This document shows positions 1 to 64,000 of a DNA stretch of 64,000 bases, piece by piece. The notes beneath the pieces were generated by a model. That model worked only from the letters and a program-made list of their open reading frames with translations, searched no databases and had not been told where the DNA came from. Position numbers and translations under genes: made by a program. The stretch is from positions 1,289,331 through 1,353,330 of the forward strand of contig MVDH01000003.1 in NCBI GenBank assembly GCA_003056245.1, read 5' to 3'. How positions within the stretch are numbered: the stretch's first letter is position 1; every line of letters starts with the position of its first letter. This stretch comes from Cellvibrio sp. 79. Lineage in GTDB: Bacteria; Pseudomonadota; Gammaproteobacteria; Pseudomonadales; Cellvibrionaceae.

Positions 1-495
1 GGCAAGCATTTCGAACAGGGATTCAAAGGTCGGTCCCTGTTTGGGGATGATGCCGTTGAATTTGTAGACCTCTATATCGGCCCAGTTAAGCCCTTGGCCA
101 ATTTGTAATTGGTTGAGCGATTGGATCGGCCCTGCCGGGAAGTGGGCCGGGTTGATCAGGCATACCCTGAACCCCAGTAACCCGCGCAGGATATCTACCG
201 GAATAGTGATCACATCCCCGGTTGCAATAGCAGTTCCGGGAGCAGCCCACAGCAAGTTGAGGATTTTGCCTTCACTGATCAGTAATGATTGGCGTTTGGC
301 GCTGGGCTCTTCGGCAAAGGGGATGATGGTGTATTCGCCATACTCGGTGCGTGTGCTCTCCAGGATGGCGCGAATAAGTTCGAACTTGTAGGCATGGCGT
401 GCGTCTTTCGCGCCGCGATCGTAATAGCGAACCTCCATGGCTTGCGCACGGCACAGGGTGCTTATCGAGAAGATTAGAAACAGCAAATACCGCAT
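1..495 (-). CDS. Periplasmic substrate-binding-like protein, 3' end cut by window edge
   Basis: An open frame runs from an ATG at 495 leftward to the window edge without a stop (165 codons visible). AAGGA lies about 7 nt before the ATG. The first ~20 residues form a signal peptide (MRYLLFLIFSISTLCRAQA), followed by a region (EVRYYDRGAKDARHAYKFEL, later TIIPFAEEPSAKRQ) resembling the small extracellular-solute-binding-like proteins of Gammaproteobacteria. Only the N-terminal half is present, so ligand and function cannot be named. It is transcribed divergently from the GH81 gene and shares a 341-bp intergenic region with it, which could mean co-regulation. The binding-protein assignment is from general appearance and is moderate to weak; that this is a real gene is well supported by its start, signal peptide and uninterrupted frame. 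Confidence 0.7.
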   Translation of the reverse strand, partial: MRYLLFLIFSISTLCRAQAMEVRYYDRGAKDARHAYKFELIRAILESTRTEYGEYTIIPFAEEPSAKRQSLLISEGKILNLLWAAPGTAIATGDVITIPVDILRGLLGFRVCLINPAHFPAGPIQSLNQLQIGQGLNWADIEVYKFNGIIPKQGPTFESLFEMLA

Positions 496-642
496 CGGAA
501 AATCCTTCGCCCTTAATGTTCTGAGTATAGAAGATCATGCCTGATTTTCATCATATTTATTGCTTTAGGCGACACGTGACAGGCTTCCCTCTTTACCATT
601 TATTAAAGTGAGACGGTGCCCATGTTAGGTTTTTACTTCAAT

Positions 643-654
643 ATGGGACGACGC
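643..654 (+). promoter_or_regulatory. Copy A of the GTGGGACGACAC element (degenerate)
   Basis: ATGGGACGACGC differs from the three downstream copies at two positions. It lies 183 nt before the GH81 start, in the divergent region between the left-edge gene and GH81. The rest of 496-836 shows a possible stem (CAGTTGC at 654-660 with GCAACTG at 680-686) and no other gene. Function as an operator or activator site is inferred from recurrence. Confidence 0.5.
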
Positions 655-836
655 AGTTGCGGAGCTAGTAGAAACTGATGCAACTGGGGTAACCCTCGCA
701 GGCGCCATTCAACTGACGCTGGCGGCCTAAATCCGGCACAGGCGGTGCCAGGGAGAGAATAACAATAATCCGGGCCCTATTTCGCGAAAACTCCTGGTTC
801 GAATAACCAATAACAACATTTATCTGGGTTCCTATC

Positions 837-3800
837 ATGAAAAGATTCAACAGAGTCCTGCTGTTGCTGGGCGCATTGGGTTTTGCCCATGCGGGTCAGG
901 CAGCGATCATCAATTACGGTGCCGGTAATATCAGCGATACCATCAACACTGCGGGCTGGAAATGTACCGTGGACCACGGCAACTGGATCCATAACGCCGG
1001 CGTGGTAAAACCGGGCGTGAGCAGTTGCAGCCCGATTGGCGCGCCCACCCCGATTTATCCCCAGGAAGTTTCGCCAGCCAGCACCAAGCCGACCATGACG
1101 CACCGCTGGTGGGGTTCGATCCCGTTTGTGGGTGAGATGAAAGTAGGGGCCAGCACCGATGCCGGTTATATCACTCCTGATCCGATTACCGCCCGCGTCA
1201 CTGACCGCGGCGTGCGCCTGTTAGGTATTCCCGGCGGCTTGCGCACCGGGACTAACGATTCAATTTATGCGATTCCCGATCCGTTCAGCGAAGTATTTGA
1301 TGGTATCGCGATTGGCAGCTCGTCCTACTCCAACCTTGACGCCTTCCTGAAAGATTACAGCGATGGCTCGGTTACCGTGCAGTGGAAAAGTGGTTCAACT
1401 GCCGTCATGGAAGCGACCTTTGTCCATGGTTCGCCCTATGTTTATTTCACCGCGCTGCAAGGAAACCTGGTTGTTCGTACCAAGTCTGCCGACGGCGGTG
1501 AAAAAGGAATTTTCTATCAAAGTGGCAATAATTTAGGTGTGTGGACTGACGTGGCGGGCAACCGTAACGCGTTCCTGATCACCGGTCACGATGCGACTAC
1601 TTTTAGCGGTGTGAACAGCAATAGTATCGGCGTGAACAACGGTACCAAACGTATGACCGTCACCTGGTTGCCACAACTGACCGGTACCCCATCCACCGCG
1701 ATGATCACCGCGTTTGCCCAGTATGCGACCCAGCAAGTGGACAAGGTGAATATCAACTACAGCGTGGATCGCAACACTAATAAAGTTACCATCACCCACC
1801 AGTACCAATTCAATGGTGCGAACGTGACTACCATGGCGGGCTTGTTGCCGCTGCACTGGAAAAACTCTACCCAGGGTGTGACCAGCTACAAAGTGCGTTC
1901 AGCGCGCGGCGTAACCAAATTTGCGACCACCAGCAGCTACAGCTACACCATTCCTTATGTGGGGGTGTTGCCTTACTTCCCGGAAAATATTGGCGATTAC
2001 AATGCGACCCAATTGCGCGCACTGGTAACCGAGTTTGTTAACCAGGGTACTGCCAAGTGGAACACGGCTGGCGATACTTACTGGGCGGGTAAAAACTACG
2101 GCAAAGTGGCGGAACTGGCGGCGATTGCCCGCTCAATCGGCATGACTACCGAAGCCAACCAGATGATCGCCTGGCTGAAAGCCGAGTTGCAGGATTGGTT
2201 CCGCGCTAACACCACCGGTGCGTTGGATACCACCAAATACTTCGTGTACGACAACAACTGGAACACTTTGCTGGGGTTCGATGAATCTTTCGGGGCCCAA
2301 CAACAGCTGAACGACCATCACTTCCACTACGGCTATTTCGTGCGCGCTGCGGCGGAAGTCTGCCGCGTGGATGCAAGCTGGTGTGGATCTGCCCAATACG
2401 GCCCGATGGTTGAATTGCTGATCCGCGATTACGCCGCTGGCCGCAATGACAGCCAATTCCCGTACTTGCGTAACTTCGACCCGGCTTACGGTTTCTCCTG
2501 GGCATCGGGCCACGCCAACTTCGCGCTGGGCAACAACAACGAATCGACCTCGGAAGCAGCGAATGCTTACGGTGCAATCGTTCTGTACGGCATGATCACT
2601 GGCAATAATGATCTGGTGAATCGCGGTATGTACCTGCACGCGTCATCCACGGCGACTTACTGGGAATACTGGAACAACATTGACCGTTTCAAAGGCCTGG
2701 GTGGCGATTACGATAACTTCTCTTCCAGCTATACCAAACCAACGACCTCCATTATCTGGGGCAACGGCCATGTGTTCTCGACCTGGTTCTCCGGTGCTTA
2801 TGCGCACATCCTTGGTATCCAGGGTTTGCCGCTGAGCCCGCTGGTATTGCACATCGGCCAGCATGCGGATTATCTGAACAACTATGTCGCATTGGGCTTG
2901 AGTGAATCATCCAACGGTAAACCTTCGGGCCTGCCGAATGGCCAATGGCGCGATGTATGGTGGAATATCTGGTCCATGACCAATGGGCAGGCGGCCGTGG
3001 ACGATATGCTCGCTTACGGTTTGAATAACCTGATTCCGGAAGAGGGCGAGACCAAAGCGCACACCTATCACTGGGTTTACACCCTGAAGCAATTGGGGCA
3101 TCTGGCGACAGGTACGGGCGCATTGACGGCTAACCACCCAGCGGCGGTTGCTTTCAACAAGAATGGCATCCTCACCTATATCGCCTACAACTTCAGCTGT
3201 TCAGCGATCAACGTTGCCTATTCCGATGGCACCAGCTTCTCTGTTCCTGCAAAAGGTTATGCGCTGAAACGCACTGGCCAATCGGTAGTATCCAGCGGTG
3301 CAGGTTGCTCCGGTGCCAGCAGCTCAGTGGCCAGTTCTACCCCGAGCAGCGTGACCAGTTCTTCCAAATCATCGGTAGCGAGTTCTTCGGTTGCCAGTTC
3401 AGCGGTAGTAACGCCTTATGGCCACACCGTATTGACCAGCAACAGTGTACGTTTCCATGCAAACAATGCAGCCTGGGCGGATATTCACTTCACCATCAAC
3501 GGTGGTGCGCAACAAAATATCCGTATGACCAATGCGAGCAATAACAACACCTATACCCTGACTAACATCCCGGCGGGCGCGACCGTACGTTACTTCTTCA
3601 CTATCGCCCAGGGCGCTGGGGCTGTTGATACGGCGTGGGTGCAATTCGGTTGCTGTTCTGGCGGTACCTCAAGTAGTACTCCGGCGAGCAGCAGCGTAGC
3701 GTCCAGCAGCTCGGTTCCGGCATTCTCGCAACTGGTCCAGGCAGAAGCCTTCACCGCGATGAATGGCGTACAGACTGAAGCTACGACCGATACCAATGGC

Positions 3801-4103
3801 GGCCAGAATGTTGCCTATATCGATTCGGGTGACTGGATGGCTTACGCCAATATCACCATTCCGGCAACTGGCAGCTATCGCATCGAATACCGCGTTGCCA
3901 GCCCATCGGGTTCACTGCTCTCCGCCGACCTTAATGCCGGTGCTATCCAACTGGGTAATGTGACCATCCCGGCTACTGGCGGCTGGCAAAATTGGACCAC
4001 CATAAGCCACACCGTAACCCTTAATGCGGGTACGCATAGCTTTGGTGTGTTTGCCCAGCAGGCGGGCTGGAATTTCAACTGGTTCCGCATTACACGCCTG
4101 TAA
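837..4103 (+). CDS. Secreted GH81 endo-beta-1,3-glucanase with CBM56 and CBM6
   Basis: Endo-acting enzyme that would cleave beta-1,3-glucan such as laminarin or curdlan outside the cell. A signal peptide (~1-22, cut near AGQA) precedes a GH81 catalytic region of ~750 residues. It shows the family's LNDHHFHYGYF segment near residue 490 and the ESTSEAANAY motif at 569-578, which carries the catalytic glutamates. Serine-rich linker 1 (~824-857) leads to a domain resembling CBM56 (~860-940), a beta-1,3-glucan-binding module; linker 2 (~942-962) leads to a C-terminal CBM6-like domain (QAEAFTAMNGVQ, then DSGDWMAYANI). At 1088 residues it is a typical multimodular Cellvibrio-style enzyme. It opens the glucan locus and ends at a strong terminator. 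The CBM56 call is less certain than GH81 and CBM6. Confidence 0.93.
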   Translation: MKRFNRVLLLLGALGFAHAGQAAIINYGAGNISDTINTAGWKCTVDHGNWIHNAGVVKPGVSSCSPIGAPTPIYPQEVSPASTKPTMTHRWWGSIPFVGEMKVGASTDAGYITPDPITARVTDRGVRLLGIPGGLRTGTNDSIYAIPDPFSEVFDGIAIGSSSYSNLDAFLKDYSDGSVTVQWKSGSTAVMEATFVHGSPYVYFTALQGNLVVRTKSADGGEKGIFYQSGNNLGVWTDVAGNRNAFLITGHDATTFSGVNSNSIGVNNGTKRMTVTWLPQLTGTPSTAMITAFAQYATQQVDKVNINYSVDRNTNKVTITHQYQFNGANVTTMAGLLPLHWKNSTQGVTSYKVRSARGVTKFATTSSYSYTIPYVGVLPYFPENIGDYNATQLRALVTEFVNQGTAKWNTAGDTYWAGKNYGKVAELAAIARSIGMTTEANQMIAWLKAELQDWFRANTTGALDTTKYFVYDNNWNTLLGFDESFGAQQQLNDHHFHYGYFVRAAAEVCRVDASWCGSAQYGPMVELLIRDYAAGRNDSQFPYLRNFDPAYGFSWASGHANFALGNNNESTSEAANAYGAIVLYGMITGNNDLVNRGMYLHASSTATYWEYWNNIDRFKGLGGDYDNFSSSYTKPTTSIIWGNGHVFSTWFSGAYAHILGIQGLPLSPLVLHIGQHADYLNNYVALGLSESSNGKPSGLPNGQWRDVWWNIWSMTNGQAAVDDMLAYGLNNLIPEEGETKAHTYHWVYTLKQLGHLATGTGALTANHPAAVAFNKNGILTYIAYNFSCSAINVAYSDGTSFSVPAKGYALKRTGQSVVSSGAGCSGASSSVASSTPSSVTSSSKSSVASSSVASSAVVTPYGHTVLTSNSVRFHANNAAWADIHFTINGGAQQNIRMTNASNNNTYTLTNIPAGATVRYFFTIAQGAGAVDTAWVQFGCCSGGTSSSTPASSSVASSSSVPAFSQLVQAEAFTAMNGVQTEATTDTNGGQNVAYIDSGDWMAYANITIPATGSYRIEYRVASPSGSLLSADLNAGAIQLGNVTIPATGGWQNWTTISHTVTLNAGTHSFGVFAQQAGWNFNWFRITRL

Positions 4104-4148
4104 GTTCGAATTCCCACAAAAAGTGGGATCGCTTGGCCCATCGAATTT

Positions 4149-4185
4149 GCCCCTGGTAGAACCCGTTCTGCCAGGGGCTTTTTTT
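4149..4185 (+). terminator. Intrinsic terminator after GH81
   Basis: GCCCCTGG and CCAGGGGC form an 8-bp stem, extended by TAGAAC/GTTCT, followed by seven T. It separates GH81 from the TonB receptor gene. Confidence 0.85.
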
Positions 4186-4331
4186 CAGTACCACTTTCGT
4201 AAGTGGGTAGAAACGACACAGCAAAAAATGTCGTTCTGAACATATCTAACTGATTGAAATTTAATGACTTTATGGGTTCCCACCGGGGGTAGTAAAAAGT
4301 GATATGCCTCAGGTTCGAGTAAATTTTGAAG

Positions 4332-4343
4332 GTGGGACGACAC
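4332..4343 (+). promoter_or_regulatory. Copy B of GTGGGACGACAC, upstream of the TonB receptor
   Basis: An exact copy lies 134 nt before the receptor start. A looser relative (AAGTGGG, five bases, ACGACACAGC) begins at 4201. The gap 4186-4476 holds no gene and is presumably the receptor promoter and leader. Confidence 0.55.
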
Positions 4344-4476
4344 TCTGGGCGCCAACTGGGATTATCAAATCGCTAGAAAAGCGGTCATGGCCCGGCACAA
4401 GGGTGACCTACGAGAGAAGCCGCTCAACAAAGCGGGCCAGAATAGATTCCATACCAATAAATAAATGGAGAACTCC

Positions 4477-7400
4477 ATGAGTAAGACACTAACCAACAAG
4501 CAATCAACCAGCTTTAGACGAACGCTTATTGCCACCGCCGTCGCTTCTACCATGTTGGGCGCAACCAGCTTTGCCATGGCACAAGATGAAAGCGTCGACG
4601 AAGTTGTCGTGACCGGTATCAAGGCCAGTCTGCAGCGCGCTATGGACATCAAACGCGACGCCAAAGGCGTGGTAGATGCCATCTCTGCGGAAGACATGGG
4701 TAAATTCCCGGATACCAACTTGGCAGAATCCCTGCAACGTATCAGCGGTGTTTCTATCGATCGCCAAAACGGCGAAGGCAGTAAAGTCACCGTGCGTGGC
4801 TTCGGTTCGGATTACAACCTGGTAACCTTGAATGGCCGTCAAATGCCAATCGCTGAAGTCGCGGATACCTATGCCGTATCAACCCGTTCTTTCGATTTCG
4901 GTAACCTGGCTTCTGAAGGCGTATCCGGTGTAGAAGTGTACAAAACCGGCCGCGCTGACCTGTTCACCGGTGGTATCGGCTCAACGATCAATATCCTGAC
5001 TCCTCGCCCGTTGGCATCACCAGGTCTTAAGGCCAGTGTGGGGGTGAAAGGTGTTTATGATGACTCAGCCAATAACCCGGATTTGACCCCGGAAATTTCC
5101 GGTATCTACAGCAATACTTTTGCCGATGACACCATCGGTGTGTCCCTGACCGGTAGCTTCCAGGAGCGTAAGAGCGGTTCCAGTAACGCCACTACGGGTG
5201 GTTGGTACGCATTCTCCGGTTCGGCGATTTGCTGTGACTGGTCCGGTGCACCCGGTGTGCCTGAACAAACCTGGGGCGGTTTGCCATCTAATGACCCGAA
5301 CGTAATCAATCGTCCGGAGGCGACTGACATTTTTGGTCGTCCGCAAAAAATCGAATATAGCTTCTCTGAAAACGAGCGCACCCGCACCAACGGCCAATTG
5401 GTTCTGCAATACAAACCTGTTGATTCGGTAACCACTACCCTGGATTACACCTACTCGGAACTGGAAAGCGAGCGCCGTTATAACAACCTGAGCGCCTGGT
5501 TTGACTGGGGCCGTACCCCGGCGTCAGCCCAATATCCATCGGTGTGGACTGATGGTCCAATTTCCTCTCCACTGTTGTACAACGAGTTGAGCGGCCTTGA
5601 AGATTTTGGTATGGGTGCAGGTTTAAGCTCATCCAAAACTGAAAATGACTCCGTTGGCCTGAATGTAGAGTGGCTGGTCACCGACAATCTGACATTGGAG
5701 TTTGATGGTCATAACTCGAAAGCGGAATCGTCACCCAATGGTGGCCGTTTCGGTTCCAGCACCAACTTTGGCGCGCGCGCCAGTATCCGTGCCGGTACGG
5801 TAGTGGATTTCAGCAAAGCATTCCCGGCGATGAAGATTCTTTATCCGGCGGGCGAAGTATTGACCTATGAAGATATGCAAGGCGCAGGTCACTCCTTCAG
5901 AAGCAGCTACATGATGACCGAGATTGACCAATACCAAATCAAAGGGACTTATGAGTTTGATGACAGCCTGATCAAGAGCATCGACTTCGGATTGGCAAGC
6001 ACCGAAATGGATTATCGCTCCGCATTCTCCAACGTGCAGAACGATACCTGGGGCGGAACCGGAACCGGTTATGCCGCTGATGTATGGGGTCCGCTAACCA
6101 CCATTAAAGATAAATTTGATCTGCCAGGCAGCAATGCCGCCTGGATGCAAAACGAATTCTTCATGTTTGACCTGGAAACGGCAGTAAACGCCGTGGGCCA
6201 GAAAACCGGCTCAGCTACACCGACCAAAGCATTCCCATGCGGCAAAGTGCTCTGCGCTGTTCCGTATGATCAATACGGTACTGCGCCAGCTACTGACCGC
6301 ACGACTAACGAAGAATCTGAAAGCGCCTATGTTCAGGTTCACCTCGCGCAGGATATCGCCTCTATGCCCGCTAACCTGATCGTTGGTGTGCGCTATGAAG
6401 CGACTGATGTTACTTCAACGGCGATGGTGCCAGTGTTCGTCGGTTCTCGTTGGGGTGGTGCGAACGAGATCGGGTTGGAAGCCAATGATGAAGTGACAGA
6501 AACCGCTTATAAAGGCGACTATGACTACGTGTTGCCGAACGTAGACTTCGATATTTCCCCGATTGATAGTCTGGTGGTGCGTGCTTCCTACAGTGAAACG
6601 ATTGCACGTCCAACATACGATCAGATCCAGGGCGGTTTGTTGATCAACGCCGGTGCTCGCCCGGCGGGTGCGACGGCTAACCGTGGTAACCCGAAACTGT
6701 TGCCGTACGAATCGAAGAATATCGATCTGTCAGCAGAGTGGTACTACGCTGACACCAGTTACGTATCCCTCGGTTACTTCCGCAAAGATGTTGATAACTT
6801 TATTGGCACCCAGACAGAAGTATCGACTATCGCGGGTGTACCTAACCCGGCTGACGGTCCTCGTTATGACGCCGCAATTGCAGCACTGGGACAAACGGCG
6901 TCCTGGGCAAGCATCATCGCGCACATGAAAGCCAACGGCCCTGCCAACGGTGTGAACGCCGCTGGCGATATCATTGGTATTCCGGGGGTTGATAGTGACT
7001 TCATGTTGACCACCACTTTCCCGGTTAACGAAAAATCAGCACAACTGGATGGATGGGAGTTTGCAGTTCAACACGTATTCGGCGAGAGCGGATTTGGCTT
7101 TAGCACTAATGCCACAGTGGTTGACGGCGATGTGGACTACAACAACCTGGCGTTGCCATCTGAAACCCAATTTGCGCTGATTGGTTTGAGCGATTCAGCG
7201 AACTTGATTGGTTTCTATGAGAAGTTCGGTTGGTCGGTGCGTCTGGCGTACAACTGGCGCGATGACTTCCTGTCCGGTACCCGTCATGACATCGGTGATG
7301 GTGGCGTTGCCAACAGTCCAATCTATGTTGAAGACTTTGGCCAATGGGACTTGAACGTGAGCTATGAAGTTAACGATCAACTCTCGGTATTCTTCGAAGG

Positions 7401-7512
7401 CATCAACCTGACTGATGAATACTCGCGCACCTATGGTCGCGAATGGCATCAAGTGATTAACGTCACCCAACTGGGGCCGCGTTACAACATTGGTGCCCGC
7501 TATACGTTCTAA
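4477..7512 (+). CDS. TonB-dependent outer-membrane receptor (carbohydrate type)
   Basis: Outer-membrane beta-barrel that would import glucan oligosaccharides using TonB energy. The start at 4477 has GGAG 8 nt upstream, better than the ATG 12 bases earlier. It has a signal peptide (cut after AMA, ~35), a TonB-box-like DEVVVTG at 41-47, a plug domain (DAISAEDMGKFPDTNLAESL, RISGVSIDRQ, VTVRGFG) and a long barrel ending in aromatic F (RYNIGARYTF). The plug wording and 1011-residue length fit the Xanthomonas/Caulobacter TonB receptor subfamily often found with SapC and halogenase genes, as here. The glucan substrate is inferred from the flanking GH81, GH3 and GH16. It has its own terminator, so it may be a single-gene transcript. 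Confidence 0.93.
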   Translation: MSKTLTNKQSTSFRRTLIATAVASTMLGATSFAMAQDESVDEVVVTGIKASLQRAMDIKRDAKGVVDAISAEDMGKFPDTNLAESLQRISGVSIDRQNGEGSKVTVRGFGSDYNLVTLNGRQMPIAEVADTYAVSTRSFDFGNLASEGVSGVEVYKTGRADLFTGGIGSTINILTPRPLASPGLKASVGVKGVYDDSANNPDLTPEISGIYSNTFADDTIGVSLTGSFQERKSGSSNATTGGWYAFSGSAICCDWSGAPGVPEQTWGGLPSNDPNVINRPEATDIFGRPQKIEYSFSENERTRTNGQLVLQYKPVDSVTTTLDYTYSELESERRYNNLSAWFDWGRTPASAQYPSVWTDGPISSPLLYNELSGLEDFGMGAGLSSSKTENDSVGLNVEWLVTDNLTLEFDGHNSKAESSPNGGRFGSSTNFGARASIRAGTVVDFSKAFPAMKILYPAGEVLTYEDMQGAGHSFRSSYMMTEIDQYQIKGTYEFDDSLIKSIDFGLASTEMDYRSAFSNVQNDTWGGTGTGYAADVWGPLTTIKDKFDLPGSNAAWMQNEFFMFDLETAVNAVGQKTGSATPTKAFPCGKVLCAVPYDQYGTAPATDRTTNEESESAYVQVHLAQDIASMPANLIVGVRYEATDVTSTAMVPVFVGSRWGGANEIGLEANDEVTETAYKGDYDYVLPNVDFDISPIDSLVVRASYSETIARPTYDQIQGGLLINAGARPAGATANRGNPKLLPYESKNIDLSAEWYYADTSYVSLGYFRKDVDNFIGTQTEVSTIAGVPNPADGPRYDAAIAALGQTASWASIIAHMKANGPANGVNAAGDIIGIPGVDSDFMLTTTFPVNEKSAQLDGWEFAVQHVFGESGFGFSTNATVVDGDVDYNNLALPSETQFALIGLSDSANLIGFYEKFGWSVRLAYNWRDDFLSGTRHDIGDGGVANSPIYVEDFGQWDLNVSYEVNDQLSVFFEGINLTDEYSRTYGREWHQVINVTQLGPRYNIGARYTF

Positions 7513-7536
7513 TGGTTAGCAAGTAATGAAGGAACG

Positions 7537-7566
7537 AAAAAGCCGCTGGTAACAGCGGCTTTTTTG
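7537..7566 (+). terminator. Intrinsic terminator after the TonB receptor
   Basis: AAAAAGCCGCTG, loop GTAA, CAGCGGCTTTTTT. A perfect stem with a T run. Confidence 0.9.
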
Positions 7567-7600
7567 CTCATGTTTTTTTGCCCGGACGCCGCTGTGGAAA

Positions 7601-8458
7601 ATGGACGTTGAAGAATATGTTTTTGTTAGAAAAATAAATTTTGAATTAGACAACACGATTACTAAAAAAGAACCAGAATTATATTTCCGTATGCACGAGG
7701 GTAGCGCAGTGGCCAGGTTTGAAACGCTTAGCAATGTTAATCACCAGAATCTTCACATTATCACCCGTCGCCATGCCGACTATGGCGATAACCTGATGCA
7801 CACCCTGACCTTTCCGCAGGAATTCAGAAGTATCCAGGCGCATTATCCGATTTTTTTTCGTAAACAAGCTGACACCGGAGTTTTTGAAGCGGTAGCGATG
7901 TTTGGCTTCAAACACGAGCAGAATTTATTTCTCGATGAAAACGGCTGGGATGCAAGCTACATCCCCTTAATGATTTTGCGCCAACCTTTTTTAATTGGCT
8001 TCCAGCAGCAACAGGAAAATGGCGAAATGGTAAAACGCCCTGTTGTGCAAGTGGATATGGAAAATCCGCGCATCAGTAACAGCGAAGGTGAACGTGTATT
8101 CATGGAGTTCGGTGGCTACACCGAGTATTTGAACAAAATGGTATCAATCCTGGATTACATCCATTACGGCCACGAAACCAGCCGCTTATTTATGCAAGCA
8201 TTGGTGGCGCTCAACCTGATTGAATCCCTTACGGTAGATATTGAACTTGAAGATGGCTCCAAAAACCAATTGATTGGTTATTACACGATTAATGAAGATG
8301 TATTAAATAAATTGCCACAGGAAGATTTGTTCCGTTTGCATCAGCATGGATTCCTTGAGCCTATTTACATGGTGCTGGCATCGCAGTCGCGCATCGCTGA
8401 AATGATTGCTCGCATCAATGCGCGCAATAAAAATGAACGACTTGCCGCGCAAAATTAA
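7601..8458 (+). CDS. SapC family protein
   Basis: Member of the SapC-like family (PF07277 type), a cytosolic protein of unknown biochemical role commonly encoded beside TonB receptors and halogenase-like genes. The conserved N-terminal region is visible (LSNVNHQNLHIITRRHADYG, then LTFPQEFRSIQAHYPIFF), as is the FMEFGGYTEYL segment. The frame is open from 7601, but family members usually begin just before the NVNHQNL region, so the true start may be the ATG at 7691 (residue 31). Neither start has a strong ribosome-binding site and the first 90 bases are AT-rich, so they could be promoter. It is followed 50 nt later by the halogenase gene, likely co-transcribed. The name recalls a Campylobacter S-layer export protein, but transport has not been shown for this family. 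Confidence 0.85.
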   Translation: MDVEEYVFVRKINFELDNTITKKEPELYFRMHEGSAVARFETLSNVNHQNLHIITRRHADYGDNLMHTLTFPQEFRSIQAHYPIFFRKQADTGVFEAVAMFGFKHEQNLFLDENGWDASYIPLMILRQPFLIGFQQQQENGEMVKRPVVQVDMENPRISNSEGERVFMEFGGYTEYLNKMVSILDYIHYGHETSRLFMQALVALNLIESLTVDIELEDGSKNQLIGYYTINEDVLNKLPQEDLFRLHQHGFLEPIYMVLASQSRIAEMIARINARNKNERLAAQN

Positions 8459-8508
8459 TCACAGAAAACCGTAAAACCCATTAAGTATTCGTAAAAGCCG
8501 GAGCGCTC

Positions 8509-10005
8509 ATGAAAACCAATAACATTAAAAAAGTAGTGATTGCCGGCGGCGGTACCTCCGGCTGGATGACCGCTGCCGCCATCACTAAATTGTTGGGGAA
8601 AAATCTTGACGTTACTTTGGTCGAATCCGATGAGATAGGTACCGTTGGTGTTGGAGAAGCGACCATCCCGACGCTTTTAACCTTTCATAAAATGCTGGCA
8701 ATCAATGAGCAGGATTTTTTATCGGCAGTGGGCGGTACTTTCAAGTTAGGTATTTCATTTGAAAATTGGTTGAATATCGGTGAGAAATATATTCACTCCT
8801 TTGGCAATGCAGGCACCGATTGCTGGGCGTGTGGTTTCCAGCATTTCTGGTTGCGTGGCATGCAGGAAGGTAAAGCACAGGATTATGCGCGTTATTCTCT
8901 GGAAACCCAGGCATCACTTGCCGACCGGTTTGCCCACCTGCCTAATAATAAAATGAATTACGCCTATCATTTTGATGCAAGCCTCTACGCAAAATTTCTG
9001 CGCGGTATTGCAGAAGAATATGGTATCAAACGCGTAGAAGGAAAAATCAATAGCGTGCAATTGAATGATGACTCGGGATTTATTGAATCCATCACGCTCG
9101 AATCGGGTCGGGTAATTGAGGGCGATTTGTTTATTGATTGCACCGGTTTTCGCGCGCTGTTAATTGAAGGCGCATTGCATACCGGTTTTGAAGATTGGTC
9201 ACATTATTTGCCGTGCGATTCCGCCGTCGCTGTACAAACTTACAAAGTAGCACCACCGGTTCCCTACACTCGCGCTATTGCGCATCCATCGGGTTGGCAA
9301 TGGAAAATTGCGTTGCAGCACCGTGTGGGAAATGGTCTGGTATATTGCAGTCGTTATCTCAGCGATGATGCAGCAAAAAAATTGTTGCTGGAAAATGTAG
9401 AAGGCGAAACGTTATTTGAGCCGAGAGTTATTAAATATCGCCCCGGGCAACGCCGTAAATACTGGAATAAAAATTGTATTTCGGTCGGTTTATCCAGCGG
9501 CTTTATTGAGCCACTGGAATCCACCAGTATTCATCTCATCCAACGCGCAGTGGTGCGCTTGCTACAAAATTTCCCGCAAGATGAAATCGTGCAAAAAGAT
9601 GCGGATGAATTTAATAAACAAATGACGGCGGAAATCATCAATATTCGCGATTTTATTATCCTTCACTACAACGCTACCCAGCGCACTGACAGTCCGTTCT
9701 GGCGCTATTGCAAAGATATGCCCATTCCCGACTCATTAAAGCACCGCATCGATTTGTTCCGTGAAACCGGGCGTGTATTTTTTGCTGCGTTTGAATTATT
9801 CGGAGAAAACTCCTGGGTGCAAGTGATGATGGGGCAGGGTATCGTGCCCAAACAATATCATCCGATAGTGGATATGATGAGTGATAAGGAAATGGATGTG
9901 TTTTTAAATGGCATCACCAGCAATGTGGATAATCTGGTGCGGCAAATGCCCAGCCAGGAGGAATATTTGAAACACTATTGCCCGCAAAGAAATATCGACA
10001 TGTAG
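8509..10005 (+). CDS. Flavin-dependent tryptophan-halogenase-family protein 1
   Basis: FAD-binding protein of the tryptophan halogenase family (498 aa). The FAD GxGxxG is at 12-18 (AGGGTSGW), the GVGEATIP motif at 47-54, a lysine at 79 (GGTFKLG) corresponds to the catalytic lysine of PrnA, WQWKIAL replaces the usual WxWxIP, and EPLESTS (334-340) holds the Glu-Ser pair found near the active site. GGAG precedes the ATG. Paralogues in carbohydrate TonB loci are widespread, but their substrate is unknown; free tryptophan is not an obvious one here. It follows the SapC gene with a 50-nt gap and ends at a strong terminator. Actual halogenation is uncertain because the WxWxIP motif is altered. Confidence 0.87.
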   Translation: MKTNNIKKVVIAGGGTSGWMTAAAITKLLGKNLDVTLVESDEIGTVGVGEATIPTLLTFHKMLAINEQDFLSAVGGTFKLGISFENWLNIGEKYIHSFGNAGTDCWACGFQHFWLRGMQEGKAQDYARYSLETQASLADRFAHLPNNKMNYAYHFDASLYAKFLRGIAEEYGIKRVEGKINSVQLNDDSGFIESITLESGRVIEGDLFIDCTGFRALLIEGALHTGFEDWSHYLPCDSAVAVQTYKVAPPVPYTRAIAHPSGWQWKIALQHRVGNGLVYCSRYLSDDAAKKLLLENVEGETLFEPRVIKYRPGQRRKYWNKNCISVGLSSGFIEPLESTSIHLIQRAVVRLLQNFPQDEIVQKDADEFNKQMTAEIINIRDFIILHYNATQRTDSPFWRYCKDMPIPDSLKHRIDLFRETGRVFFAAFELFGENSWVQVMMGQGIVPKQYHPIVDMMSDKEMDVFLNGITSNVDNLVRQMPSQEEYLKHYCPQRNIDM

Positions 10006-10026
10006 CACTTAATAATAAGTGAGCGC

Positions 10027-10058
10027 AAAAAACCGGACAACTATGTCCGGTTTTTTTT
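10027..10058 (+). terminator. Intrinsic terminator after halogenase 1
   Basis: AAAAAACCGGACA, loop ACTA, TGTCCGGTTTTTTTT. Strong stem and T run. Confidence 0.9.
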
Positions 10059-10196
10059 CATCTCACTGTTTAAGGATTGTTGCAGGGGAACTTTAACAAT
10101 AAGGTTCTGATGGCCATAATTATCAGGTTTTATTCGAACGAAGCCGCTATTTGTGATGATTTTCCGTGTCAACGCGCCCCAGGTTACGTAGATGTT

Positions 10197-10216
10197 AAAA
10201 GTGGGACGACACTTTT
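10197..10216 (+). promoter_or_regulatory. Copy C of the shared element, with full dyad symmetry
   Basis: Here the core GTGGGACGACAC (10201-10212) is flanked so that AAAAGTG, six bases, CACTTTT form a perfect 7-bp inverted repeat, as expected for a dimeric regulator site. It lies ~100 nt before the next gene. The remainder of 10059-10313 shows no convincing gene; the open frame 10077-10277 overlaps this site and looks spurious. Confidence 0.55.
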
Positions 10217-10313
10217 TAAATTCACTACGGATAATCAGGTACCACTAACAAGTGCCTGCTTATGGACACTGCATTAAAAATGATGCGTTCTCGTAAAAGG
10301 AATAAATATAAGT

Positions 10314-11009
10314 ATGATATTACGAAAAATAGTTTTAATCTCCGCAGCCTTTTTCTCTGGCATGCTGGCTACTTATTACTTCGCTGGAAAACAGCGGGCC
10401 GCTGAAGAAATGCCGTTTATTTCTGTTTCCGATTTTAAAAATTTACAGCAACGTAATCAGGATTTGGAAAAAGAAAACCAACAATTAAAAAATAAATTGG
10501 CATTTAAAACGTTTGGTGAAAATAGAGTTGTTGCACAAAGCAACGTGGAATCGAAAAGAGAAGAAAACATAAAATCTGCACCGTCCTCGGTACCGCCACA
10601 ACACATTAACTTGCAAGAGTATGAGCGGGCGAAAAAATTTTCTGACTGGATAACACAAACAATAAAAAATTCCGGCGATATCAGCCGCGACGCCGCCATC
10701 GGTTTTTTATCAGAGCCGATTGATACCCAATGGGCAGGCCAACAAGAAACCAGCTTGCGTACCACTTTTTCACAGTATGCAGGGTTGGGGCATTTTGCAT
10801 TGAAAGATGTGCAATGTCGAACCAGCCTTTGTCAGGTTTCCTTCGCTATAAATTCCGCACAGGATATTGAATCAATCACGAATGAAACGCGTAACGCATT
10901 GGAAACAATGTCACCGCACGTCGCTATTATTTCGGCTCCGGACACTGATAAATCGGTAACACATTTGTATGTGTCCCTGGAGGAAAGTGGATTTGCTTTT
11001 ATTCCCTGA
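10314..11009 (+). CDS. Membrane-anchored coiled-coil protein of unknown function
   Basis: A 231-residue protein that I do not recognise. One N-terminal hydrophobic segment (~5-25, IVLISAAFFSGMLATYYFAG) would anchor it in the inner membrane with the rest in the periplasm. A charged heptad-like stretch follows (QQRNQDLEKENQQLKNKLAF, ~43-62), suggesting a short coiled coil. The C-terminal half is compact with a Cys pair (VQCRTSLCQVSF), which could form a disulphide in the periplasm. It lies between two halogenase-family genes, and the shared GTGGGACGACAC element is 100 nt upstream, so it probably belongs to the glucan regulon. Function is not inferable from sequence alone. Confidence 0.75.
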   Translation: MILRKIVLISAAFFSGMLATYYFAGKQRAAEEMPFISVSDFKNLQQRNQDLEKENQQLKNKLAFKTFGENRVVAQSNVESKREENIKSAPSSVPPQHINLQEYERAKKFSDWITQTIKNSGDISRDAAIGFLSEPIDTQWAGQQETSLRTTFSQYAGLGHFALKDVQCRTSLCQVSFAINSAQDIESITNETRNALETMSPHVAIISAPDTDKSVTHLYVSLEESGFAFIP

Positions 11010-11137
11010 TAAAAGCAAAACACCCACGGGATTGGGTGCGCCAGGTATCTGGCATGGAACTGGTGCGACTGCACCATTGGTTGGCAATGTGGAATATTGC
11101 TGACCAAAGGAAAATAATGTTTTCAATAGGATTTTTT

Positions 11138-11605
11138 ATGAAATTAATAACAAAACTGTCAACTGCAATAGCGTTTGGTCTCGTGTCTTTATCGGCAAGT
11201 GTATTTGCCCAATCAGGTACACCGGTAACCTGTGTGTGGACTAGTGGTGGTGCCAGCGGTGTGTCTTACCGTTTGTGTCGCGATGGTTCAGCGACAGGTC
11301 CCGTTGCTGCATCGGAAGTCACTAACCTGTCTACCAATACCTGTAATCTCGCGGCATCGACTGGGTATTCGGTGACGGGGTCGTGCGGCACTGCCAACGT
11401 TTATAAAATAATCGTTCCACCAGCGTGCCCGAAAAATGGTGTGGTGTATCCGCAATTGATTGAAGTGGGTTATGGCAAGCCGCCATTCCCGACCGCCGCT
11501 GTACAGGCATTCTGTGGTGATCCGGCAATCTGTAGCTTTACCAGCGAAACTGTTTATAGCCATATGTATGGAGCAACCTTGCGCACAACCTGTCGCAATA
11601 AATAA
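11138..11605 (+). CDS. Small secreted cysteine-containing protein, unknown
   Basis: The start at 11138 is preferred over 11036 and 11117 because AGGA lies ~8 nt before it and the protein then begins with a clear signal peptide (MKLITKLSTAIAFGLVSLSA, cut near VFAQ). The mature part is ~130 residues with about eight cysteines spaced through it (TCVW, RLCRDG, NTCNL, GSCG, PACPKN, AFCGDPAIC, TTCRNK), suggesting a disulphide-stabilised periplasmic or secreted fold. I do not recognise the family. It sits between the coiled-coil protein and halogenase 2 and is followed by a perfect palindromic terminator. A role in binding or envelope function for the locus is possible but unproven. Confidence 0.7.
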   Translation: MKLITKLSTAIAFGLVSLSASVFAQSGTPVTCVWTSGGASGVSYRLCRDGSATGPVAASEVTNLSTNTCNLAASTGYSVTGSCGTANVYKIIVPPACPKNGVVYPQLIEVGYGKPPFPTAAVQAFCGDPAICSFTSETVYSHMYGATLRTTCRNK

Positions 11606-11624
11606 TTGCCCGGATGCAGCAAAG

Positions 11625-11654
11625 AAAAGCCACAAAGAATTCTTTGTGGCTTTT
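11625..11654 (+). terminator. Perfect palindromic terminator
   Basis: AAAAGCCACAAAGAA paired exactly with TTCTTTGTGGCTTTT, followed by more T. A 15-bp arm palindrome able to act in both directions. Confidence 0.88.
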
Positions 11655-11778
11655 TATTTTTGCGTCGATTTTGTCGGGATTGATGTTGCTATCAATTTAG
11701 CTATCAATGATGCGACTGGTTGGTTGTTGGGGCATAATGTGGCCACTACACAGCACAACCGGTATAAGGTCAAACAAC

Positions 11779-13338
11779 ATGAATAATCCCATTAAAAAAA
11801 TAATGATTGTCGGCGGTGGTTCAGCCGGTTGGTTAACTGCTGGCTTGATTGCGGCAGAGCATCTGGTCGATAAAATGCGCGGTATTGAATTGGTACTCAT
11901 TGAATCACCGGATGTACCCATCATCGGTGTGGGTGAAGGTACCTGGCCTTCAATGCGCACTACCTTGAAAAAAATCGGTGTGTCCGAAACGGATTTTTTT
12001 CGCGAATGCGATGCCAGCTTCAAACAAGGTTCAAAATTTATCGATTGGGTAAAACCCGGGGGCGGCGCCTATTACCATCCGTTCAACCTTCCTGATGGCG
12101 GCAATGAATTTAATTTGGCCGAGCAGTGGTTACCCTTTCGCGATACGGTGACGTTTGCCGATGCAGTTTGCCCCATCAGCCATATTTCAGAGCGCAACCT
12201 TGCCCCCAAATTAATTACCACACCGGAATTCGTCGGCAACAGCAATTATGGTTACCATCTGGACGCAGGAAAATTTTCTGTATTCCTGAAACAACATTGC
12301 ATTGAAAAACTGGGTGTAACTTATATCCAGGACCACGTCGTTAAAATCAATTCTGCTGAAAATGGTGATATCGCCTCGCTAAGCACCAAAATGAACGGTG
12401 ATCTCAGTGCAGATTTGTTCATTGATTGCACCGGTTTTGCATCGCTATTGTTGGGCGAGCATTACCAGATTCCGCTTAAACAAGAGCATCGCGTATTGTT
12501 TAATGACAGTGCGCTGGCAGTGCAAATTCCTTATCCCGATGCCGATGCGCCCATCGCATCTTGTACGCTGTCTACGGCGCAAGATTGCGGTTGGATCTGG
12601 GATATCGGCCTGCCTACCCGCCGTGGTGTCGGCCATGTATTTTCCAGCGCGCACACCAGCGACGAACAGGTCCTGAAAAACTTGCAGGCTTATCTCGAAC
12701 CGGCGATTGGCAAAGCGGCGGCCGAAAAAATGATGCCGCGCAAACTGACATTCAATCCCGGCTATCGCCAGGAGCTGTGGCATAAAAACTGTGTGGGCGT
12801 GGGAATCTCTGCGGGTTTTATCGAGCCTCTGGAAGCAACAGCACTGGTGTTGATTGAGTTATCTGCACAAATGATTGCCGAACAATTGCCGGCCACACGG
12901 GGCGTTATGGATACCGTGGCCAAACGCTTTAACCGGAAGTTGTTTGATCACTGGCAGCGCATCATCGAATTCCTGAAATTGCACTACGTCATTAGTGAGC
13001 GTCGCGATACCGATTACTGGCGCGATCACCTGGATGAGTCCACCCAACCTGATGGGTTGCGCGAACTGTTGGAACTCTGGCGCCACCATGTGCCCTGGCG
13101 CAATGATATCCGCAGCGATGAAATGTTCCCCTGGGCGAGCTATCAATACATATTGTATGGCATGGGTTTTCAAACCAACGTGCCAGCAGTAGCAAAACGC
13201 GGTGCGGCGATGAATGCGGAAAACGCCGGGCGTATGTTCAGTGAAAATAGTAAGAAAACGAATGCACTGGTTAAAAACTTACCTACCAACCGGGCATTGT
13301 TAGTCAAGCTGCGCGAATACGGGTTCCAAAAAATATAG
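11779..13338 (+). CDS. Flavin-dependent tryptophan-halogenase-family protein 2
   Basis: A divergent paralogue of the gene at 8509. The start at 11779 is chosen because the FAD motif VGGGSAGW then falls at 11-18, as in the family, giving 519 aa; the upstream ATGs would add an unrelated tail. GVGEGTWP (~50-57), lysine 82 (ASFKQG) and WIWDIGL (variant of WxWxIP) are visible. The active-site segment is EPLEATA, so the serine that follows Glu in PrnA (and in the neighbour) is alanine at 353. This may mean altered or lost halogenation. The protein is cytosolic and flavin-dependent, with unknown substrate. It has its own upstream region after a terminator and its own downstream terminator, so it is likely monocistronic. 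Confidence 0.86.
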   Translation: MNNPIKKIMIVGGGSAGWLTAGLIAAEHLVDKMRGIELVLIESPDVPIIGVGEGTWPSMRTTLKKIGVSETDFFRECDASFKQGSKFIDWVKPGGGAYYHPFNLPDGGNEFNLAEQWLPFRDTVTFADAVCPISHISERNLAPKLITTPEFVGNSNYGYHLDAGKFSVFLKQHCIEKLGVTYIQDHVVKINSAENGDIASLSTKMNGDLSADLFIDCTGFASLLLGEHYQIPLKQEHRVLFNDSALAVQIPYPDADAPIASCTLSTAQDCGWIWDIGLPTRRGVGHVFSSAHTSDEQVLKNLQAYLEPAIGKAAAEKMMPRKLTFNPGYRQELWHKNCVGVGISAGFIEPLEATALVLIELSAQMIAEQLPATRGVMDTVAKRFNRKLFDHWQRIIEFLKLHYVISERRDTDYWRDHLDESTQPDGLRELLELWRHHVPWRNDIRSDEMFPWASYQYILYGMGFQTNVPAVAKRGAAMNAENAGRMFSENSKKTNALVKNLPTNRALLVKLREYGFQKI

Positions 13339-13385
13339 TTCCAAAAAAAGTTCGCTAAATAGCGTTCGCTGCTGTTTTATTCCCC

Positions 13386-13410
13386 AAAAGCCCGCTACGG
13401 CGGGCTTTTT
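13386..13410 (+). terminator. Intrinsic terminator after halogenase 2
   Basis: AAAAGCCCG(C) and CGGGCTTTTT form a GC-rich stem with a short loop and T run. Confidence 0.88.
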
Positions 13411-13523
13411 CCTTCCGGTTCTCCGCTGTCGTTCGATTAAGCCTGCCCTGATATTTATCAGAACCCGTGCGAATAAATTCCCTGCACAAAAGTGAACAGC
13501 CCCACGTTCCACCGGCGATAAAA

Positions 13524-13535
13524 GTGGGACGACAC
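13524..13535 (+). promoter_or_regulatory. Copy D of GTGGGACGACAC, upstream of GH3
   Basis: An exact copy, preceded by AAAA as in copy C. It is 414 nt before the GH3 start, much farther than the other copies, with a hairpin and a terminator in between. Confidence 0.55.
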
Positions 13536-13609
13536 CCTTTTGAATCCGATGCCACTATGAACTCTGTCAGCCTGATCGTGTGCCCGTGGTTGAGCCGCGG
13601 CCAGGTGTG

Positions 13610-13634
13610 CCAGTGTGATGTGCTTTCTCACTGG
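13610..13634 (+). other. Hairpin in the long GH3 upstream region
   Basis: CCAGTG and CACTGG form a stem, extended with one mismatch. If transcription begins near copy D it would lie in an RNA that then meets the terminator at 13736. No family of structured RNA is recognised, and no convincing protein is seen in 13411-13948. Confidence 0.35.
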
Positions 13635-13735
13635 AACAGAACCCTTGGGTGATGTCAGGTCCCCATGGGTGTTAGCAAGAGTGGTGCAGGTACACATATG
13701 CCAACCCTATCTACACTTGTTAGCTCTCCTTGCTT

Positions 13736-13777
13736 TGCCCCCGCGTTCTACCTCGAAGAGAACGCAGGGGCATTTTT
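13736..13777 (+). terminator. Terminator-like hairpin upstream of GH3 (possible attenuator)
   Basis: TGCCCC(C)GCGTTCT and AGAACGC(A)GGGGCA pair around a short loop and are followed by TTTTT. No gene precedes it since halogenase 2, which already has its own terminator, so it either ends a small RNA or attenuates GH3 transcription. Confidence 0.6.
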
Positions 13778-13948
13778 CGTTTACCGGTTGTGCTGGTCCG
13801 GTGGAGCAGGAATCGGCTAAAAAAATAACAGTATTTGCACCAAACATGCCGCTGGCTATTAACAATCAATAAGAACCGAATCAATAAGAACCTAACGAAT
13901 AACACCTGATTTCCCAAAAAATAACATTTTTCGATGGCGAGGTAATTT

Positions 13949-16504
13949 ATGCCCACTCTTTATAAGACTGCGATGTATAGGCCTGCAGTGCTGACCTTAT
14001 GCAGTCTGGCAGTGATCGCGGCGCTGGCTGGCTGCGGTAAAAAATCCGCAGAAACCAGCGCAACGGAAACTCCTGCCCCGGCGACTGTATCGCTTTGGCC
14101 GAAGCTAGACAGTGCGGTAAAAAAAGACCCCGCTGTGGAAGCAAAAATTACTGAGCTATTGGGCAAATTGTCAGTCGAGCAAAAAGTGGGACAGCTGATC
14201 CAGCCGGAATTGCGCCATGTCACCCCGGCGGATGTAATTGAGTACGGCGTGGGTTCGGTATTGAATGGCGGCGGTTCATTTCCCGCTGAAAACAAACACG
14301 CAAAAGTTGAAGACTGGCTGGCATTGGCCGATGGTTTTTATAACGCTTCCATGAGTACTGATAATGGTCGCGTGGCCATCCCGATTTTTTGGGGAACCGA
14401 TGCCGTCCACGGTCACAATAATATTATTGGTGCAACCCTGTTCCCGCACAACATCGGCCTGGGCGCAACCCGCAATCCTGAATTGATTAAACAAATTGGC
14501 GCGGCAACGGCTGCAGAAATTGCAGTGACCGGTATCGATTGGAGTTTTGCACCTACACTCGCCGTGGTGCGCGATGATCGCTGGGGCCGCACCTACGAAT
14601 CCTATTCAGAAGATCCGGCAGTCGTAAAATCCTACGGCGGAAAAATGGTGGAAGGTCTGCAAGGTGTTGTGGGTAAAGATTTTCTTAGCGAACAACATGT
14701 AATTGCCACTGCCAAACACTTCCTCGCTGACGGCGGTACGCAAGGCGGACAAGATCGCGGCGATGCACCAATAGATGAAGCCGAATTAGTAAAAATCCAC
14801 AACGCCGGTTATGAAACTGCGCTCGCCGCCGGTGCGCAAACCGTGATGGCATCGTTCAGCAGTTGGCAGGGCGTGAAGATGCACGGCAATAAATATTTGC
14901 TCACCGATCAATTAAAAAACCAGATGGGTTTTGACGGTTTGGTGGTGGGCGATTGGAATGGCCATGCCTTTGTTTCCGGTTGCACACCGGTAAGTTGTGC
15001 GCAAGCCATTAACGCCGGCCTGGATATTTTTATGGCCCCGGAAGGCAATTGGAAAGAGTTGTATCACAACACCGTTGCTCAAGTAAAAAGCGGCGAGATT
15101 TCGCAAGCGCGCCTGGATGATGCGGTCGCGCGTATTTTGCGTGTGAAAATTCGTGCGGGCTTATTTGAAAAAGGCGCGCCATCAACACGTGAACTCGCCG
15201 GCAAACGCGAAGTAATTGGTTCTGCAGAGCATCGCGCGGTTGCTCGCCAAGCGGTGCGTGAATCCATCGTGTTGCTAAAAAATAATGCGCAAACCTTACC
15301 GGTAAAAGCCAACAGCAAAATCCTGGTGGCGGGTGATGGTGCGGATAATATCGGCAAACAATCGGGCGGTTGGAGTATTACCTGGCAGGGCACTGGTAAC
15401 ACCAACGCAGATTTCCCCGGCGGTTCATCGATTTATCAAGGAATTGCCGATGCAGCAAAAGCAGCCGGCGGTTCAACGGAATTGAGTGTCGATGGAAATT
15501 ATAAAACCAAACCGGATGTTGCTTTCGTGGTGTTCGGTGAAGATCCTTACGCAGAAATGCAAGGTGATATCGGCAGTTTGATTTACAAAAATGAAACCAA
15601 TCTCGCGCTGCTGAAAAAGTTAAAAGCTGACGGCATCAAAGTAATTTCATTATTTATTACCGGCCGCCCGCTTTGGGCAAATAATTTTATCAACGCGTCA
15701 GACGCATTTGCGGTGATTTGGTTGCCGGGTTCTGAAGGCGCTGGTATCGCCGATGTTGTTCTTGCAAAAGCAGATGGTTCAATTAATTACGATGTAAAAG
15801 GTAAATTGCCATTTTCCTGGCCATCGTCACCGGTGCAGTCGCCACTCAATCACGGCGATGCCGATTACAAACCGCAATTCGCATTTGATTTTGGTTTGAC
15901 TTATGTCGACAAAATCGAAACACCGGTATTGGATGAAACAGCAGCGCAACTCGCTGCCGCACAAGCACCGGATACCGTCCCGGTGTTCAACCAGCGCGTA
16001 ATGAATCCGTGGACCCTGGTATTGCTGGATCATGTGAATAACATGGCTCCGGTGACTACCAGCAGCGGTGAATTAGGCGCGCTAAAAGTATCGTCACAAG
16101 ATAAACACGTGCAGGAAGACACGCGCCGTTTGCAATTCAATGGTTCCGCAAAAGCAACTGCAACATTTGGTTCTACGTCGCGTTCTGATTTCAGCAATTA
16201 CGCGGAAAAAGGCGCATTGGTATTTGATGTGAAAGTAAATACCAAACCGGATGCCGCAGTGAATGTAGGCATGTATTGCGGCAGTGATTGCCAGGGGGAA
16301 ATTGCAATTGCGGAACAATTAAATGCGGCAACGGTTGGCGAATGGAACAGTGTCAGCATCGCGCTGGATTGTTTTGCGAAAAAGCGCGTGAAACTGGATA
16401 TGGTACTTGCACCTTTTATGATTAGCACCGCGGGCTCTCTGGATATATCGCTCTACAATGTACGTATCGAAAAAAATGCTACTGCACCCGCCTGTAGCGA
16501 ATAA
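13949..16504 (+). CDS. GH3 exo-beta-glucosidase/glucanase lipoprotein (ExoP-like)
   Basis: Removes glucose from non-reducing ends of beta-glucan fragments. GAGG precedes the ATG. The lipobox AALAGC places the lipid-bearing cysteine at 29, so the enzyme is membrane-anchored. The GH3 N-terminal barrel begins around 65 (KLSVEQKVGQLIQPELRHV); the nucleophile is Asp335 in VVGDWNGH; the C-terminal GH3 sandwich spans ~440-640. A last region (~670-850) resembles the galactose-binding-like Exop_C domain of the marine beta-glucanase ExoP, and similar modules occur in the adjacent GH16. The 851-residue length fits ExoP-like GH3. It would work after the GH81 and GH16 endo-enzymes. The exact specificity (1,3, 1,4 or mixed) is not readable from sequence. 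Confidence 0.92.
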   Translation: MPTLYKTAMYRPAVLTLCSLAVIAALAGCGKKSAETSATETPAPATVSLWPKLDSAVKKDPAVEAKITELLGKLSVEQKVGQLIQPELRHVTPADVIEYGVGSVLNGGGSFPAENKHAKVEDWLALADGFYNASMSTDNGRVAIPIFWGTDAVHGHNNIIGATLFPHNIGLGATRNPELIKQIGAATAAEIAVTGIDWSFAPTLAVVRDDRWGRTYESYSEDPAVVKSYGGKMVEGLQGVVGKDFLSEQHVIATAKHFLADGGTQGGQDRGDAPIDEAELVKIHNAGYETALAAGAQTVMASFSSWQGVKMHGNKYLLTDQLKNQMGFDGLVVGDWNGHAFVSGCTPVSCAQAINAGLDIFMAPEGNWKELYHNTVAQVKSGEISQARLDDAVARILRVKIRAGLFEKGAPSTRELAGKREVIGSAEHRAVARQAVRESIVLLKNNAQTLPVKANSKILVAGDGADNIGKQSGGWSITWQGTGNTNADFPGGSSIYQGIADAAKAAGGSTELSVDGNYKTKPDVAFVVFGEDPYAEMQGDIGSLIYKNETNLALLKKLKADGIKVISLFITGRPLWANNFINASDAFAVIWLPGSEGAGIADVVLAKADGSINYDVKGKLPFSWPSSPVQSPLNHGDADYKPQFAFDFGLTYVDKIETPVLDETAAQLAAAQAPDTVPVFNQRVMNPWTLVLLDHVNNMAPVTTSSGELGALKVSSQDKHVQEDTRRLQFNGSAKATATFGSTSRSDFSNYAEKGALVFDVKVNTKPDAAVNVGMYCGSDCQGEIAIAEQLNAATVGEWNSVSIALDCFAKKRVKLDMVLAPFMISTAGSLDISLYNVRIEKNATAPACSE

Positions 16505-16520
16505 TTAAACGGATGTTTCG

Positions 16521-16548
16521 GCGGCAGGATAAAAATCCTGCCGCTTTT
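16521..16548 (+). terminator. Intrinsic terminator after GH3
   Basis: GCGGCAGGAT, loop AAAA, ATCCTGCCGC, then TTTT. A perfect 10-bp stem. Confidence 0.88.
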
Positions 16549-16619
16549 ACAATTAAAACTACAGCTCTTTTTTTAATTATAAATTTAATAACACCCAGGG
16601 TTTCACAATAACAATAGAG

Positions 16620-18893
16620 ATGAAAACTATGAAAAATCACGAGTACGGCTTCAAACCAAAATTAATATCCCTATGTCTTGGTGCGACACTCATCAGCCTT
16701 GTCGGTTGCGGTGGTTCAGGCGGTGGTAATTCAACGACGTCTAGCACACCGTCGTCATCTGTTGCACCTTCATCCTCCAGTGTTCCTGCATCAAGTTCAT
16801 CGCTGCCCGGCTCAAGTAGTTCGAGCAGTTCAATGGTGGTTAACTCGACCAGCACAACATCCAGTAGTGTTCCCAGTTCCAGTTCATCCTCTTCCAGTAC
16901 TGATTGGGAATTGGTATGGAGCGATGAATTTACGGGCACCAACATTGATTCAACCAAATGGACACATGAACAAAATTGTACCGGTGGCGGCAATAACGAA
17001 TTGCAGTGTTACACCGATCGTGCGGACAACTCATTTGTTGCCGATGGAAAATTAACCATCGTAGCGAAGAAAGAAACATTCGCCGGCCAAGGCAAAGGTG
17101 ATGATGAACCTGGTTACAACGTTAACGATAAATCCGTAACACGCGACTACACTTCCGCTCGCTTGCGCAGTAAAAATAAAGGTGATTGGAAATACGGACG
17201 CATGGAAATCAGCGCGAAAATGCCACAAGGCCAGGGTATATGGCCCGCGTTGTGGATGTTACCCACGGAATGGAAATACGGTGGCTGGCCAATGAGCGGC
17301 GAGATCGATATTTTTGAAGCGGTAAATTCAAACACCGGAACATTTGGCAACACCATGCACGGTACCTTGCATTTTGGGCGGGTCTGGCCAAATAACGCCT
17401 ACATTGGCGACGACCATGCTCCTGCAACCAATATCTGGGAACACTTCCACACCTACGCTGTTGAATGGGAAGAAGGTGAAATTCGCTGGTACGTGGATGA
17501 TGTGCATTTTGCCACCCAAACAAAAGAGGGCTGGTATAACTATTACTGGGCGGGTCAAACCGAAGGTTACAAAATTGGAGAGGGCGCCGCGCCATTCGAT
17601 CAATTATTCCACATGATTTTAAACGTGGCAGTCGGCGGAAACTGGCCAGGCAATCCCAACGCGCAAACTACGTTCCCGCAAAAAATGGAAGTAGATTTCG
17701 TGCGTGTTTATCAATGTGCAAAAAATAAAACGACCGGTATTGGCTGTGCGACAAATATTAATCCGGATGTTACGCCGTTAATTGGCGTTCCAAAACCTGT
17801 TAAAAGAGAATTTGAACTCTTTAAAAATGGCGTGAAAGGTTTGCAGTTCAGCGCTGGCGGCCAAAACTTTACCAATACGTTGCGCCCGACAATTTACGAT
17901 AATGGTTCGGTAGGTAATGTGGTATCAAATCCTTCTCTCGCTATGGGCGATTCTGTGGTATGGGATATCGCGTTCAATGCAGCACCAGGAAATGCCTATT
18001 TAATGACTGGCGATATGAGTGGAAGCACGGTTGTGGATAACGGATTTAAATTCACGAATATGAGCAGTGGTGAATTGAAATTTGATTTGTATGTTGACGC
18101 GATTCAGCCAAGCACTAAATTGCAAATCAAACTCGATTCCGGTTGGCCCAATGTGAGTTACACCGAATTGGAAAATCTGAAAGTCGGTGAATGGCAATCC
18201 GTGTCTGTTCCATTTAGTAATTTAAAACCTAATAGCATCCAAACTGGCCAGGTCAATATGGAGTTAATCACTAACCCGTTTGTGATTGAACCCAGTGGTG
18301 GAACTGCACACGTAAAAATTAATAACCTGAGTGTTAAGTGTGTTGCTGACTGCGATATAAAACCGGTGTTGAAAGGTGTTAGTTCAACCTTGACTGAAAC
18401 CTTCAATGTTTTTGTGGATGATGTCGATTCCAACTGGGATTTTGGCATCGGTGAATGGCAGACCGGAGGCGACCATATCGACACCGCTATTATTGATTCT
18501 GACGATGTAGCGCGCGGTAAAGTATTGGATGTTAAATTCAAAACTGCCGATCAAAACGGTGTTGCCTTTATCCAGGCAACCGGCACTAAAAATGTTACTG
18601 CGTTTGCGGCTGATGGCTATCTGGAATTTGATATGAAAGTCGTTAACTACGGCACCAACACCACCGGTATTGTCGTTAAAGCCGATTGCGTAAGCCCTTG
18701 TGGTTCAGGCGATATTCCACTCGGATTTGTTGCGAATGGCGAATGGAAAACCTTCAAAATTAATATCTCGCAAATGGTGAGTGGCGGGTTGGTTTTAACC
18801 AAGGTAAATACACCGTTTGTGATCTTGCCAACCTGGGGTTCACAGAATGGGGTGCACTTGCAGTTGGATAACATCCGCTGGGTGAATCCATAA
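16620..18893 (+). CDS. GH16 endo-beta-1,3-glucanase (laminarinase) lipoprotein
   Basis: Endo-hydrolase of beta-1,3(4)-glucan. The lipobox SLVGC (Cys30) is followed by a long Ser-rich linker (~36-92), then the GH16 fold. The catalytic signature GEIDIFE has Glu228 (nucleophile), Asp230 and Glu233 (acid/base), typical of laminarinases; WKYGRMEISAKMPQGQGIWP is also a family hallmark. After the catalytic domain (~95-365) come two related beta-sandwich regions (~420-580 and ~600-757) that share wording (VGEWQSVSVPF, NGEWKTFKINI, then NPFVI/TPFVI) with the GH3 C-terminal domain, so probably glycan-binding modules. The start could be 16620 or 16629; neither has a strong ribosome-binding site. A lipid anchor on the outer membrane is inferred. 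Confidence 0.93.
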   Translation: MKTMKNHEYGFKPKLISLCLGATLISLVGCGGSGGGNSTTSSTPSSSVAPSSSSVPASSSSLPGSSSSSSSMVVNSTSTTSSSVPSSSSSSSSTDWELVWSDEFTGTNIDSTKWTHEQNCTGGGNNELQCYTDRADNSFVADGKLTIVAKKETFAGQGKGDDEPGYNVNDKSVTRDYTSARLRSKNKGDWKYGRMEISAKMPQGQGIWPALWMLPTEWKYGGWPMSGEIDIFEAVNSNTGTFGNTMHGTLHFGRVWPNNAYIGDDHAPATNIWEHFHTYAVEWEEGEIRWYVDDVHFATQTKEGWYNYYWAGQTEGYKIGEGAAPFDQLFHMILNVAVGGNWPGNPNAQTTFPQKMEVDFVRVYQCAKNKTTGIGCATNINPDVTPLIGVPKPVKREFELFKNGVKGLQFSAGGQNFTNTLRPTIYDNGSVGNVVSNPSLAMGDSVVWDIAFNAAPGNAYLMTGDMSGSTVVDNGFKFTNMSSGELKFDLYVDAIQPSTKLQIKLDSGWPNVSYTELENLKVGEWQSVSVPFSNLKPNSIQTGQVNMELITNPFVIEPSGGTAHVKINNLSVKCVADCDIKPVLKGVSSTLTETFNVFVDDVDSNWDFGIGEWQTGGDHIDTAIIDSDDVARGKVLDVKFKTADQNGVAFIQATGTKNVTAFAADGYLEFDMKVVNYGTNTTGIVVKADCVSPCGSGDIPLGFVANGEWKTFKINISQMVSGGLVLTKVNTPFVILPTWGSQNGVHLQLDNIRWVNP

Positions 18894-18961
18894 CATTCGT
18901 TCCAACATTCAGTTATAAGGGAACGCGAAAACCTCAATTGGATTTTACTTTTTACCCCTGT

Positions 18962-18986
18962 GCCGGCAAATTTGCCGGCTTTTTTA
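18962..18986 (+). terminator. Intrinsic terminator after GH16
   Basis: GCCGGCAAATTTGCCGGC, a perfect palindrome followed by six T. The stretch 18987-19276 after it holds no recognisable gene and presumably the promoter of the next one. Confidence 0.9.
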
Positions 18987-19276
18987 TTAGTGAATTTTGT
19001 GGGGCGTTTTGAAAGCGGGTGTGATGAAAAAGGACGGCTTTAATTAGGGCAGCACAAGCTATTTTTTGTACAAAATGATAATCTACGCGCCGCCTGCTGT
19101 GTTCAAATTCCTGAATAAATGCAGATGGCCTTCTGATCGCTTTTCATTACCTGCCAACAGTAAAAACCATACCTTAACTTTTTGGAGGTACCTGTTAATT
19201 CAGGTGTCTGTTAGTAATGAAACGTCGTGAACCTTTGAATTCTTAATAAACACCCCGGAGTGGCAGTGGTAGAAGT

Positions 19277-21640
19277 ATGAATAAATTAATTTCCTCTTTT
19301 TTGTTGATCTACGCATCGGTTGGCTTATCAGGTTGTGGCGGCGGAGGTGGCGGCGGATCCAAACCAACATCTACTTCAAATGCTCAGTCCAGTAGCACAA
19401 TCACTTCATCATCGCTTGCGCAATCGTCATCGTCTGCTATTTCCAGCAGTTTACCTGCTACGCAACTCACCATTAATGGTGCTGTGTCGGGGGATGCATT
19501 GGCGGGCGGAGAAGTTGCTTTTACTCTGGGAGCGCAAACCTATAAAGCCGCTATTGATAATTCATTGAAATACAGCATTGCATTGAATGTTCCTGCTGCG
19601 GATAGCAATAAACCTTTTGTCGCAATCGCTACCGGTGGGCCTGGTAGTGCTTGGGTGCAGCTTGCTGCCTTGTACCCATCCGTTGCTGCTCTTGCTGAAA
19701 AGGCGGGTAGCGATAAGGTATTGAATGCCGATGAATACTCTGCAGTAAATATCAATGCCCTCACAACGGCAGAATATGCGGAAATAAAAAACAAGCAATT
19801 TCCTACCGCGACCGATGCAGAACGTAAAGCGGCCATTTATAGCCTTCACCCGATCAGGGCGCTGGAGCAGGCCGCGATGATCTCGCGCTTGCTCAATGAT
19901 ATTCACCAGGATCTCCCGGCGCAAACCAAAACCACGCTGGATTATCTATTGAACGCTAATCTTGCCGAGACACACCTGGAAGTATTGCGTGCTAGCAGTA
20001 AATTAGCGTTGAGCGATTATGTCGAGCAGGTTCAAGAAGATTTACCACCACCGAACCCCTCCGGTACAAAAATTGTCGGAAATTATTTTCTTGAAGCACT
20101 CTATTCACAATATCTACTGACATTTAATGCGGATGGTACTGGAAAGATTGTAACCGCCAATATGGGTAGTATTTTTGATAGTTTTACCGCGACCAAGGTT
20201 GCAACCGGATTTACCTGGACAGTTAAAGGCGCTACGGTAAAACTGACCTTTAATACTCCCGTTAAATACGGCGTATCCTCGCTTGATGATGCAAGTGGGA
20301 ATTGGTATCCCTGCGACGATAACAGCACATCAGTTACTGAGCGCTGCGACTTGCAGTTCAAGTCTGTGCATCTGGATCTTATTACGGAAACTGAAAATTA
20401 CTACCTGGCTAATTTGAAAATTTTTGTAGAGTTGACAAGGGAAAATAATGGCCAGCAGATATATGAAGGCGAGCTGGAGCACCAGTTAGCACGAGTAGTA
20501 AATACAGCCAATTTTTTAACCATTAAAGCCGCAGACCTTGTTGAAAGTGAATTGGTCAGTGATAAATTCAGCTACGTGTTTAATGCGAACGGAAAAGTAA
20601 AACAAAAAAATTTAGTGACGCAAATAGAAACTACCCTGGATTGGACATTGGAAAATAATCGCGTGGTGGTGGGCGATTCTACCCTGTGGTTTACCCATAA
20701 AGATCTGGCCGGTTTCGGCATATTCTACGCGGATGGCGAAAACGGTTATCGCACCTCCTTGTTCAAGCGTACTGCAGTAACTATGACTGATGCTGACTGG
20801 GTGGGGCGCTGGAATCAGTTTCCACTGGACGCATTTGTTGCAACTTACGACGTTAACGAAGATAAATCCTGGCGCGATGGATTTGAAGCGCAGTCGGCGG
20901 GCAACTGGTCGGCACTCAATGGCCATAGCCAAACGTCTTTATCAAATGGAAGCTGGCGGATGATTCGCGATGTGTTGTCAATTCATGGTGACAAATATTA
21001 TATGAGTATCTGTCATGGCGTGGAGTCAACGCCATTTAATCCATCCGGTTGCTATCTGTCGGTCCAGCAACGGAATGTTAATTTTGATACGGCGATTTTT
21101 TGGAGAAGTTGGTCCAGCCCGGCGTTCAACGAAAAAATTACAAAAGATCCATTCATCAGTTTTTGGGGACTCCATTTCTTCAAAGGCAACACCTTAAATA
21201 ACATGGTTAGGCGTGATTACATCAGCGTAGCAGCGAATAAATTTTATAACCCGTTCCAACAAACTATCCTTGAATTGACGTCGGCAAGCCGAAATGAAAT
21301 TGAACTGTGTGAATACCCGTTCGGCGGAACCTGTAATGATGTAAACAAACGCAGCTACGAGCGCGCTATTGAAATCAAGTTATCTGTCGGCACCGGCGGT
21401 AAGCTTTTTTACCCGGTTGCTTTCGAGCATCTGGATTATGGTTATACAACCCAATTCAGCAGGGATATTGATAAAGTTTTAATGGTTCCAAGAGCACAGG
21501 CCCAAACGATAACGATTACACCTGATAGCGGTTTTTCACTGGATTCCATCAGTGGCTGCGGCGGCATTCTGGTTGGGGATACGTACAAGATACCGGCACT
21601 GACAACAGCCTGTGAAATTGCGGTGAGTTTTAAGAAGTAA
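19277..21640 (+). CDS. Large lipoprotein of unknown function, one repeat unit
   Basis: A 787-residue lipoprotein: lipobox GLSGC (Cys20), a Gly-rich then Ser-rich linker to ~60, then a single ~725-residue unit also found twice in the next gene. The unit begins with a small beta-domain (QLTINGAVSGDALAGGEVAF), continues through a helical part (YPSVAALAEKAGSDKVLNAD), beta-rich segments (YLLTFNADGTGKIV, TMTDADWVGRW, WRMIRDVLSIHGDKYYMSIC) and ends with SISGCGGILVGDTYKIPA and a C-terminal Cys, similar to bacterial InlB-like B repeats. I recognise no enzyme motif. Its place beside GH16 and the TonB receptor suggests a surface glycan-binding protein, but this is inference. The downstream gene follows after a terminator. 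Confidence 0.85.
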   Translation: MNKLISSFLLIYASVGLSGCGGGGGGGSKPTSTSNAQSSSTITSSSLAQSSSSAISSSLPATQLTINGAVSGDALAGGEVAFTLGAQTYKAAIDNSLKYSIALNVPAADSNKPFVAIATGGPGSAWVQLAALYPSVAALAEKAGSDKVLNADEYSAVNINALTTAEYAEIKNKQFPTATDAERKAAIYSLHPIRALEQAAMISRLLNDIHQDLPAQTKTTLDYLLNANLAETHLEVLRASSKLALSDYVEQVQEDLPPPNPSGTKIVGNYFLEALYSQYLLTFNADGTGKIVTANMGSIFDSFTATKVATGFTWTVKGATVKLTFNTPVKYGVSSLDDASGNWYPCDDNSTSVTERCDLQFKSVHLDLITETENYYLANLKIFVELTRENNGQQIYEGELEHQLARVVNTANFLTIKAADLVESELVSDKFSYVFNANGKVKQKNLVTQIETTLDWTLENNRVVVGDSTLWFTHKDLAGFGIFYADGENGYRTSLFKRTAVTMTDADWVGRWNQFPLDAFVATYDVNEDKSWRDGFEAQSAGNWSALNGHSQTSLSNGSWRMIRDVLSIHGDKYYMSICHGVESTPFNPSGCYLSVQQRNVNFDTAIFWRSWSSPAFNEKITKDPFISFWGLHFFKGNTLNNMVRRDYISVAANKFYNPFQQTILELTSASRNEIELCEYPFGGTCNDVNKRSYERAIEIKLSVGTGGKLFYPVAFEHLDYGYTTQFSRDIDKVLMVPRAQAQTITITPDSGFSLDSISGCGGILVGDTYKIPALTTACEIAVSFKK

Positions 21641-21650
21641 TTCTGCAGGT

Positions 21651-21675
21651 AAGGCCGGTTATGCCGGCCTTTTTT
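21651..21675 (+). terminator. Terminator between the two large lipoprotein genes
   Basis: AAGGCCGG, loop TTATG, CCGGCCTTTTTT. The next ATG is only 31 nt downstream, so the second lipoprotein depends on read-through or on a promoter lying within the first gene's end. Confidence 0.85.
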
Positions 21676-21706
21676 AAAATTAATATCAACGGAAGCATCA
21701 AGAAAA

Positions 21707-24700
21707 ATGAAGGCATCTCTATTTGGTTGGCTTATGCCACTGGCTTTAATATTGTCAGGATGTGGTGGGGGTGGTGGCGGTGGTTCATCAAAGCCGGAAT
21801 CTACCCACTCGTCATCGGTGGTCAACAGCTCTTCATCCTCCTCCAGTGTTGTGGTGGTGAGTCAATTAACAATTAAAGGCACTGCGACAGCGGCAGACCT
21901 TGCCGGTGGAGAAGTTGTTTTTACCATCGGCTCAAAAACGTATAAAACAGCGATTGATAACTCGTTGAAATACAGCATCGCATTAGAGGTTCCTGCTGCC
22001 GATAGCAATAAACCTTTTACCGCGATTGCTACCGGTACTGGTAACAAATCGTGGGTGCAACTTGCCGCCATTTATCCGTCAATTACATCCCTTATTGAGA
22101 AAGCAGGAAGCGATAAGATCCTTAATGTTGATGAATTTTTCGGAGTCAACATTACTCCGATAAGCACTGCGCAATATGCAGAGGTGAAAAACAATAATGC
22201 GCCGCTAGAGAATGATCAGCAGCTAAAGAATGCAATGCTGGATGTGCATCCTGTTCGCCCGCTTGAAGGTGCAAGTTTATTATTGCGGTTATTGGCAACG
22301 AATGGCGACGATTTTGAATTGCCGAAGCCGGCGACAACGACACTGGATTTTTTCCTGAATGCCGGTTTGTATGAAGCTTACACGGGCATCGCTGATCTTG
22401 AGGATTCCGGATGGGCTGATGAATATCTCGATAGCTTGCAAAGTAATAATACGCAGACATTTGTGCCTGCCAAAAAATTAGCGGGCAATTATTTTATCGA
22501 GACCAAAAATTTATCCTATTACCTGCTCTCCCTGCGCGATGACGGTACCGGCCAGCTGAAGACAAGAGTCCTGGATAAAGAGTATGCGGATTACCGCAAT
22601 GAATATCCCCTTGCTGCCGATTTCACCTGGCAACAAAACGGCAGATTGGTAACGTTGACGTTTAATAACCCGGTTAAGTACATCGTTGACAGGGTGAGGT
22701 TACCAGATGATTTTTACACTTGTGATGATCACTCAACCAATACTGTTAATGAAGCGTGCAGCCTCACTATCAATTCAATTGAATTGGATCTTATTTCTGA
22801 AACTGAATTTAATGAATTCGCACGCGTGCGCTTGATTGGCAATGCGACAAATTCAAGCAATGAAAAAGTTCGTGAAGGAACATTCAGTGAACAATTGGCT
22901 CATCTGACGGTGTTTAATAAGGTGGCGTCAATTAGTTCAAACGATTTAATTGGCCATGAATGGTATACCCCGGAATTCAGTTACAAATTGTTGGCGAACG
23001 GTGCGGCGCAGATTACTAATCTACGCACCAATGCTGTTACCGAGAGTGATTGGGTTCTTGATGGCTATCATGTGAAGCTCAAGGATGCAGAGCTGCTGTT
23101 AATAAACACCAATCCTGCCGGGTACGACATTGTTCATGTTATCGGAACGCAAGTTTATAAAACGTTCATGTTTAAACGCTCGCCCGTTACGATGACCGAA
23201 TCAGACTGGATTGGCCGCTGGACCGGATTCCCGCGCGATATTAATTCCAACGCACAGGATGTAAATGCAGATAAAACTTGGGGTGATGGTTTTGAAGCGA
23301 GTGCAGCAGGAAACTGGAAGCTACTTGATGGTCATCGTCAATCAGCACTTGCTAATGGTGATTGGCGGATGATTCGCGATGTGCTTGCGATTCACGATGG
23401 CAAATATTATATGAGTATTTGTCATGGTATAGAGGCTACGCCTTTTGTTCCAATGAGTTGTTATCTATCGGTTGGAACCCGAGCAGAAAATTTTGATAGT
23501 AATGTTTTCTGGGGAGCCTGGTCATACCCTGCATTTAATGAAAAAGTTTCCGGGCAGAGTCTGGTTCCAATTGGTGATAGAACATTTAAGGGCGCGGGGT
23601 CATTCTCATGGGATGTTGAGCAATCTTTTAGAATAGCATCCGATAAATTATTTAATCGAAACAAAGGTTCGATTATAGAATTGACCTCTGCCAATAAAAA
23701 CGAAATCGAACTTTGTGAATACTATGTATTTGAAAGTTGTTCTGCCGCGAACAAGCGACTTTACACCAAAGGTATTCAAGTAAAAGTCACACCGGGTTTT
23801 ACTTTCAGTTTTAATTACTTTGGCTATGGTTTTAACGTTCCGAGCTCGGCAGACGTATACTTTGAGAATGCCTTTATGCTGCCTAAAGGGAGAAATATAA
23901 CTGCCAATGTCGCTCCCTTAGAGTCAAATCGTATTATCCAAAGTGTCACGGGATGTGATGGCACATTGGTTGGGTCGCAATACACAATACCCGCAAGGAG
24001 CTCGGATTGCGAAATTTCAGTAACCTTTACCTCCTCATCGTCAAGTATTAAATCTTCTTCGAGTTCCTCGTCATCAAGTATTGAATCATCGTCAAGCTCC
24101 TCGTCAGAATCAGGTGTTGAACCCTCATCAAGTTCATCATCAAGTGTTGTGCCCTCATCAAGTTCATCATCAAGCAGTTTGCCTGCTACCACCCAGTTGA
24201 CCATTCAGGGAAAAGTGGTAGCTGAGGCGTTAGCCGGCGGGAAGGTCGTTGCTACAATTGGTGCGCAAACTTTTACAGCAATTGTTGATGCAAACAAAAA
24301 TTATAAATTGGATATAAATATTTCAAATAAAGATATCAATCAACCATTCAGCGCGGTAGCGACCGGAGCTGATAGTAATCGTTGGGTGAAATTGGCGGCG
24401 CTTTATCCGTCCATTGAAAAATTGGCCAGTTTAGCCGGCGACACTCTGCTGGATGCGAGCGAATATGCCGGTGTAAATATTTCTCCTTCCACAACCGCTG
24501 AATATGCAATTATTCAAATAAATCGTTCGCCGCTTAATACGGATGCAGATCGCAAATCTGCTTTGCTGCAGATTGATGCCGCTGACAAATTAAACCGTGC
24601 GGCTTATCTGGTTAGATTGTTGACAGATATTAATACGAATGTGCCACCACAATTCCCAACTACATTGGATTTGGTGCTGGATAAGTTTTATATAGGTGGG

Positions 24701-26359
24701 CAAGTCAAAATTAATAATGACTATGACGATGATTTTCAGGACGAGCTTAATGATATTAAAAGCGATTCGTCCCAATCATACGTTTCGAATAAGACAATCG
24801 TTGGAGAGCATTTCTTACGGGCTGGAAGCTTCAATTACTTATTGACCTTTAATGCTAATGGGACAGGGCTCCTGCGTACCTCAAATACTCCGGGTGTCGG
24901 TATATGGCCCGGAGATGGTAAGTATCATGAAGCTACTTTTTCCTGGATAAGAAAACAGAAGCAGTTGGAAATTACATTGGATAGTCCGATAATTTATGGG
25001 AAAACAATTGGATTTAATAACGTTTTCCAACAGCAATGTGCTTACTCAACCGGAGTAAATGTTCCCGCCTGTTCAGTGAGGCTGTATAGCATTTTGCTGT
25101 CACTTATTGATGAAAATGAAGTGGGTAAGATCGTAGACGTGGAATTGGAACTGGATGTTGCAGATGTAAATTATCAAAGCTTATTTAATGTGAATGGTAT
25201 TAGTTATACAGCAGCACTTTTGGATACTTCTCAATTTTATAAAGTAACAGCAGATGAGTTATCAGGGCTCACTTGGTACACCAATAATTACAGTTATCAA
25301 TTTAACGCTGATGGCACCGCAACCCAGATAAATTTATACACTAAAAATAGCGCACAGGTTACTTGGCAACTGGATAACGGGCGCGTGAGATTGGATGGTG
25401 AAGCCCTGGAGATATTGCCATTGTATGTTCAAGGTCCCGGCTTCGTAGTGATGCAATTGTTGCAAGATAATGAACGTGCGTTATCCGATGGAGCCTTCCA
25501 GCAAACTTCATTCTTTAAACGTGAAAGCGTGACTATGGCAGAGGCCGATTGGGTTGGCCGCTGGAATAGAGGTTTTGAAAATTATTTTTCTGCCGCTTCG
25601 GATTTTTATGCGAATGGAAAATTCCGCGATAGTTTTGAAACCCAATTAATGGGTTCATGGACTGTTGTTGACGGCTCACGTATATGGGCGCTCTCAAATG
25701 GTACCTGGAGATCGGAGTACGATGTGCTTGCTATTAAAGATGGCCAATATTATCTCCAGAATTGTTATGGGGAGAATGCGGTAAATTTTGTGCCTACCGG
25801 TTGTGTTGTGGAATCCTATGTTATTGATAAAACGTTTACCGGTGCTACTTTCTGGGAGAGCTGGTCAAACCCGTTGTTCGAAAATATGGCAACAGGTGAT
25901 TACTGGCAGTTCTGGGGACATTCCCTGAATCTGTACAATGGTAATAGCATTTATAGCTATCGTTCCGTTAAAAAAGTAGCACCGAATTTATTTTTGGATG
26001 TTAATAATTGGAAAATTCTGGAAATGTTATCGTCTGATCTCAATTCTATTGAAGTCTGTGAATACAATGTCGGTGATACCTGCAATGCGAACAATGCATT
26101 TACGTTAGCGCGCGCACCTGAAATAAAATTCAACATTTCCGGTAGCGGATTGGTTCGTTACGATACTCGTGATTTCCAACGCTCTGGTAGCATGATGGTG
26201 CGTAAAGAAGCTAAATCCATATACCTGCAACCAGCGACAGGACAAGAGCTTCTTCCGAATAATATCAGTGGTTGTGGCGGGAATTTAAATGGCAATTTCT
26301 ACGAGATTCCCGCACCGCAAGCGGATTGTGAAATCACTGTAACATTCACTCCTTTTTAG
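21707..26359 (+). CDS. Giant lipoprotein with two copies of the unknown unit
   Basis: A 1550-residue lipoprotein: lipobox ILSGC (Cys19), seven glycines, a short Ser linker, unit 1 (~50-775), a polyserine linker (~776-824) and unit 2 (~825-1550). Each unit starts with QLTI(K/Q)G and ends with GCxGxLxGxxYxIPA, Cys, then a beta strand. Unit 1 is closer to the single unit of the preceding gene (shared PAADSNKPF, LKYSIAL, DWRMIRDVL, YYMSICHGIE); unit 2 is more diverged (TWRSEYDVL, YYLQNCYGEN). Near-identical DNA stretches (for example around 19,560-19,640 and 21,960-22,040) point to fairly recent duplication. The protein would be exposed at the cell envelope. No catalytic motif is recognised; glucan binding is suggested only by context. 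Confidence 0.86.
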   Translation: MKASLFGWLMPLALILSGCGGGGGGGSSKPESTHSSSVVNSSSSSSSVVVVSQLTIKGTATAADLAGGEVVFTIGSKTYKTAIDNSLKYSIALEVPAADSNKPFTAIATGTGNKSWVQLAAIYPSITSLIEKAGSDKILNVDEFFGVNITPISTAQYAEVKNNNAPLENDQQLKNAMLDVHPVRPLEGASLLLRLLATNGDDFELPKPATTTLDFFLNAGLYEAYTGIADLEDSGWADEYLDSLQSNNTQTFVPAKKLAGNYFIETKNLSYYLLSLRDDGTGQLKTRVLDKEYADYRNEYPLAADFTWQQNGRLVTLTFNNPVKYIVDRVRLPDDFYTCDDHSTNTVNEACSLTINSIELDLISETEFNEFARVRLIGNATNSSNEKVREGTFSEQLAHLTVFNKVASISSNDLIGHEWYTPEFSYKLLANGAAQITNLRTNAVTESDWVLDGYHVKLKDAELLLINTNPAGYDIVHVIGTQVYKTFMFKRSPVTMTESDWIGRWTGFPRDINSNAQDVNADKTWGDGFEASAAGNWKLLDGHRQSALANGDWRMIRDVLAIHDGKYYMSICHGIEATPFVPMSCYLSVGTRAENFDSNVFWGAWSYPAFNEKVSGQSLVPIGDRTFKGAGSFSWDVEQSFRIASDKLFNRNKGSIIELTSANKNEIELCEYYVFESCSAANKRLYTKGIQVKVTPGFTFSFNYFGYGFNVPSSADVYFENAFMLPKGRNITANVAPLESNRIIQSVTGCDGTLVGSQYTIPARSSDCEISVTFTSSSSSIKSSSSSSSSSIESSSSSSSESGVEPSSSSSSSVVPSSSSSSSSLPATTQLTIQGKVVAEALAGGKVVATIGAQTFTAIVDANKNYKLDINISNKDINQPFSAVATGADSNRWVKLAALYPSIEKLASLAGDTLLDASEYAGVNISPSTTAEYAIIQINRSPLNTDADRKSALLQIDAADKLNRAAYLVRLLTDINTNVPPQFPTTLDLVLDKFYIGGQVKINNDYDDDFQDELNDIKSDSSQSYVSNKTIVGEHFLRAGSFNYLLTFNANGTGLLRTSNTPGVGIWPGDGKYHEATFSWIRKQKQLEITLDSPIIYGKTIGFNNVFQQQCAYSTGVNVPACSVRLYSILLSLIDENEVGKIVDVELELDVADVNYQSLFNVNGISYTAALLDTSQFYKVTADELSGLTWYTNNYSYQFNADGTATQINLYTKNSAQVTWQLDNGRVRLDGEALEILPLYVQGPGFVVMQLLQDNERALSDGAFQQTSFFKRESVTMAEADWVGRWNRGFENYFSAASDFYANGKFRDSFETQLMGSWTVVDGSRIWALSNGTWRSEYDVLAIKDGQYYLQNCYGENAVNFVPTGCVVESYVIDKTFTGATFWESWSNPLFENMATGDYWQFWGHSLNLYNGNSIYSYRSVKKVAPNLFLDVNNWKILEMLSSDLNSIEVCEYNVGDTCNANNAFTLARAPEIKFNISGSGLVRYDTRDFQRSGSMMVRKEAKSIYLQPATGQELLPNNISGCGGNLNGNFYEIPAPQADCEITVTFTPF
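24031..24180 (+). repeat. Low-complexity repeat coding a polyserine linker
   Basis: Imperfect tandem repeats of TCATCAAGT and TCGTCAAGT type triplets encode the ~50-residue Ser-rich linker between the two units of the giant lipoprotein. Slippage here could change linker length. Confidence 0.8.
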
Positions 26360-26396
26360 CGGTAACTTTCCCGCCTTATTAACCAGGGCAAGAAAT

Positions 26397-26424
26397 AAAA
26401 AAGCCGGCAATTGCCGGCTTTTTT
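26397..26424. terminator. Bidirectional terminator
   Basis: AAAAAAGCCGGCAA and TTGCCGGCTTTTTT, a perfect palindrome placed between the convergent giant lipoprotein and AraC regulator genes, serving both. Confidence 0.9.
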
Positions 26425-26436
26425 ATTGTTTACGTA

Positions 26437-27597
26437 TCAAGCGATTTTCGTTTCTTTATTGGTGTTTTGCTTGCGGTATTCCGTCGGTGACATTCCTACC
26501 AAACGGTTAAAAAAACGGTGAAATGCTGATTTGCTATTGAATCCTGCGTGCAGCAATACATCCATGACAGTCATGTCTGCATGTTGGCTATCACTCAATA
26601 GGCGTTTGGCTTCTTCAACGCGATACGAATTCATAAACTCGAAGAAGTTGGTGCCGTAGTGTTTATTGATTACGGCAGATACTTCTTTTACCGGCAAATT
26701 AATACGTTTGGAAAATTCATCGATATTCAGGTTCTGCTTCAGGAAAAGCTTTTGGATTTCCATTCCCTGTTGCACTTTCTGGATGGCGGTATCGGTGAGT
26801 TTTTCATCCGCTTTATCCTTGGTAACTTCGGGTTTGGTGGTGAGTAGCTTATGGGTGTGTACCACGCTGTTGATAAAGAGCGCGTTGATTAAAATAAAAA
26901 TAATGTAGTTTTCGGTGATGCCGAATAAATCCGACACTTGCGGTGCGGCCAATGCAATGGTGTTGGCAACAACATGTACCAGAATCGAAAAACTCCAGGT
27001 GAATAAAAAGCCGAGGCTTAAAATATTTAACCAACTGGGTTCGGTGGGCGAAAAATTTGAATATTGGTTGTGCAAACCAATGCGATACAGACGCACACGG
27101 TTAACGGCGGCGAGTGCATAGAAGAACGGCATAATTTTAATAAAATGCCATACACCGTTGGCAAGTTGCCGCTGGGTTTCAGTCATGCCAAGCGTTCTGA
27201 AGCGTAAATCGGTACTATCAATCTGGAACAGCGCCAACCAGACAACAGCGAGGGCTGCCGGTAGCAAATGCACTAAATGCCGTCGCGCCAGTTTGAACGC
27301 ATCTTCAGTGAGTGACACTACATACAGTAAAAGCAATGGGCCTTTGAGTAATTGTGCAAATACTAAAAAATAGGGCAGTAAATGCTCATCGAAAGCAGTG
27401 AACAAACTGACATCATCATTCCACAGCACCAGGATACACGCGGAGCTGACAGCGATTGAAATTAAGAAAGTACTGAGCAGGCGATTAGCCAGCTGGTTTT
27501 TGACCGGAAGAATTGCCTGGAAAATAACGAGCAGAAAGCATTCTGCTACCGTCATAAACAGGACGACGTCGTGAATATTGAATATATGTTTTTGCAT
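26437..27597 (-). CDS. Membrane-integrated AraC-family transcriptional regulator
   Basis: A 386-residue protein with about seven hydrophobic segments in its first ~245 residues (for example LLVIFQAILPV, FLISIAVSSACILVLW, LLKGPLLLLYVVSL, FLFTWSFSILVHVVA, YIIFILINALFI), then a cytoplasmic linker and a C-terminal AraC/XylS DNA-binding domain (~275-380) with two helix-turn-helix units (LNIDEFSKRINLPVKEVSAV and DVLLHAGFNSKSAFHRFFNR). Such 7TM-HTH regulators are thought to sense a signal in the membrane or periplasm while bound to DNA. It lies convergent to the end of the glucan locus and is the obvious candidate regulator for it; it could recognise the GTGGGACGACAC element or the repeats upstream of its own gene. 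Both links are inference. Confidence 0.88.
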   Translation of the reverse strand: MQKHIFNIHDVVLFMTVAECFLLVIFQAILPVKNQLANRLLSTFLISIAVSSACILVLWNDDVSLFTAFDEHLLPYFLVFAQLLKGPLLLLYVVSLTEDAFKLARRHLVHLLPAALAVVWLALFQIDSTDLRFRTLGMTETQRQLANGVWHFIKIMPFFYALAAVNRVRLYRIGLHNQYSNFSPTEPSWLNILSLGFLFTWSFSILVHVVANTIALAAPQVSDLFGITENYIIFILINALFINSVVHTHKLLTTKPEVTKDKADEKLTDTAIQKVQQGMEIQKLFLKQNLNIDEFSKRINLPVKEVSAVINKHYGTNFFEFMNSYRVEEAKRLLSDSQHADMTVMDVLLHAGFNSKSAFHRFFNRLVGMSPTEYRKQNTNKETKIA

Positions 27598-27711
27598 GAG
27601 CTCAAAACCTGGCGTTGTCGTTGTTATGGTTTTTAGGTTTGGTTGTTATTTTTATTTGGGGTGTTTTTGGTTGACGGGGGTGATTATAGTGGATGCACCC
27701 GCAGGTGTCGC

Positions 27712-27766
27712 ACCGATTTACCGGGCGTTACACAAACCGATTGTTTGGGTAACACATAAACCGATT
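27712..27766 (+). repeat. Three ACCGATT repeats at exact 24-bp spacing
   Basis: ACCGATT occurs at 27712, 27736 and 27760, so the centres are 24 bp apart; the last two are longer matches (AAACCGATT). They sit in the divergent region between the AraC regulator and the hydrolase. Direct repeats of this spacing suit AraC-family binding, but the spacing could be chance. Confidence 0.45.
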
Positions 27767-27797
27767 ACACGCCGCTGTACCTAGATATGGGCTTTTT

Positions 27798-28784
27798 ATG
27801 TCGCCAGTGAGTTTTACCCGTGATCAGGCCGATGCGTTGCAAGCATCGCTGCCTGATTTGGAATTTGTTGCCGGACAGGAAGGCATTAGCCCCGATAATC
27901 CGTTATTGGTGAGTTACCTGGCGTGTTATCGATTGGATTTTTCCGCCCTGTATCCGGGCTTGGTCCATGCGCTGGGCGCAATAGGAACAAGTGATTTTCG
28001 TATCGCCACCCAGTATTGGATTCCGCCGCAGGCGCGTGGGACTTTGTTGGTAGTGCACGGTTATTACGACCATGTGGGTATTTACGATAAGGTCATTGCC
28101 TTTGGTCTGGCGCAGGGGCTGGCGGTATTGGCGTTTGATCTTCCCGGCCATGGTTTGAGCAACGGCGAGCGCGCGGCGATTGAATCCTTCGACCAATATG
28201 GCGATGTGCTGGAAACCATCCTCCAACGTGCGCAACGATATTTGCCGTCGCCCTGGTATGCGCTGGGGCAGAGCACGGGCGGGGCGGCGTTGCTCAACCA
28301 TCTATGGCGTTATGAATCCCATCGATCCGAACCTTTATTGAAAAAGACAGCGCTGTGCGCGCCGCTGATACTGCCGCGCGGATGGACGCGCGGGCGCTGG
28401 CTCTATATGCTCATCCACCGGTTTGTCCGCCACTTGCCGCGCGGCCCTTCGCGCAGTTCCCACGATGAGAGCTTTATTCGCTTCCTGGATGAAGAAGATT
28501 GCCTGCAATCGCGCTTCCTTTCAGTGCGTTGGGTGGGTGCGATGAAGAACTGGGATGCGCAATTCCAGCGTTGGCAACCATTGGAGAAATCCTTGCTTGT
28601 TATTCAGGGCACCGACGATCAAACGGTCGCCTGGCGTTACAACCTCGGACTGTTACAGAACAAGCTGCCGCAGGCGCAGGTGAAGTTCATTGCGGGGGCT
28701 GGCCACCAATTAGTAAACGAGCGTGACGATTTTCGTGAACAAGTCTTTGTAACCTTGCGCGATTATTTTTGTACACTGCCCTGA
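27798..28784 (+). CDS. Alpha/beta hydrolase, monoacylglycerol-lipase-like
   Basis: Serine hydrolase of the Hydrolase_4 (lysophospholipase/monoglyceride lipase) type, 328 aa. Visible motifs are the strand-turn VVHGYYDHVGIYDKVI, LPGHGLSNGER, the nucleophile elbow GQSTGG (~Ser154), the acid region IQGTDDQTV near 275, and the histidine segment GAGHQLVNER near 300. No signal peptide, so probably cytosolic. It starts the plus-strand pair with the DedA gene (36-nt gap), which suggests a membrane-lipid context. The precise ester substrate is unknown. Confidence 0.85.
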   Translation: MSPVSFTRDQADALQASLPDLEFVAGQEGISPDNPLLVSYLACYRLDFSALYPGLVHALGAIGTSDFRIATQYWIPPQARGTLLVVHGYYDHVGIYDKVIAFGLAQGLAVLAFDLPGHGLSNGERAAIESFDQYGDVLETILQRAQRYLPSPWYALGQSTGGAALLNHLWRYESHRSEPLLKKTALCAPLILPRGWTRGRWLYMLIHRFVRHLPRGPSRSSHDESFIRFLDEEDCLQSRFLSVRWVGAMKNWDAQFQRWQPLEKSLLVIQGTDDQTVAWRYNLGLLQNKLPQAQVKFIAGAGHQLVNERDDFREQVFVTLRDYFCTLP

Positions 28785-28820
28785 ACCCATTTCATTATCA
28801 GCGACGACTAAGGAAATACC

Positions 28821-29483
28821 GTGGAACTCATCCAGCTAGCTATCAGTTTTATTTTGCATGTCGACCAGCATCTCACCGAGCTGTTTAACCAATATGGATT
28901 GTGGATTTACGGCATTTTGTTTTTGATTATCTTTTGCGAAACCGGTTTGGTGGTGACCCCGTTCCTGCCGGGGGATTCATTGTTGTTCGCTACCGGTGCA
29001 TTAGTAGTGGGCACTACGCTGGATGTGAATTTGATGGCGCTGGTAGTGGTGAGCGCTGCAATTCTGGGTAATACCGTGAATTACACGATTGGCCATTTCT
29101 TTGGCGAGCGCTTGTTTCGCAATCCCAACTCTAAAATTTTCCGCCGCGATTACCTGGACCGCGCCCATGCGTTTTATGAAAAACATGGCGGCAAAACTAT
29201 TGTGATGACCCGCTTTGTCCCGATCTTCCGCACCTTCGCGCCGTTTGCAGCGGGTATGAGCAGCATGGGTTACAAGCGTTTTATGATGTACAACGTGTTG
29301 GGTGCAGTATTATGGGTGGGCATCTTTCTTTACGCGGGTTATGTGTTTGGTAACTTGCCGGTGGTGCGTAAAAACTTCACCTTATTAATTTTGGGGATTC
29401 TGGTGTTGTCCGTACTGCCGATTGTTTATGAGGCCTGGAAGGCGCGTAAAGCCAAAGCGAACAAAGAAAGTTCTGTTGCATAA
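28821..29483 (+). CDS. DedA family membrane protein
   Basis: A 220-residue integral membrane protein of the DedA/SNARE-associated family, whose members act as lipid scramblases or flippases (undecaprenyl phosphate or phospholipid recycling). The start is GTG with AAGGA ~6 nt upstream. The family pattern is plain: [20 protein letters not shown] near 41-60, [15 protein letters not shown] near 81, the amphipathic [20 protein letters not shown] segment near 123-142 with conserved arginines, then GAVLWVG. It lies just downstream of the lipase-like gene and ends before a bidirectional terminator. Confidence 0.92.
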
Positions 29484-29516
29484 CCATCAAGCCGCAACAT
29501 CAACATAAGTGAAAAC

Positions 29517-29549
29517 AAAACGCCGCACTTTTCAGTGCGGCGTTTTTTA
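29517..29549. terminator. Bidirectional terminator between dedA and serA
   Basis: AAAACGCCGCACT, loop TTTC, AGTGCGGCGTTTTTT. Strong stem with T/A runs on both sides, between convergent genes. Confidence 0.9.
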
Positions 29550-29573
29550 TTGGGCGGACAAATCAGTTACCGA

Positions 29574-30803
29574 TTAGAACAACACACGGCAACGAATAGT
29601 CCCTTCAATATTTTTCAGCTGCTCAAGCGCCACTTCACTGTACGGCGAGTTGATATCAACCACTACATAGCCAACCTTGTCGTTGGTTTGCAGGTATTGG
29701 GAAGAAATGTTGATCTGGTTGTCGGAGAAAATCTTGTTGATCTTCGACAATACACCGGGAACATTGGCGTGAACGTGCAGCAAACGGTGTGCATCCGGAT
29801 GGCCGGGCAGGGCAACTTCCGGGAAGTTGACCGAGCTGGTGGTAGTGCCGTTGTCGGAGTATTTGATCAGCTTTTCTGCTACTTCAATGCCGATATTTTC
29901 CTGCGCTTCCATAGTGGAGCCGCCGATGTGCGGGGTCAGGATCACATTATCCAAACCGCGTAACGGGCTGATGAACTCGTCGCCATTGGCTTTGGGCTCT
30001 TCCGGGAATACGTCGATTGCGGCACCGGCAACATGGCCGGATTTAATCGCATCAGCCAATGCATCGATATCCACTACCGTACCGCGCGAGGCGTTGATCA
30101 GGATTGCGCCCTTTTTCATCAGGCCGATTTCGCGCGCGCCGATCATGTCTTGAGTTGCCAGTGTTTCCGGCACATGCAGGCTAATGATGTCTGACGTCGC
30201 TAACAGCTCATCCAGGTTGCGTACTTGCGACGCGTTGCCCAATGGCAACTTGGTTACTACGTCGTAGAAACGCACTTTCATACCCAGCGATTCCGCCAGC
30301 ACACTGGTTTGGCTACCGATAGAACCGTAACCGATCAGGCCCAGGGTCTTGCCGCGAATTTCAAAGGAGCCGACAGCTGATTTATCCCAACCGCCGCGAT
30401 GGCAAACAAAGTTTTTCTGTGGGATGTTGCGGAGCAGCAGGATCGCTTCGGCAATAACCAGTTCGGCAACCGAGCGAGTGTTTGAGTAAGGAGCATTGAA
30501 AACCGCTACGCCGTGTTCTTGTGCCGCTTTCAAATCCACTTGATTGGTCCCGATGCAGAAGCAACCGGCCGCAATCAGCTTGGGTGCGTTTTCAAATACG
30601 CGACGGGTCAATTGGGTGCGTGAACGCAAGCCAACGAAATGTGCATCCTGGATGCGCGCAATCAGTTCATCTTCTGCAAGCGCGGTTTTCAGGTAATCAA
30701 TGTTGGTATAACCCTGGGCATTCAGGGTATCTACTGCGGATTGGTGGACACCTTCCAGCAACAGAAATTTAATTTTGCTTTTGTCTAACGAGGTCTTGCT
30801 CAT
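29574..30803 (-). CDS. serA: D-3-phosphoglycerate dehydrogenase
   Basis: First step of serine biosynthesis, oxidising 3-phosphoglycerate to 3-phosphohydroxypyruvate with NAD. The start at 30803 has AGGAG 8 nt before it and gives 409 residues, matching the E. coli enzyme (410) better than the ATG at 30830. Visible are the 2-hydroxyacid dehydrogenase NAD motif GLIGYGSIGSQTSVLAESLG, the catalytic segments LINASRGTVVDIDAL and ILTPHIGGSTMEAQENIG, and a C-terminal ACT domain (VLSKINKIFSDNQINISSQY) that would bind serine for feedback inhibition. It ends with the family's terminal GTIRCRVLF. Divergent from the GH9 gene across 365 bp. Confidence 0.97.
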   Translation of the reverse strand: MSKTSLDKSKIKFLLLEGVHQSAVDTLNAQGYTNIDYLKTALAEDELIARIQDAHFVGLRSRTQLTRRVFENAPKLIAAGCFCIGTNQVDLKAAQEHGVAVFNAPYSNTRSVAELVIAEAILLLRNIPQKNFVCHRGGWDKSAVGSFEIRGKTLGLIGYGSIGSQTSVLAESLGMKVRFYDVVTKLPLGNASQVRNLDELLATSDIISLHVPETLATQDMIGAREIGLMKKGAILINASRGTVVDIDALADAIKSGHVAGAAIDVFPEEPKANGDEFISPLRGLDNVILTPHIGGSTMEAQENIGIEVAEKLIKYSDNGTTTSSVNFPEVALPGHPDAHRLLHVHANVPGVLSKINKIFSDNQINISSQYLQTNDKVGYVVVDINSPYSEVALEQLKNIEGTIRCRVLF

Positions 30804-31168
30804 GGGGACAACTCCTAAAGTGCATTGCACCTAAAATTTAAAAGCGGGCAGCGGCGTCTCCGGGAGCAATGGCATCGAACAGGAGACGGAAAGGGCCGGA
30901 TCATACGCATCGGCGGGCTGAAAAAGGCGCGCATCATACCACAAAGGCCGGGGTTGGCAGGGCGCCAGACTTGATAAATCTTTACTTCCTGCAAACAGTA
31001 TTTGGCAAACCTATCACCTAGTATGAGGTTGCCGACTCGCTGCCTGGTTCTTCTCAAAAAGTTCTTCACAAAATACCCGGGCAGCGGGATCACAAAAAAT
31101 AACGGCAACCCACACGCCACTACCGCCGGAGAACATTTCACTTATCACCTCTCACCAGGAGGACGGAA

Positions 31169-33028
31169 ATGTTCCGCCATTTTTTCAGTTTTTCCCGCAG
31201 TGCCTTTGCACTGGCGCTCATCGGTTTATGGACGGCAGGCAGCGTTGCCGCGAGTGATCCGATCATTCTCACTAACCATTTGGGATATGACACCCAGGCG
31301 TTCAAGCAAGCGGTTATCAAAGGGCATGAAGGCGATAAATTCGACCAATGCCAATTGGTGGATACCAAAACCGGTGTGCTTTCGTATACCGCCAAACCCG
31401 TCACGGCGGGCAAGGTAGACCAGTGGCGCGATTGGCATTTCTGGACCTGGGAATTCAGCCAGGTTACCGCCGAGGGCAATTATCGCATTCGTTGCCAGCG
31501 CGGTGATGGCTGGCTTGAATCCTATCCGTTTGTCATCCAGCGGCAATTGCTGGAGCGGAATACGCTCTCCGATGTGCTCTATTACTTTAAAGGCCAGCGT
31601 TCATCCGGCTTGCTGGATAAGGCGGATAGCCAGATAAGCTTTGCCGAAAATCCGGAAAAACCCAAAGTCGATGTGCATGGCGGTTGGTATGACGCCACGG
31701 GCGACTACGGCAAACATTTATCGCACCTGTCGTTTTCAACTTATTTCAATCCCCAACAACTTTCACTGGTGCCGCTTAACCTGCTGCTGGTGTACGAAGC
31801 CTTGACTGAGAAGAAAGATGAAAACTTCAGCCAATATCGCCGCCGGTTGCTGGATGAGGCGATGTTCGGGGCGGATTACCTGGTGCGCGTCCATGTGCCG
31901 GGCGGTTCTTTTTATCGCAGTATTGGCGGCATGGGCCCCAAAAAGGCACCGGAAGATCGTCGTTTGATGGCGCCGATGAAAGCCTTTGCCCTGAAAGAAA
32001 CCAAAGATTCTGACTGGAAACACGGCTCCGGCAAAATGCATGAAATGATGGCAGGGCATCTCTACGAAACGAGCTTCCGCGAAGGTGGCGGAGTGGCAAT
32101 TGCTTCGTTAGCCGCCGCCGCACGGCAAGAATCGTCCGGTGAATACACGCAAGCGCAATACCTGCAAGCGGCTGAGGATGCCTTCCGCTTTTTGCAGGCC
32201 AATAACCTGAAGCTGACTAACGATGGAGTCAACAATATTGTCGATGATTACACCGCTTTGATCGCAGCAATCGAGTTACTGAAAACAACGGGCAATGAGC
32301 AATATCGTAAGGCCGCCAGTGCGAGGGCGAGCGCGCTGGTGAAGCGCTTGTCGGGCGATAAGCAGTATCGCAACTACTGGCGTGCAGACGACAAAAACCG
32401 GCCTTTCTTCCATGCTGCAGAGGCAGGTTTTCCCGTCGTTAGCTTAATGAACTATTACCCGTTGGCGAGCAAGAAAGAGCAGAAAACCTTGCTGGCTGCG
32501 GTGCGGAAACATCTGGAGTTTGAATTGGCATTGGCCAACGAAGTCAGCAATCCGTTTGGCCTCGCGCGCCAGTATGTGCAAAACGTGAAAGGTGAGCGGC
32601 GCAGTGCGTTTTTCTATCCCCACGATACGGAAACCGCACCCTGGTGGCAGGGCGAAAATGCGCGCTTGGCATCGTTGGCCGCTGCCGCCCGCCTGGCCGC
32701 AAAATACACTGACGACACCGCGTTTAAAGCCAGACTTGAGGCTTACGCCTGGAACCAGCTCAATTGGATTATTGGTTTGAATCCGTTTGATGCCTCCATG
32801 CTTGAGGGGACGGGGCGCAATAATGTCCAGTACGATTTTTTCGCGACTTTCCAGTACACCAATGCACCGGGCGGGATCGTCAATGGCATTACTGGCGGAT
32901 TGGATAACGAGCGCGATATCGACCTGAATCGCAGTTATGCGGAGACTGGCAAAGACATCGATTGGCGCTGGGCAGAGCAGTGGTTGCCGCACACGGCTTG
33001 GTATATCTACGCGATTGCACTGAATTAA
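31169..33028 (+). CDS. GH9 family glycoside hydrolase
   Basis: Secreted GH9 enzyme, 619 aa. AGGAGG lies just before the ATG; the signal peptide ends near AASD (~29). The N-terminal Ig-like CelD_N domain (IILTNHLGYDTQAFKQAVIK) leads to the alpha6/alpha6 barrel. The GH9 catalytic aspartates are Asp175 and Asp179 in HGGWYDATGDYGKH, and the C-terminal acid is probably Glu603 in DIDWRWAEQWLPHT. The C-terminal wording differs from classical endocellulases (NEVAxNWNA type) and resembles GH9 exo-acting or glucosaminidase/glucosidase-like members, so specificity is open. The 365-bp region upstream (30804-31168), shared with serA, shows no other gene. Confidence 0.88.
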   Translation: MFRHFFSFSRSAFALALIGLWTAGSVAASDPIILTNHLGYDTQAFKQAVIKGHEGDKFDQCQLVDTKTGVLSYTAKPVTAGKVDQWRDWHFWTWEFSQVTAEGNYRIRCQRGDGWLESYPFVIQRQLLERNTLSDVLYYFKGQRSSGLLDKADSQISFAENPEKPKVDVHGGWYDATGDYGKHLSHLSFSTYFNPQQLSLVPLNLLLVYEALTEKKDENFSQYRRRLLDEAMFGADYLVRVHVPGGSFYRSIGGMGPKKAPEDRRLMAPMKAFALKETKDSDWKHGSGKMHEMMAGHLYETSFREGGGVAIASLAAAARQESSGEYTQAQYLQAAEDAFRFLQANNLKLTNDGVNNIVDDYTALIAAIELLKTTGNEQYRKAASARASALVKRLSGDKQYRNYWRADDKNRPFFHAAEAGFPVVSLMNYYPLASKKEQKTLLAAVRKHLEFELALANEVSNPFGLARQYVQNVKGERRSAFFYPHDTETAPWWQGENARLASLAAAARLAAKYTDDTAFKARLEAYAWNQLNWIIGLNPFDASMLEGTGRNNVQYDFFATFQYTNAPGGIVNGITGGLDNERDIDLNRSYAETGKDIDWRWAEQWLPHTAWYIYAIALN

Positions 33029-33201
33029 CCCGCACTATGATTCGAGCTATGGCCCGGTAAATACGGGCCGTAGCATGCGATGAATACGTATTTTTACCTA
33101 TCTTATAGTCAATTTTTATATTACTCATGCCCGGTCAACTCCGTATAATGGCGCCGCCGGTTGTCTGTTGTGGATAACCCCGTTATTTTGAGGTTCAAGG
33201 T

Positions 33202-34425
33202 TTGTCATCGTCTTCAGTGGTATCGAACGAAGCACCTTCACCAGCATTTTACGTCGCACTGTTAGCCATAGGATTAGGCAGTTTTGCGATAGGTGTTGGC
33301 GAATTCATTTCCATGGGGCTGTTGCCCGAAATTTCTTCCTCTCTCTCGATCACTATTCCCCAGGCCGGTCACGCCATCAGTGCTTATGCGTTGGGTGTTG
33401 TTATTGGCGCGCCGCTGCTGGCGATTCTCAGCACCGGCCGCTCGCGCACGCGCATGTTGGTGGTGTTGATGGGGCTGTATGCGGTCGCCAATATCGCCAG
33501 CGCGCTTGCGCCTAATTACGAATCGCTACTGGTGTTACGCCTGTTGAGCGGGTTTCCCCACGGCACCTTTTTCGGGATTGCTTCGCTCGTGGCCGCATCG
33601 CTAGCGCCCGCGAATATGCGTGCCCGCGCGGTGGCTTATGTGATGTTGGGGTTATCGGTCGCGACGCTTATCGGCGTACCGGTTGCTACTGGTCTCGGTC
33701 AATGGTTGGGCTGGCGCTCGGCGTTTATCCTGGTGGGCGTGATCGCGTTGGCGTCGGCCATTTGTGTCGCGAAATTTGTACCTAAAGAGCCGCCGCAAAC
33801 GGGTGTGCGCATCGCCCATGAGCTGTCTATGTTCACCAATCGCCAGGTGTGGATCACCTTGGGCATTGGCGCGATTGGTTTTGGCGGTTTGTTTTCGATC
33901 TTCTCCTACGTTAAGCCGACGCTGATGAGTCTGGCGGGCCTGACTGAAATGGGGGTGCCGTTTGTGCTGGCGCTCTTTGGCGCCGGGATGGTAACGGGGA
34001 ATATTGTGGGATCGCGCATGGCGGACCGCGATTTGCTCGGCACCATCAAGCGTTGCCTGATCTGGTCCATGATTGTTTGTGCCGCGTTTGCACTGACCGC
34101 ATCGCATTTGTTGCTCGCCTGCTTTACCGTATTTTGCGTGGGTACTGTTGTAGTCATCGGTCCGGCAGTGCAAATCCGGTTGATGGATGTCGCCGGTAAA
34201 GCGCAAACCATGGCGGCGGCGATGAATCATTCTGCATTCAATTTTGCCAATGCGGCCGGTGCTTTCCTCGGCGGGTTGGCGATTGATGCGGGTTTCGGTT
34301 TTGCTTCCACGGGCTGGGTGGGGGTGTTGCTGTCGGTGGGCGGACTGGGAATGTTTTACTGGATGCTGGCCGATGCCAAACGCTCGGCATCGACCGCGAA
34401 AAATACGGCGGAATTATCTTCTTGA
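33202..34425 (+). CDS. MFS transporter, AraJ/arabinose-efflux-like
   Basis: A 407-residue, 12-helix major facilitator protein resembling the AraJ/YdhP-type sugar or drug efflux permeases. Visible are FAIGVGEFISMGLLPEIS in helix 1, the loop signature APLLAILSTGRSRTRMLVVL between helices 2 and 3, and LRLLSGFPHGTFFGIASLVA in helix 4. The start is TTG with a weak AGG upstream; TATAAT at 33144-33149 could be a -10 box. It stands alone after GH9. The substrate is unknown. The gene's GC content looks slightly higher than its neighbours. Confidence 0.88.
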   Translation: MSSSSVVSNEAPSPAFYVALLAIGLGSFAIGVGEFISMGLLPEISSSLSITIPQAGHAISAYALGVVIGAPLLAILSTGRSRTRMLVVLMGLYAVANIASALAPNYESLLVLRLLSGFPHGTFFGIASLVAASLAPANMRARAVAYVMLGLSVATLIGVPVATGLGQWLGWRSAFILVGVIALASAICVAKFVPKEPPQTGVRIAHELSMFTNRQVWITLGIGAIGFGGLFSIFSYVKPTLMSLAGLTEMGVPFVLALFGAGMVTGNIVGSRMADRDLLGTIKRCLIWSMIVCAAFALTASHLLLACFTVFCVGTVVVIGPAVQIRLMDVAGKAQTMAAAMNHSAFNFANAAGAFLGGLAIDAGFGFASTGWVGVLLSVGGLGMFYWMLADAKRSASTAKNTAELSS

Positions 34426-34492
34426 TGTTTGGCTAAAAGCGCGCGGCTATCATGCTACCGCGCGCCTCGCAACGCTATTTCTTCTGACCCCT

Positions 34493-35230
34493 TTATTTTT
34501 TTTGACCAAAGACCGCCCCGATAATCTGGCTGCCGCGCCCGACCGGGTCTTTGCGGATCAACTGTTCTTCCACGGCGACTTGTTTGAATAACCCATCCAA
34601 TGCCGCATTAAGTACATGCTGCTCTAGATCCAGATCCGGCTTGTTGGCGATAGGCAACATTTTGTAAGTACCGAGCAATTGCTGGTATTGGTTGTAAAAA
34701 CCGATTTGCTGCAAGTTTTGCTGGATGATGGGCAAATAGCGCTGGCGCAAACTCGCCTCGGTTTGTGCGCGGAAATAATCGGTCGCCGCCGTGCTGCTGC
34801 CGCGCACAATACCCAGCGCATCCGTCACACTCATATTGCGCACCGCATCCACGAACACACTTTTTGCTTCCACAGCCGCTTTTTCGGCGCCCTGGTTCAT
34901 CAAAGCTTCCACTTTATCCAACTGGCCACCCAAACCAAATTGCCGCAATTTGCTGGCGAGTGGCTGGACGTTCGCCGGTAATTCAATGCGATACAGCGGG
35001 CTATTGGCGTAACCGCCGGTTGCCGAGAGACTGGTTGCCGCGCGATTGCTGCCTAACTCCAATGCTTCCTTGATCCCGCGGATCAACGACGCCTGATTGT
35101 TGTAGCCAGCGGAGCCGGCAACAGTAGCGCCGGTTTCGGCGATTTGCGGCAGGGTAGCGTTACAGGCAACCAGACTTAAGGGCAGGGCAAGCAGGAAGCT
35201 GGAAACCAGGAGTTTTTTGGTCGATTTCAT
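34493..35230 (-). CDS. DUF4197 lipoprotein
   Basis: A 245-residue predicted lipoprotein: the signal peptide ends in lipobox SLVAC (Cys23). The body is mostly helical and fits the DUF4197 family (IRGIKEALELGSNRAATSLS, YRIELPANVQPLASKLRQFG, RNMSVTDALGIVRGSSTAAT, then LDGLFKQVAVEEQLIRKDP). The function of the family is unknown; the proteins are periplasmic or outer-membrane-anchored. It is convergent with the MFS gene (68-nt gap) and precedes trmO on the same strand with a 34-nt gap. Confidence 0.88.
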   Translation of the reverse strand: MKSTKKLLVSSFLLALPLSLVACNATLPQIAETGATVAGSAGYNNQASLIRGIKEALELGSNRAATSLSATGGYANSPLYRIELPANVQPLASKLRQFGLGGQLDKVEALMNQGAEKAAVEAKSVFVDAVRNMSVTDALGIVRGSSTAATDYFRAQTEASLRQRYLPIIQQNLQQIGFYNQYQQLLGTYKMLPIANKPDLDLEQHVLNAALDGLFKQVAVEEQLIRKDPVGRGSQIIGAVFGQKK

Positions 35231-35264
35231 GGAATGTGGTCCTTAATGCTATTGGTTTCAGGGG

Positions 35265-35981
35265 TTATTGGCTTGGGATAAGCGCGATCAATTCAATTCG
35301 ATAACGATCAGTATCGTCGACATAGCGCCAGCACACATCCAGATCCAGCAACTTCATGCCGTAAATCCGTTCGGGTTCAGGTTTTTGGTATTGCGGGCGC
35401 GGATCTTGTTGCAGGATCTGGACAACCAGGCCGGCGAGGTCGGTGCCGGTGCGGTTTTGATAGTCCACGCAAACAGCCTTTAATGCATCGGGAATATCTA
35501 CTGTGATTATTTCCGGTGGCGCCGCCGCGAATTGGTTTTCTGCGGTGGGAATGCAATCCACGTAAGGGACGTATGGTTTGATATCCAATACCGGGGTTCC
35601 GTCCAATACATCGATTCCGCTAACTTGTACGAACAATTTCCCTGCGCGCTCAACCACACCATCGAAACTCACAACTGATAAGCCAATAGGCGCAGGTCGC
35701 GTTGGTGAGCGCGTGGCAAATACACCGAGGCTTTTGTTTCCACCCAGGCGTGGCGGTTTTACTTTGGGTTTCCATTCTTCGCGTTTATTGGCATGGAAGA
35801 CGAACTGGACCCAAATATGAGTGCAGCCTTCCAACCCATCAAATGCACTGCGCTCATCGTAGGGCGGCAGCAGCTCTATTTCAGCGCTCGCTAGGGGCAC
35901 AAGACCGGGTTGGCGAGGGATGCCAAATTTTTCCCTGAAACAGGAATGCACTATGCCGATGGCGGGGAAGGTAAAGTCCAT
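35265..35981 (-). CDS. trmO: tRNA t6A37 N6-methyltransferase TrmO
   Basis: SAM-dependent methylation of N6-threonylcarbamoyladenosine at tRNA position 37 (TsaA/YaeB family). The start at 35981 (MDFTFPAIGIVHS) aligns with the E. coli protein start and gives 238 residues; an ATG at 36044 has a weak GGAAG but would add 21 non-family residues. Motifs: FGIPRQPGLV, DGLEGCTHIWVQFVFH, LGVFATRSPTRPAPIGLSVV and LDIKPYVPYVD. The C-terminal part (VVQILQQDPRPQYQ) completes the standard architecture. Cytosolic. Confidence 0.93.
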   Translation of the reverse strand: MDFTFPAIGIVHSCFREKFGIPRQPGLVPLASAEIELLPPYDERSAFDGLEGCTHIWVQFVFHANKREEWKPKVKPPRLGGNKSLGVFATRSPTRPAPIGLSVVSFDGVVERAGKLFVQVSGIDVLDGTPVLDIKPYVPYVDCIPTAENQFAAAPPEIITVDIPDALKAVCVDYQNRTGTDLAGLVVQILQQDPRPQYQKPEPERIYGMKLLDLDVCWRYVDDTDRYRIELIALIPSQ

Positions 35982-36100
35982 AACGGGTAACCGGTCACTC
36001 AAATGGACGTTAAGGCTAGGCAAAATGGCGGCCCTGCTCAACATTTATTTACGCGCTTCCTTTTGTCTATTTCCTGCCCGGGCTGGTAATATCGATCAAA

Positions 36101-36114
36101 TGAAAACGGTTACA
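36101..36114 (+). promoter_or_regulatory. Candidate LacI-family operator upstream of GH26
   Basis: TGAAAACGGTTACA has the central CG and TG/CA ends typical of LacI-family operators, and lies 50 nt before the mannanase ATG. No LacI regulator is encoded in the window, so the regulator would act in trans. Assigned from pattern only. Confidence 0.4.
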
Positions 36115-36163
36115 TCAAATTTACAGCACCATAAACTAATAACAACTGACATCGGGAGACTTC

Positions 36164-37408
36164 ATGAGTCGGCTTTCTTCACTGCTTGCAATGCTTTTAT
36201 TATCGACTGGATTACTGTTGGGTTGCGAACAGCAATCATCTCCACCACCGCCGCAGGTGACTGGCGAAACCGTGCAGGCGAGCGAATCCACCTCGGCCAA
36301 TCGCCCGTTTAAATTGATCGATAAGGACGCGATTCCCGCATCGGTTGCCCTGTATAACAACCTCGCAGCCCTGCGCGGCAAACATTTTTTATTCGGCCAC
36401 CAGGACAGTCTGGCGTACGGCGTTAAATGGGAAGGTGAGTTGGATCGCTCGGATATTCGCGACGTAACCGGCTCAAACCCGGCGGTGTACGGATGGGAAA
36501 TCGGCGGCTTGGAATTGGGCCATAAAAAAAACCTGGACGGCGTGAACTTCAAGCAAATGCAGGAATGGATCAAAGCCGGTTTCAGTCGCGGCGGGGTCAT
36601 CACCATCAGCTGGCATATGTACAGCCCGGTATCCGGTGGCAATTCCTGGGATAAAAACCCCACGGTGCATGAACTCGTTCCCGGCGGTGCCAAACATGAA
36701 GAACTGAAAAAGTACCTGGATGCGTTTGTTGCCTTCAATGAGGCGTTGGTGGTGACTGATGCGCAGGGCAAACAGCAACAAATCCCGGTGATTTTCCGCC
36801 CTTGGCACGAGCATAACGGCGATTGGTTCTGGTGGGGGAAAGGTCATGCGAGCGAGCAGGATTACATCACACTGTACCAGTTCACCGTTAAATACCTGCG
36901 CGACCAGAAAAACCAGCACAACCTGATTTTTGCCTATTCGCCGGACCGAAGCCGCATCGACCTGGCTAAATTTGAAAGCGATTATTTTTACGGTTATCCC
37001 GGTGATGAGTATGTCGATGTGATAGGTCTGGATGACTACTGGGATATGGGCCACGAGTCCAATACCGCCAGTGCCGATGAACAAAAGGCCAACCTTACCG
37101 CTTCCTTAAAAGCTATATCCAAAATCGCCCAGTTGCGCCACAAAATTGCGGCACTGACGGAAACGGGCAATAACGGTTTGAAGGTTCCGAATCTCTGGAC
37201 CGACCGAATTCTTGGCCCGGTGTTAGCCGATCCGGATGCGCAATTAATCACCTATGTATTGGTATGGCGCAATGCCAATACCGAGCGAGAAAAAACAGCA
37301 CAGTTCTACGCTCCTTACGCTGGTCAGGCGACGGCGGAAAATTTCAAAGCGTTTTTCGCCAATCCGGTGGTGATGTTTGAAAGCGAATTACCCTCGCTTT
37401 ATCAATAA
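36164..37408 (+). CDS. GH26 beta-mannanase lipoprotein (Man26C-like)
   Basis: Hydrolyses beta-1,4-mannan. 414 aa with lipobox LLLGC (Cys21) and a short Pro/Ser linker, so cell-attached. The GH26 fold shows FLFGHQDSLAYG, SNPAVYGWEIGGLE, the acid/base Glu216 in RPWHEHNGDWFWWG and the nucleophile Glu333 in ALTETGNNG. Length, lipobox and the FGHQDS, ISWHMYSP and NPTVHELVPGG segments look closest to Cellvibrio Man26C-type enzymes (mannobiose-releasing) rather than Man26A, judged from memory. GGGAGA precedes the ATG. It has its own terminator and is not clustered with other mannan genes here. Confidence 0.92.
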   Translation: MSRLSSLLAMLLLSTGLLLGCEQQSSPPPPQVTGETVQASESTSANRPFKLIDKDAIPASVALYNNLAALRGKHFLFGHQDSLAYGVKWEGELDRSDIRDVTGSNPAVYGWEIGGLELGHKKNLDGVNFKQMQEWIKAGFSRGGVITISWHMYSPVSGGNSWDKNPTVHELVPGGAKHEELKKYLDAFVAFNEALVVTDAQGKQQQIPVIFRPWHEHNGDWFWWGKGHASEQDYITLYQFTVKYLRDQKNQHNLIFAYSPDRSRIDLAKFESDYFYGYPGDEYVDVIGLDDYWDMGHESNTASADEQKANLTASLKAISKIAQLRHKIAALTETGNNGLKVPNLWTDRILGPVLADPDAQLITYVLVWRNANTEREKTAQFYAPYAGQATAENFKAFFANPVVMFESELPSLYQ

Positions 37409-37428
37409 TAAGCCCCTTTGCGGCGCGC

Positions 37429-37458
37429 AAAAAACCACCTTAAACCGGTGGTTTTTTT
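37429..37458 (+). terminator. Intrinsic terminator after GH26
   Basis: ACCACC and GGTGGT stem, loop TTAAACC, followed by seven T. Confidence 0.85.
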
Positions 37459-37685
37459 ATGCGCGCCAAAGGGTTGCGGTGAAAAAATTTGATTGAAATT
37501 TTTTATTAATAAAACAAAGTCCTTCGCTGTCATTTTATTAATGTCGGCTAATTTGACATATTTTTGTGATGCAGTTTTCATAAAATGGCGCGAATAATTG
37601 ATCTTAAACGAAAAATTAAAATAGGCACATTTCCTGCTCAAGTGAAAAAGCAAAATAAGACGACACTACAAGCAAGGAGATTTTT

Positions 37686-38597
37686 ATGAAATTTTGTTCC
37701 AAGCTGCTCGCAGCATCCAGCCTGAGTTTGTTCTCGTTATCGGCGAGCGCTGCATTGCTGGATTACAATCTGGTAGTTACCGGCAACCTCACTGGCGCAG
37801 TTCACGTTGAGGGGGCAACTTTTGTGGGCGGCAATCTGATTTCGACTGAATTGTCTGAATTCAACCACAAAGATAAAACGCCGGAAGGCAGTTTTGATGG
37901 GCTTGAAGTTGCTGGCAATGTCAGCGGCAAGATGAAAATTATGCACGGTGAAACGGCTGTGTATAAAACCAAAAGTGCCGGTGCGCAGATTGATTGCGTT
38001 GGCAGCGTAAATTGCGCGACTGGCGGTGCTGATCTTTCAGTGAAAAAGACAGCGCTGTCCAATGAATTGAGCAGTTTGTCCAACAGCTACAAAAACCTGG
38101 CCACTAACGCCAGCCTCAATAAAAACGGCAACCAGATCAAGCTGCAATACACCGGTAGCGATGAGCTGGCCGTTTTTAACCTTAACGCGGCCGATATCTT
38201 CTTCCAGAATTCCGGCATCGAGTTGTTGTTAGGTACTGCAAGCAAGGCAATTATCAATGTGTCCGGCAATGTGGATATCACCAACACCAACCTCAATGGT
38301 GGCTGGGATTTCTCCAACACGTTGTGGAATTTCTATAACGCCACCACGCTGGATTTCAATTACATGGCAGTGAAAGGTTCAGTATTGGCGGCTAACGCCG
38401 ATGTGTACGACTCAACCGGGTTCGACGGTTCGCTGTATGCGAAGTCTTACACCAACACCAGCTTGCGTGAAATCCACGGTTTCTTCTGGACGCCACCGCA
38501 AACTGAAACTGAAGTTCCCGAGCCATCAATGCTGGTATTGCTGTTGAGTGGCCTGGGTTTGATTGGTGCGGGCCGTTTGCGTCGTCGCGCCAAATAA
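37686..38597 (+). CDS. Choice-of-anchor A, PEP-CTERM sorted protein
   Basis: A 303-residue exported protein. Signal peptide to ~23 (LLAASSLSLFSLSASA). The N-terminal LLDYNLVVTGNLTGAVHVEG and VEGATFVGGNLIS segments match the choice-of-anchor A domain. The C-terminus (EVPEPSMLVLLLSGLGLIGA then RLRRRAK) is a textbook PEP-CTERM: PEP motif, hydrophobic helix, basic tail, cleaved and processed by an exosortase. No exosortase gene is in the window. Such proteins are linked with extracellular polymer and floc formation. AAGGAG precedes the ATG. CGACACT at 37661 resembles part of the glucan-locus element but lacks GTGGG. Confidence 0.9.
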   Translation: MKFCSKLLAASSLSLFSLSASAALLDYNLVVTGNLTGAVHVEGATFVGGNLISTELSEFNHKDKTPEGSFDGLEVAGNVSGKMKIMHGETAVYKTKSAGAQIDCVGSVNCATGGADLSVKKTALSNELSSLSNSYKNLATNASLNKNGNQIKLQYTGSDELAVFNLNAADIFFQNSGIELLLGTASKAIINVSGNVDITNTNLNGGWDFSNTLWNFYNATTLDFNYMAVKGSVLAANADVYDSTGFDGSLYAKSYTNTSLREIHGFFWTPPQTETEVPEPSMLVLLLSGLGLIGAGRLRRRAK

Positions 38598-38627
38598 AAC
38601 TGCGCTGATACTTGGCGACGTTGTAGT

Positions 38628-38658
38628 AAAAAAACCGGGTAGTTAGCCCGGTTTTTTT
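38628..38658. terminator. Bidirectional terminator
   Basis: AAAAAAACCGGG, loop, CCCGGTTTTTTT between the convergent PEP-CTERM and chemoreceptor genes. Confidence 0.9.
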
Positions 38659-38681
38659 ATCGTTTGGGATTTTGATAATTT

Positions 38682-40301
38682 CTAAATGGCGAAATGCGAA
38701 ATCTGTGTTTCCAGCCCTTTTGCTGTGCCATCCAATTGCTGGGCAATTTGCGCGGATTTTTGCGCATCGCGATTCAGGCTACTGATGAGTCCCACCACTT
38801 TCACAATATTTTTATTGATCTCTTCAGCGGTATAGCTCTGCTCTTCGGCAGCGGTGGCGATTTGCATATTCATCCCCAGAATCGCTGAGATTGATTGGGT
38901 GATCTGATTGATCGCCTGGCCCGCCTGGCCTGCCATTTCCAGTGTTACACCGGTTTTTTCCTGGCTAATCTTCATCGCAGTCATGGCTTTGGCAGCGCCT
39001 TGTTGTACGGCTTCAATTATTTGCTGGATTTCGGCGGTGGAATCTTGCGTGCGTTTTGCCAGCGAGCGAACTTCATCAGCCACCACCGCAAATCCGCGGC
39101 CCTGATCTCCCGCGCGCGCCGCTTCAATCGCGGCGTTCAAGGCGAGCAAATTAGTTTGCTCGGCGACGCTTTTGATTACATCCAGCACACTGCCGATGCG
39201 CAAGGTATCGCTCTCCAGCTGCGTCATTGCTGCACCCACATGGTTCACTTCATGGCTCAGTTGGTTAATCGCATCAAGGGTATTGTCCATCACACTCAAG
39301 CCCTGGCGTGCATTGTTATCGGCCGATTGCGCCGCATCTGCCGCACCGCTGGCATTACCCGCGACTTCTTGTACCGTCGCACTCATTTCGGTGATGGCCG
39401 CCGAGACCTGATCGGTCGCGTGATGGGTGTCGTCCGCATAAGTTGCCAACGACGATGAGCTCTGGGTAATCGCACCGGAGGCTTGGCTCAAACTATTTGT
39501 GGAGTTTTGTACGGCGGTAATCACCTCCACAATACTTTGCTGCACTTGCTGGATGCTGCTGCTCAAACGCCCCAATTCACCCGAGTCCGCAAAACGCAGT
39601 GGTTGGCGGAAGTTGCCCTCGGCGAGTTGGGAAAGATGGGAATTAATTTGGGCGAGCGGCAAAATCAAACTTTTGCGCAAGATAAACAGGACAAGGAACA
39701 CCACCGAGATAGCGCCGAGAATAATCAGCGCATTGGACCAAATGGATACACTGCGACTGACGGTGAGATTGTGTTCGGTATCTTTAGCGACTTTTTCGCT
39801 AATCAACCTTGCCGATTCTTCCAGCAAGCTGCTGGGTTCACGATCTATTCCTGCGACAGCAGCATCACCGGCGGTCGGGTCAAAATCTGCAGCCCTGAAT
39901 GCATCCAGTCCGCTTTTATAGCGTTCAAACGCTTGCTGATGGGCTTTCAGGAATGCTTCAACTTTTAAATGGCTTTCACCGGAAAGGGTTTTATCCAACT
40001 GGGCGCCTTGTTGCTGGATCTCTTTATGGAGGGACTCAAATTGGCCCCAGTATTGATTCAGTTTTGCCGGGTCCTTGCCGCGCAGTAACACATTTTTCCA
40101 TTCCTGCACCTGAACTTTGAATTTGAAATTCATGGCATTGATGCTGCGCTCCTGAGCGACAGCACCCGCAATCAATTGGTTGTAATCGGTGATCGTTCTG
40201 CTGAGCAGGGAAATAGCGATGCCGCTGATAATCACAAATAAAACAACACCAACACCGACTGCAAAAACCAGGCGGCCCTGGATACTGGAAAAGGAAAACA
40301 T
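38682..40301 (-). CDS. Methyl-accepting chemotaxis protein
   Basis: Transmembrane chemoreceptor, 539 aa. TM1 ~10-32 ([19 protein letters not shown]), a ~150-residue periplasmic four-helix-type sensor region (with [20 protein letters not shown]), TM2 ~190-212 ([17 protein letters not shown]), a HAMP domain, then the long signalling coiled coil. The highly conserved hairpin tip is present ([20 protein letters not shown], then [16 protein letters not shown]), which binds CheA and CheW. No C-terminal pentapeptide for CheR is seen. The ligand is unknown. Isolated from other chemotaxis genes. Confidence 0.95.
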
Positions 40302-40403
40302 AGGAAATGCCTCAAAAAAACCGGGGAAGTGGAGGGGTTTTTTGAGTATAGGTAAAGAAAACGCGGCGGAGCGTGTATTTGTCCGCCGTGTTTTATAGCG
40401 GAA

Positions 40404-41078
40404 TTAGCGCGGAAGCAGCGTTTTTACACCGTCTTTGGTTCCAAGCAATAAAACGTCTGCCGGTTTTGCGGCAAACAAACCGTTGGTAACAACGCCCGTG
40501 ATTTGGTTGATGCGGTTTTCCAATCCCACCGGATCAACAATCTGCAAATTGAAAACATCCAGAATCACATTGCCGTTATCGGTCACTACACCATCGCGAT
40601 ATACCGGCGCACCACCTAATTTAACCAGCTCGCGAGCGACATAAGAACGGGCCATCGGGATAACTTCTACCGGCAGCGGGAATTTGCCCAATACATCAAC
40701 CCATTTGCTTTCATCCGCGATGCACACAAATTCTTTCGAAACCGCGCGCACAATTTTCTCGCGCGTCAACGCTGCACCGCCGCCTTTGATCAAGTGCAGA
40801 TATTCGTTACTCTCGTCAGCACCATCCACATACACCACCAGCTCGCTGACGGAATTGCAGTCCAGTACTTCAATCCCGAGCTTTTTCAGGCGTTCGGCGG
40901 AGGCATCGGAACTGGCTACGGCACCGGAAAATTGCGCTTTTATCTCGCCCAGATAATCGATAAAAAAGTTGGCGGTCGAACCGGTCCCGACACCGATAAT
41001 CGAATCGCTAAACAATTTGGGTTTGATGTATTCAATCGCCGCGCGCGCGACTGCTTGTTTGAGTTGATCTTGAGTCAT
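40404..41078 (-). CDS. rpiA: Ribose-5-phosphate isomerase A
   Basis: Interconverts ribose-5-phosphate and ribulose-5-phosphate in the pentose phosphate pathway. 224 residues, as usual for RpiA. Motifs: [16 protein letters not shown] near the N-terminus, [40 protein letters not shown] (catalytic Asp and Glu), then [20 protein letters not shown]. Divergent from ilvA, the order common in Gammaproteobacteria. A palindromic repeat lies in the shared intergenic region. Confidence 0.97.
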
Positions 41079-41095
41079 GGTTTGCTCGCTGTAGT

Positions 41096-41196
41096 GGTTA
41101 ACCCCTGCCCGGCCCTCCGGCTACTCGCCCCGCTTAAAAGGGGAGGGGGCTAATCTCCTCCCCCTTTTCAAGGGGGAGGCCGGGAGGGGGTTAAGC
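41096..41196. repeat. ~100-bp palindromic intergenic repeat
   Basis: The outer arms GGTTAACCCCTGCCCGGCC and GGCCGGGAGGGGGTTAA pair with few mismatches, and an inner stem AAAAGGGG-AGGGGG with CCTCCCCCTTTT nests inside. Its wording (CCCCTCCCGGCCTCCCCCTT type) is that of REP/MITE-like repeats scattered in many bacterial genomes. It lies between rpiA and ilvA with no coding role. Confidence 0.75.
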
Positions 41197-41296
41197 TGTA
41201 AAAAAACTTGCCGCATTATACGGATATCGCCGTGCCAGCGGCGGCCAAATTGTTTACACTGCGGCGACTTTTTCACTCTGCAAAGCAAGAAGCACC

Positions 41297-42811
41297 ATGC
41301 CTGAATCCTACATAAAACGTATCCTCAACGCCCGCATCTACGATCTGGCGATAGAAACCCCGCTTGATGAAGCGCGTTTGCTTTCCGCTCGCACTGGCAA
41401 CAAAGTGTTGCTCAAGCGCGAAGACTTGCAACCGGTGTTCTCGTTCAAATTGCGCGGTGCCTACAACAAGCTCCAGCAATTGACCGACGAAGAGCGCAAT
41501 CGCGGGGTGATTTGTGCTTCAGCCGGTAACCACGCACAAGGTGTTGCACTGGGTTCCCAGCATTTGGGGATCAAAGCCACCATCGTTATGCCACGCACAA
41601 CACCGGCGATTAAAGTCGATGCTGTAAAAGCGCGCGGTGCGAAAGTCGTACTGCACGGCGATAACTATGATGAAGCCTCTGCCCATGCCAAAAAACTGGT
41701 GGAGGAAAAAGGCCTGACCTATATCCACCCGTTTGATGATCCCGAAGTGATCGCCGGTCAGGGCACTATTGCGATGGAAATCCTGCGCCAGTATCCGGGC
41801 AAGATCGATGCGATTTTTATCGCGGTCGGCGGCGGCGGTTTAGCGGCGGGAATTGGCGCCTACGTGAAATACCTGCGTCCGGAAACCAAAATTATTGCGG
41901 TGGAATCTGATGAGTCTGCTTGTCTGATGGCAGCCATGGAAAAGAAAAAACGCGTGGTATTACCGCAAGTCGGTATCTTTGCCGATGGTATCGCTGTGGC
42001 GCAAATCGGCGAGGAAACATTCCGCATCCTGCGTAAAGTGGTAGATGAATGCATCACCGTCACTACCGATGAAATTTGCGCGGGCATTAAAGACATTTTT
42101 GAAGATACTCGCTCTATCGCCGAGCCTGCTGGTGCAACCGGTGTCGCCGGTTTGAAAAAATACGTAGCGAAATATGGCATCACAGGCCAAACGCTGGTGG
42201 CGATTGATTGTGGCGCAAATATCAATTTTGATCGCTTGCGTTATATCAGCGAACGCACCGAAATCGGCGAACAGCGCGAAGCAATCCTGGCGGTAACAAT
42301 TCCCGAGCGTCCCGGTGCTTATAAAGAATTCTGCAAAGCACTCGGCAAACGCAATATCACCGAATTCAATTACCGCTATGCGGACCCGACCAACGCCAAG
42401 ATTTTTGTTGGTGTGCAAGTAGGTGCCGGTGGGAATGATCGCACGGATCTGGTCGCCGAGTTAAAAGCGCAAGGGTACGATTTGGTCGATATGACCGAAA
42501 ACGAATTGGCCAAATTGCATATCCGTCATTTGGTCGGTGGTCACGCCCCACAAATTACCGATGAAGTGTTATATCGCTTTGAATTCCCCGAGCGCCCCGG
42601 TGCATTAATGACGTTCCTGACCAAAGTTGCAGGCCGCTGGAATATCTCCCTGTTCCACTACCGCAACCACGGCTCGGCCTCGGCGCGCGTGCTGGTGGGT
42701 ATGCAAGTGCCCAAAAAGGAATACAGCGAACTGAAAGCGTTTTTGAATGAACTGAATTATCCCTACTGGGATGAAACCCGGAATGAGGCTTATCAGTTTT
42801 TCTTGAGCTAA
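41297..42811 (+). CDS. ilvA: Threonine ammonia-lyase, biosynthetic
   Basis: PLP enzyme that deaminates threonine to 2-oxobutanoate, the first isoleucine step. 504 residues, the long biosynthetic form. The PLP lysine is K51 in FSFKLRGAYNKL; ICASAGNHAQGVAL binds substrate; the glycine-rich phosphate loop is AVGGGGLAAG. Two ACT-like regulatory domains follow (ILAVTIPERPGAYKEFCKAL and YRFEFPERPGALMTFLTKVA) and would mediate isoleucine feedback inhibition and valine activation. Divergent from rpiA; ends at a strong terminator. Confidence 0.97.
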   Translation: MPESYIKRILNARIYDLAIETPLDEARLLSARTGNKVLLKREDLQPVFSFKLRGAYNKLQQLTDEERNRGVICASAGNHAQGVALGSQHLGIKATIVMPRTTPAIKVDAVKARGAKVVLHGDNYDEASAHAKKLVEEKGLTYIHPFDDPEVIAGQGTIAMEILRQYPGKIDAIFIAVGGGGLAAGIGAYVKYLRPETKIIAVESDESACLMAAMEKKKRVVLPQVGIFADGIAVAQIGEETFRILRKVVDECITVTTDEICAGIKDIFEDTRSIAEPAGATGVAGLKKYVAKYGITGQTLVAIDCGANINFDRLRYISERTEIGEQREAILAVTIPERPGAYKEFCKALGKRNITEFNYRYADPTNAKIFVGVQVGAGGNDRTDLVAELKAQGYDLVDMTENELAKLHIRHLVGGHAPQITDEVLYRFEFPERPGALMTFLTKVAGRWNISLFHYRNHGSASARVLVGMQVPKKEYSELKAFLNELNYPYWDETRNEAYQFFLS

Positions 42812-42831
42812 TGGCTTCATAATTCAAATTT

Positions 42832-42856
42832 AAAGGGCGCTTCGGCGCCCTTTTTC
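42832..42856 (+). terminator. Intrinsic terminator after ilvA
   Basis: AAAGGGCGC, loop TTCG, GCGCCCTTTTT. Confidence 0.9.
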
Positions 42857-42960
42857 TTTTAGGAGCATTCTGCACAGCAGCGGCTATCCTTAAACCTGCA
42901 TTTTCATCCTCAGGGTTAATTTATGTTCAGGCACTGGCGGTCTATTGATTTTGGTGTAAT

Positions 42961-42978
42961 CTGGACAACGTTGTCAGA
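42961..42978 (+). promoter_or_regulatory. Candidate NagR operator upstream of GH20
   Basis: A perfect 12-bp palindrome GACAACGTTGTC (42964-42975) with central CG. It matches the core of the NagR (LacI family) consensus AATGACARCGYTGTCATT described for N-acetylglucosamine genes in Shewanella, as I recall it. It lies ~70 nt before the GH20 ATG, consistent with repression relieved by GlcNAc metabolites. Confidence 0.65.
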
Positions 42979-43046
42979 AAATTCTAACGCCAATAATAAC
43001 TATTGGATGACTTATCAACCCCAATCTATGCGGCTGGAGTCCAATT

Positions 43047-45635
43047 ATGAAGCAACCCCTAATGAAACAATCCCGTAAATCGATTTGTACACGCCTGGGG
43101 TTATTAGCCCTGACGCTTGGACTTACGCAGGGCGCTAGTGCCGCCAATTTAAACCAACAACAACTTAATGATATTGCCCGCAATACCAAAATTGGTTTCG
43201 GCGTGATTAGTAATTTTGCTGCGAAACCACAAGCGCATGTCACTATCGCCAATGGTTCTTCAGCGTTACCGGCAGGCGCAGGGGATTGGCGAATTTATTT
43301 CCATTCCGTGCGTAAGCTTGATGCCGCACAAGTGGACGGTTTGAGTTTGCGTCATGTGCAAGGCGATTTGCATGAGTTATCGCCCACCGCTGCCTTTAAA
43401 GGTTTAGCGGCAAATGCAAAGCTGGATTTTCCTTATACAGCAGGCGCTCATCTGGTGAGCTACACCGATTTTATGCCACGCGCATTTATCGCCCAAGCCG
43501 GTTTGCAACCGGAAGTTTTTGCTAACACCGACACCGAAAATTTGAGTGAATTTGTTGAACCCTTTAGCAAACCCGAACAACAACTGCGGGCGAGTAATGA
43601 TGAATATCCAATAGCAACCGCTGCGACACGTTATCAAGATAACCTTGCGGTAAATGCAGCGGCAATCAAAGCAGATAGCAGCCCAAAAATTATTCCAACG
43701 CCTGCCGACGTTAAATATCGAAAAGACACCGTTACGCTCGATAGCAGTTGGCAAATCCATTTCGCCGGGCGCCTGACAGGTGAAGCAAAATATTTTGCTG
43801 ATCAATTAAAAGAGTACGGCTTAACAGTAAAAACTGTTGCGGATCATTTGCCGGTATCTGGCAAAGTGATCGTAGTCAACGTGGATAAATCCATCGGTAA
43901 TGCAGAGGGATATACGCTCAATATTGCAGCGGACAAAATTACCATTGTGGGTGGCGATAACGCCGGTGCTTTCTACGGTATCCAAAGTGTGTTGAGTTTA
44001 TTGCCAGCGCAAACCGCGAGCAGTTACAACATTCCGCAACTCTCCGCTGTGGATGCGCCGCGTTTCCAATGGCGCGGCATGCACTACGATATGGGCCGCA
44101 ATTTTCACGGCAAAGAATATACGCTACGTTTGATCGAGCAAATGGCGCGCTACAAACTCAACAAATTGCATTTGCATTTAACGGAAGATGAAGGCTGGCG
44201 TATTGAAATTCCGGGCTTGCCGGAATTAACAGATATCGGCGCGCATCGCTGTTTTGATCTCACTGAGCAAACCTGTTTGTTGACGCAACTCGGAACTGGC
44301 CCGCATAAAACCGGTTCGGGAAATGGTTACTACACCACGGCAGATTTTATTGAAATTTTAAAATATGCCAGCGCGCGCCACATCGAAGTGATTCCGGAAA
44401 TTGATATGCCTGGCCACGCACGTGCAGCGGTGAAATCCATGGAGGCTCGTTATAAAAAATTGGTCAAGGCCGGCAAAAAAGCCGAAGCTGAACAGTATTT
44501 GTTGTCGGACCCGCAAGATAAATCCCAATACGTTACCGTACAAAGTTATACCGATAATTCCATCAATGTTTGCTTGCCATCGACTTACGCATTTGTCGAT
44601 AAAGTGGTTTACGAACTGCAGCAAATGTACCGCAAAGCGGGAACCAAACTCGTGACCTTCCACATGGGCGGCGATGAAGTCGGTGCAGGTTCCTGGACTG
44701 CATCACCAGCTTGCGATGCTTTATTTGCCAAAGCTGAACAAGGTGTTGCCGGTGTCGCTGATCTCAAGCCATATTTCGTGAGCAGAGTATCTGCGATCAG
44801 CTCCTTGCGCGGTTTGGATTTGGCCGGTTGGGAAGATGGTTTGATGTATGACGCCAACAATACTTTCAATCGCAGCCAGTTTGCCAATAAACATGTGCTG
44901 GCCAATGCCTGGGACAACATTTGGGAGTGGGGCGTTGCCGACCGTGCCTATCGTTTAGCGAATGCGGGTTATGAGCCGATTTTATCGCCGGCAACCCATT
45001 TGTATTTCGATCACCCTTATGAAACCAACGCAGAAGAGCGCGGTTACTATTGGGCAGCGCGTTATACCGACACTGCAAAAGTATTCGGCTTTATGCCGGA
45101 CAACCTCTATGCAAACGCCGATAAAACCCGCATGGGTGCACCAATTAAAAATCTTGAAGCATTAGTTGGTCGCGCATTACCTGCATTGGAAAAACCGGAA
45201 AACCTGCGCGGTCTGCAAGGTCAGGTATGGAGTGAAACCATCCGTACCGGTAAGCAAATGGAGGAAATGATTTATCCGCGTTTGATTCCGTTGGCTGAGC
45301 GCGCCTGGCACAAAGCTTCATGGGAAGGCGATAAACCGAATCTTGAAGCACGCAATGCCGAGTGGGCTGCATTTGCGGTGCAATTGGCGGTTAAGGAGTT
45401 GCCAAAACTCGCCGCTATCGGCGGCAGTTTCTATCTACCTCCTCCCGGCGCCGTTGTCGATGACGGTGTGCTGAAGGCAAATACCGCATTACCAGGTATC
45501 AAGCTTGAGTACAGTGTCGATAACGGCGCTACCTGGGCTACTTACACTGGTGACGAAAGTGTGCGTAACGCTAATGCTCTGGTGCGCAGTCGATTGGGTG
45601 ATTCCACTAGTCGGCCGACTGGTACCACTAAATAA
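43047..45635 (+). CDS. GH20 beta-N-acetylhexosaminidase (chitobiase-type)
   Basis: Cleaves N-acetylglucosamine from chitooligosaccharides. 862 aa. GGAG precedes the ATG; a signal peptide ends near GASA (~32). Domain order is that of chitobiase: an N-terminal CHB_HEX carbohydrate-binding-like domain (~35-190), a GH20b domain (~210-330, IIPTPADVKYRK), the catalytic GH20 barrel (~335-770; FQWRGMHYDMGRNFHGKEY) with the substrate-assisted pair Asp543-Glu544 in MGGDEVGAG, and a C-terminal CHB_HEX_C-like tail. Periplasmic or outer-membrane location. Standing alone, with the NagR-like operator upstream, it probably belongs to a dispersed chitin/GlcNAc regulon. Confidence 0.94.
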   Translation: MKQPLMKQSRKSICTRLGLLALTLGLTQGASAANLNQQQLNDIARNTKIGFGVISNFAAKPQAHVTIANGSSALPAGAGDWRIYFHSVRKLDAAQVDGLSLRHVQGDLHELSPTAAFKGLAANAKLDFPYTAGAHLVSYTDFMPRAFIAQAGLQPEVFANTDTENLSEFVEPFSKPEQQLRASNDEYPIATAATRYQDNLAVNAAAIKADSSPKIIPTPADVKYRKDTVTLDSSWQIHFAGRLTGEAKYFADQLKEYGLTVKTVADHLPVSGKVIVVNVDKSIGNAEGYTLNIAADKITIVGGDNAGAFYGIQSVLSLLPAQTASSYNIPQLSAVDAPRFQWRGMHYDMGRNFHGKEYTLRLIEQMARYKLNKLHLHLTEDEGWRIEIPGLPELTDIGAHRCFDLTEQTCLLTQLGTGPHKTGSGNGYYTTADFIEILKYASARHIEVIPEIDMPGHARAAVKSMEARYKKLVKAGKKAEAEQYLLSDPQDKSQYVTVQSYTDNSINVCLPSTYAFVDKVVYELQQMYRKAGTKLVTFHMGGDEVGAGSWTASPACDALFAKAEQGVAGVADLKPYFVSRVSAISSLRGLDLAGWEDGLMYDANNTFNRSQFANKHVLANAWDNIWEWGVADRAYRLANAGYEPILSPATHLYFDHPYETNAEERGYYWAARYTDTAKVFGFMPDNLYANADKTRMGAPIKNLEALVGRALPALEKPENLRGLQGQVWSETIRTGKQMEEMIYPRLIPLAERAWHKASWEGDKPNLEARNAEWAAFAVQLAVKELPKLAAIGGSFYLPPPGAVVDDGVLKANTALPGIKLEYSVDNGATWATYTGDESVRNANALVRSRLGDSTSRPTGTTK

Positions 45636-45656
45636 TTTCTCTATTTGATAGCCATC

Positions 45657-45676
45657 GCAACGCAAGGATGCGTTGC
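45657..45676 (+). terminator. Hairpin after GH20
   Basis: GCAACGCA, loop AGGA, TGCGTTGC, with the T run (TTTTTT) only ~11 nt later, so a weak terminator. Confidence 0.55.
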
Positions 45677-45957
45677 TTAAGCGCCACTTTTTTACCTGCG
45701 AATTCCCGATTCTTCATGTTATACGCTAGAAAAATCGGGAAACTTGCTGATTTTTGAGGCTTTTTACGTTTTTTGTCGCCAGTTTCTTCCTGTCGCTCAT
45801 TTCATTCCTGAAATTCCCTGCCTATTATTAATACACGCCACAGCCGGTGCGTTTTGCATCTGTGCTGTTTTGTGGTTACTGATCTCGTTGTGTGTCCCCA
45901 GAAAACAATATGCAAGGTATGGCTGCTCATTTTTTCAGTCATGAATAAGGTATTACC

Positions 45958-46080
45958 ATGAAAGTCGATGTTCTCTCAGTAGTGATTTTTTTGTTCTGCC
46001 TGGGAGTCTGCGTTACGGTAGTGGATGTAAATGCGTTGGTATCGTTTGCCGAAGCAGCTGTTGATTCCATGTCAGAGTAA
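45958..46080 (+). CDS. Possible 40-residue membrane protein
   Basis: A short frame of 40 codons (MKVDVLSVVIFLFCLGVCVT then VVDVNALVSF) with AAGG 7 nt before the ATG, one hydrophobic segment (~5-24) and a hairpin terminator just after the stop. The order of start site, gene and terminator supports a real small gene. No known family is recognised. The preceding ~275 bases (45,680-45,957) show another stem (CCCGATT with AATCGGG) and no gene. Confidence 0.45.
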   Translation: MKVDVLSVVIFLFCLGVCVTVVDVNALVSFAEAAVDSMSE

Positions 46081-46109
46081 GAGCGCAGAAAACGGAATTT
46101 AAAAGCAAG

Positions 46110-46130
46110 TCCCGCTTCGGCGGGATTTGT
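46110..46130 (+). terminator. Hairpin after the 40-aa frame
   Basis: TCCCGC, loop TTCG, GCGGGA, then TTTGTCATTT. Lies between convergent genes and may act on both strands. Confidence 0.6.
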
Positions 46131-46146
46131 CATTTATGGGGCTTAT

Positions 46147-46773
46147 TTATCTGTGGGGAAGTAATACTTCTTTATCAGTAGCAATAGCGGCGAGGGGAAT
46201 ATCCCAGTTATCCACCTGTAATTCATCCACTTCCTGGCAACTGTGCGCCAAACCAATGAGCAATGGTTTGCCCAGCGGTTTATCGTGCTTGAAAGCAAAC
46301 GTTGTATCGTAAAAACCGCCACCCATGCCCAGTCGTGAGCCTTTGCGATCAAATCCCACCAGCGGCATCAATACTACATCCAATAAATGGGTTGGCAGTT
46401 TATGGGCAACCCCATGGTCAGGTTCCGGAATGCCAAAACGGTTGGGGATTAGCTGGGAGTTGGGGGTGAACTCCACAAACCAAAGCTCACGTTCAGAGCC
46501 AGGGCGCAATACCGGTAGGTAGCAATATTTGTTCATTTGCCAAAGTTGCCGGGCAATAGGTGCCGGATCCATCTCGCCATCGTTGGCGATGTAAAGCGCA
46601 ATACGGGTCCCGCGCATAAAGGCGGGGAAGCGCATCAAGTGCCGTAATACGAGTGCAGAGGCTTGAGTTTGCTGGGTTGGGGTAAGTGCACGGCGACGTT
46701 GGCGTAGCTCTTTGCGCAACAAGGCTTTTTGTTGATCGTTATTGGATGGGGTTAAATCAGAAACATCGGCCAT
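46147..46773 (-). CDS. fau: 5-formyltetrahydrofolate cyclo-ligase
   Basis: ATP-dependent conversion of 5-formyl-THF to 5,10-methenyl-THF (YgfA/Fau family). 208 aa. Family motifs: LRKELRQRRRALTPTQQ with the nucleotide-contacting basic N-terminus, TRIALYIANDGEMDP, and the C-terminal RKGSRLGMGGGFYDTTFA phosphate loop. It lies directly downstream of the 6S RNA gene on the same strand, the arrangement conserved in Gammaproteobacteria (ssrS-ygfA), so it is likely co-transcribed from the 6S promoter. Confidence 0.95.
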   Translation of the reverse strand: MADVSDLTPSNNDQQKALLRKELRQRRRALTPTQQTQASALVLRHLMRFPAFMRGTRIALYIANDGEMDPAPIARQLWQMNKYCYLPVLRPGSERELWFVEFTPNSQLIPNRFGIPEPDHGVAHKLPTHLLDVVLMPLVGFDRKGSRLGMGGGFYDTTFAFKHDKPLGKPLLIGLAHSCQEVDELQVDNWDIPLAAIATDKEVLLPHR

Positions 46774-46821
46774 AAACAGCCTTAAAAATGTAACAAGGGG
46801 AAAAGAGAAAGGAAAATAAGA

Positions 46822-46994
46822 GACCCCGAAATGCCGCTACCAAGCTGGCCTTGAACCCATAGGTTCAAGGAGGTAGCACCTGTGGTTTTTAAGGCTTTCC
46901 GTCAGGCGGACATGCACACCAAACACAACGAGACACCACCAGTTTTGTGGAAATCGGCTCAAGGACTTGTCGGTTTGCGAACATTCCAGGGCGT
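46822..46994 (-). ncRNA. ssrS: 6S RNA
   Basis: On the minus strand the sequence reads GGAATGTTCGCAAAC near the 5' end, GAGCCGATTT, AGCCTTAAAAACCAC, the hairpin CCTTGAACC-TATG-GGTTCAAGG and 3' GGCATTTCGGGG. These correspond to the conserved blocks of E. coli 6S RNA (ATGTTCGCAAGC, GAGCCGATAT, AGCCTTAAAACTG, CCTTGAACC..GGTTCAAGG, GGCATCTCGGAG), and the two ends pair as the closing stem. It lies between zapA and fau as in other Gammaproteobacteria. It would bind sigma-70 RNA polymerase holoenzyme in stationary phase. Ends are estimated to within a few bases. Confidence 0.92.
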
Positions 46995-47000
46995 GGCGCC

Positions 47001-47006
47001 AGTATA
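47001..47006 (-). promoter_or_regulatory. -10 box of the 6S RNA promoter
   Basis: TATACT on the minus strand, ~7 nt before the predicted 6S RNA 5' end; the -35 region is weak. Confidence 0.6.
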
Positions 47007-47189
47007 ACCCAAGGTTAGTAGCGTTCCGCAAATGAAATTATGGTTGGGTTATATAACCGTTTAGTAATTAATCGTCTTAAACGGGGCTGGTAAAAAACGA
47101 AATTCTTTGCTCGTTGTTTTCGGATGAGCAATTTGATTGGTTGTTGATCCAGAAGCGAGCACTGGTAAAATTTCGCCCATCAAAAAAAC

Positions 47190-47215
47190 AAAAAGCCCGC
47201 AAGTGCGGGCTTTTT
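47190..47215 (-). terminator. Intrinsic terminator after zapA
   Basis: AAAAAGCCCGCA and TGCGGGCTTTTT form the stem; reading on the minus strand it is followed by TTTTTGTTTTTTT. Confidence 0.88.
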
Positions 47216-47236
47216 AGTGGTTAATGCTGTTGTTGA

Positions 47237-47536
47237 TTAACCAAGGTTCGCCAAACTGCGATCCAGCTTCTCATTCAATCGCAGTAAATCCACGTGGCTT
47301 GCGGAAGTGCCGCCGCCGTTTCCTGCCTGGCGCGCCTGCAATAATTCATGGCTCAGGTTGAGTGCTGCCATGACCGCTATCCGCTCCAAACCGATAATCG
47401 CACCACTACCGCGAATGGCTTTCATACGCTCATCCAGCAATTGCGCAGATTCAATTAGCGCCTGGCGTTCTTCACGCGGACATGCGACTTGATATTCTTT
47501 ATCGAGGATTTTTACAAAAACAGTTTCGTTGCTCAT
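47237..47536 (-). CDS. zapA: Cell division protein ZapA
   Basis: FtsZ-associated protein that bundles FtsZ filaments at the Z ring. 99 aa, as usual. N-terminal TVFVKILDKEYQVACPREER and the helical ERMKAIRGSGAIIGLERIAVMAALNLSHEL region are typical of ZapA; the C-terminus is a coiled coil. It follows the small coiled-coil gene by 24 nt and precedes 6S RNA, the conserved order. Confidence 0.94.
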   Translation of the reverse strand: MSNETVFVKILDKEYQVACPREERQALIESAQLLDERMKAIRGSGAIIGLERIAVMAALNLSHELLQARQAGNGGGTSASHVDLLRLNEKLDRSLANLG

Positions 47537-47560
47537 TGGTATTCCCGATTACTTGGCCGA

Positions 47561-47767
47561 CTATTCGGCATCCAGGTTACGTAAATGGGTGATCATGGCC
47601 TCTACACGGCTGCGCGCCAGCTCATTCTTCTCAATCAGGCGCACCCGCTCGCGTTGCCATTCACTTTCGCGGGTCTTTAAATCGGCATTTTCCTGCTGCA
47701 GGCGATTACACAACAGAATCAGCTTATCCAGCTTGGTTTCAAGGGCGAGTAAAAGATCGTCAGACAT
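47561..47767 (-). CDS. Small coiled-coil protein (TIGR02449/ZapB-like)
   Basis: A 68-residue all-helical protein, nearly entirely heptad-like (LETKLDKLILLCNRLQQENA then LKTRESEWQRERVRLIEKNE), matching the short TIGR02449 family found immediately upstream of zapA in Pseudomonas-like genomes. The start is ATG at 47767; the frame extends three codons to a TTG with no better support. The position suggests a role with ZapA in division, but its function is not established. Confidence 0.85.
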   Translation of the reverse strand: MSDDLLLALETKLDKLILLCNRLQQENADLKTRESEWQRERVRLIEKNELARSRVEAMITHLRNLDAE

Positions 47768-47999
47768 GATTATCAATAACCAATAAATAGCGCAGGTCGC
47801 CCACTATATTGTGCCCTCGGCAGGTGGTCAATCGAACAGGCCAAGTTAATGTGAATTCGAGAAGTTGATTGTTATCAAATGATAAACAAACAGGTTTTAC
47901 TTAAGTTCCCTCAACCATTGAATTTGCTATATAAAAACTTTGCAGAGCCGTATCGGTCAATCGTGGTAGCATTTGCCTACCGTGATAGAGAGGCTTTCC

Positions 48000-48611
48000 A
48001 TGACGACAACTTCTGAAGACTATTTGCAATCCCCCCTGAATTTCGACGATCTCGCCAACCTTTTAGCACCCTTGGGCACATTAAACAGTCCTTCCGAGTT
48101 GCACGGTTTACTGTGCGGTAAATTGGCTGGCGGAGCACAACTGACGGAAATTAATTGGTTGCTGGATGCTGTTGAGTTTCTTGATTTTATTGCGGCACCT
48201 GATGAGCACGTGCGCCATGCATTAAGTCGCCTCTACCACAGCACTAATAGCCAATTGCAGGGTGAGCTAAATCTGAAATTAATGTTACCTGACGATGACA
48301 ATTTGATCAGCGAACGTGTGCGCGCCTTGAGTGAATGGTGCCATGGTTTTTTATCGGGCTTTGGTAGCGTTGATCACCAAGGCAAGCGCGAAATCTCGGA
48401 AGAGGCGGAAGAGATGTTGCGCGATCTCGCTGACATCGTACAAATACAGGCGGACGATGAAGAAGATGAGCCGAGCGCAGAAGCCGATTATATGGAAGTA
48501 ACTGAATATGTTCGTGTAGTAGTGACTTCCCTGTATTTTGAATTTGCTGCTGAACCCGGTGCTGCATCTGACCCGTCCACTACTGCGCCTGTGTCCCATC
48601 AATTGCATTAA
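48000..48611 (+). CDS. ygfB: UPF0149 family protein YgfB
   Basis: A 203-residue cytosolic protein of the YgfB/YecA (UPF0149) family. The start at 48000 has AGAGAGG ~8 nt upstream, better than 47973. Conserved: LNSPSELHGLLCGKLAGG near 30-47, VRALSEWCHGFLSGFG near 105 and the acidic DDEEDEPSAEADYMEVTEYV tail. In Pseudomonas, YgfB has been linked with regulation of beta-lactam resistance genes; whether that applies here is unknown. First gene of the ygfB-pepP-ubiH cluster, 33 nt before pepP. Confidence 0.92.
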   Translation: MTTTSEDYLQSPLNFDDLANLLAPLGTLNSPSELHGLLCGKLAGGAQLTEINWLLDAVEFLDFIAAPDEHVRHALSRLYHSTNSQLQGELNLKLMLPDDDNLISERVRALSEWCHGFLSGFGSVDHQGKREISEEAEEMLRDLADIVQIQADDEEDEPSAEADYMEVTEYVRVVVTSLYFEFAAEPGAASDPSTTAPVSHQLH

Positions 48612-48644
48612 TTTTTTTCAAACAAGCTCGTTGTAGAGAAAATT

Positions 48645-49955
48645 ATGAGAATAACCAAGCCTGAATTTGCCCGTCGCCGTAAACAATTAATGGCGCAGAT
48701 GGAACCTAATTCCATCGCCATAGTTCCTGCAGCGCCGGAACGCCCGCGCAGCCGCGATACGGAATATCACTATCGCCAGGACAGTGATTTTTTATATCTT
48801 TCCGGATTTGAAGAGCCGCAAGCTGTACTCGTGTTAATTCCCGGGCGCGAACATGGCGAATTTGTTTTGTTTGTGCGTGAACGCAATCGCGAACGTGAAA
48901 TTTGGGATGGCTATCGCGCTGGGCCCGAGGGCGCATGCAGCGAATTTGAAGCAGACGATGCATTTCCCATTGACGATATCGATGAAATTTTGCCGGGCCT
49001 GCTCGAAGGCAAGCAGCGCGTTTATTATTCCATGGGCAAAGATAGCGAATTTGATAAACATGTGATGGATTGGGTAAATACCATTCGCGCGAAAGTGCGT
49101 TCCGGTGCAACACCGCCCGGTGAATTTCTCGATTTGAGCCACTTCCTCAATGATATGCGTTTATTTAAAAGCGCCGCTGAATTGCGCGTGATGAAAGAGG
49201 CCGGTGAAATTTCTGCACGTGCGCATGTACGAGCGATGAAAGCATCGAAACCGGGGCTGATGGAATATCAACTCGAAGCAGAAATTATTCACGAATTCCA
49301 AATGAGCGGTGCACGTTTCCCTGCATACAACTCTATCGTTGGCGGTGGAAAAAATGGTTGCATCCTCCATTACATTGAAAATTCGGCGCCGTTAAAAAAT
49401 GGCGATCTGGTGTTAATTGATGCTGGTTGTGAATTGGATTATTACGCGGCTGATATCACTCGGACCTTTCCCGTCAATGGAAAATTTTCGCCTGAACAGA
49501 AAGCGCTTTACGGAATTTGCCTGCAAGCGCAACTCGAAGCCATTGCCGTGGCAAAGCCGGGTAACCACTGGAATGATCCGCATGAAGCAACGGTGCGTGT
49601 AATTACTGAAGGTTTGGTAAAAATCGGTTTGCTTGAAGGCGATGTGAACGAATTAATTAAAACCGAAGCCTATAAAGAATTTTATATGCATCGTGCTGGG
49701 CACTGGCTGGGAATGGACGTTCATGATGTCGGCGATTATAAAGTCGGTGGTGAATGGCGTGTGCTCGAACCGGGCATGGTGATGACAGTTGAGCCGGGAA
49801 TTTATGTGGCTCCGGATAACGAACGCGTCGCCAAAAAATGGCGCGGTATCGGCATCCGCATTGAAGATGATGTTGTTATCACTAAGGATGGCAATGAAGT
49901 ACTGACCAAAGATGTTCCCAAGACCGTTGAAGAAATTGAAAAATTAATGGGATGA
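48645..49955 (+). CDS. pepP: Xaa-Pro aminopeptidase
   Basis: M24B metallopeptidase that removes N-terminal residues preceding proline. 436 aa. An N-terminal AMP_N domain (EFARRRKQLMAQMEPNSIAI, YHYRQDSDFLYLSGF) precedes the pita-bread catalytic domain. Metal ligands lie in LIDAGCELDYYAADITRTFP (Asp, Asp), HRAGHWLGMDVHDVG (His), TVEPGIYV (Glu) and RIEDDVVIT (Glu). The standard gene order ygfB-pepP-ubiH is interrupted here by a glycosyltransferase starting 3 nt after the stop. Confidence 0.96.
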   Translation: MRITKPEFARRRKQLMAQMEPNSIAIVPAAPERPRSRDTEYHYRQDSDFLYLSGFEEPQAVLVLIPGREHGEFVLFVRERNREREIWDGYRAGPEGACSEFEADDAFPIDDIDEILPGLLEGKQRVYYSMGKDSEFDKHVMDWVNTIRAKVRSGATPPGEFLDLSHFLNDMRLFKSAAELRVMKEAGEISARAHVRAMKASKPGLMEYQLEAEIIHEFQMSGARFPAYNSIVGGGKNGCILHYIENSAPLKNGDLVLIDAGCELDYYAADITRTFPVNGKFSPEQKALYGICLQAQLEAIAVAKPGNHWNDPHEATVRVITEGLVKIGLLEGDVNELIKTEAYKEFYMHRAGHWLGMDVHDVGDYKVGGEWRVLEPGMVMTVEPGIYVAPDNERVAKKWRGIGIRIEDDVVITKDGNEVLTKDVPKTVEEIEKLMG

Positions 49956-49958
49956 TCA

Positions 49959-51476
49959 ATGCGTGCACTTGATAGCAACCAGGAGCGTTGGCGTGCGAAC
50001 GCAGGGGAGCTTTCGCCTGCGTTCATTGATGCAGGTTGTATAGTAAGTATTATTTTTCTGGCATTGACCACGTTGCTGTGGAATTACCAGGCATTGCCGC
50101 TTCAATATTGGGATGAAAGCCGCAATGCAAACAATGCACTCGAAATGGTGCTTGGATCTGGTTGGTTGGTGCCTGCGTATGATGGACAAGTAGATCACTG
50201 GAATACCAAGCCGCCATTATTGATTTGGTTAATGGCTGGCTTGATGAAGCTAGGGTTTGCTCCGTTATTAGCAGTAAGGCTTCCTTCGGCAATTGCAGCT
50301 TGTCTGACAATGATTCTGGTATGGGTCGTCGTGCGCTATGGTTTGCGCGATAGATTTGCAGCAGCAATTGCGGTGATATTGTTATTCAGTTCGAAAATCT
50401 ATACCGGAATCCACGGCGCGCATACCGGTGATTACGACACATTGTTAGCATTATTTATTACGGGTTATATATTGAGTGTCTGGCAGGCGCTAATCGCGCA
50501 GGATACGCAAAAAAAATACTGGAGATTATGTGCAGGAATTTGTCTGGTACTCGCTGTGCTGACAAAAGGGCCTGCGGGCGCTTTCGGTTTGATCGGTTTA
50601 TGTTTATTTTTTGCAATGACTGGCCAATTGCTCAGTATCGTTAAAGATTGGCGGTGGTGGTTTGTTGGGATAGCTGCGATTTCTTTCTGTTTGAGTTATT
50701 ACATTACGCGCGAACTTTACGATCCTGGATATTTAAATGCAGTCTGGATCAATGAAATCACTGGTCGTTACAGCGAAACAAACGAAGCCCATTATTACGG
50801 TCATTGGTTTTATATATCGACACTATTCAAACAGTTTGAACCCGGTGCGTTGTTTTTGTTGTTAATCGGCGTTTCTTTATGTAGTAGTAATGTCGCGCGT
50901 AAACGGTTGGTGCAAATTAGTTTTTTTTCCGGTGCGGGCATTGTCATTTTGTTATCGAGCGCAAAAACGCAACTCTATTGGTATTTAATTCCCGCCATTC
51001 CCTTGTTATCAATTGCTGCGGCCATCGCGGTAGTTGATGCTATTAGAAAGTTTCACCTGCAACGGACTGCGATCCGGATGTTTTGTATTTTATTTCTGGC
51101 GTTACCATTATTGGTTTCAATTTATAAAAATGCGTTTAGTTTGCCGGCCAAGGCACAGCAGAAAGCGCGAATCAGCCAATATGGAGTACTGTTTGACGAA
51201 TTGCGGCGCACAGGAAATATGCAGCGTCCAATAACGGTTATCGATGACGGTGTTGATAATACGGCAGGGCTGGTCAACTACAATCCCGAACTAAAATTTT
51301 ATACGCGGCTTGAGCAGCAAAAAGGCTCGATCATCCGAACGAAAAAATTGGTTGATGCGGCAGCGATCAGCGGCCTGGTTGCCAGTTGTGACTATAAAAA
51401 TACAAAAACACTTCGCGCTATGCTCAACCATGTACTCATTGATCGCAACGTGTGTGTTGCAGGCTACAAGGATTAA
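49959..51476 (+). CDS. PMT/ArnT-like membrane glycosyltransferase
   Basis: A 505-residue integral membrane protein of the GT39/GT83 (PMT_2) type that transfers sugars from polyprenyl phosphate donors to lipid or protein acceptors on the periplasmic side. About ten hydrophobic helices; the acidic first-loop motif YWDESRNANNALEM and the following DHWNTKPPLLIWLMAGLMKLG are typical. It begins 3 nt after pepP and ends 2 nt before the UbiH-UbiI start, so it is translationally coupled in the operon though functionally unrelated. Usually no such gene lies between pepP and ubiH. Donor and acceptor are unknown. Confidence 0.87.
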   Translation: MRALDSNQERWRANAGELSPAFIDAGCIVSIIFLALTTLLWNYQALPLQYWDESRNANNALEMVLGSGWLVPAYDGQVDHWNTKPPLLIWLMAGLMKLGFAPLLAVRLPSAIAACLTMILVWVVVRYGLRDRFAAAIAVILLFSSKIYTGIHGAHTGDYDTLLALFITGYILSVWQALIAQDTQKKYWRLCAGICLVLAVLTKGPAGAFGLIGLCLFFAMTGQLLSIVKDWRWWFVGIAAISFCLSYYITRELYDPGYLNAVWINEITGRYSETNEAHYYGHWFYISTLFKQFEPGALFLLLIGVSLCSSNVARKRLVQISFFSGAGIVILLSSAKTQLYWYLIPAIPLLSIAAAIAVVDAIRKFHLQRTAIRMFCILFLALPLLVSIYKNAFSLPAKAQQKARISQYGVLFDELRRTGNMQRPITVIDDGVDNTAGLVNYNPELKFYTRLEQQKGSIIRTKKLVDAAAISGLVASCDYKNTKTLRAMLNHVLIDRNVCVAGYKD

Positions 51477-51478
51477 TA

Positions 51479-54010
51479 ATGAACTCTCAATCCCTGTCAG
51501 ATTATTTCGATATCGCCATTATTGGTGGCGGGATGGTCGGCACCAGCCTTGCCAGCATGTTGGCGGCGAGCCAGCCACAATTGCGCATTGCGTTAATTGA
51601 AGCCCAACCATTTGCGCAAGCCGATGAGGTTCATTATCAATCCAGTTTTGATGCTCGTTCTACGGCGCTTTCTTACGGCACTGCGAAAATTATGCAAGAG
51701 CTTGGCTTGTGGGGCGAATTGCAACAGCACATAACGCCGATTGCACAAGTGCATGTTTCGGATCGCGGGCATTTTCTCGGCGGTCTTATTGATGCGACAA
51801 CCAATAATCTCGATGCAGTGGGTTATGTGGTAGAAAATGCGTGGTTGGGTAAAGTGTTGCTGGCGAATGTGCAAGCGCGGGAGTCGATTGAATGCTTTAC
51901 GCCGGCCAAAGTGCTGGAATTAATTCCGCAAGAAAATTCTACGCGTTTGCGTGTGCAATCGGGCACCCGGGATTTTTTCATTGATACTGCGCTTGCTGTA
52001 GTTGCTGATGGTGGTGATTCGGCGGTGCGCCGCAATCTTGGAATTGCAACACAAATCCGTGAGTACGGCCAAACAGCTATTATCACTAATGTAGAATTCT
52101 CCGAGCCTCATCAAGGCATCGCGTTTGAGCGATTTACCGATCAGGGCCCCATTGCATTACTGCCATTGGGTGAATCTGTTCATGCGCAAAAATCTGCGTT
52201 GGTATGGACCTTACCTGCAGGCGAAGCAGATGAAATATTGTTGGCGAGCGATGCTGATTTTCTTGCACATCTGCAAACACGATTTGGCTTTCGTGTCGGA
52301 AAATTTACGCGCGTAGCCAAGCGCTTTGCTTACCCGTTGCAGTTGGTATTGGCAGAAGAGCAGATCCGCTCCCATGTAGTTTTGTTGGGGAATGCTGCAC
52401 ATTTTTTACATCCCGTCGCAGGGCAGGGGTTTAATCTTGCGTTGCGCGATTGCGCCTGTTTGGTGACAACGTTGCGTAATTCACATGCGCAGCAAAAATC
52501 GCCGGGCGATTTAGCGGTACTACAAACTTATCTTGAAACGCAAGCGTTGGATCAACAATTGACGATTGAATTCAGCGATAAGCTGGTTCGCCTTTTTTCC
52601 AATAATTATTTGCCCTTAATTGCATTACGTCATTTAGGATTATTAAGTCTGGAATCCTTGCCGTTATTAAAAGATCAATTTATGGCGCAGACCATGGGTA
52701 CCGCCGGGCGCCAGTATCGCTGGCAACGCGATTCGGTTATGGTTTCAGGTGAAAAAAATAATCTATCAGTATCAACAAAGAAAACACCGGTTTTAAATGA
52801 AACAGTGTTTGATGTAATTATTGTCGGTGCAGGTTTGGTTGGTGCTTCGTTGGCTTGTGCTATTGCTCAAACAGAAGCCGCACAGCATTTGCGGATCGCC
52901 GTGATTGAGGCTGGTGGCGATATACCACATTTTTCCGGAGAGCATTTCGATCCACGTGTTGTTGCACTCACACATGCATCGGAAAAATTATTACGCAGGA
53001 TCGGATGTTGGGATGCCATTGCTTTTGAGCGTGTGTGCGCCTACCGCGAAATGAAGGTTTGGGATGGCGAAGGCACGGCGGCAATTGAGTTTGATTGTGC
53101 GGAAGTGCAGCAAACCCATCTTGGTCATATCGTGGAAAATTCGGTCATCGTTAATCAATTGCGTGCGCGAATGGCGCAGCTATCGAATATAACGTTGATT
53201 CAGCCAGCGGCAGTCACTGAATTAATTCCTGCCGCTAATAAGAATTCATCGGTGAGTGTGCAATTAAATACCGGTATCACTATAACGTCGTCATTAATGA
53301 TTGCTGCCGATGGTGCGCAATCCCGTGTGCGTGAACTTGCCGATTTTAAAATCCGCGAATGGGATTACGGCCAGCAGGCGATTATTACCACTGTACGCAC
53401 AGAAAAATCGCACGAATATACGGCCCGGCAGCGCTTTATGCACACCGGACCGTTGGCATTTTTGCCGTTGCAAAATAATGGCGATGCACATCAATGTTCT
53501 ATCGTCTGGTCTGCGGAAGATGATTTGGCGCAAACACTTATGTCACTGGATGACGAGGCATTTTGTGCGCGTTTGACGCAGGCGTTTGAAGGGCGCCTGG
53601 GTGCGGTTTCAGCATGCGATAAACGCTATGTAATTCCTTTGCGTCAGCGCCACGCGACGAGTTATATCCAGCCAGGAATTGCATTGGTGGGTGATGCCGC
53701 CCACAACATTCATCCATTAGCGGGGCAGGGTGTTAATTTGGGGATGCTGGATGTTATTGCCCTTGCGGGGGAAATCGAGCGAGCGTTAATCCGCGGTATT
53801 CCATTAAATGACGAATCGATATTGCGCCGTTATCAGCGTGAGAGGCTTGCAGGCAACCTGGGTATGATGTCTGCTATGGAAGTGTTTAAACAACTTTTTG
53901 GTAGCCACTCGCTGAGCGCTAATTGGTTGCGCAATACCGGCATGCGCCAGCTAAACTCCATAACGGCAATGAAAAAATTCATCGTTAATACGGCGTTAGG
54001 CGTTAATTAA
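51479..54010 (+). CDS. Fused UbiH-UbiI (VisC) flavin monooxygenase
   Basis: A single 843-residue frame containing two complete FAD monooxygenases of ubiquinone biosynthesis. Half 1 (1-~410) has FAD motif DIAIIGGGMVGTS, the FDARSTALSYGTAKI segment and GNAAHFLHPVAGQGFN near 304, typical of UbiH (ring C6 hydroxylation). Half 2 starts with DVIIVGAGLVGAS at 445, has FDPRVVALTHASEKLLRRIG and GDAAHNIHPLAGQGVN near 737, typical of UbiI/VisC (C5 hydroxylation). They are joined by a ~35-residue polar linker with no stop. In most relatives these are two adjacent genes (ubiH, visC). The start at 51479 has AAGGA upstream. A sequencing artefact removing a stop is unlikely because the linker is coherent, but cannot be excluded. 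Confidence 0.9.
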   Translation: MNSQSLSDYFDIAIIGGGMVGTSLASMLAASQPQLRIALIEAQPFAQADEVHYQSSFDARSTALSYGTAKIMQELGLWGELQQHITPIAQVHVSDRGHFLGGLIDATTNNLDAVGYVVENAWLGKVLLANVQARESIECFTPAKVLELIPQENSTRLRVQSGTRDFFIDTALAVVADGGDSAVRRNLGIATQIREYGQTAIITNVEFSEPHQGIAFERFTDQGPIALLPLGESVHAQKSALVWTLPAGEADEILLASDADFLAHLQTRFGFRVGKFTRVAKRFAYPLQLVLAEEQIRSHVVLLGNAAHFLHPVAGQGFNLALRDCACLVTTLRNSHAQQKSPGDLAVLQTYLETQALDQQLTIEFSDKLVRLFSNNYLPLIALRHLGLLSLESLPLLKDQFMAQTMGTAGRQYRWQRDSVMVSGEKNNLSVSTKKTPVLNETVFDVIIVGAGLVGASLACAIAQTEAAQHLRIAVIEAGGDIPHFSGEHFDPRVVALTHASEKLLRRIGCWDAIAFERVCAYREMKVWDGEGTAAIEFDCAEVQQTHLGHIVENSVIVNQLRARMAQLSNITLIQPAAVTELIPAANKNSSVSVQLNTGITITSSLMIAADGAQSRVRELADFKIREWDYGQQAIITTVRTEKSHEYTARQRFMHTGPLAFLPLQNNGDAHQCSIVWSAEDDLAQTLMSLDDEAFCARLTQAFEGRLGAVSACDKRYVIPLRQRHATSYIQPGIALVGDAAHNIHPLAGQGVNLGMLDVIALAGEIERALIRGIPLNDESILRRYQRERLAGNLGMMSAMEVFKQLFGSHSLSANWLRNTGMRQLNSITAMKKFIVNTALGVN

Positions 54011-54038
54011 GACGCCGTATCTCTGTGAGTAAAATGAG

Positions 54039-54557
54039 ATGGTGTCATTTGATGTAGTTCTAGATGTTGCGCCCTTTGATTGGGCATCCATAGGTACATC
54101 GTTGCTGTGTGGCAGCATTATCGGTATGGAGCGGCAACTACGCGGCAAACCGGTCGGTATACGCACATCTTCCCTGATAACATTGGGAACCTACATTTTT
54201 ATTGCGGCGTCGCTGTTCGCATCTTCACATTTTTCCGGTTCTGAAAAAGTCGTCACTGATCCCTCGCGCATTATTGGCCAGGTAATTACCGGTATTGGAT
54301 TTTTAGGTGCAGGGGTGATGTTGGCGCGCGATGGTTTTGTGTTGGGTGTTACCTCGGCTGCAACTATTTGGGCGCTTGCTTCTATCGGAGTGGTGATCGC
54401 AATAGGCTACAACATAGTTGCCATAAAATTATCACTTGTAGTAATTGCCGTACTGGTCGGTGTGGATTTACTGGAAGATTATTCGCAAGCCTTTACCCGT
54501 GGTGTACATAAAAAATACCGGGATTGGCGTGGCAAAAACAAAAGTAGTTCGGATTAA
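54039..54557 (+). CDS. MgtC/SapB family membrane protein
   Basis: A 172-residue protein with about four to five helices and the family signature SIIGMERQLRGKPVGIRTSSL near 30-50, then GQVITGIGFLGAGVMLARDG. The MgtC family is linked to magnesium limitation, acid and virulence adaptation in other bacteria; plain MgtC-like proteins like this lack the ACT-like C-terminal domain. Located 28 nt after the UbiH-UbiI gene, perhaps co-transcribed. Confidence 0.9.
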   Translation: MVSFDVVLDVAPFDWASIGTSLLCGSIIGMERQLRGKPVGIRTSSLITLGTYIFIAASLFASSHFSGSEKVVTDPSRIIGQVITGIGFLGAGVMLARDGFVLGVTSAATIWALASIGVVIAIGYNIVAIKLSLVVIAVLVGVDLLEDYSQAFTRGVHKKYRDWRGKNKSSSD

Positions 54558-54603
54558 ATCGCACGGAAGAGTGTAGAAAAGTAACACTGAAAATGAAGGT
54601 TAT

Positions 54604-54978
54604 ATGTCGAAATTAATGATTGTTGCACGCGTATTAAATTGGTTGTTGTTATTAGTTTTTTTTGTCGCTATTGCGGGTTTTATTTCGTTTGCAAACGTCT
54701 ACGGATTTTTCCTTGCCACGGTAACCGCTGTGATTGCCTGGTTTTGTTACAAGCACAATCGTTGGGGCTATTTTGCTGCAGGCGCATGGGCATTAGCATG
54801 TTTTCAACTAGCCAAACAAGGCTACGAGTTTCAAAGCGTTAAGCGCCACGTAATGATTGTGGGTTTTATCTTGATACCTGTCGCAGTTTTTTTGCACGAA
54901 ACCCTGGCTAAAGTTACTACAAAATCTGCACAACATAATGGCAATGACGACAATCATGATTCAAAAATGCCCGATTAA
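54604..54978 (+). CDS. Small membrane protein of unknown function
   Basis: A 124-residue protein with three or four hydrophobic segments (LNWLLLLVFFVAIAGFISFA, FFLATVTAVIAWFCY, YFAAGAWALACFQLA, MIVGFILIPVAVFL) and a polar, Asp-rich C-terminal tail. I do not recognise the family. It follows the MgtC gene by 46 nt on the same strand, so possibly the same transcript. No enzymatic motif is visible. Confidence 0.7.
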   Translation: MSKLMIVARVLNWLLLLVFFVAIAGFISFANVYGFFLATVTAVIAWFCYKHNRWGYFAAGAWALACFQLAKQGYEFQSVKRHVMIVGFILIPVAVFLHETLAKVTTKSAQHNGNDDNHDSKMPD

Positions 54979-55041
54979 ATGTATCCCTATTACACAGCAT
55001 TACAAAAAGTGTCGATATTCTCCAAATTCATGGATAACCGC

Positions 55042-55069
55042 TTGACTCGACGCGCCCAAGTGCTTTAAT
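55042..55069 (+). promoter_or_regulatory. Candidate promoter of the cold-shock gene
   Basis: TTGACT (55042-55047), a 16-nt spacer and TTTAAT (55064-55069). It would give a ~185-nt leader before the cold-shock ATG, as for cspA-type genes whose long leaders are thermosensitive. Confidence 0.5.
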
Positions 55070-55260
55070 TTTGATCCGCTACAGATTGAGATCCGCCCCA
55101 AGACTAGGCTTTTGTAAGACAACCGCTTGCTCAAGACACTTGGACGTACCACGACCTGAGCAATAGCTTTATTTCAAGCTATTTCACTCTGGCTTTTAGT
55201 AAAGTCGGTTTTTTTGTTCGGTCAGCTACGCTGACGTTTTAGATGCAAGATGAGGAAACT

Positions 55261-55470
55261 ATGTCAGATCTAGTCTCTGGTGTTGTTAAGTGGTTCAATG
55301 ATGACAAGGGTTATGGTTTTATTGAGCGTGAAGGTGGTGCAGATGTATTTGTACACTTCCGTGCAATTAACGGCAATGGCCGTAAAACCTTGAAAGAAGG
55401 CCAAAAGGTCACTTTCGAAGTAACCCAGGGTCAAAAAGGCCCGCAAGCGGAAAACGTAACTCCACTTTAA
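55261..55470 (+). CDS. Cold-shock domain protein (CspA family)
   Basis: A 69-residue single-stranded nucleic-acid-binding protein. The start at 55261 has TGAGGA 5 nt upstream; the earlier ATG at 55243 overlaps that site. RNP1 (KGYGFIE) and RNP2 (VFVHF) are intact, with the aromatic residues that stack on RNA ([14 protein letters not shown]). It acts as an RNA chaperone. The long AT-rich leader (from ~55,076) suggests post-transcriptional control by temperature. Confidence 0.96.
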
Positions 55471-55488
55471 TCTGTGCGAGTTTCAACT

Positions 55489-55518
55489 AAGGGGTGATTG
55501 AGCAATCAATCGCCCCTT
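55489..55518 (+). terminator. Hairpin after the cold-shock gene
   Basis: AAGGGG(T)GATTGA, loop GCAA, TCAATC(G)CCCCTT. A strong 13-bp stem with one mismatch, but only a weak T run afterwards. Confidence 0.7.
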
Positions 55519-55606
55519 AGTACTTTGAGTGTCCGCACTTTTTATTCCTTCCTCCGCCCGTTATTCGGGGCGATAACTTTTCATATCCCGCAATGGCTCT
55601 GGCTAC

Positions 55607-55924
55607 ATGTTTGATTTGCAATCTGTTCTTTGGCTAACTCTGATTGTTCTTGCAATTTATTATTGGCGCGGTGCGTTGTTGGTAAAAGAGCGTGCGTTTG
55701 TTGCAGCACAAAGGCGCTGCGCTGAAATGGAAGTGCAATTGCTGGATGAAACTATCTATTTGCGGCGTATCTGGTTTAAGCGTAATGATCGTGGTGTGCT
55801 CTCACTTTGGCGATCATTTTATTTTGAGTTTACGGTGAGTGGTTCTGATCGATATTTCGGCCGCGTAATTATGCTGGGGCGAAATATTACCCACGTAGAA
55901 CTTGATCCGCATCGAGTGCATTAA
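55607..55924 (+). CDS. DUF3301 family protein
   Basis: A 105-residue protein: one N-terminal membrane helix (SVLWLTLIVLAIYYWRGALL) and a cytosolic C-terminal part with AAQRRCAEMEVQLLDETIYL, RIWFKRNDRGVLSLWRSFYF and EFTVSGSDRYFGRVIMLG. This pattern matches DUF3301, whose function is unknown and which is widespread in Gammaproteobacteria. Precedes the GNAT gene by 12 nt. Confidence 0.88.
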   Translation: MFDLQSVLWLTLIVLAIYYWRGALLVKERAFVAAQRRCAEMEVQLLDETIYLRRIWFKRNDRGVLSLWRSFYFEFTVSGSDRYFGRVIMLGRNITHVELDPHRVH

Positions 55925-55936
55925 TGAGTTTATGTC

Positions 55937-56341
55937 ATGGCAATTAAATATCGCTCCGATGCTGTTTTGAATGTTCATCAGGTTATTGAGTTATACAAAT
56001 GCTCTACCCTCGGAGAGCGGCGTCCGGTTAACAGTCCGGAAATATTCCAAGGCATGATTGATAATGCCAATATTATTGTTACCGCCTGGGATGATGAAAA
56101 ATTAGTTGGTATTGCGCGCGCTATGAGTGATCTGGTGTATGTTACTTATCTTGCTGATTTGGTAGTTCATGAACGTTATCAGCAGCAGGGGATTGGTAAA
56201 CAGCTCATAGAATTAACGCAAGCCCAGGCATCTCCCGATTGCATGATGGTTTTGCTCGCTGCACCACTCGCTAATGAATATTATCCAAAGTTAGGATTTA
56301 CACATAACCCGCGCGCGTGGATGTTGAAAAGTAATTATTAA
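55937..56341 (+). CDS. GNAT family N-acetyltransferase
   Basis: A 134-residue acyl-CoA-dependent acetyltransferase. The GNAT acetyl-CoA loop is visible as LADLVVHERYQQQGIGKQLI (R/Q-x-x-G-x-G/A type), with strand motif C around CMMVLLAAPLANEYYPKLGF. The substrate is unknown. Lies 12 nt after DUF3301 and 18 nt before the NUDIX gene on the same strand, so probably one operon of three small genes. Confidence 0.9.
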   Translation: MAIKYRSDAVLNVHQVIELYKCSTLGERRPVNSPEIFQGMIDNANIIVTAWDDEKLVGIARAMSDLVYVTYLADLVVHERYQQQGIGKQLIELTQAQASPDCMMVLLAAPLANEYYPKLGFTHNPRAWMLKSNY

Positions 56342-56359
56342 ATTCGTGGTTGAGCACTC

Positions 56360-56917
56360 ATGAGCGAAAAATTTCTTGCTGAAAAAATCGGTGGTTGGAA
56401 AACTAAAACGGCAACCACTGTTTATGAAAATCCCTGGATAAAAATTTCCCACGAAGAAGTTATTACACCCAAGGGGACGGATGGTATTTACGGTGTCGTA
56501 CATTTTAAAAATACTGCAATTGGTGTTGTGCCTATCGACAACGAAGGAAATACCTGGCTCGTAAAGCAAAGTCGCTACACGCTTAATCAATACACTTGGG
56601 AGATTCCAGAGGGAGGTTGCCCTCACGGTGAAAGTCCGCTCAATGCAGCCAAGCGCGAATTGGAGGAAGAGGTAGGTTTACAAGCAAATAGTTGGCAAGA
56701 ATTAATGACAGTGCATTTGTCTAATTCTGTTACCGATGAAGTATGCATTATTTTTATTGCGCGCGATTTATACGCAGGGCAACAGCAGCTGGAAGCAACT
56801 GAAGATATTGAATATAAAAGAGTTCCACTGAAAGAGGCCATCGCGATGGTTAAGCGTGGAGAAATTACGGACGGCCCCTCTGTTGCAGCATTGCTCCGAA
56901 TAGCAGTGGATCTTTAG
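56360..56917 (+). CDS. NUDIX hydrolase (ADP-ribose pyrophosphatase-like)
   Basis: A 185-residue enzyme of the NUDIX superfamily that hydrolyses nucleoside diphosphate derivatives. The Nudix box GGCPHGESPLNAAKRELEEE then VGL matches GX5EX7REUXEEXGU in full, so it is catalytically competent. The N-terminal ENPWIKISHEEVITPKGTDG and IPEGG segments resemble ADP-sugar pyrophosphatases, but substrate cannot be fixed. It converges on the diiron protein gene (12-nt gap). Confidence 0.92.
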   Translation: MSEKFLAEKIGGWKTKTATTVYENPWIKISHEEVITPKGTDGIYGVVHFKNTAIGVVPIDNEGNTWLVKQSRYTLNQYTWEIPEGGCPHGESPLNAAKRELEEEVGLQANSWQELMTVHLSNSVTDEVCIIFIARDLYAGQQQLEATEDIEYKRVPLKEAIAMVKRGEITDGPSVAALLRIAVDL

Positions 56918-56929
56918 TGGTTTACTGTT

Positions 56930-57796
56930 TTATGCGGAGCAAGCTTCTATCTCTTTTCTGACTGAATTATTACCCGTTATTTCCAATTTTTTTCTGTACT
57001 GGCGCAAATCGGCAGAAGTCTTAAATTTTTGAGACAGTAGTGCAGACATATTTCCAAGAATCCCTTGCTCAACTTTGCTCTCCCACTCCACGTCAAATTT
57101 TATCTCGTTATCCAGCCACCGCCTGAGCCAATCAGGGTCCGGCAAACGGCTGGTGATTGTATCCCTTGGGTAGAGTTCTTTATTGACATGCAAATTAGTG
57201 GGGTGCAGCGCCGGGTTTAAGCGTGCGTTGGTCATCAGCACACCGATTTTTGCAAAATTCAATCTTGCCGTATCTCCAAATTTTTGGATTGCGCGCTGCA
57301 TATATTGGAAATAGGCACGCGCGTGACGGGCTTCATCTGTTGCGAGTGTTGTATAGATATGTTTTATCACAGGCTCATCATGGTATTCATGTGCGCATCT
57401 GTACCATTGGTTTAATCGCGTTTCACCGCAGAAATGCAATGCCAGGGATTCCAATGGAGAGGCGCGATCAAATTCAAAGTTGACCTCATTCAGTTCTTCT
57501 GTTGTGGGTACAAAATCAGGAGCGAAACGGCGCAGGTATTCCAATAATACGAGGCTGTGTTTTTGCTCCTCAAAAAACCATATTGAAATAAATGCAGCAA
57601 AATCCGGATCATTCGGGTTGTCGCGTAAAAACATCTCGACAGCTGGCACGGCGGCCCATTCCAGCAATGCATTCATTTTGATTCCATGTAGTTGGCGGTC
57701 ACTTAATCTGTCTGCATTGAATTTATCCCAGGGAATATCTTTGGAAAGATTCCAGCGGGCATTTTCCATATCAATAAATATTTTTGAGAAAAGCAT
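56930..57796 (-). CDS. Ferritin-like diiron protein, acyl-ACP-desaturase-like
   Basis: A 288-residue helical protein with the two diiron ligand motifs of the ferritin/R2-like superfamily: EEQKH (~76-80) and DEARH (~154-158), plus Glu46 and Glu125 candidates, giving the stearoyl-ACP desaturase pattern (EENRH and DEKRHE in plants). The start at 57796 has GAGGGATCT before it; the alternative ATG at 57817 has no site. It would oxidise a fatty acyl or similar substrate using O2 and electrons. It lies immediately downstream of a Bfd-like ferredoxin gene on the same strand (10-nt gap), a likely electron donor. Exact substrate unknown. Confidence 0.82.
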   Translation of the reverse strand: MLFSKIFIDMENARWNLSKDIPWDKFNADRLSDRQLHGIKMNALLEWAAVPAVEMFLRDNPNDPDFAAFISIWFFEEQKHSLVLLEYLRRFAPDFVPTTEELNEVNFEFDRASPLESLALHFCGETRLNQWYRCAHEYHDEPVIKHIYTTLATDEARHARAYFQYMQRAIQKFGDTARLNFAKIGVLMTNARLNPALHPTNLHVNKELYPRDTITSRLPDPDWLRRWLDNEIKFDVEWESKVEQGILGNMSALLSQKFKTSADLRQYRKKLEITGNNSVRKEIEACSA

Positions 57797-57806
57797 AGAT
57801 CCCTCT

Positions 57807-57992
57807 TCATTCGGCATTGTGGATTAATAGGTCGTTATCAGCTAATTCTGCGGTCAATAATTCTACGCAGGAACCGCAGCCAGTAGTGGTGCAACTGGTA
57901 AATGTTTGGAAAAATTCATTGAGTGGCAGGCGGGCATTCGCTTGTTTTTCGATAATTTCATCGAAAGATTTATTGGAGCATAAGCAGTACAT
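57807..57992 (-). CDS. Bfd-like [2Fe-2S] ferredoxin
   Basis: The start at 57992 (AAGGA 8 nt upstream) gives a 61-residue protein MYCLCSNKSFDEIIEKQANA and so on. Four cysteines fit the bacterioferritin-associated ferredoxin pattern: Cys3 and Cys5 (CxC) and Cys39 and Cys42 (CGSC), with Cys34 extra. The frame continues upstream to 58079 but those residues have no family match. In its usual role Bfd reduces ferritin-bound iron; here its neighbour is a diiron oxygenase-like protein, so it may feed electrons to that enzyme instead (inference). Confidence 0.8.
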   Translation of the reverse strand: MYCLCSNKSFDEIIEKQANARLPLNEFFQTFTSCTTTGCGSCVELLTAELADNDLLIHNAE

Positions 57993-58101
57993 AACATTTT
58001 CCTTGTCTTTATTCGTTATCATAAAGGTTTCAACATCATAAATAGTGTTGCATAATTTGTCTACGTGACGTTTATTCATTCGTTTGAAGGGAAAAGAGGA
58101 T

Positions 58102-58530
58102 ATGACCGATTTATTGGAGTTGGGAAAGTGGAGTTTGTCGCAGCAACCATTTAGTTGCTTAATGGATACAAAATTTGAAAAGGCAGAAAAGGGCGATGTA
58201 GTTTTGTCATTAGATATCAGAGATGAATTTAAACAAAATTACGGCGCTGTTCACGGTGGTGTAATTAGTTACATGATTGATGTGGGGCTGGCTTATGCGG
58301 CGGCATCGGAAATTCGTGACTGTGTGACCTCTGAATTAAAAATAAATTATTTGCGTCCTGCAATGGGAGAAAAAATTGTTGCCAGGGCAAAATCAATTCA
58401 TGTGGGGTCACGTCAGGTGGTTTGTGAATGTCAGGTTTTCTCTCGTGATGCGGAGGAAGAGGTTCTGGTCGCAATCGGCATTGGTACAGTTAATCGTTTG
58501 GGTGAGGCAGGAAAAAAATCTGCCTCGTAA
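58102..58530 (+). CDS. PaaI-type hotdog thioesterase
   Basis: A 142-residue acyl-CoA thioesterase of the PaaI/4HBT hotdog family. The start at 58102 has AGAGGA just upstream. The hallmark is GAVHGGVISYMIDVGLAYAA (HGG with the catalytic acid Asp), then TSELKINYLRPAMGEKIVAR. Divergent from the Bfd-like gene with ~110 bp between, so a shared promoter region with the desaturase-like pair suggests a fatty-acid link. Acyl substrate unknown. Confidence 0.88.
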   Translation: MTDLLELGKWSLSQQPFSCLMDTKFEKAEKGDVVLSLDIRDEFKQNYGAVHGGVISYMIDVGLAYAAASEIRDCVTSELKINYLRPAMGEKIVARAKSIHVGSRQVVCECQVFSRDAEEEVLVAIGIGTVNRLGEAGKKSAS

Positions 58531-58653
58531 TTTTTGTTGCCAACACCGAAAAATAAAAGCGTCGCTAACGGAGTTATTTATTTTCGGTTTCAAAGTCTAT
58601 TTTTAACAGGCCACGTTTTTCCCATGTTTTAGAAAATGGTTTGACTTTTACCT

Positions 58654-59580
58654 TTAAGGTTGTGGTTTTTTGTTTGTTGATAAAATTTTATTGATGCTTT
58701 CATTTACACCGGTAATGTCATCGAATTTCTTAAAGCGTTTTATTTCATGGCCGTCATTAAATAACAGCAGTGCCGGATAATCACTATTGTTGTAGTGCTG
58801 AGTAATTCGGTTGTCAGTATCAATGCTGACCGGGTAATGAATTGAAAATTTTTGCAGGTATTGGTCCAGGTCTTTCTGTTCTGTCCATAAATGTGTGACA
58901 TAAGCTTGTAGCGGTATGCCTGGTTGCTTTTGATAGATATCATTTACCAGCTTGGTTGCCGCCAGGCAATTGGCTGTCATTTCCGGATGAATATCTTTCA
59001 TGTACCAATCGCACCAGGTCGCTGAAAAATATAAAAGAGAAATACCCTTCGGTAACGGTTTTATTTTTTCGGTAGTAGGGTAAGAGGTATTGGTGTTTTT
59101 AATGGCTGTGTTATTGGCAAGTTTCTGCAATTGCTGCTGCAATTCAATATCGTCTTTGTAGGTTGTGTAGACAACGTCTCCCTTTGCGTTGATTAGCGCA
59201 TGGAAAGGAGTTCCGAGAAATTGGAAATTGCTGGCAATGGATCCATTGTTGTCCATAACGATGGGGATAGTCAGTTTATGTTGTTGTTGCAAACGTCGAA
59301 TGTATTCATCTGTTTCATTAATGTTCAGATTGACAGCATACATTGCTATTTGATTGTGGTGTTTTTCATAAGCTTGTTGCAAGCTTGGCAATTCTTTGCG
59401 GCACTCAAGGCACCAGGTTGCCCAAAATTTTATGTAAACCGGTTTATGCCCAATGACTTTTTTCAGATTAATTGGTTGTCTGTCAAAAACAGTATATTGC
59501 TCATCCAGCTGCAGGGAGCCAGCCTGCAGGTCGATGGAGGTAAACGCAAATAGTAGAAAAAACCAGTAATGCTTCGGCAT
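58654..59580 (-). CDS. Exported tandem thioredoxin-fold protein
   Basis: A 308-residue protein with a signal peptide (~1-20, SIDLQA). Domain 1 (~25-155) is TlpA/ResA-like with active site WCLEC (Cys57, Cys60) and the cis-Pro region LGTPFHAL. Domain 2 (~175-300) has the matching LLYFSATWCDWY but Cys190 is followed by Tyr193, so it has lost the CxxC and cannot do classical disulphide exchange. Two thioredoxin folds in one secreted protein suggest a redox plus binding role in the periplasm. Convergent with the thioesterase across 123 bp (58,531-58,653), which shows only AT-rich sequence. Confidence 0.85.
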   Translation of the reverse strand: MPKHYWFFLLFAFTSIDLQAGSLQLDEQYTVFDRQPINLKKVIGHKPVYIKFWATWCLECRKELPSLQQAYEKHHNQIAMYAVNLNINETDEYIRRLQQQHKLTIPIVMDNNGSIASNFQFLGTPFHALINAKGDVVYTTYKDDIELQQQLQKLANNTAIKNTNTSYPTTEKIKPLPKGISLLYFSATWCDWYMKDIHPEMTANCLAATKLVNDIYQKQPGIPLQAYVTHLWTEQKDLDQYLQKFSIHYPVSIDTDNRITQHYNNSDYPALLLFNDGHEIKRFKKFDDITGVNESINKILSTNKKPQP

Positions 59581-59594
59581 AATATTTCCCGGGT

Positions 59595-60050
59595 TTATAA
59601 ATCTTTAATCGCTGGAATAAAGTGAAAGCCAACTGCGATACGGTTCCATGCATTGATCGCCACGATGACTGCAGTCAAGTTCACAATCTCTTCTTCATTA
59701 AATTGTTCGCGCACTGCGGCGAAATCTTCATCGTGAATTTCTTCCTTTGCCAGCAATGTTAGTTTTTCTGCCCAGCTTAAAGCCGCGCGTTCGCGCTGTG
59801 AAAATATCGGCACTTCTTTCCAGGCCGGTAGCACATCAAGGCGGCTTTGCTTTTCTCCATCCTTGCGTGCTTCATTGGCATGCATATGTTGGCAAAAAGC
59901 ACAGCCATTAATTTGCGATACACGTAATTTTATTAGATGAATTAACGAATGGTCGATTTTTTGCGAAGCTGCTTCCCCTAACTCAATCAGCGATTTAGCC
60001 AGTACAGGTTGCAGTTTATAAACTTGCTGGTAAGCAATACGCTCTTTCAT
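59595..60050 (-). CDS. Carboxymuconolactone decarboxylase/AhpD-like protein
   Basis: A 151-residue AhpD-superfamily protein with the catalytic CxxCxxxH: Cys50, Cys53 and His57 in NGCAFCQHMHANEARK. Such proteins act as peroxidase-associated alkylhydroperoxidases. GAGGAG precedes the ATG. It is 95 nt downstream of an AraC regulator on the same strand and 14 nt upstream of the thioredoxin-fold gene, so a redox stress operon is possible. Confidence 0.9.
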   Translation of the reverse strand: MKERIAYQQVYKLQPVLAKSLIELGEAASQKIDHSLIHLIKLRVSQINGCAFCQHMHANEARKDGEKQSRLDVLPAWKEVPIFSQRERAALSWAEKLTLLAKEEIHDEDFAAVREQFNEEEIVNLTAVIVAINAWNRIAVGFHFIPAIKDL

Positions 60051-60145
60051 TGTGGACTCCTCAGTCAGGTTGTGGGAGCCATGGTGTCTTTAATTACTGA
60101 ATGGCGATTGTATATTTGCGACATCCTGAATCAGGCGGCTGGAAC

Positions 60146-60979
60146 TTATATTGCGGGGTCTTTGCGGGCGAGCTTGCGGTCGCGGTATTGTCCGGGTGTT
60201 TGCTGGTTAATCTTCTGGAACTGCCGATTGAAATGGGCTTGATCATAAAACCCTGCGTCATAGGCAATATCAACCAATGGGCGTTCCGGGTTCAGGCTAA
60301 TTAGTTGGCGAGCCTTTTTGATTCGTTGCAGTTGTTTGACATAAACCATCGTGAGCCCCACTTCCTGTTGAAAGCGCCGCTCAAGCTGGCGCCGGCCCAG
60401 ATTAATCTGCGCACTCATCGTTTCAATGGAGTTGAAGTCGAACATGCGTGGCAAAAGTTGTTGCACAGGACCTGCATGTGCAAGTTGCCGGGCTGCTTGT
60501 TGTAGCAACCAATCATCAATTAAACCAACACGGGTGGCGATGCTAGTGGCTACATTTAATTTATCGCGTAAGTCGAGTAGTTGCTGGTTATTAATATCAG
60601 TATCAAGATCATCGGTGCTATACAGATTTCCAATCAATCCGGGCATATCAAAGCCAAATAATTGATAGGCACCGCCCGGATGAAAGCGGATCCCCATTAA
60701 ATCCACGTTACCATAAAATTGCATCGTACTTAATGTGGCGAATGCATTGAAGCTAACCTCGGGCAATTGGTTCTCAATAAACCGGAAATTAATATTGGTG
60801 CCGCCATCCGGATACAGTTTTTCAATAAATCCTTGTTCAGGAATGCGTGGTTGCCGTGCAATCCAATAGCGTTGCACCCAGGTTTGCAAATAGGGATGTG
60901 GCATAAAACTACGAAAACCTAAATGCCCCAGGTTATCTACAAACTGGTTGTTTAGTGGAATGGGGGCAAACAAATTACG
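60146..60979 (-). CDS. AraC family transcriptional regulator
   Basis: A 277-residue regulator. The start at 60979 has AAGAGA upstream; the longer ATG at 61021 overlaps the acyltransferase end. The N-terminal ~150 residues form a ligand-sensing region (FRSFMPHPYLQTWVQRYWIA, LYPDGGTNINFRF, VDLMGIRFHPGGAYQLFGFD) like DUF6597-type AraC proteins. The C-terminal domain has two HTHs (SAQINLGRRQLERRFQQEVG and VDIAYDAGFYDQAHFNRQFQ). It precedes the AhpD-like gene and likely controls it. Confidence 0.9.
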   Translation of the reverse strand, partial: RNLFAPIPLNNQFVDNLGHLGFRSFMPHPYLQTWVQRYWIARQPRIPEQGFIEKLYPDGGTNINFRFIENQLPEVSFNAFATLSTMQFYGNVDLMGIRFHPGGAYQLFGFDMPGLIGNLYSTDDLDTDINNQQLLDLRDKLNVATSIATRVGLIDDWLLQQAARQLAHAGPVQQLLPRMFDFNSIETMSAQINLGRRQLERRFQQEVGLTMVYVKQLQRIKKARQLISLNPERPLVDIAYDAGFYDQAHFNRQFQKINQQTPGQYRDRKLARKDPAI

Positions 60980-60996
60980 CATAGTAATTCTCTTGA

Positions 60997-61719
60997 TCAA
61001 TCCCGTTGATTGGGTTTCCATAAACTACGTAGCCAATTTATCCAGCCATTATCAGCAAGCATATATTTATCCAATTGATCCTGATTATAAAAATAATGCT
61101 CGGCATCGCTAAATAACAATTCGCGTTTTAACATCCGACGGTTGGGATTAATGGTTTTAATAACACGCGCAGGATTTCCCGCTGCAACAGCGTTGGCGGG
61201 AATATCTTTGGTAACAATTGCACCGGCGCCAATAACAGCGTTCTCGCCGATGGTTACTCCTTTGGTAATAATTACCCGCTCGCCCAGCCACACATTATTT
61301 TCAATCACCACCGGTTTGGTGCAGCGAAACGGACGGATGCGATTGTAAATACCGTGCCAGTCGCTATCGCTGATAATTACATTAGCCGCGAGCATACAAT
61401 TATCGCCAATGCGAATGGATTTCGCGGCGGAAATGCGCACGCCTGGCGCGATCAGGCAATAATCACCAATAACAATTTCAGCGCTTCCTTGTTTACTGGG
61501 CCAACTGGTAAAGCGCACGCAGTTATCGCTGGCGCAAATTATTTGCGCATATTTTCCTACATGAATGTTGCGACCAAAAATCACCAGGCTGCGCGGGTGT
61601 GCAATCTCAGGGATGCTACCCAGGCTATCGAATTGCGGGGCAACAAAACGGGTGACATACCAATGATTAATGGTCTTGTAAATTTTTTTGACCAGGTAAG
61701 GTGTATTACTGCGGCGCAT
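60997..61719 (-). CDS. Hexapeptide-repeat acyltransferase
   Basis: A 240-residue left-handed beta-helix acyltransferase of the LacA/WbbJ/CysE-like type, using acetyl- or acyl-CoA. The start at 61719 has AGGG upstream and begins the natural N-terminus; the frame extends to 61788 with no support. Hexapeptide repeats are clear (IRIGDNCMLAANVIISDSDW, VVIENNVWLGERVIITKGVT, IGENAVIGAGAIVTKDIPAN), with catalytic His in the SDWHGIY loop. The acceptor is unknown, possibly polysaccharide or LPS. It lies 17 nt upstream of the AraC gene on the same strand and diverges from the methyltransferase gene. Confidence 0.9.
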   Translation of the reverse strand: MRRSNTPYLVKKIYKTINHWYVTRFVAPQFDSLGSIPEIAHPRSLVIFGRNIHVGKYAQIICASDNCVRFTSWPSKQGSAEIVIGDYCLIAPGVRISAAKSIRIGDNCMLAANVIISDSDWHGIYNRIRPFRCTKPVVIENNVWLGERVIITKGVTIGENAVIGAGAIVTKDIPANAVAAGNPARVIKTINPNRRMLKRELLFSDAEHYFYNQDQLDKYMLADNGWINWLRSLWKPNQRD

Positions 61720-61771
61720 GGTGGCCCTGTGTCTGTTAGAATTCGTGCAACGATTATGAGTGAGAAACAAG

Positions 61772-62380
61772 ATGCTGCCAATTGCCATAGAAACGGTAAA
61801 AGGTTTTCTGGATGAAGAGGAAGGCCGAGCGCTATATGAATATGCCTTGCAAAGTGCTGCACAAGGGCCGTGCCTGGAGATTGGTAGTTATTGCGGTAAA
61901 TCCACGGTTTATCTGGGCGCTGCCTGCAAAAAAGCGGGTTCGGTGTTATTTGCTGTAGATCATCATCGCGGCTCGGAAGAGCATCAGTTGGGTGAGGAAT
62001 ATCATGATCCTGAACTCTACGATACTGACCAGGGTAAGATGGATAGTTTCCGGGAATTCCGCCACACGCTGGCACGCGCACAACTTGAAGATACGGTAAT
62101 TCCTATTGTGGCACCCTCCGTATTGGCGGCACGTTATTGGGCTACGCCTTTAGCTATGGTATTTATTGATGGCGGCCACAGTATGGATGCAGCATTGAGC
62201 GACTATCGCTGCTGGGCACCCTGTGTAAAACGTGGCGGTTGGCTGGCGATCCACGATGTATTTCCCAATCCTGCCGATGGCGGCCGCCCGCCTTATGAAA
62301 TCTGGAAGCTTGCGCAAGAATCGGGTTTGTTTGAAGCCTTGCCGTTAATAAAAACCCTGGGCTTGCTGAAACGTTTGTAA
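61772..62380 (+). CDS. Class I SAM-dependent methyltransferase
   Basis: A ~202-residue cytosolic methyltransferase of the Methyltransf_24 type (also seen near sugar and rhamnosyl O-methylases). SAM-binding loop CLEIGSYCGKSTVYLGAACK, then LFAVDHHRGSEEHQ (acidic motif II), FIDGGHSMDAALSDYRCWAP and GGWLAIHDVFPNP. The ATG at 61772 is preferred; an in-frame GTG at 61760 is possible. Acceptor unknown. Ends 30 nt before dbpA. Confidence 0.85.
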   Translation: MLPIAIETVKGFLDEEEGRALYEYALQSAAQGPCLEIGSYCGKSTVYLGAACKKAGSVLFAVDHHRGSEEHQLGEEYHDPELYDTDQGKMDSFREFRHTLARAQLEDTVIPIVAPSVLAARYWATPLAMVFIDGGHSMDAALSDYRCWAPCVKRGGWLAIHDVFPNPADGGRPPYEIWKLAQESGLFEALPLIKTLGLLKRL

Positions 62381-62410
62381 TTATTTTTGTTTTTTTAAAT
62401 CGAGTAACCT

Positions 62411-63790
62411 ATGTCTGGATCTCTATTATTTTCTTCGCTGCCATTAAGCGATGCAATGCTCGCTAACCTGGAATCACTTGAATATAAGGAGATGACGCAA
62501 ATACAGGCAGAAAGTTTGCCGATTATCCTGCGTGGTGACGATATTATTGCGCAGGCAAAAACCGGTAGCGGAAAAACGGCTGCGTTTGGTATCGCCTTGC
62601 TGGAAAAATTAAATGTGCGTTTTTTTGGCACACAGGCTTTGGTGCTTTGTCCCACGCGCGAGTTGGCTGACCAGCTCGCAAAAGAAATTCGCCGTCTTGC
62701 GCGTCTTACGCACAACGTAAAAATTTTAACGCTTTGCGGGGGCGTTTCCATCGGTCCACAAATTGGTTCGCTTGAGCGTGGCGCACATATTGTCGTGGGT
62801 ACACCGGGGCGGATTGTGGATCATATTAATAAAGGCACATTAAAATTGGACAGTCTGAACCAGTTGGTTCTGGATGAGGCTGACCGCATGCTGGAAATGG
62901 GTTTTGCGGATGATATAGATACCGTGCTCGCAGCCTGTAATGAAAATCGCCAAACATTATTATTTTCCGCAACTTACCCGGACAATATCAAAAAAATCAG
63001 CGCACGCTGCCAACGCAACCCGCAAATGGTGATAGTGGAAGCTATCCACGACCAGCAAAAAATCGCACAACATTTTTATGAATTGCGCGAGAGCGATGAA
63101 ACGCATTCGGCGGTATTAACATTGCTCGCTCATTTCCAACCCGCCAGTTCGATTGCATTTTGCAATACCAAACAAGGTTGTGATGATTTATTAAGTTATT
63201 TGCGTGATGAAGGTGTAAGTGCATTGGCACTGCACGGCGATATGGAACAGCGTGAGCGCGACCAGGTATTGGTGCGGTTTGCCAATAAGAGCTGTGCGGT
63301 ATTAATTGCCACTGATGTGGCTGCACGTGGTATCGATATTAAAGGTCTGGATGCGGTAATTAATGTGGATCTGGCGCGCGACAGCGAAGTACATGTGCAT
63401 CGTATTGGTCGCACGGGCCGCGCGGGTGAATCGGGTCTTGCTTTAAATCTGGTCGTGCAAAAAGAAGTTCACAAGATTAATCGCCTTGAAGATTATATGG
63501 GACAGTCCATTAATCTTGAAGTATTACCGTCCGGTGATAAAAAATCTCTGCCTGCACCGACGATGGTCACGCTCAATATTGATGGTGGGAAAAAAGATAA
63601 GCTGCGCCCTGGCGATATTATTGGTGCGCTGACTAAAGATGCTGGCTTACCCTTTGAAAAAATTGGCAAGATCGATATGTTTGACTTTGCCGCTTATGTG
63701 GCAGTGGACAAAAGTATTGCACGCGCAGCGTTGCAACAGTTATCGGATGGTAAATTAAAGGGCAGGAAATTCAGGGCAAGAAGGCTCTAG
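62411..63790 (+). CDS. dbpA: ATP-dependent RNA helicase DbpA
   Basis: DEAD-box helicase that binds hairpin 92 of 23S rRNA and helps large-subunit assembly. 459 aa. Motifs: Q motif (MTQIQAESLPIIL), I AKTGSGKT, Ia CPTRELADQLAK, GG, II LDEADRMLEMGF, III SATYPD, IV-VI (STDVAARGIDIKGL variant ATDVAARGID, HRIGRTGRAGE). The C-terminal DbpA RNA-binding domain (LRPGDIIGALTKDAGLPFEK then FAAYVAVDKSIARAALQQL) distinguishes it from other DEAD proteins. GAG 6 nt before the ATG. Confidence 0.97.
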   Translation: MSGSLLFSSLPLSDAMLANLESLEYKEMTQIQAESLPIILRGDDIIAQAKTGSGKTAAFGIALLEKLNVRFFGTQALVLCPTRELADQLAKEIRRLARLTHNVKILTLCGGVSIGPQIGSLERGAHIVVGTPGRIVDHINKGTLKLDSLNQLVLDEADRMLEMGFADDIDTVLAACNENRQTLLFSATYPDNIKKISARCQRNPQMVIVEAIHDQQKIAQHFYELRESDETHSAVLTLLAHFQPASSIAFCNTKQGCDDLLSYLRDEGVSALALHGDMEQRERDQVLVRFANKSCAVLIATDVAARGIDIKGLDAVINVDLARDSEVHVHRIGRTGRAGESGLALNLVVQKEVHKINRLEDYMGQSINLEVLPSGDKKSLPAPTMVTLNIDGGKKDKLRPGDIIGALTKDAGLPFEKIGKIDMFDFAAYVAVDKSIARAALQQLSDGKLKGRKFRARRL

Positions 63791-63911
63791 TCGAGACAGC
63801 TCTAATTGAAGCAGATCAAATTGAAAAAGCCCCATCAATAGCCAGACAGTTAAATACTGTTAAATTTAAAACACCATAACTATTTTTTCTTATTTTGGGC
63901 CTAATGTTGAA

Positions 63912-63963
63912 AACCTGATTTCAATATTGCTCTGCACCATAAAAGCAGAGATGAAATCAGGTT
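63912..63963. other. Long hairpin in the AT-rich right edge
   Basis: AACCTGATTTCA and TGAAATCAGGTT (12 bp, perfect) enclose a second stem GCTCTGC with GCAGAG. It lies 122 nt after dbpA in an otherwise empty, very AT-rich stretch (63,791-64,000). It could be a terminator, a structured RNA or a small inverted-repeat element. No gene is visible there. Confidence 0.5.
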
Positions 63964-64000
63964 GTATTTTAAAATGTAAAAATAATTAAAAAATAAAAGG

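Follow-up and report, generated by a model that had tools for sequence, protein, structure and literature searches.

Candidate operators of a membrane AraC-type regulator upstream of beta-1,3-glucan genes in Cellvibrio

Four genes of a glucan locus in Cellvibrio sp. 79 are preceded by copies of one short element, which raises the question of whether these copies form an operator and which regulator reads it. The locus lies in the window, i.e. the whole 64-kb stretch of DNA analysed here. According to the reading which we favour (probability about 0.82), the elements are sites of the AraC/XylS activator type through which a one-component membrane regulator would control the use of beta-1,3-glucan, where binding, activation and the nature of the inducer are inferred from sequence.

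Copies of the element in the locus and in the genome

A scan of the window found the 12-mer GTGGGACGACAC in exact form at 4332-4343, 10201-10212 and 13524-13535 and a two-mismatch copy, ATGGGACGACGC, at 643-654, all on the forward strand, just as the preliminary description had listed them. The other 20 of the 24 window matches with at most 3 mismatches have 3 mismatches each, and the total shows no enrichment (24 vs 34.8 expected). One of these, at 39427-39438 on the reverse strand, lies within the ORF 38682-40301, which agrees with the earlier mention of a partial match near 39,426 in a coding region. Since 22 different 12-mers occur at least three times in the window, compared with a mean of 3.5 and a maximum of 12 in 40 shuffled versions, repetition is weak evidence by itself. 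The case for the reality of the element rests on its conservation in relatives.

In the whole 5.7-Mb genome, the exact 12-mer occurs three times, always in the window locus, and the pattern AANNTGGGACGAC has 4 matches, which are the four sites alone, all oriented like the genes; the reversed control of AANNTGGGACGAC gave 6 matches. A random spread over the genome, which had been named as an observation that would speak against an operator, was thus not found. When one mismatch was allowed, 7 matches vs 13 for the control were obtained in the same genome, so that one-mismatch copies elsewhere are mostly due to chance. The one-mismatch site C1:1846250 was retained on account of four relatives in which a similar gene is preceded by the exact 12-mer.

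The features of the locus are listed in Table 1. As is typical of TonB-receptor polysaccharide utilisation loci, the receptor gene is clustered with glycoside hydrolase genes, and this arrangement is kept in many relatives. No Pfam match was obtained for the 231-aa and 189-aa proteins encoded downstream of operator C.

Table 1 Operators, candidate −10 boxes and genes of the locus (window positions)
Feature	Position	Strand	Elements or basis
Operator A, before GH81	605..654	+	AAAGTGA 605-611; left arm GCCCATGTT 618-626; right arm AATATGGGACGACGC 640-654
GH81 with CBM56 and CBM6 (putative target of operator A)	837..4103	+	Pfam
Operator B, before TonB receptor	4296..4343	+	AAAGTGA 4296-4302; left arm GCCTCAGGTT 4306-4315; right arm AAGGTGGGACGACAC 4329-4343
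Candidate −10 box GATTAT, operator B	4360..4365	+	Predicted; 18 bases past CGAC; spacing fits the peak over 96 contexts
TonB-dependent receptor (putative target of operator B)	4465..7512	+	Pfam; NCBIfam TIGR01782
SapC protein	7601-8458	+	Pfam; probably in TonB receptor operon (spacing)
Tryptophan-halogenase-family protein	8509-10005	+	Pfam; probably in TonB receptor operon (spacing)
Operator C, before coiled-coil gene	10176..10212	+	Left arm GCCCCAGGTT 10176-10185; right arm AAAGTGGGACGACAC 10198-10212
Candidate −10 box GATAAT, operator C	10230..10235	+	Predicted from sequence; 19 bases past CGAC
231-aa and 189-aa proteins and second tryptophan-halogenase-family protein (11707-13338)	10314..13338	+	Downstream of operator C; putative operon
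Operator D, before GH3	13489..13535	+	AAAGTGA 13489-13495; left arm GCCCCACGTT 13499-13508; right arm AAAGTGGGACGACAC 13521-13535
Candidate −10 box CACTAT, operator D	13553..13558	+	Predicted from sequence; 19 bases past CGAC
GH3 (putative target of operator D)	13949-16504	+	Pfam
GH16, after GH3	16620-18893	+	Pfam
Membrane AraC protein, 386 aa, proposed operator binder	26437..27597	−	Pfam, hydrophobicity, model, co-occurrence, tree

Operator architecture and promoter geometry

The 12-mer had been taken for the operator; it does belong to a real operator but is merely the promoter-side part of an element of approximately 37-50 bp. The full operator can be written as (AAAGTGA-N3-)GCCCCATGTT-N12/13-AAAGTGGGACGACNC, in which the distal part in parentheses is optional. 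Its core is an imperfect inverted repeat, GCCCCATGTT-N12/13-AAAGTGGGAC, extended by GAC on the promoter side, with the conserved symmetry CCANNTT-N12/13-AANNTGG. The distal AAAGTGA repeats the AAAGTG of the right arm 32-35 bp upstream, and direct and inverted repeats thus coexist in the operator. A pure direct repeat was dropped as the core, since the distal AAANTG was present in 49 of 96 contexts and missing in 47, while the inverted-repeat core defines all 96. Among sites chosen on the exact 12-mer alone, the left arm was found in 23 of 28 (5.3% of random positions) and the left arm together with the distal AAANTG in 19 of 28 (0.085% of random positions). The dyad AAAAGTG-N6-CACTTTT previously noticed in copy C is present there, but neither the other copies nor the relatives keep its 3' half, and it was rejected as the operator symmetry.

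All four operators fit the core pattern. Operators B, D and C, the last of which lacks the distal AAAGTGA, scored 58.8, 55.3 and 45.5 bits, respectively, in the profile search. Operator A, despite its fit, was weak in this search (9.0 bits, E 0.07), and no clear −10 sequence was found at the usual distance from it.

CGAC can be placed at the position of the −35 box because a −10-like hexamer lies 18-19 bases further in operators B, C and D. Over the 96 contexts, the TATAAT-like score peaked 18 bases past CGAC, where 28 contexts had at least 4 matches, which corresponds to a 17-bp spacer from NCGACN; a second peak was found at 21 bases (19/96 contexts). In the position of the operator over the −35 region and of the −10 region about 17 bp on, the sequence fits class II activator sites. 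The four elements are probably activator sites lying over −35 regions, from which transcription would be activated.

Conservation of the operator and assignment of the regulator

In 21 Cellvibrio genomes, 25 of the 28 exact 12-mers precede beta-glucan-related genes, and the core pattern has 56 matches in the genus vs 5 for the reversed control. The operator is found in relatives upstream of GH81, TonB receptor, coiled-coil, GH3 and GH16 genes and of unlinked beta-glucan genes. The exact 12-mer precedes TonB receptor genes at 10 loci of relatives and GH3 genes at 7, five GH81 genes of relatives have a site of this class upstream (L160, L161, L180, L185 and L188), and a gene of G002 whose product resembles the coiled-coil protein at the N-terminus is also preceded by a site (L181). 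In orthologous promoters, where lack of conservation would have counted against the element, the operator is kept whereas the spacer letters diverge. Judged by this sequence conservation, the operator is almost certainly real. Together, the four elements most likely mark the genes of one regulon, which serves the use of beta-1,3-glucan. The proposal of a regulon-specific operator is supported, with the correction that the regulon also has unlinked members.

Several sites and genomes deviate from this pattern. G018 has a variant, TGAGACGAC, and no site of the standard class, and in G012 the AraC orthologue is present and the operator site absent. In G016 (7% contamination), the exact 12-mer precedes an F5/8-type-C gene, and no close AraC orthologue was found among the matches listed. 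In G065 the window operator class adjoins a paralogous AraC gene. The F5/8-type-C sites L004, L019 and L020 fit the layout CCANNTT...TGGGACGAC with TT or AT replacing AA, and their interpretation as an inverted distal half-site was therefore dropped; L014 and L026 have merely 3 of the 5 left-arm letters.

The only regulator domain detected by Pfam among the 15 scanned ORFs in 837-30830 is that of the AraC protein at 26437. Its residues 296-377 match HTH_18 (E 6.1e-19), the C-terminal double helix-turn-helix of the AraC/XylS family, and its best NCBIfam matches (MelR, AryK and AraC) are all far under their cut-offs. The N-terminus (residues ~11-242) is hydrophobic, with eight overlapping hydrophobic stretches, and the AlphaFold model, which is of low confidence (mean pLDDT 56), has seven long helices and a helix-turn-helix bundle. 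Pfam gave two helix-turn-helix models alone and no kinase or receiver domain. Like membrane-bound AraC one-component regulators, it is encoded beside polysaccharide genes and has many paralogues (2 to 15 matches per genome at E ≤1e-20 in 21 Cellvibrio genomes, among the matches listed). No core-pattern site was found upstream of the AraC gene itself.

Among the AraC matches listed, 31 relatives have an orthologue of this protein, and the operator class occurs in 29 of them, compared with 1 of the 85 relatives that lack one; these co-occurrence counts use the R label alone, its paralogue labels mixing clades, and statements on clades rest on the AraC tree. Similarly, of the 87 core-pattern matches, 49 have one of the listed membrane AraC genes no more than 25 kb away, compared with 3.8 expected. 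Part of the co-occurrence may be due to the locus being inherited as a unit, and the genomes are related to one another. The paralogue P1, a membrane AraC protein encoded beside GH16 genes, is accompanied by operators of the same layout in which letters differ (TGGTGCGAC). Among the sites that have the distal element, 41 of 43 of the window class carry G at its base 4, and all 5 of the P1 class carry C. The operator letters track the AraC tree. For this comparison, class GA was assigned by hand to L111, which has the variant TGAGACGAC, and to L100, L116, L133, L135 and L137, whose operator lies elsewhere in the same genome, on a different stretch or contig; L215 (one doubtful match, 4/5 left-arm letters) was counted as having none, and no class was given to four AraC rows whose operator was ambiguous. 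Of the 85 membrane AraC rows in this set, 38 lack such an operator in their vicinity, among them 4 of the 14 rows of the P1 clade. Among AraC matches with more than 300 aligned residues, the strict operator was found in 6 of the 10 P1 loci L139-L148, the other 4 showing degenerate forms in an alignment. The operator is absent from all 10 P2-type loci (L149-L158), from L201-L203 and from 15 of 20 later paralogue regions (L209-L228). Five further AraC genes have divergent operators 120-215 bp away. Both the co-occurrence and the paralogue with a related but different operator support the earlier suggestion that the membrane AraC protein at 26437 is the binder, and on these sequence comparisons it very likely binds the four operators.

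Three other explanations were weighed. That the copies arose by chance or from repeats and have no function would fit the many recurring 12-mers and the missing enrichment at 3 mismatches. However, the motif is nearly absent elsewhere in the genome and far outnumbers its control in the genus, and the conservation before orthologous genes in many species, with diverging spacers, refutes this explanation, to which we give practically no weight. A conserved core promoter or a signal in a transcribed RNA leader would require no dedicated DNA-binding regulator. CGAC and the −10-like hexamer do resemble a promoter, and the TonB receptor and GH3 leaders contain conserved stretches further downstream of the operator, but the conserved letters reach 35-40 bp above −35 at fixed spacing, past a sigma-70 promoter, and vary with the AraC clade; the Rfam match in the window is 6S RNA alone. 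We regard this explanation as very improbable.

The operator may also be real but bound by another protein, such as a repressor, an ECF sigma factor or an unlinked global factor, while the AraC gene merely travels with the locus. Linkage alone cannot name the binder, a CGAC inside the promoter is open to a repressor or sigma factor too, and in L139 and L142 the neighbourhood of P1 contains ORFs which, from a reading of their sequence, may encode a sigma factor together with its partner. Nevertheless, such a binder is unlikely given that the AraC protein is the sole regulator found in the scanned part of the locus, that one layout occurs with different letters beside different AraC clades, that the P1 loci with listed ORFs share AraC and beta-glucanase genes with the window locus, and that divergent operators adjoin the five further AraC genes.

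Proposed mechanism and related systems

If the elements are sites of the membrane AraC protein, a membrane-embedded dimer would respond to beta-glucan fragments at the cytoplasmic membrane, its C-terminal helix-turn-helix pair would bind the operator, and the bound protein would recruit sigma-70 RNA polymerase. The GH81 gene, the TonB receptor operon, the coiled-coil operon, GH3-GH16 and an unlinked CBM56/di-haem oxidoreductase gene would thus be switched on. The odds that the membrane part of the protein senses the ligand are about even. Some paralogous membrane AraC proteins might act likewise on further beta-glucan genes, using operators of this layout that differ in their letters. More tentatively, at slightly less than even odds, the membrane AraC family of Cellvibrionaceae may sense fragments of polysaccharides at the inner membrane and switch genes directly via one shared layout with a distal AAASTG, a left arm CCANNTT and, over −35, a right arm of the AASTGGNNCGAC type, in which S and NN would form a paralogue recognition code, with mostly G and GA for beta-1,3-glucan genes and C and TG for GH16/GH26-type beta-glucan genes. 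If this code is true, regulons could be assigned from DNA alone. The operator also provides a sequence rule for locating beta-glucan genes that are not linked to the locus, of which the CBM56/di-haem oxidoreductase gene is an example. A literature search, which included the sequence letters, found neither a published operator for membrane AraC proteins nor a description of this operator; the papers listed for the letters themselves all treat other topics.

The 26437 protein shares with AraC and XylS the C-terminal double helix-turn-helix (Pfam), a proposed operator next to and over −35 and, often, a repeated AAAGTG box upstream. It differs from them in having a hydrophobic N-terminus without a recognised soluble ligand-binding domain. 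The proposed operator differs as well: inverted arms make up its core, and its directly repeated boxes are spaced 32-35 bp apart, whereas the spacing of the AraC direct repeat is 21 bp. A membrane protein which itself binds DNA, as proposed here, is also found in the ToxR/CadC type of one-component regulators. These have a winged-helix DNA-binding domain and a single membrane helix, and the 26437 protein differs in the former respect and probably in the latter. The hybrid two-component systems of C. japonicus (xylan) and Bacteroides, as far as covered by the available part of the source, have in common with our proposal the sensing of oligosaccharides at the envelope and an AraC-type helix-turn-helix acting on polysaccharide genes (PMC10766802). 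They combine a kinase and a receiver in one protein, in contrast to the 386-aa AraC protein, which is a one-component regulator according to Pfam.

The closest parallel is the marine gammaproteobacterium Saccharophagus degradans 2-40, in which many membrane-bound AraC paralogues beside polysaccharide-degradation genes were noted in 2008, some of them listed with 6-7 membrane segments, and were hypothesised to detect extracellular polysaccharides (PMC2386152, available part). To this shared arrangement, Cellvibrio and its relatives add a candidate operator and regulon together with a change of letters specific to the paralogue, while a DNA target does not appear in the available part of that paper (PMC2386152). 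The detection hypothesis of 2008 thereby gains, besides this candidate operator and regulon, a promoter geometry and a natural change of specificity between two paralogues, which make it testable and offer a concrete route to examine, in a tractable soil bacterium, how membrane sensors turn genes on.

The operator and its conservation

A 12-bp element had been reported in the preliminary description before four genes of the glucan locus, and the 12-mer was indeed found at these places in the window. Its repetition alone is weak evidence because 22 different 12-mers are present at least three times in the window. The whole-genome search found three exact copies in the 5.7-Mb genome of Cellvibrio sp. 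79, all inside 9.2 kb, and AANNTGGGACGAC occurs there four times, exactly at the four sites described (reversed control, 6).

A search with the 12-mer only gave 28 exact copies in 17 of the 21 genomes of the genus, this genome included. Twenty-five of them are upstream of genes fitting beta-glucan use (TonB receptor, 11; GH3, 8; F5/8-type-C gene, 4; GH16, 1; coiled-coil gene, 1); the other three are off-pattern, lying within longer coding frames (L016, L031) or in a 99-aa ORF (L011). Alignment anchored on the 12-mer revealed further conserved upstream letters, AAAAGTGAnnnGCCCCATGTT, followed by 12–13 variable bases and AAAGTGGGACGACAC. The left arm CCANNTT (at least 4/5 letters) was found 12–14 bp from 23 of the 28 exact copies; within these loci 5.3% of random positions have it. 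The arm together with a full distal AAANTG was found at 19 copies vs 0.085% of random positions. At E 0.01, where about one false genome is expected, a 21-site sequence profile matched 31 of 116 relatives. The neighbourhoods form a conserved locus of GH81, TonB receptor, SapC, halogenase-family proteins, GH3 and GH16, with AraC on the opposite strand; the sites lie upstream of the TonB receptor and GH3, less often of GH16 or GH81. The weak copy proposed before GH81 (site A) is supported, since five GH81 genes of relatives carry sites of the same class, the class being defined by the two letters that separate TGG from CGAC (GA in the window).

The distal element was examined in 96 distinct contexts of the loci analysed, which were selected by the right arm plus 4/5 or more left-arm letters and include near-copies from related genomes. 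Of these, 49 have the full distal AAANTG 32–35 bp upstream of the right arm (32 bp, 25; 33 bp, 18; 34 bp, 3; 35 bp, 3). TATAAT-like hexamers with at least four matches peaked mainly 18 bases past CGAC (28/96), with a lesser peak at 21 (19/96). The main peak therefore corresponds to a spacer of about 17 bp and places CGAC at −35, and the geometry appears to resemble that of an activator overlapping −35. Candidate −10 boxes follow sites B, C and D; inspection of the sequence found none at the usual distance past CGAC of site A.

Two leader elements were also observed. GCTAGAAAA is identical in 11/11 TonB receptor contexts, directly past the expected transcript start, and is possibly a small hairpin or a second protein site. 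GTGCCCGTGGTTGAGCCGC, about 45 bases past the 12-mer, has at most one change in 6/8 GH3 contexts and may be a leader RNA or a second site.

Features of the window and related loci (window coordinates unless a contig or locus is named)
Feature	Coordinates	Remark
Operator A	605–654	GH81
Operator B	4296–4343	TonB receptor; candidate −10 GATTAT, 4360
Operator C	10176–10212	coiled-coil gene; candidate −10 GATAAT, 10230
Operator D	13489–13535	GH3; candidate −10 CACTAT, 13553
GCTAGAAAA	4372–4382	TonB receptor leader
GTGCCCGTGGTTGAGCCGC	13580–13598	GH3 leader
Two large ORFs	19277–26359	between GH16 and AraC
AraC protein	26437–27597 (−)	386 aa
6S RNA gene	46819–46995 (−)	Rfam RF00013, 98.3 bits
P1 paralogue	C9:853569	own genome
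Unlinked site TTGTGGGACGACAG	C1:1846250	own genome
F5/8-type-C/CBM56/di-haem oxidoreductase gene	L200:10047–12860	G000:C1, about 1846546–1849359
Second membrane AraC	L119:4355–5497; L125:10779–11912; L127:8670–9818	non-Cellvibrio
TGGCACGAC	L189:5622; L190:9755	genomes G056, G029

Co-occurrence with the membrane AraC protein

Among the 16 ORFs of at least 150 aa in 837–30830, 15 were scanned and a regulator domain was found in the AraC protein only; the sixteenth sits antisense within GH81. The AraC protein has hydrophobic stretches across residues 11–242 and a C-terminal AraC domain, and its N-terminus had no family match in Pfam or NCBIfam. A low-confidence model from seven close sequences (mean pLDDT 56) predicts seven long helices followed by an HTH bundle. 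Judged by the AraC protein, the nearest named relative of this Cellvibrio-like genome among the six loci found is C. mixtus J3-8 (94% identical).

Among the matches listed, 31 of the 116 genomes have an orthologue (E ≤ 1e-124). The window operator class, read on the opposite strand as GTCGTCCCA, was present in 29 of these 31 vs 1 of the 85 others; outside the genus the figures were 11/11 vs 1/84. Because the genomes are related, Fisher values computed on these counts do not amount to independent tests. As to the exceptions, no operator site was found in G012 despite its orthologue, and G018 has only the variant TGAGACGAC, found by the profile. The single class-bearing genome without an orthologue, G065, carries its site beside a paralogue, and G016 has an exact 12-mer upstream of an F5/8-type-C gene, yet no close AraC orthologue.

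The core pattern (both arms and CGAC, the two letters after TGG unconstrained) gave 56 matches in the 21 Cellvibrio genomes vs 5 for the reversed control, 31 vs 14 in 51 genomes from the rest of the family and, outside the family, none in 44 genomes of the same order (control, 4). Of the 31, 24 fell in the 11 genomes with an orthologue (control, 2), and the 40 genomes without one had 7 (control, 12). At least 49 of the 87 core-pattern matches have a membrane AraC gene, among those listed, no more than 25 kb away, where 3.8 would be expected by chance.

Three non-Cellvibrio loci hold a second membrane AraC (37–38% identical) besides the orthologue. For the two large ORFs between GH16 and AraC in the window (787 and 1550 aa), all Pfam matches stayed below the cut-off (DUF5640, Pectate_lyase_4), and the other matches, of Ig-like or repeat type, were weak. 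A 6S RNA gene lies further along the window.

Change of the operator with the AraC paralogue

Paralogue P1 makes the strongest case for the AraC protein as the probable binder; it is 41–43% identical to the AraC protein and adjoins GH16 genes (checked at L139). The GH16 promoters of P1 loci align as GCACCA(G/T)TTT-N13-AAACTGGTGCGACG, followed after about 17 bp by a −10-like hexamer; they share the layout of the window operator but differ in letters. This operator is present in most of ten P1 loci, with degenerate forms in four, and further P1-class (TG) sites were found upstream of a TonB receptor gene and of a GH26-family gene. The distal element is absent from 10/15 P1-class sites; where AAANTG is present, its fourth base is G in 41/43 window-class and C in 5/5 P1-class sites. 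A tree was built for 85 membrane AraC proteins, with six GA labels assigned by hand. In the clade of the window's protein (n = 29), 26 members had GA, 2 had GG and 1 had no operator; in the P1 clade (n = 14), 9 had TG, 1 had CG and 4 had no operator.

Five further AraC genes, 29–49% identical to the window's, have a divergent site 120–215 bp off (L189, L190, L192, L193, L196). Three are weaker cases because the next gene is transposase-like (L189, L190) or no ORF of at least 150 aa was found within 650 bp (L192). At L189 and L190 the operator-like TGGCACGAC stands 67 bases upstream of an ORF for an IS630-like transposase, and the divergent membrane AraC gene is about 120 bp away. No operator was found near 38 of the 85 proteins, including all 14 of the P2-type clade, which counts against the generality of the AraC–operator pairing. 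The P2-type recognition helix has SPS, SQS or SLS; that of the window's protein has SKS.

Candidate regulon members outside the locus and proposed mechanism

One further site in the own genome, TTGTGGGACGACAG, has one mismatch to the 12-mer. The gene behind it encodes a 937-aa redox protein, possibly aimed at beta-glucan, with F5/8-type-C, di-haem oxidoreductase and CBM56 domains; CBM56 is a family that binds beta-1,3-glucan. The exact 12-mer precedes a similar F5/8-type-C gene in four Cellvibrio genomes, and class sites precede F5/8-type-C-like genes, judged on N-terminal sequence, in G070, G039 and G061. In five relatives (L159, L169, L178, L184, L186) an unlinked candidate second GH81, read from sequence, has a class site.

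We infer that the AraC protein is a membrane one-component activator which would sense its ligand at the membrane, bind next to and over −35 and thereby switch on beta-1,3-glucan uptake and hydrolysis jointly. Membrane-bound AraC proteins were proposed in PMC2386152 to detect extracellular polysaccharides, and the operator described here opens this proposal to a direct test.
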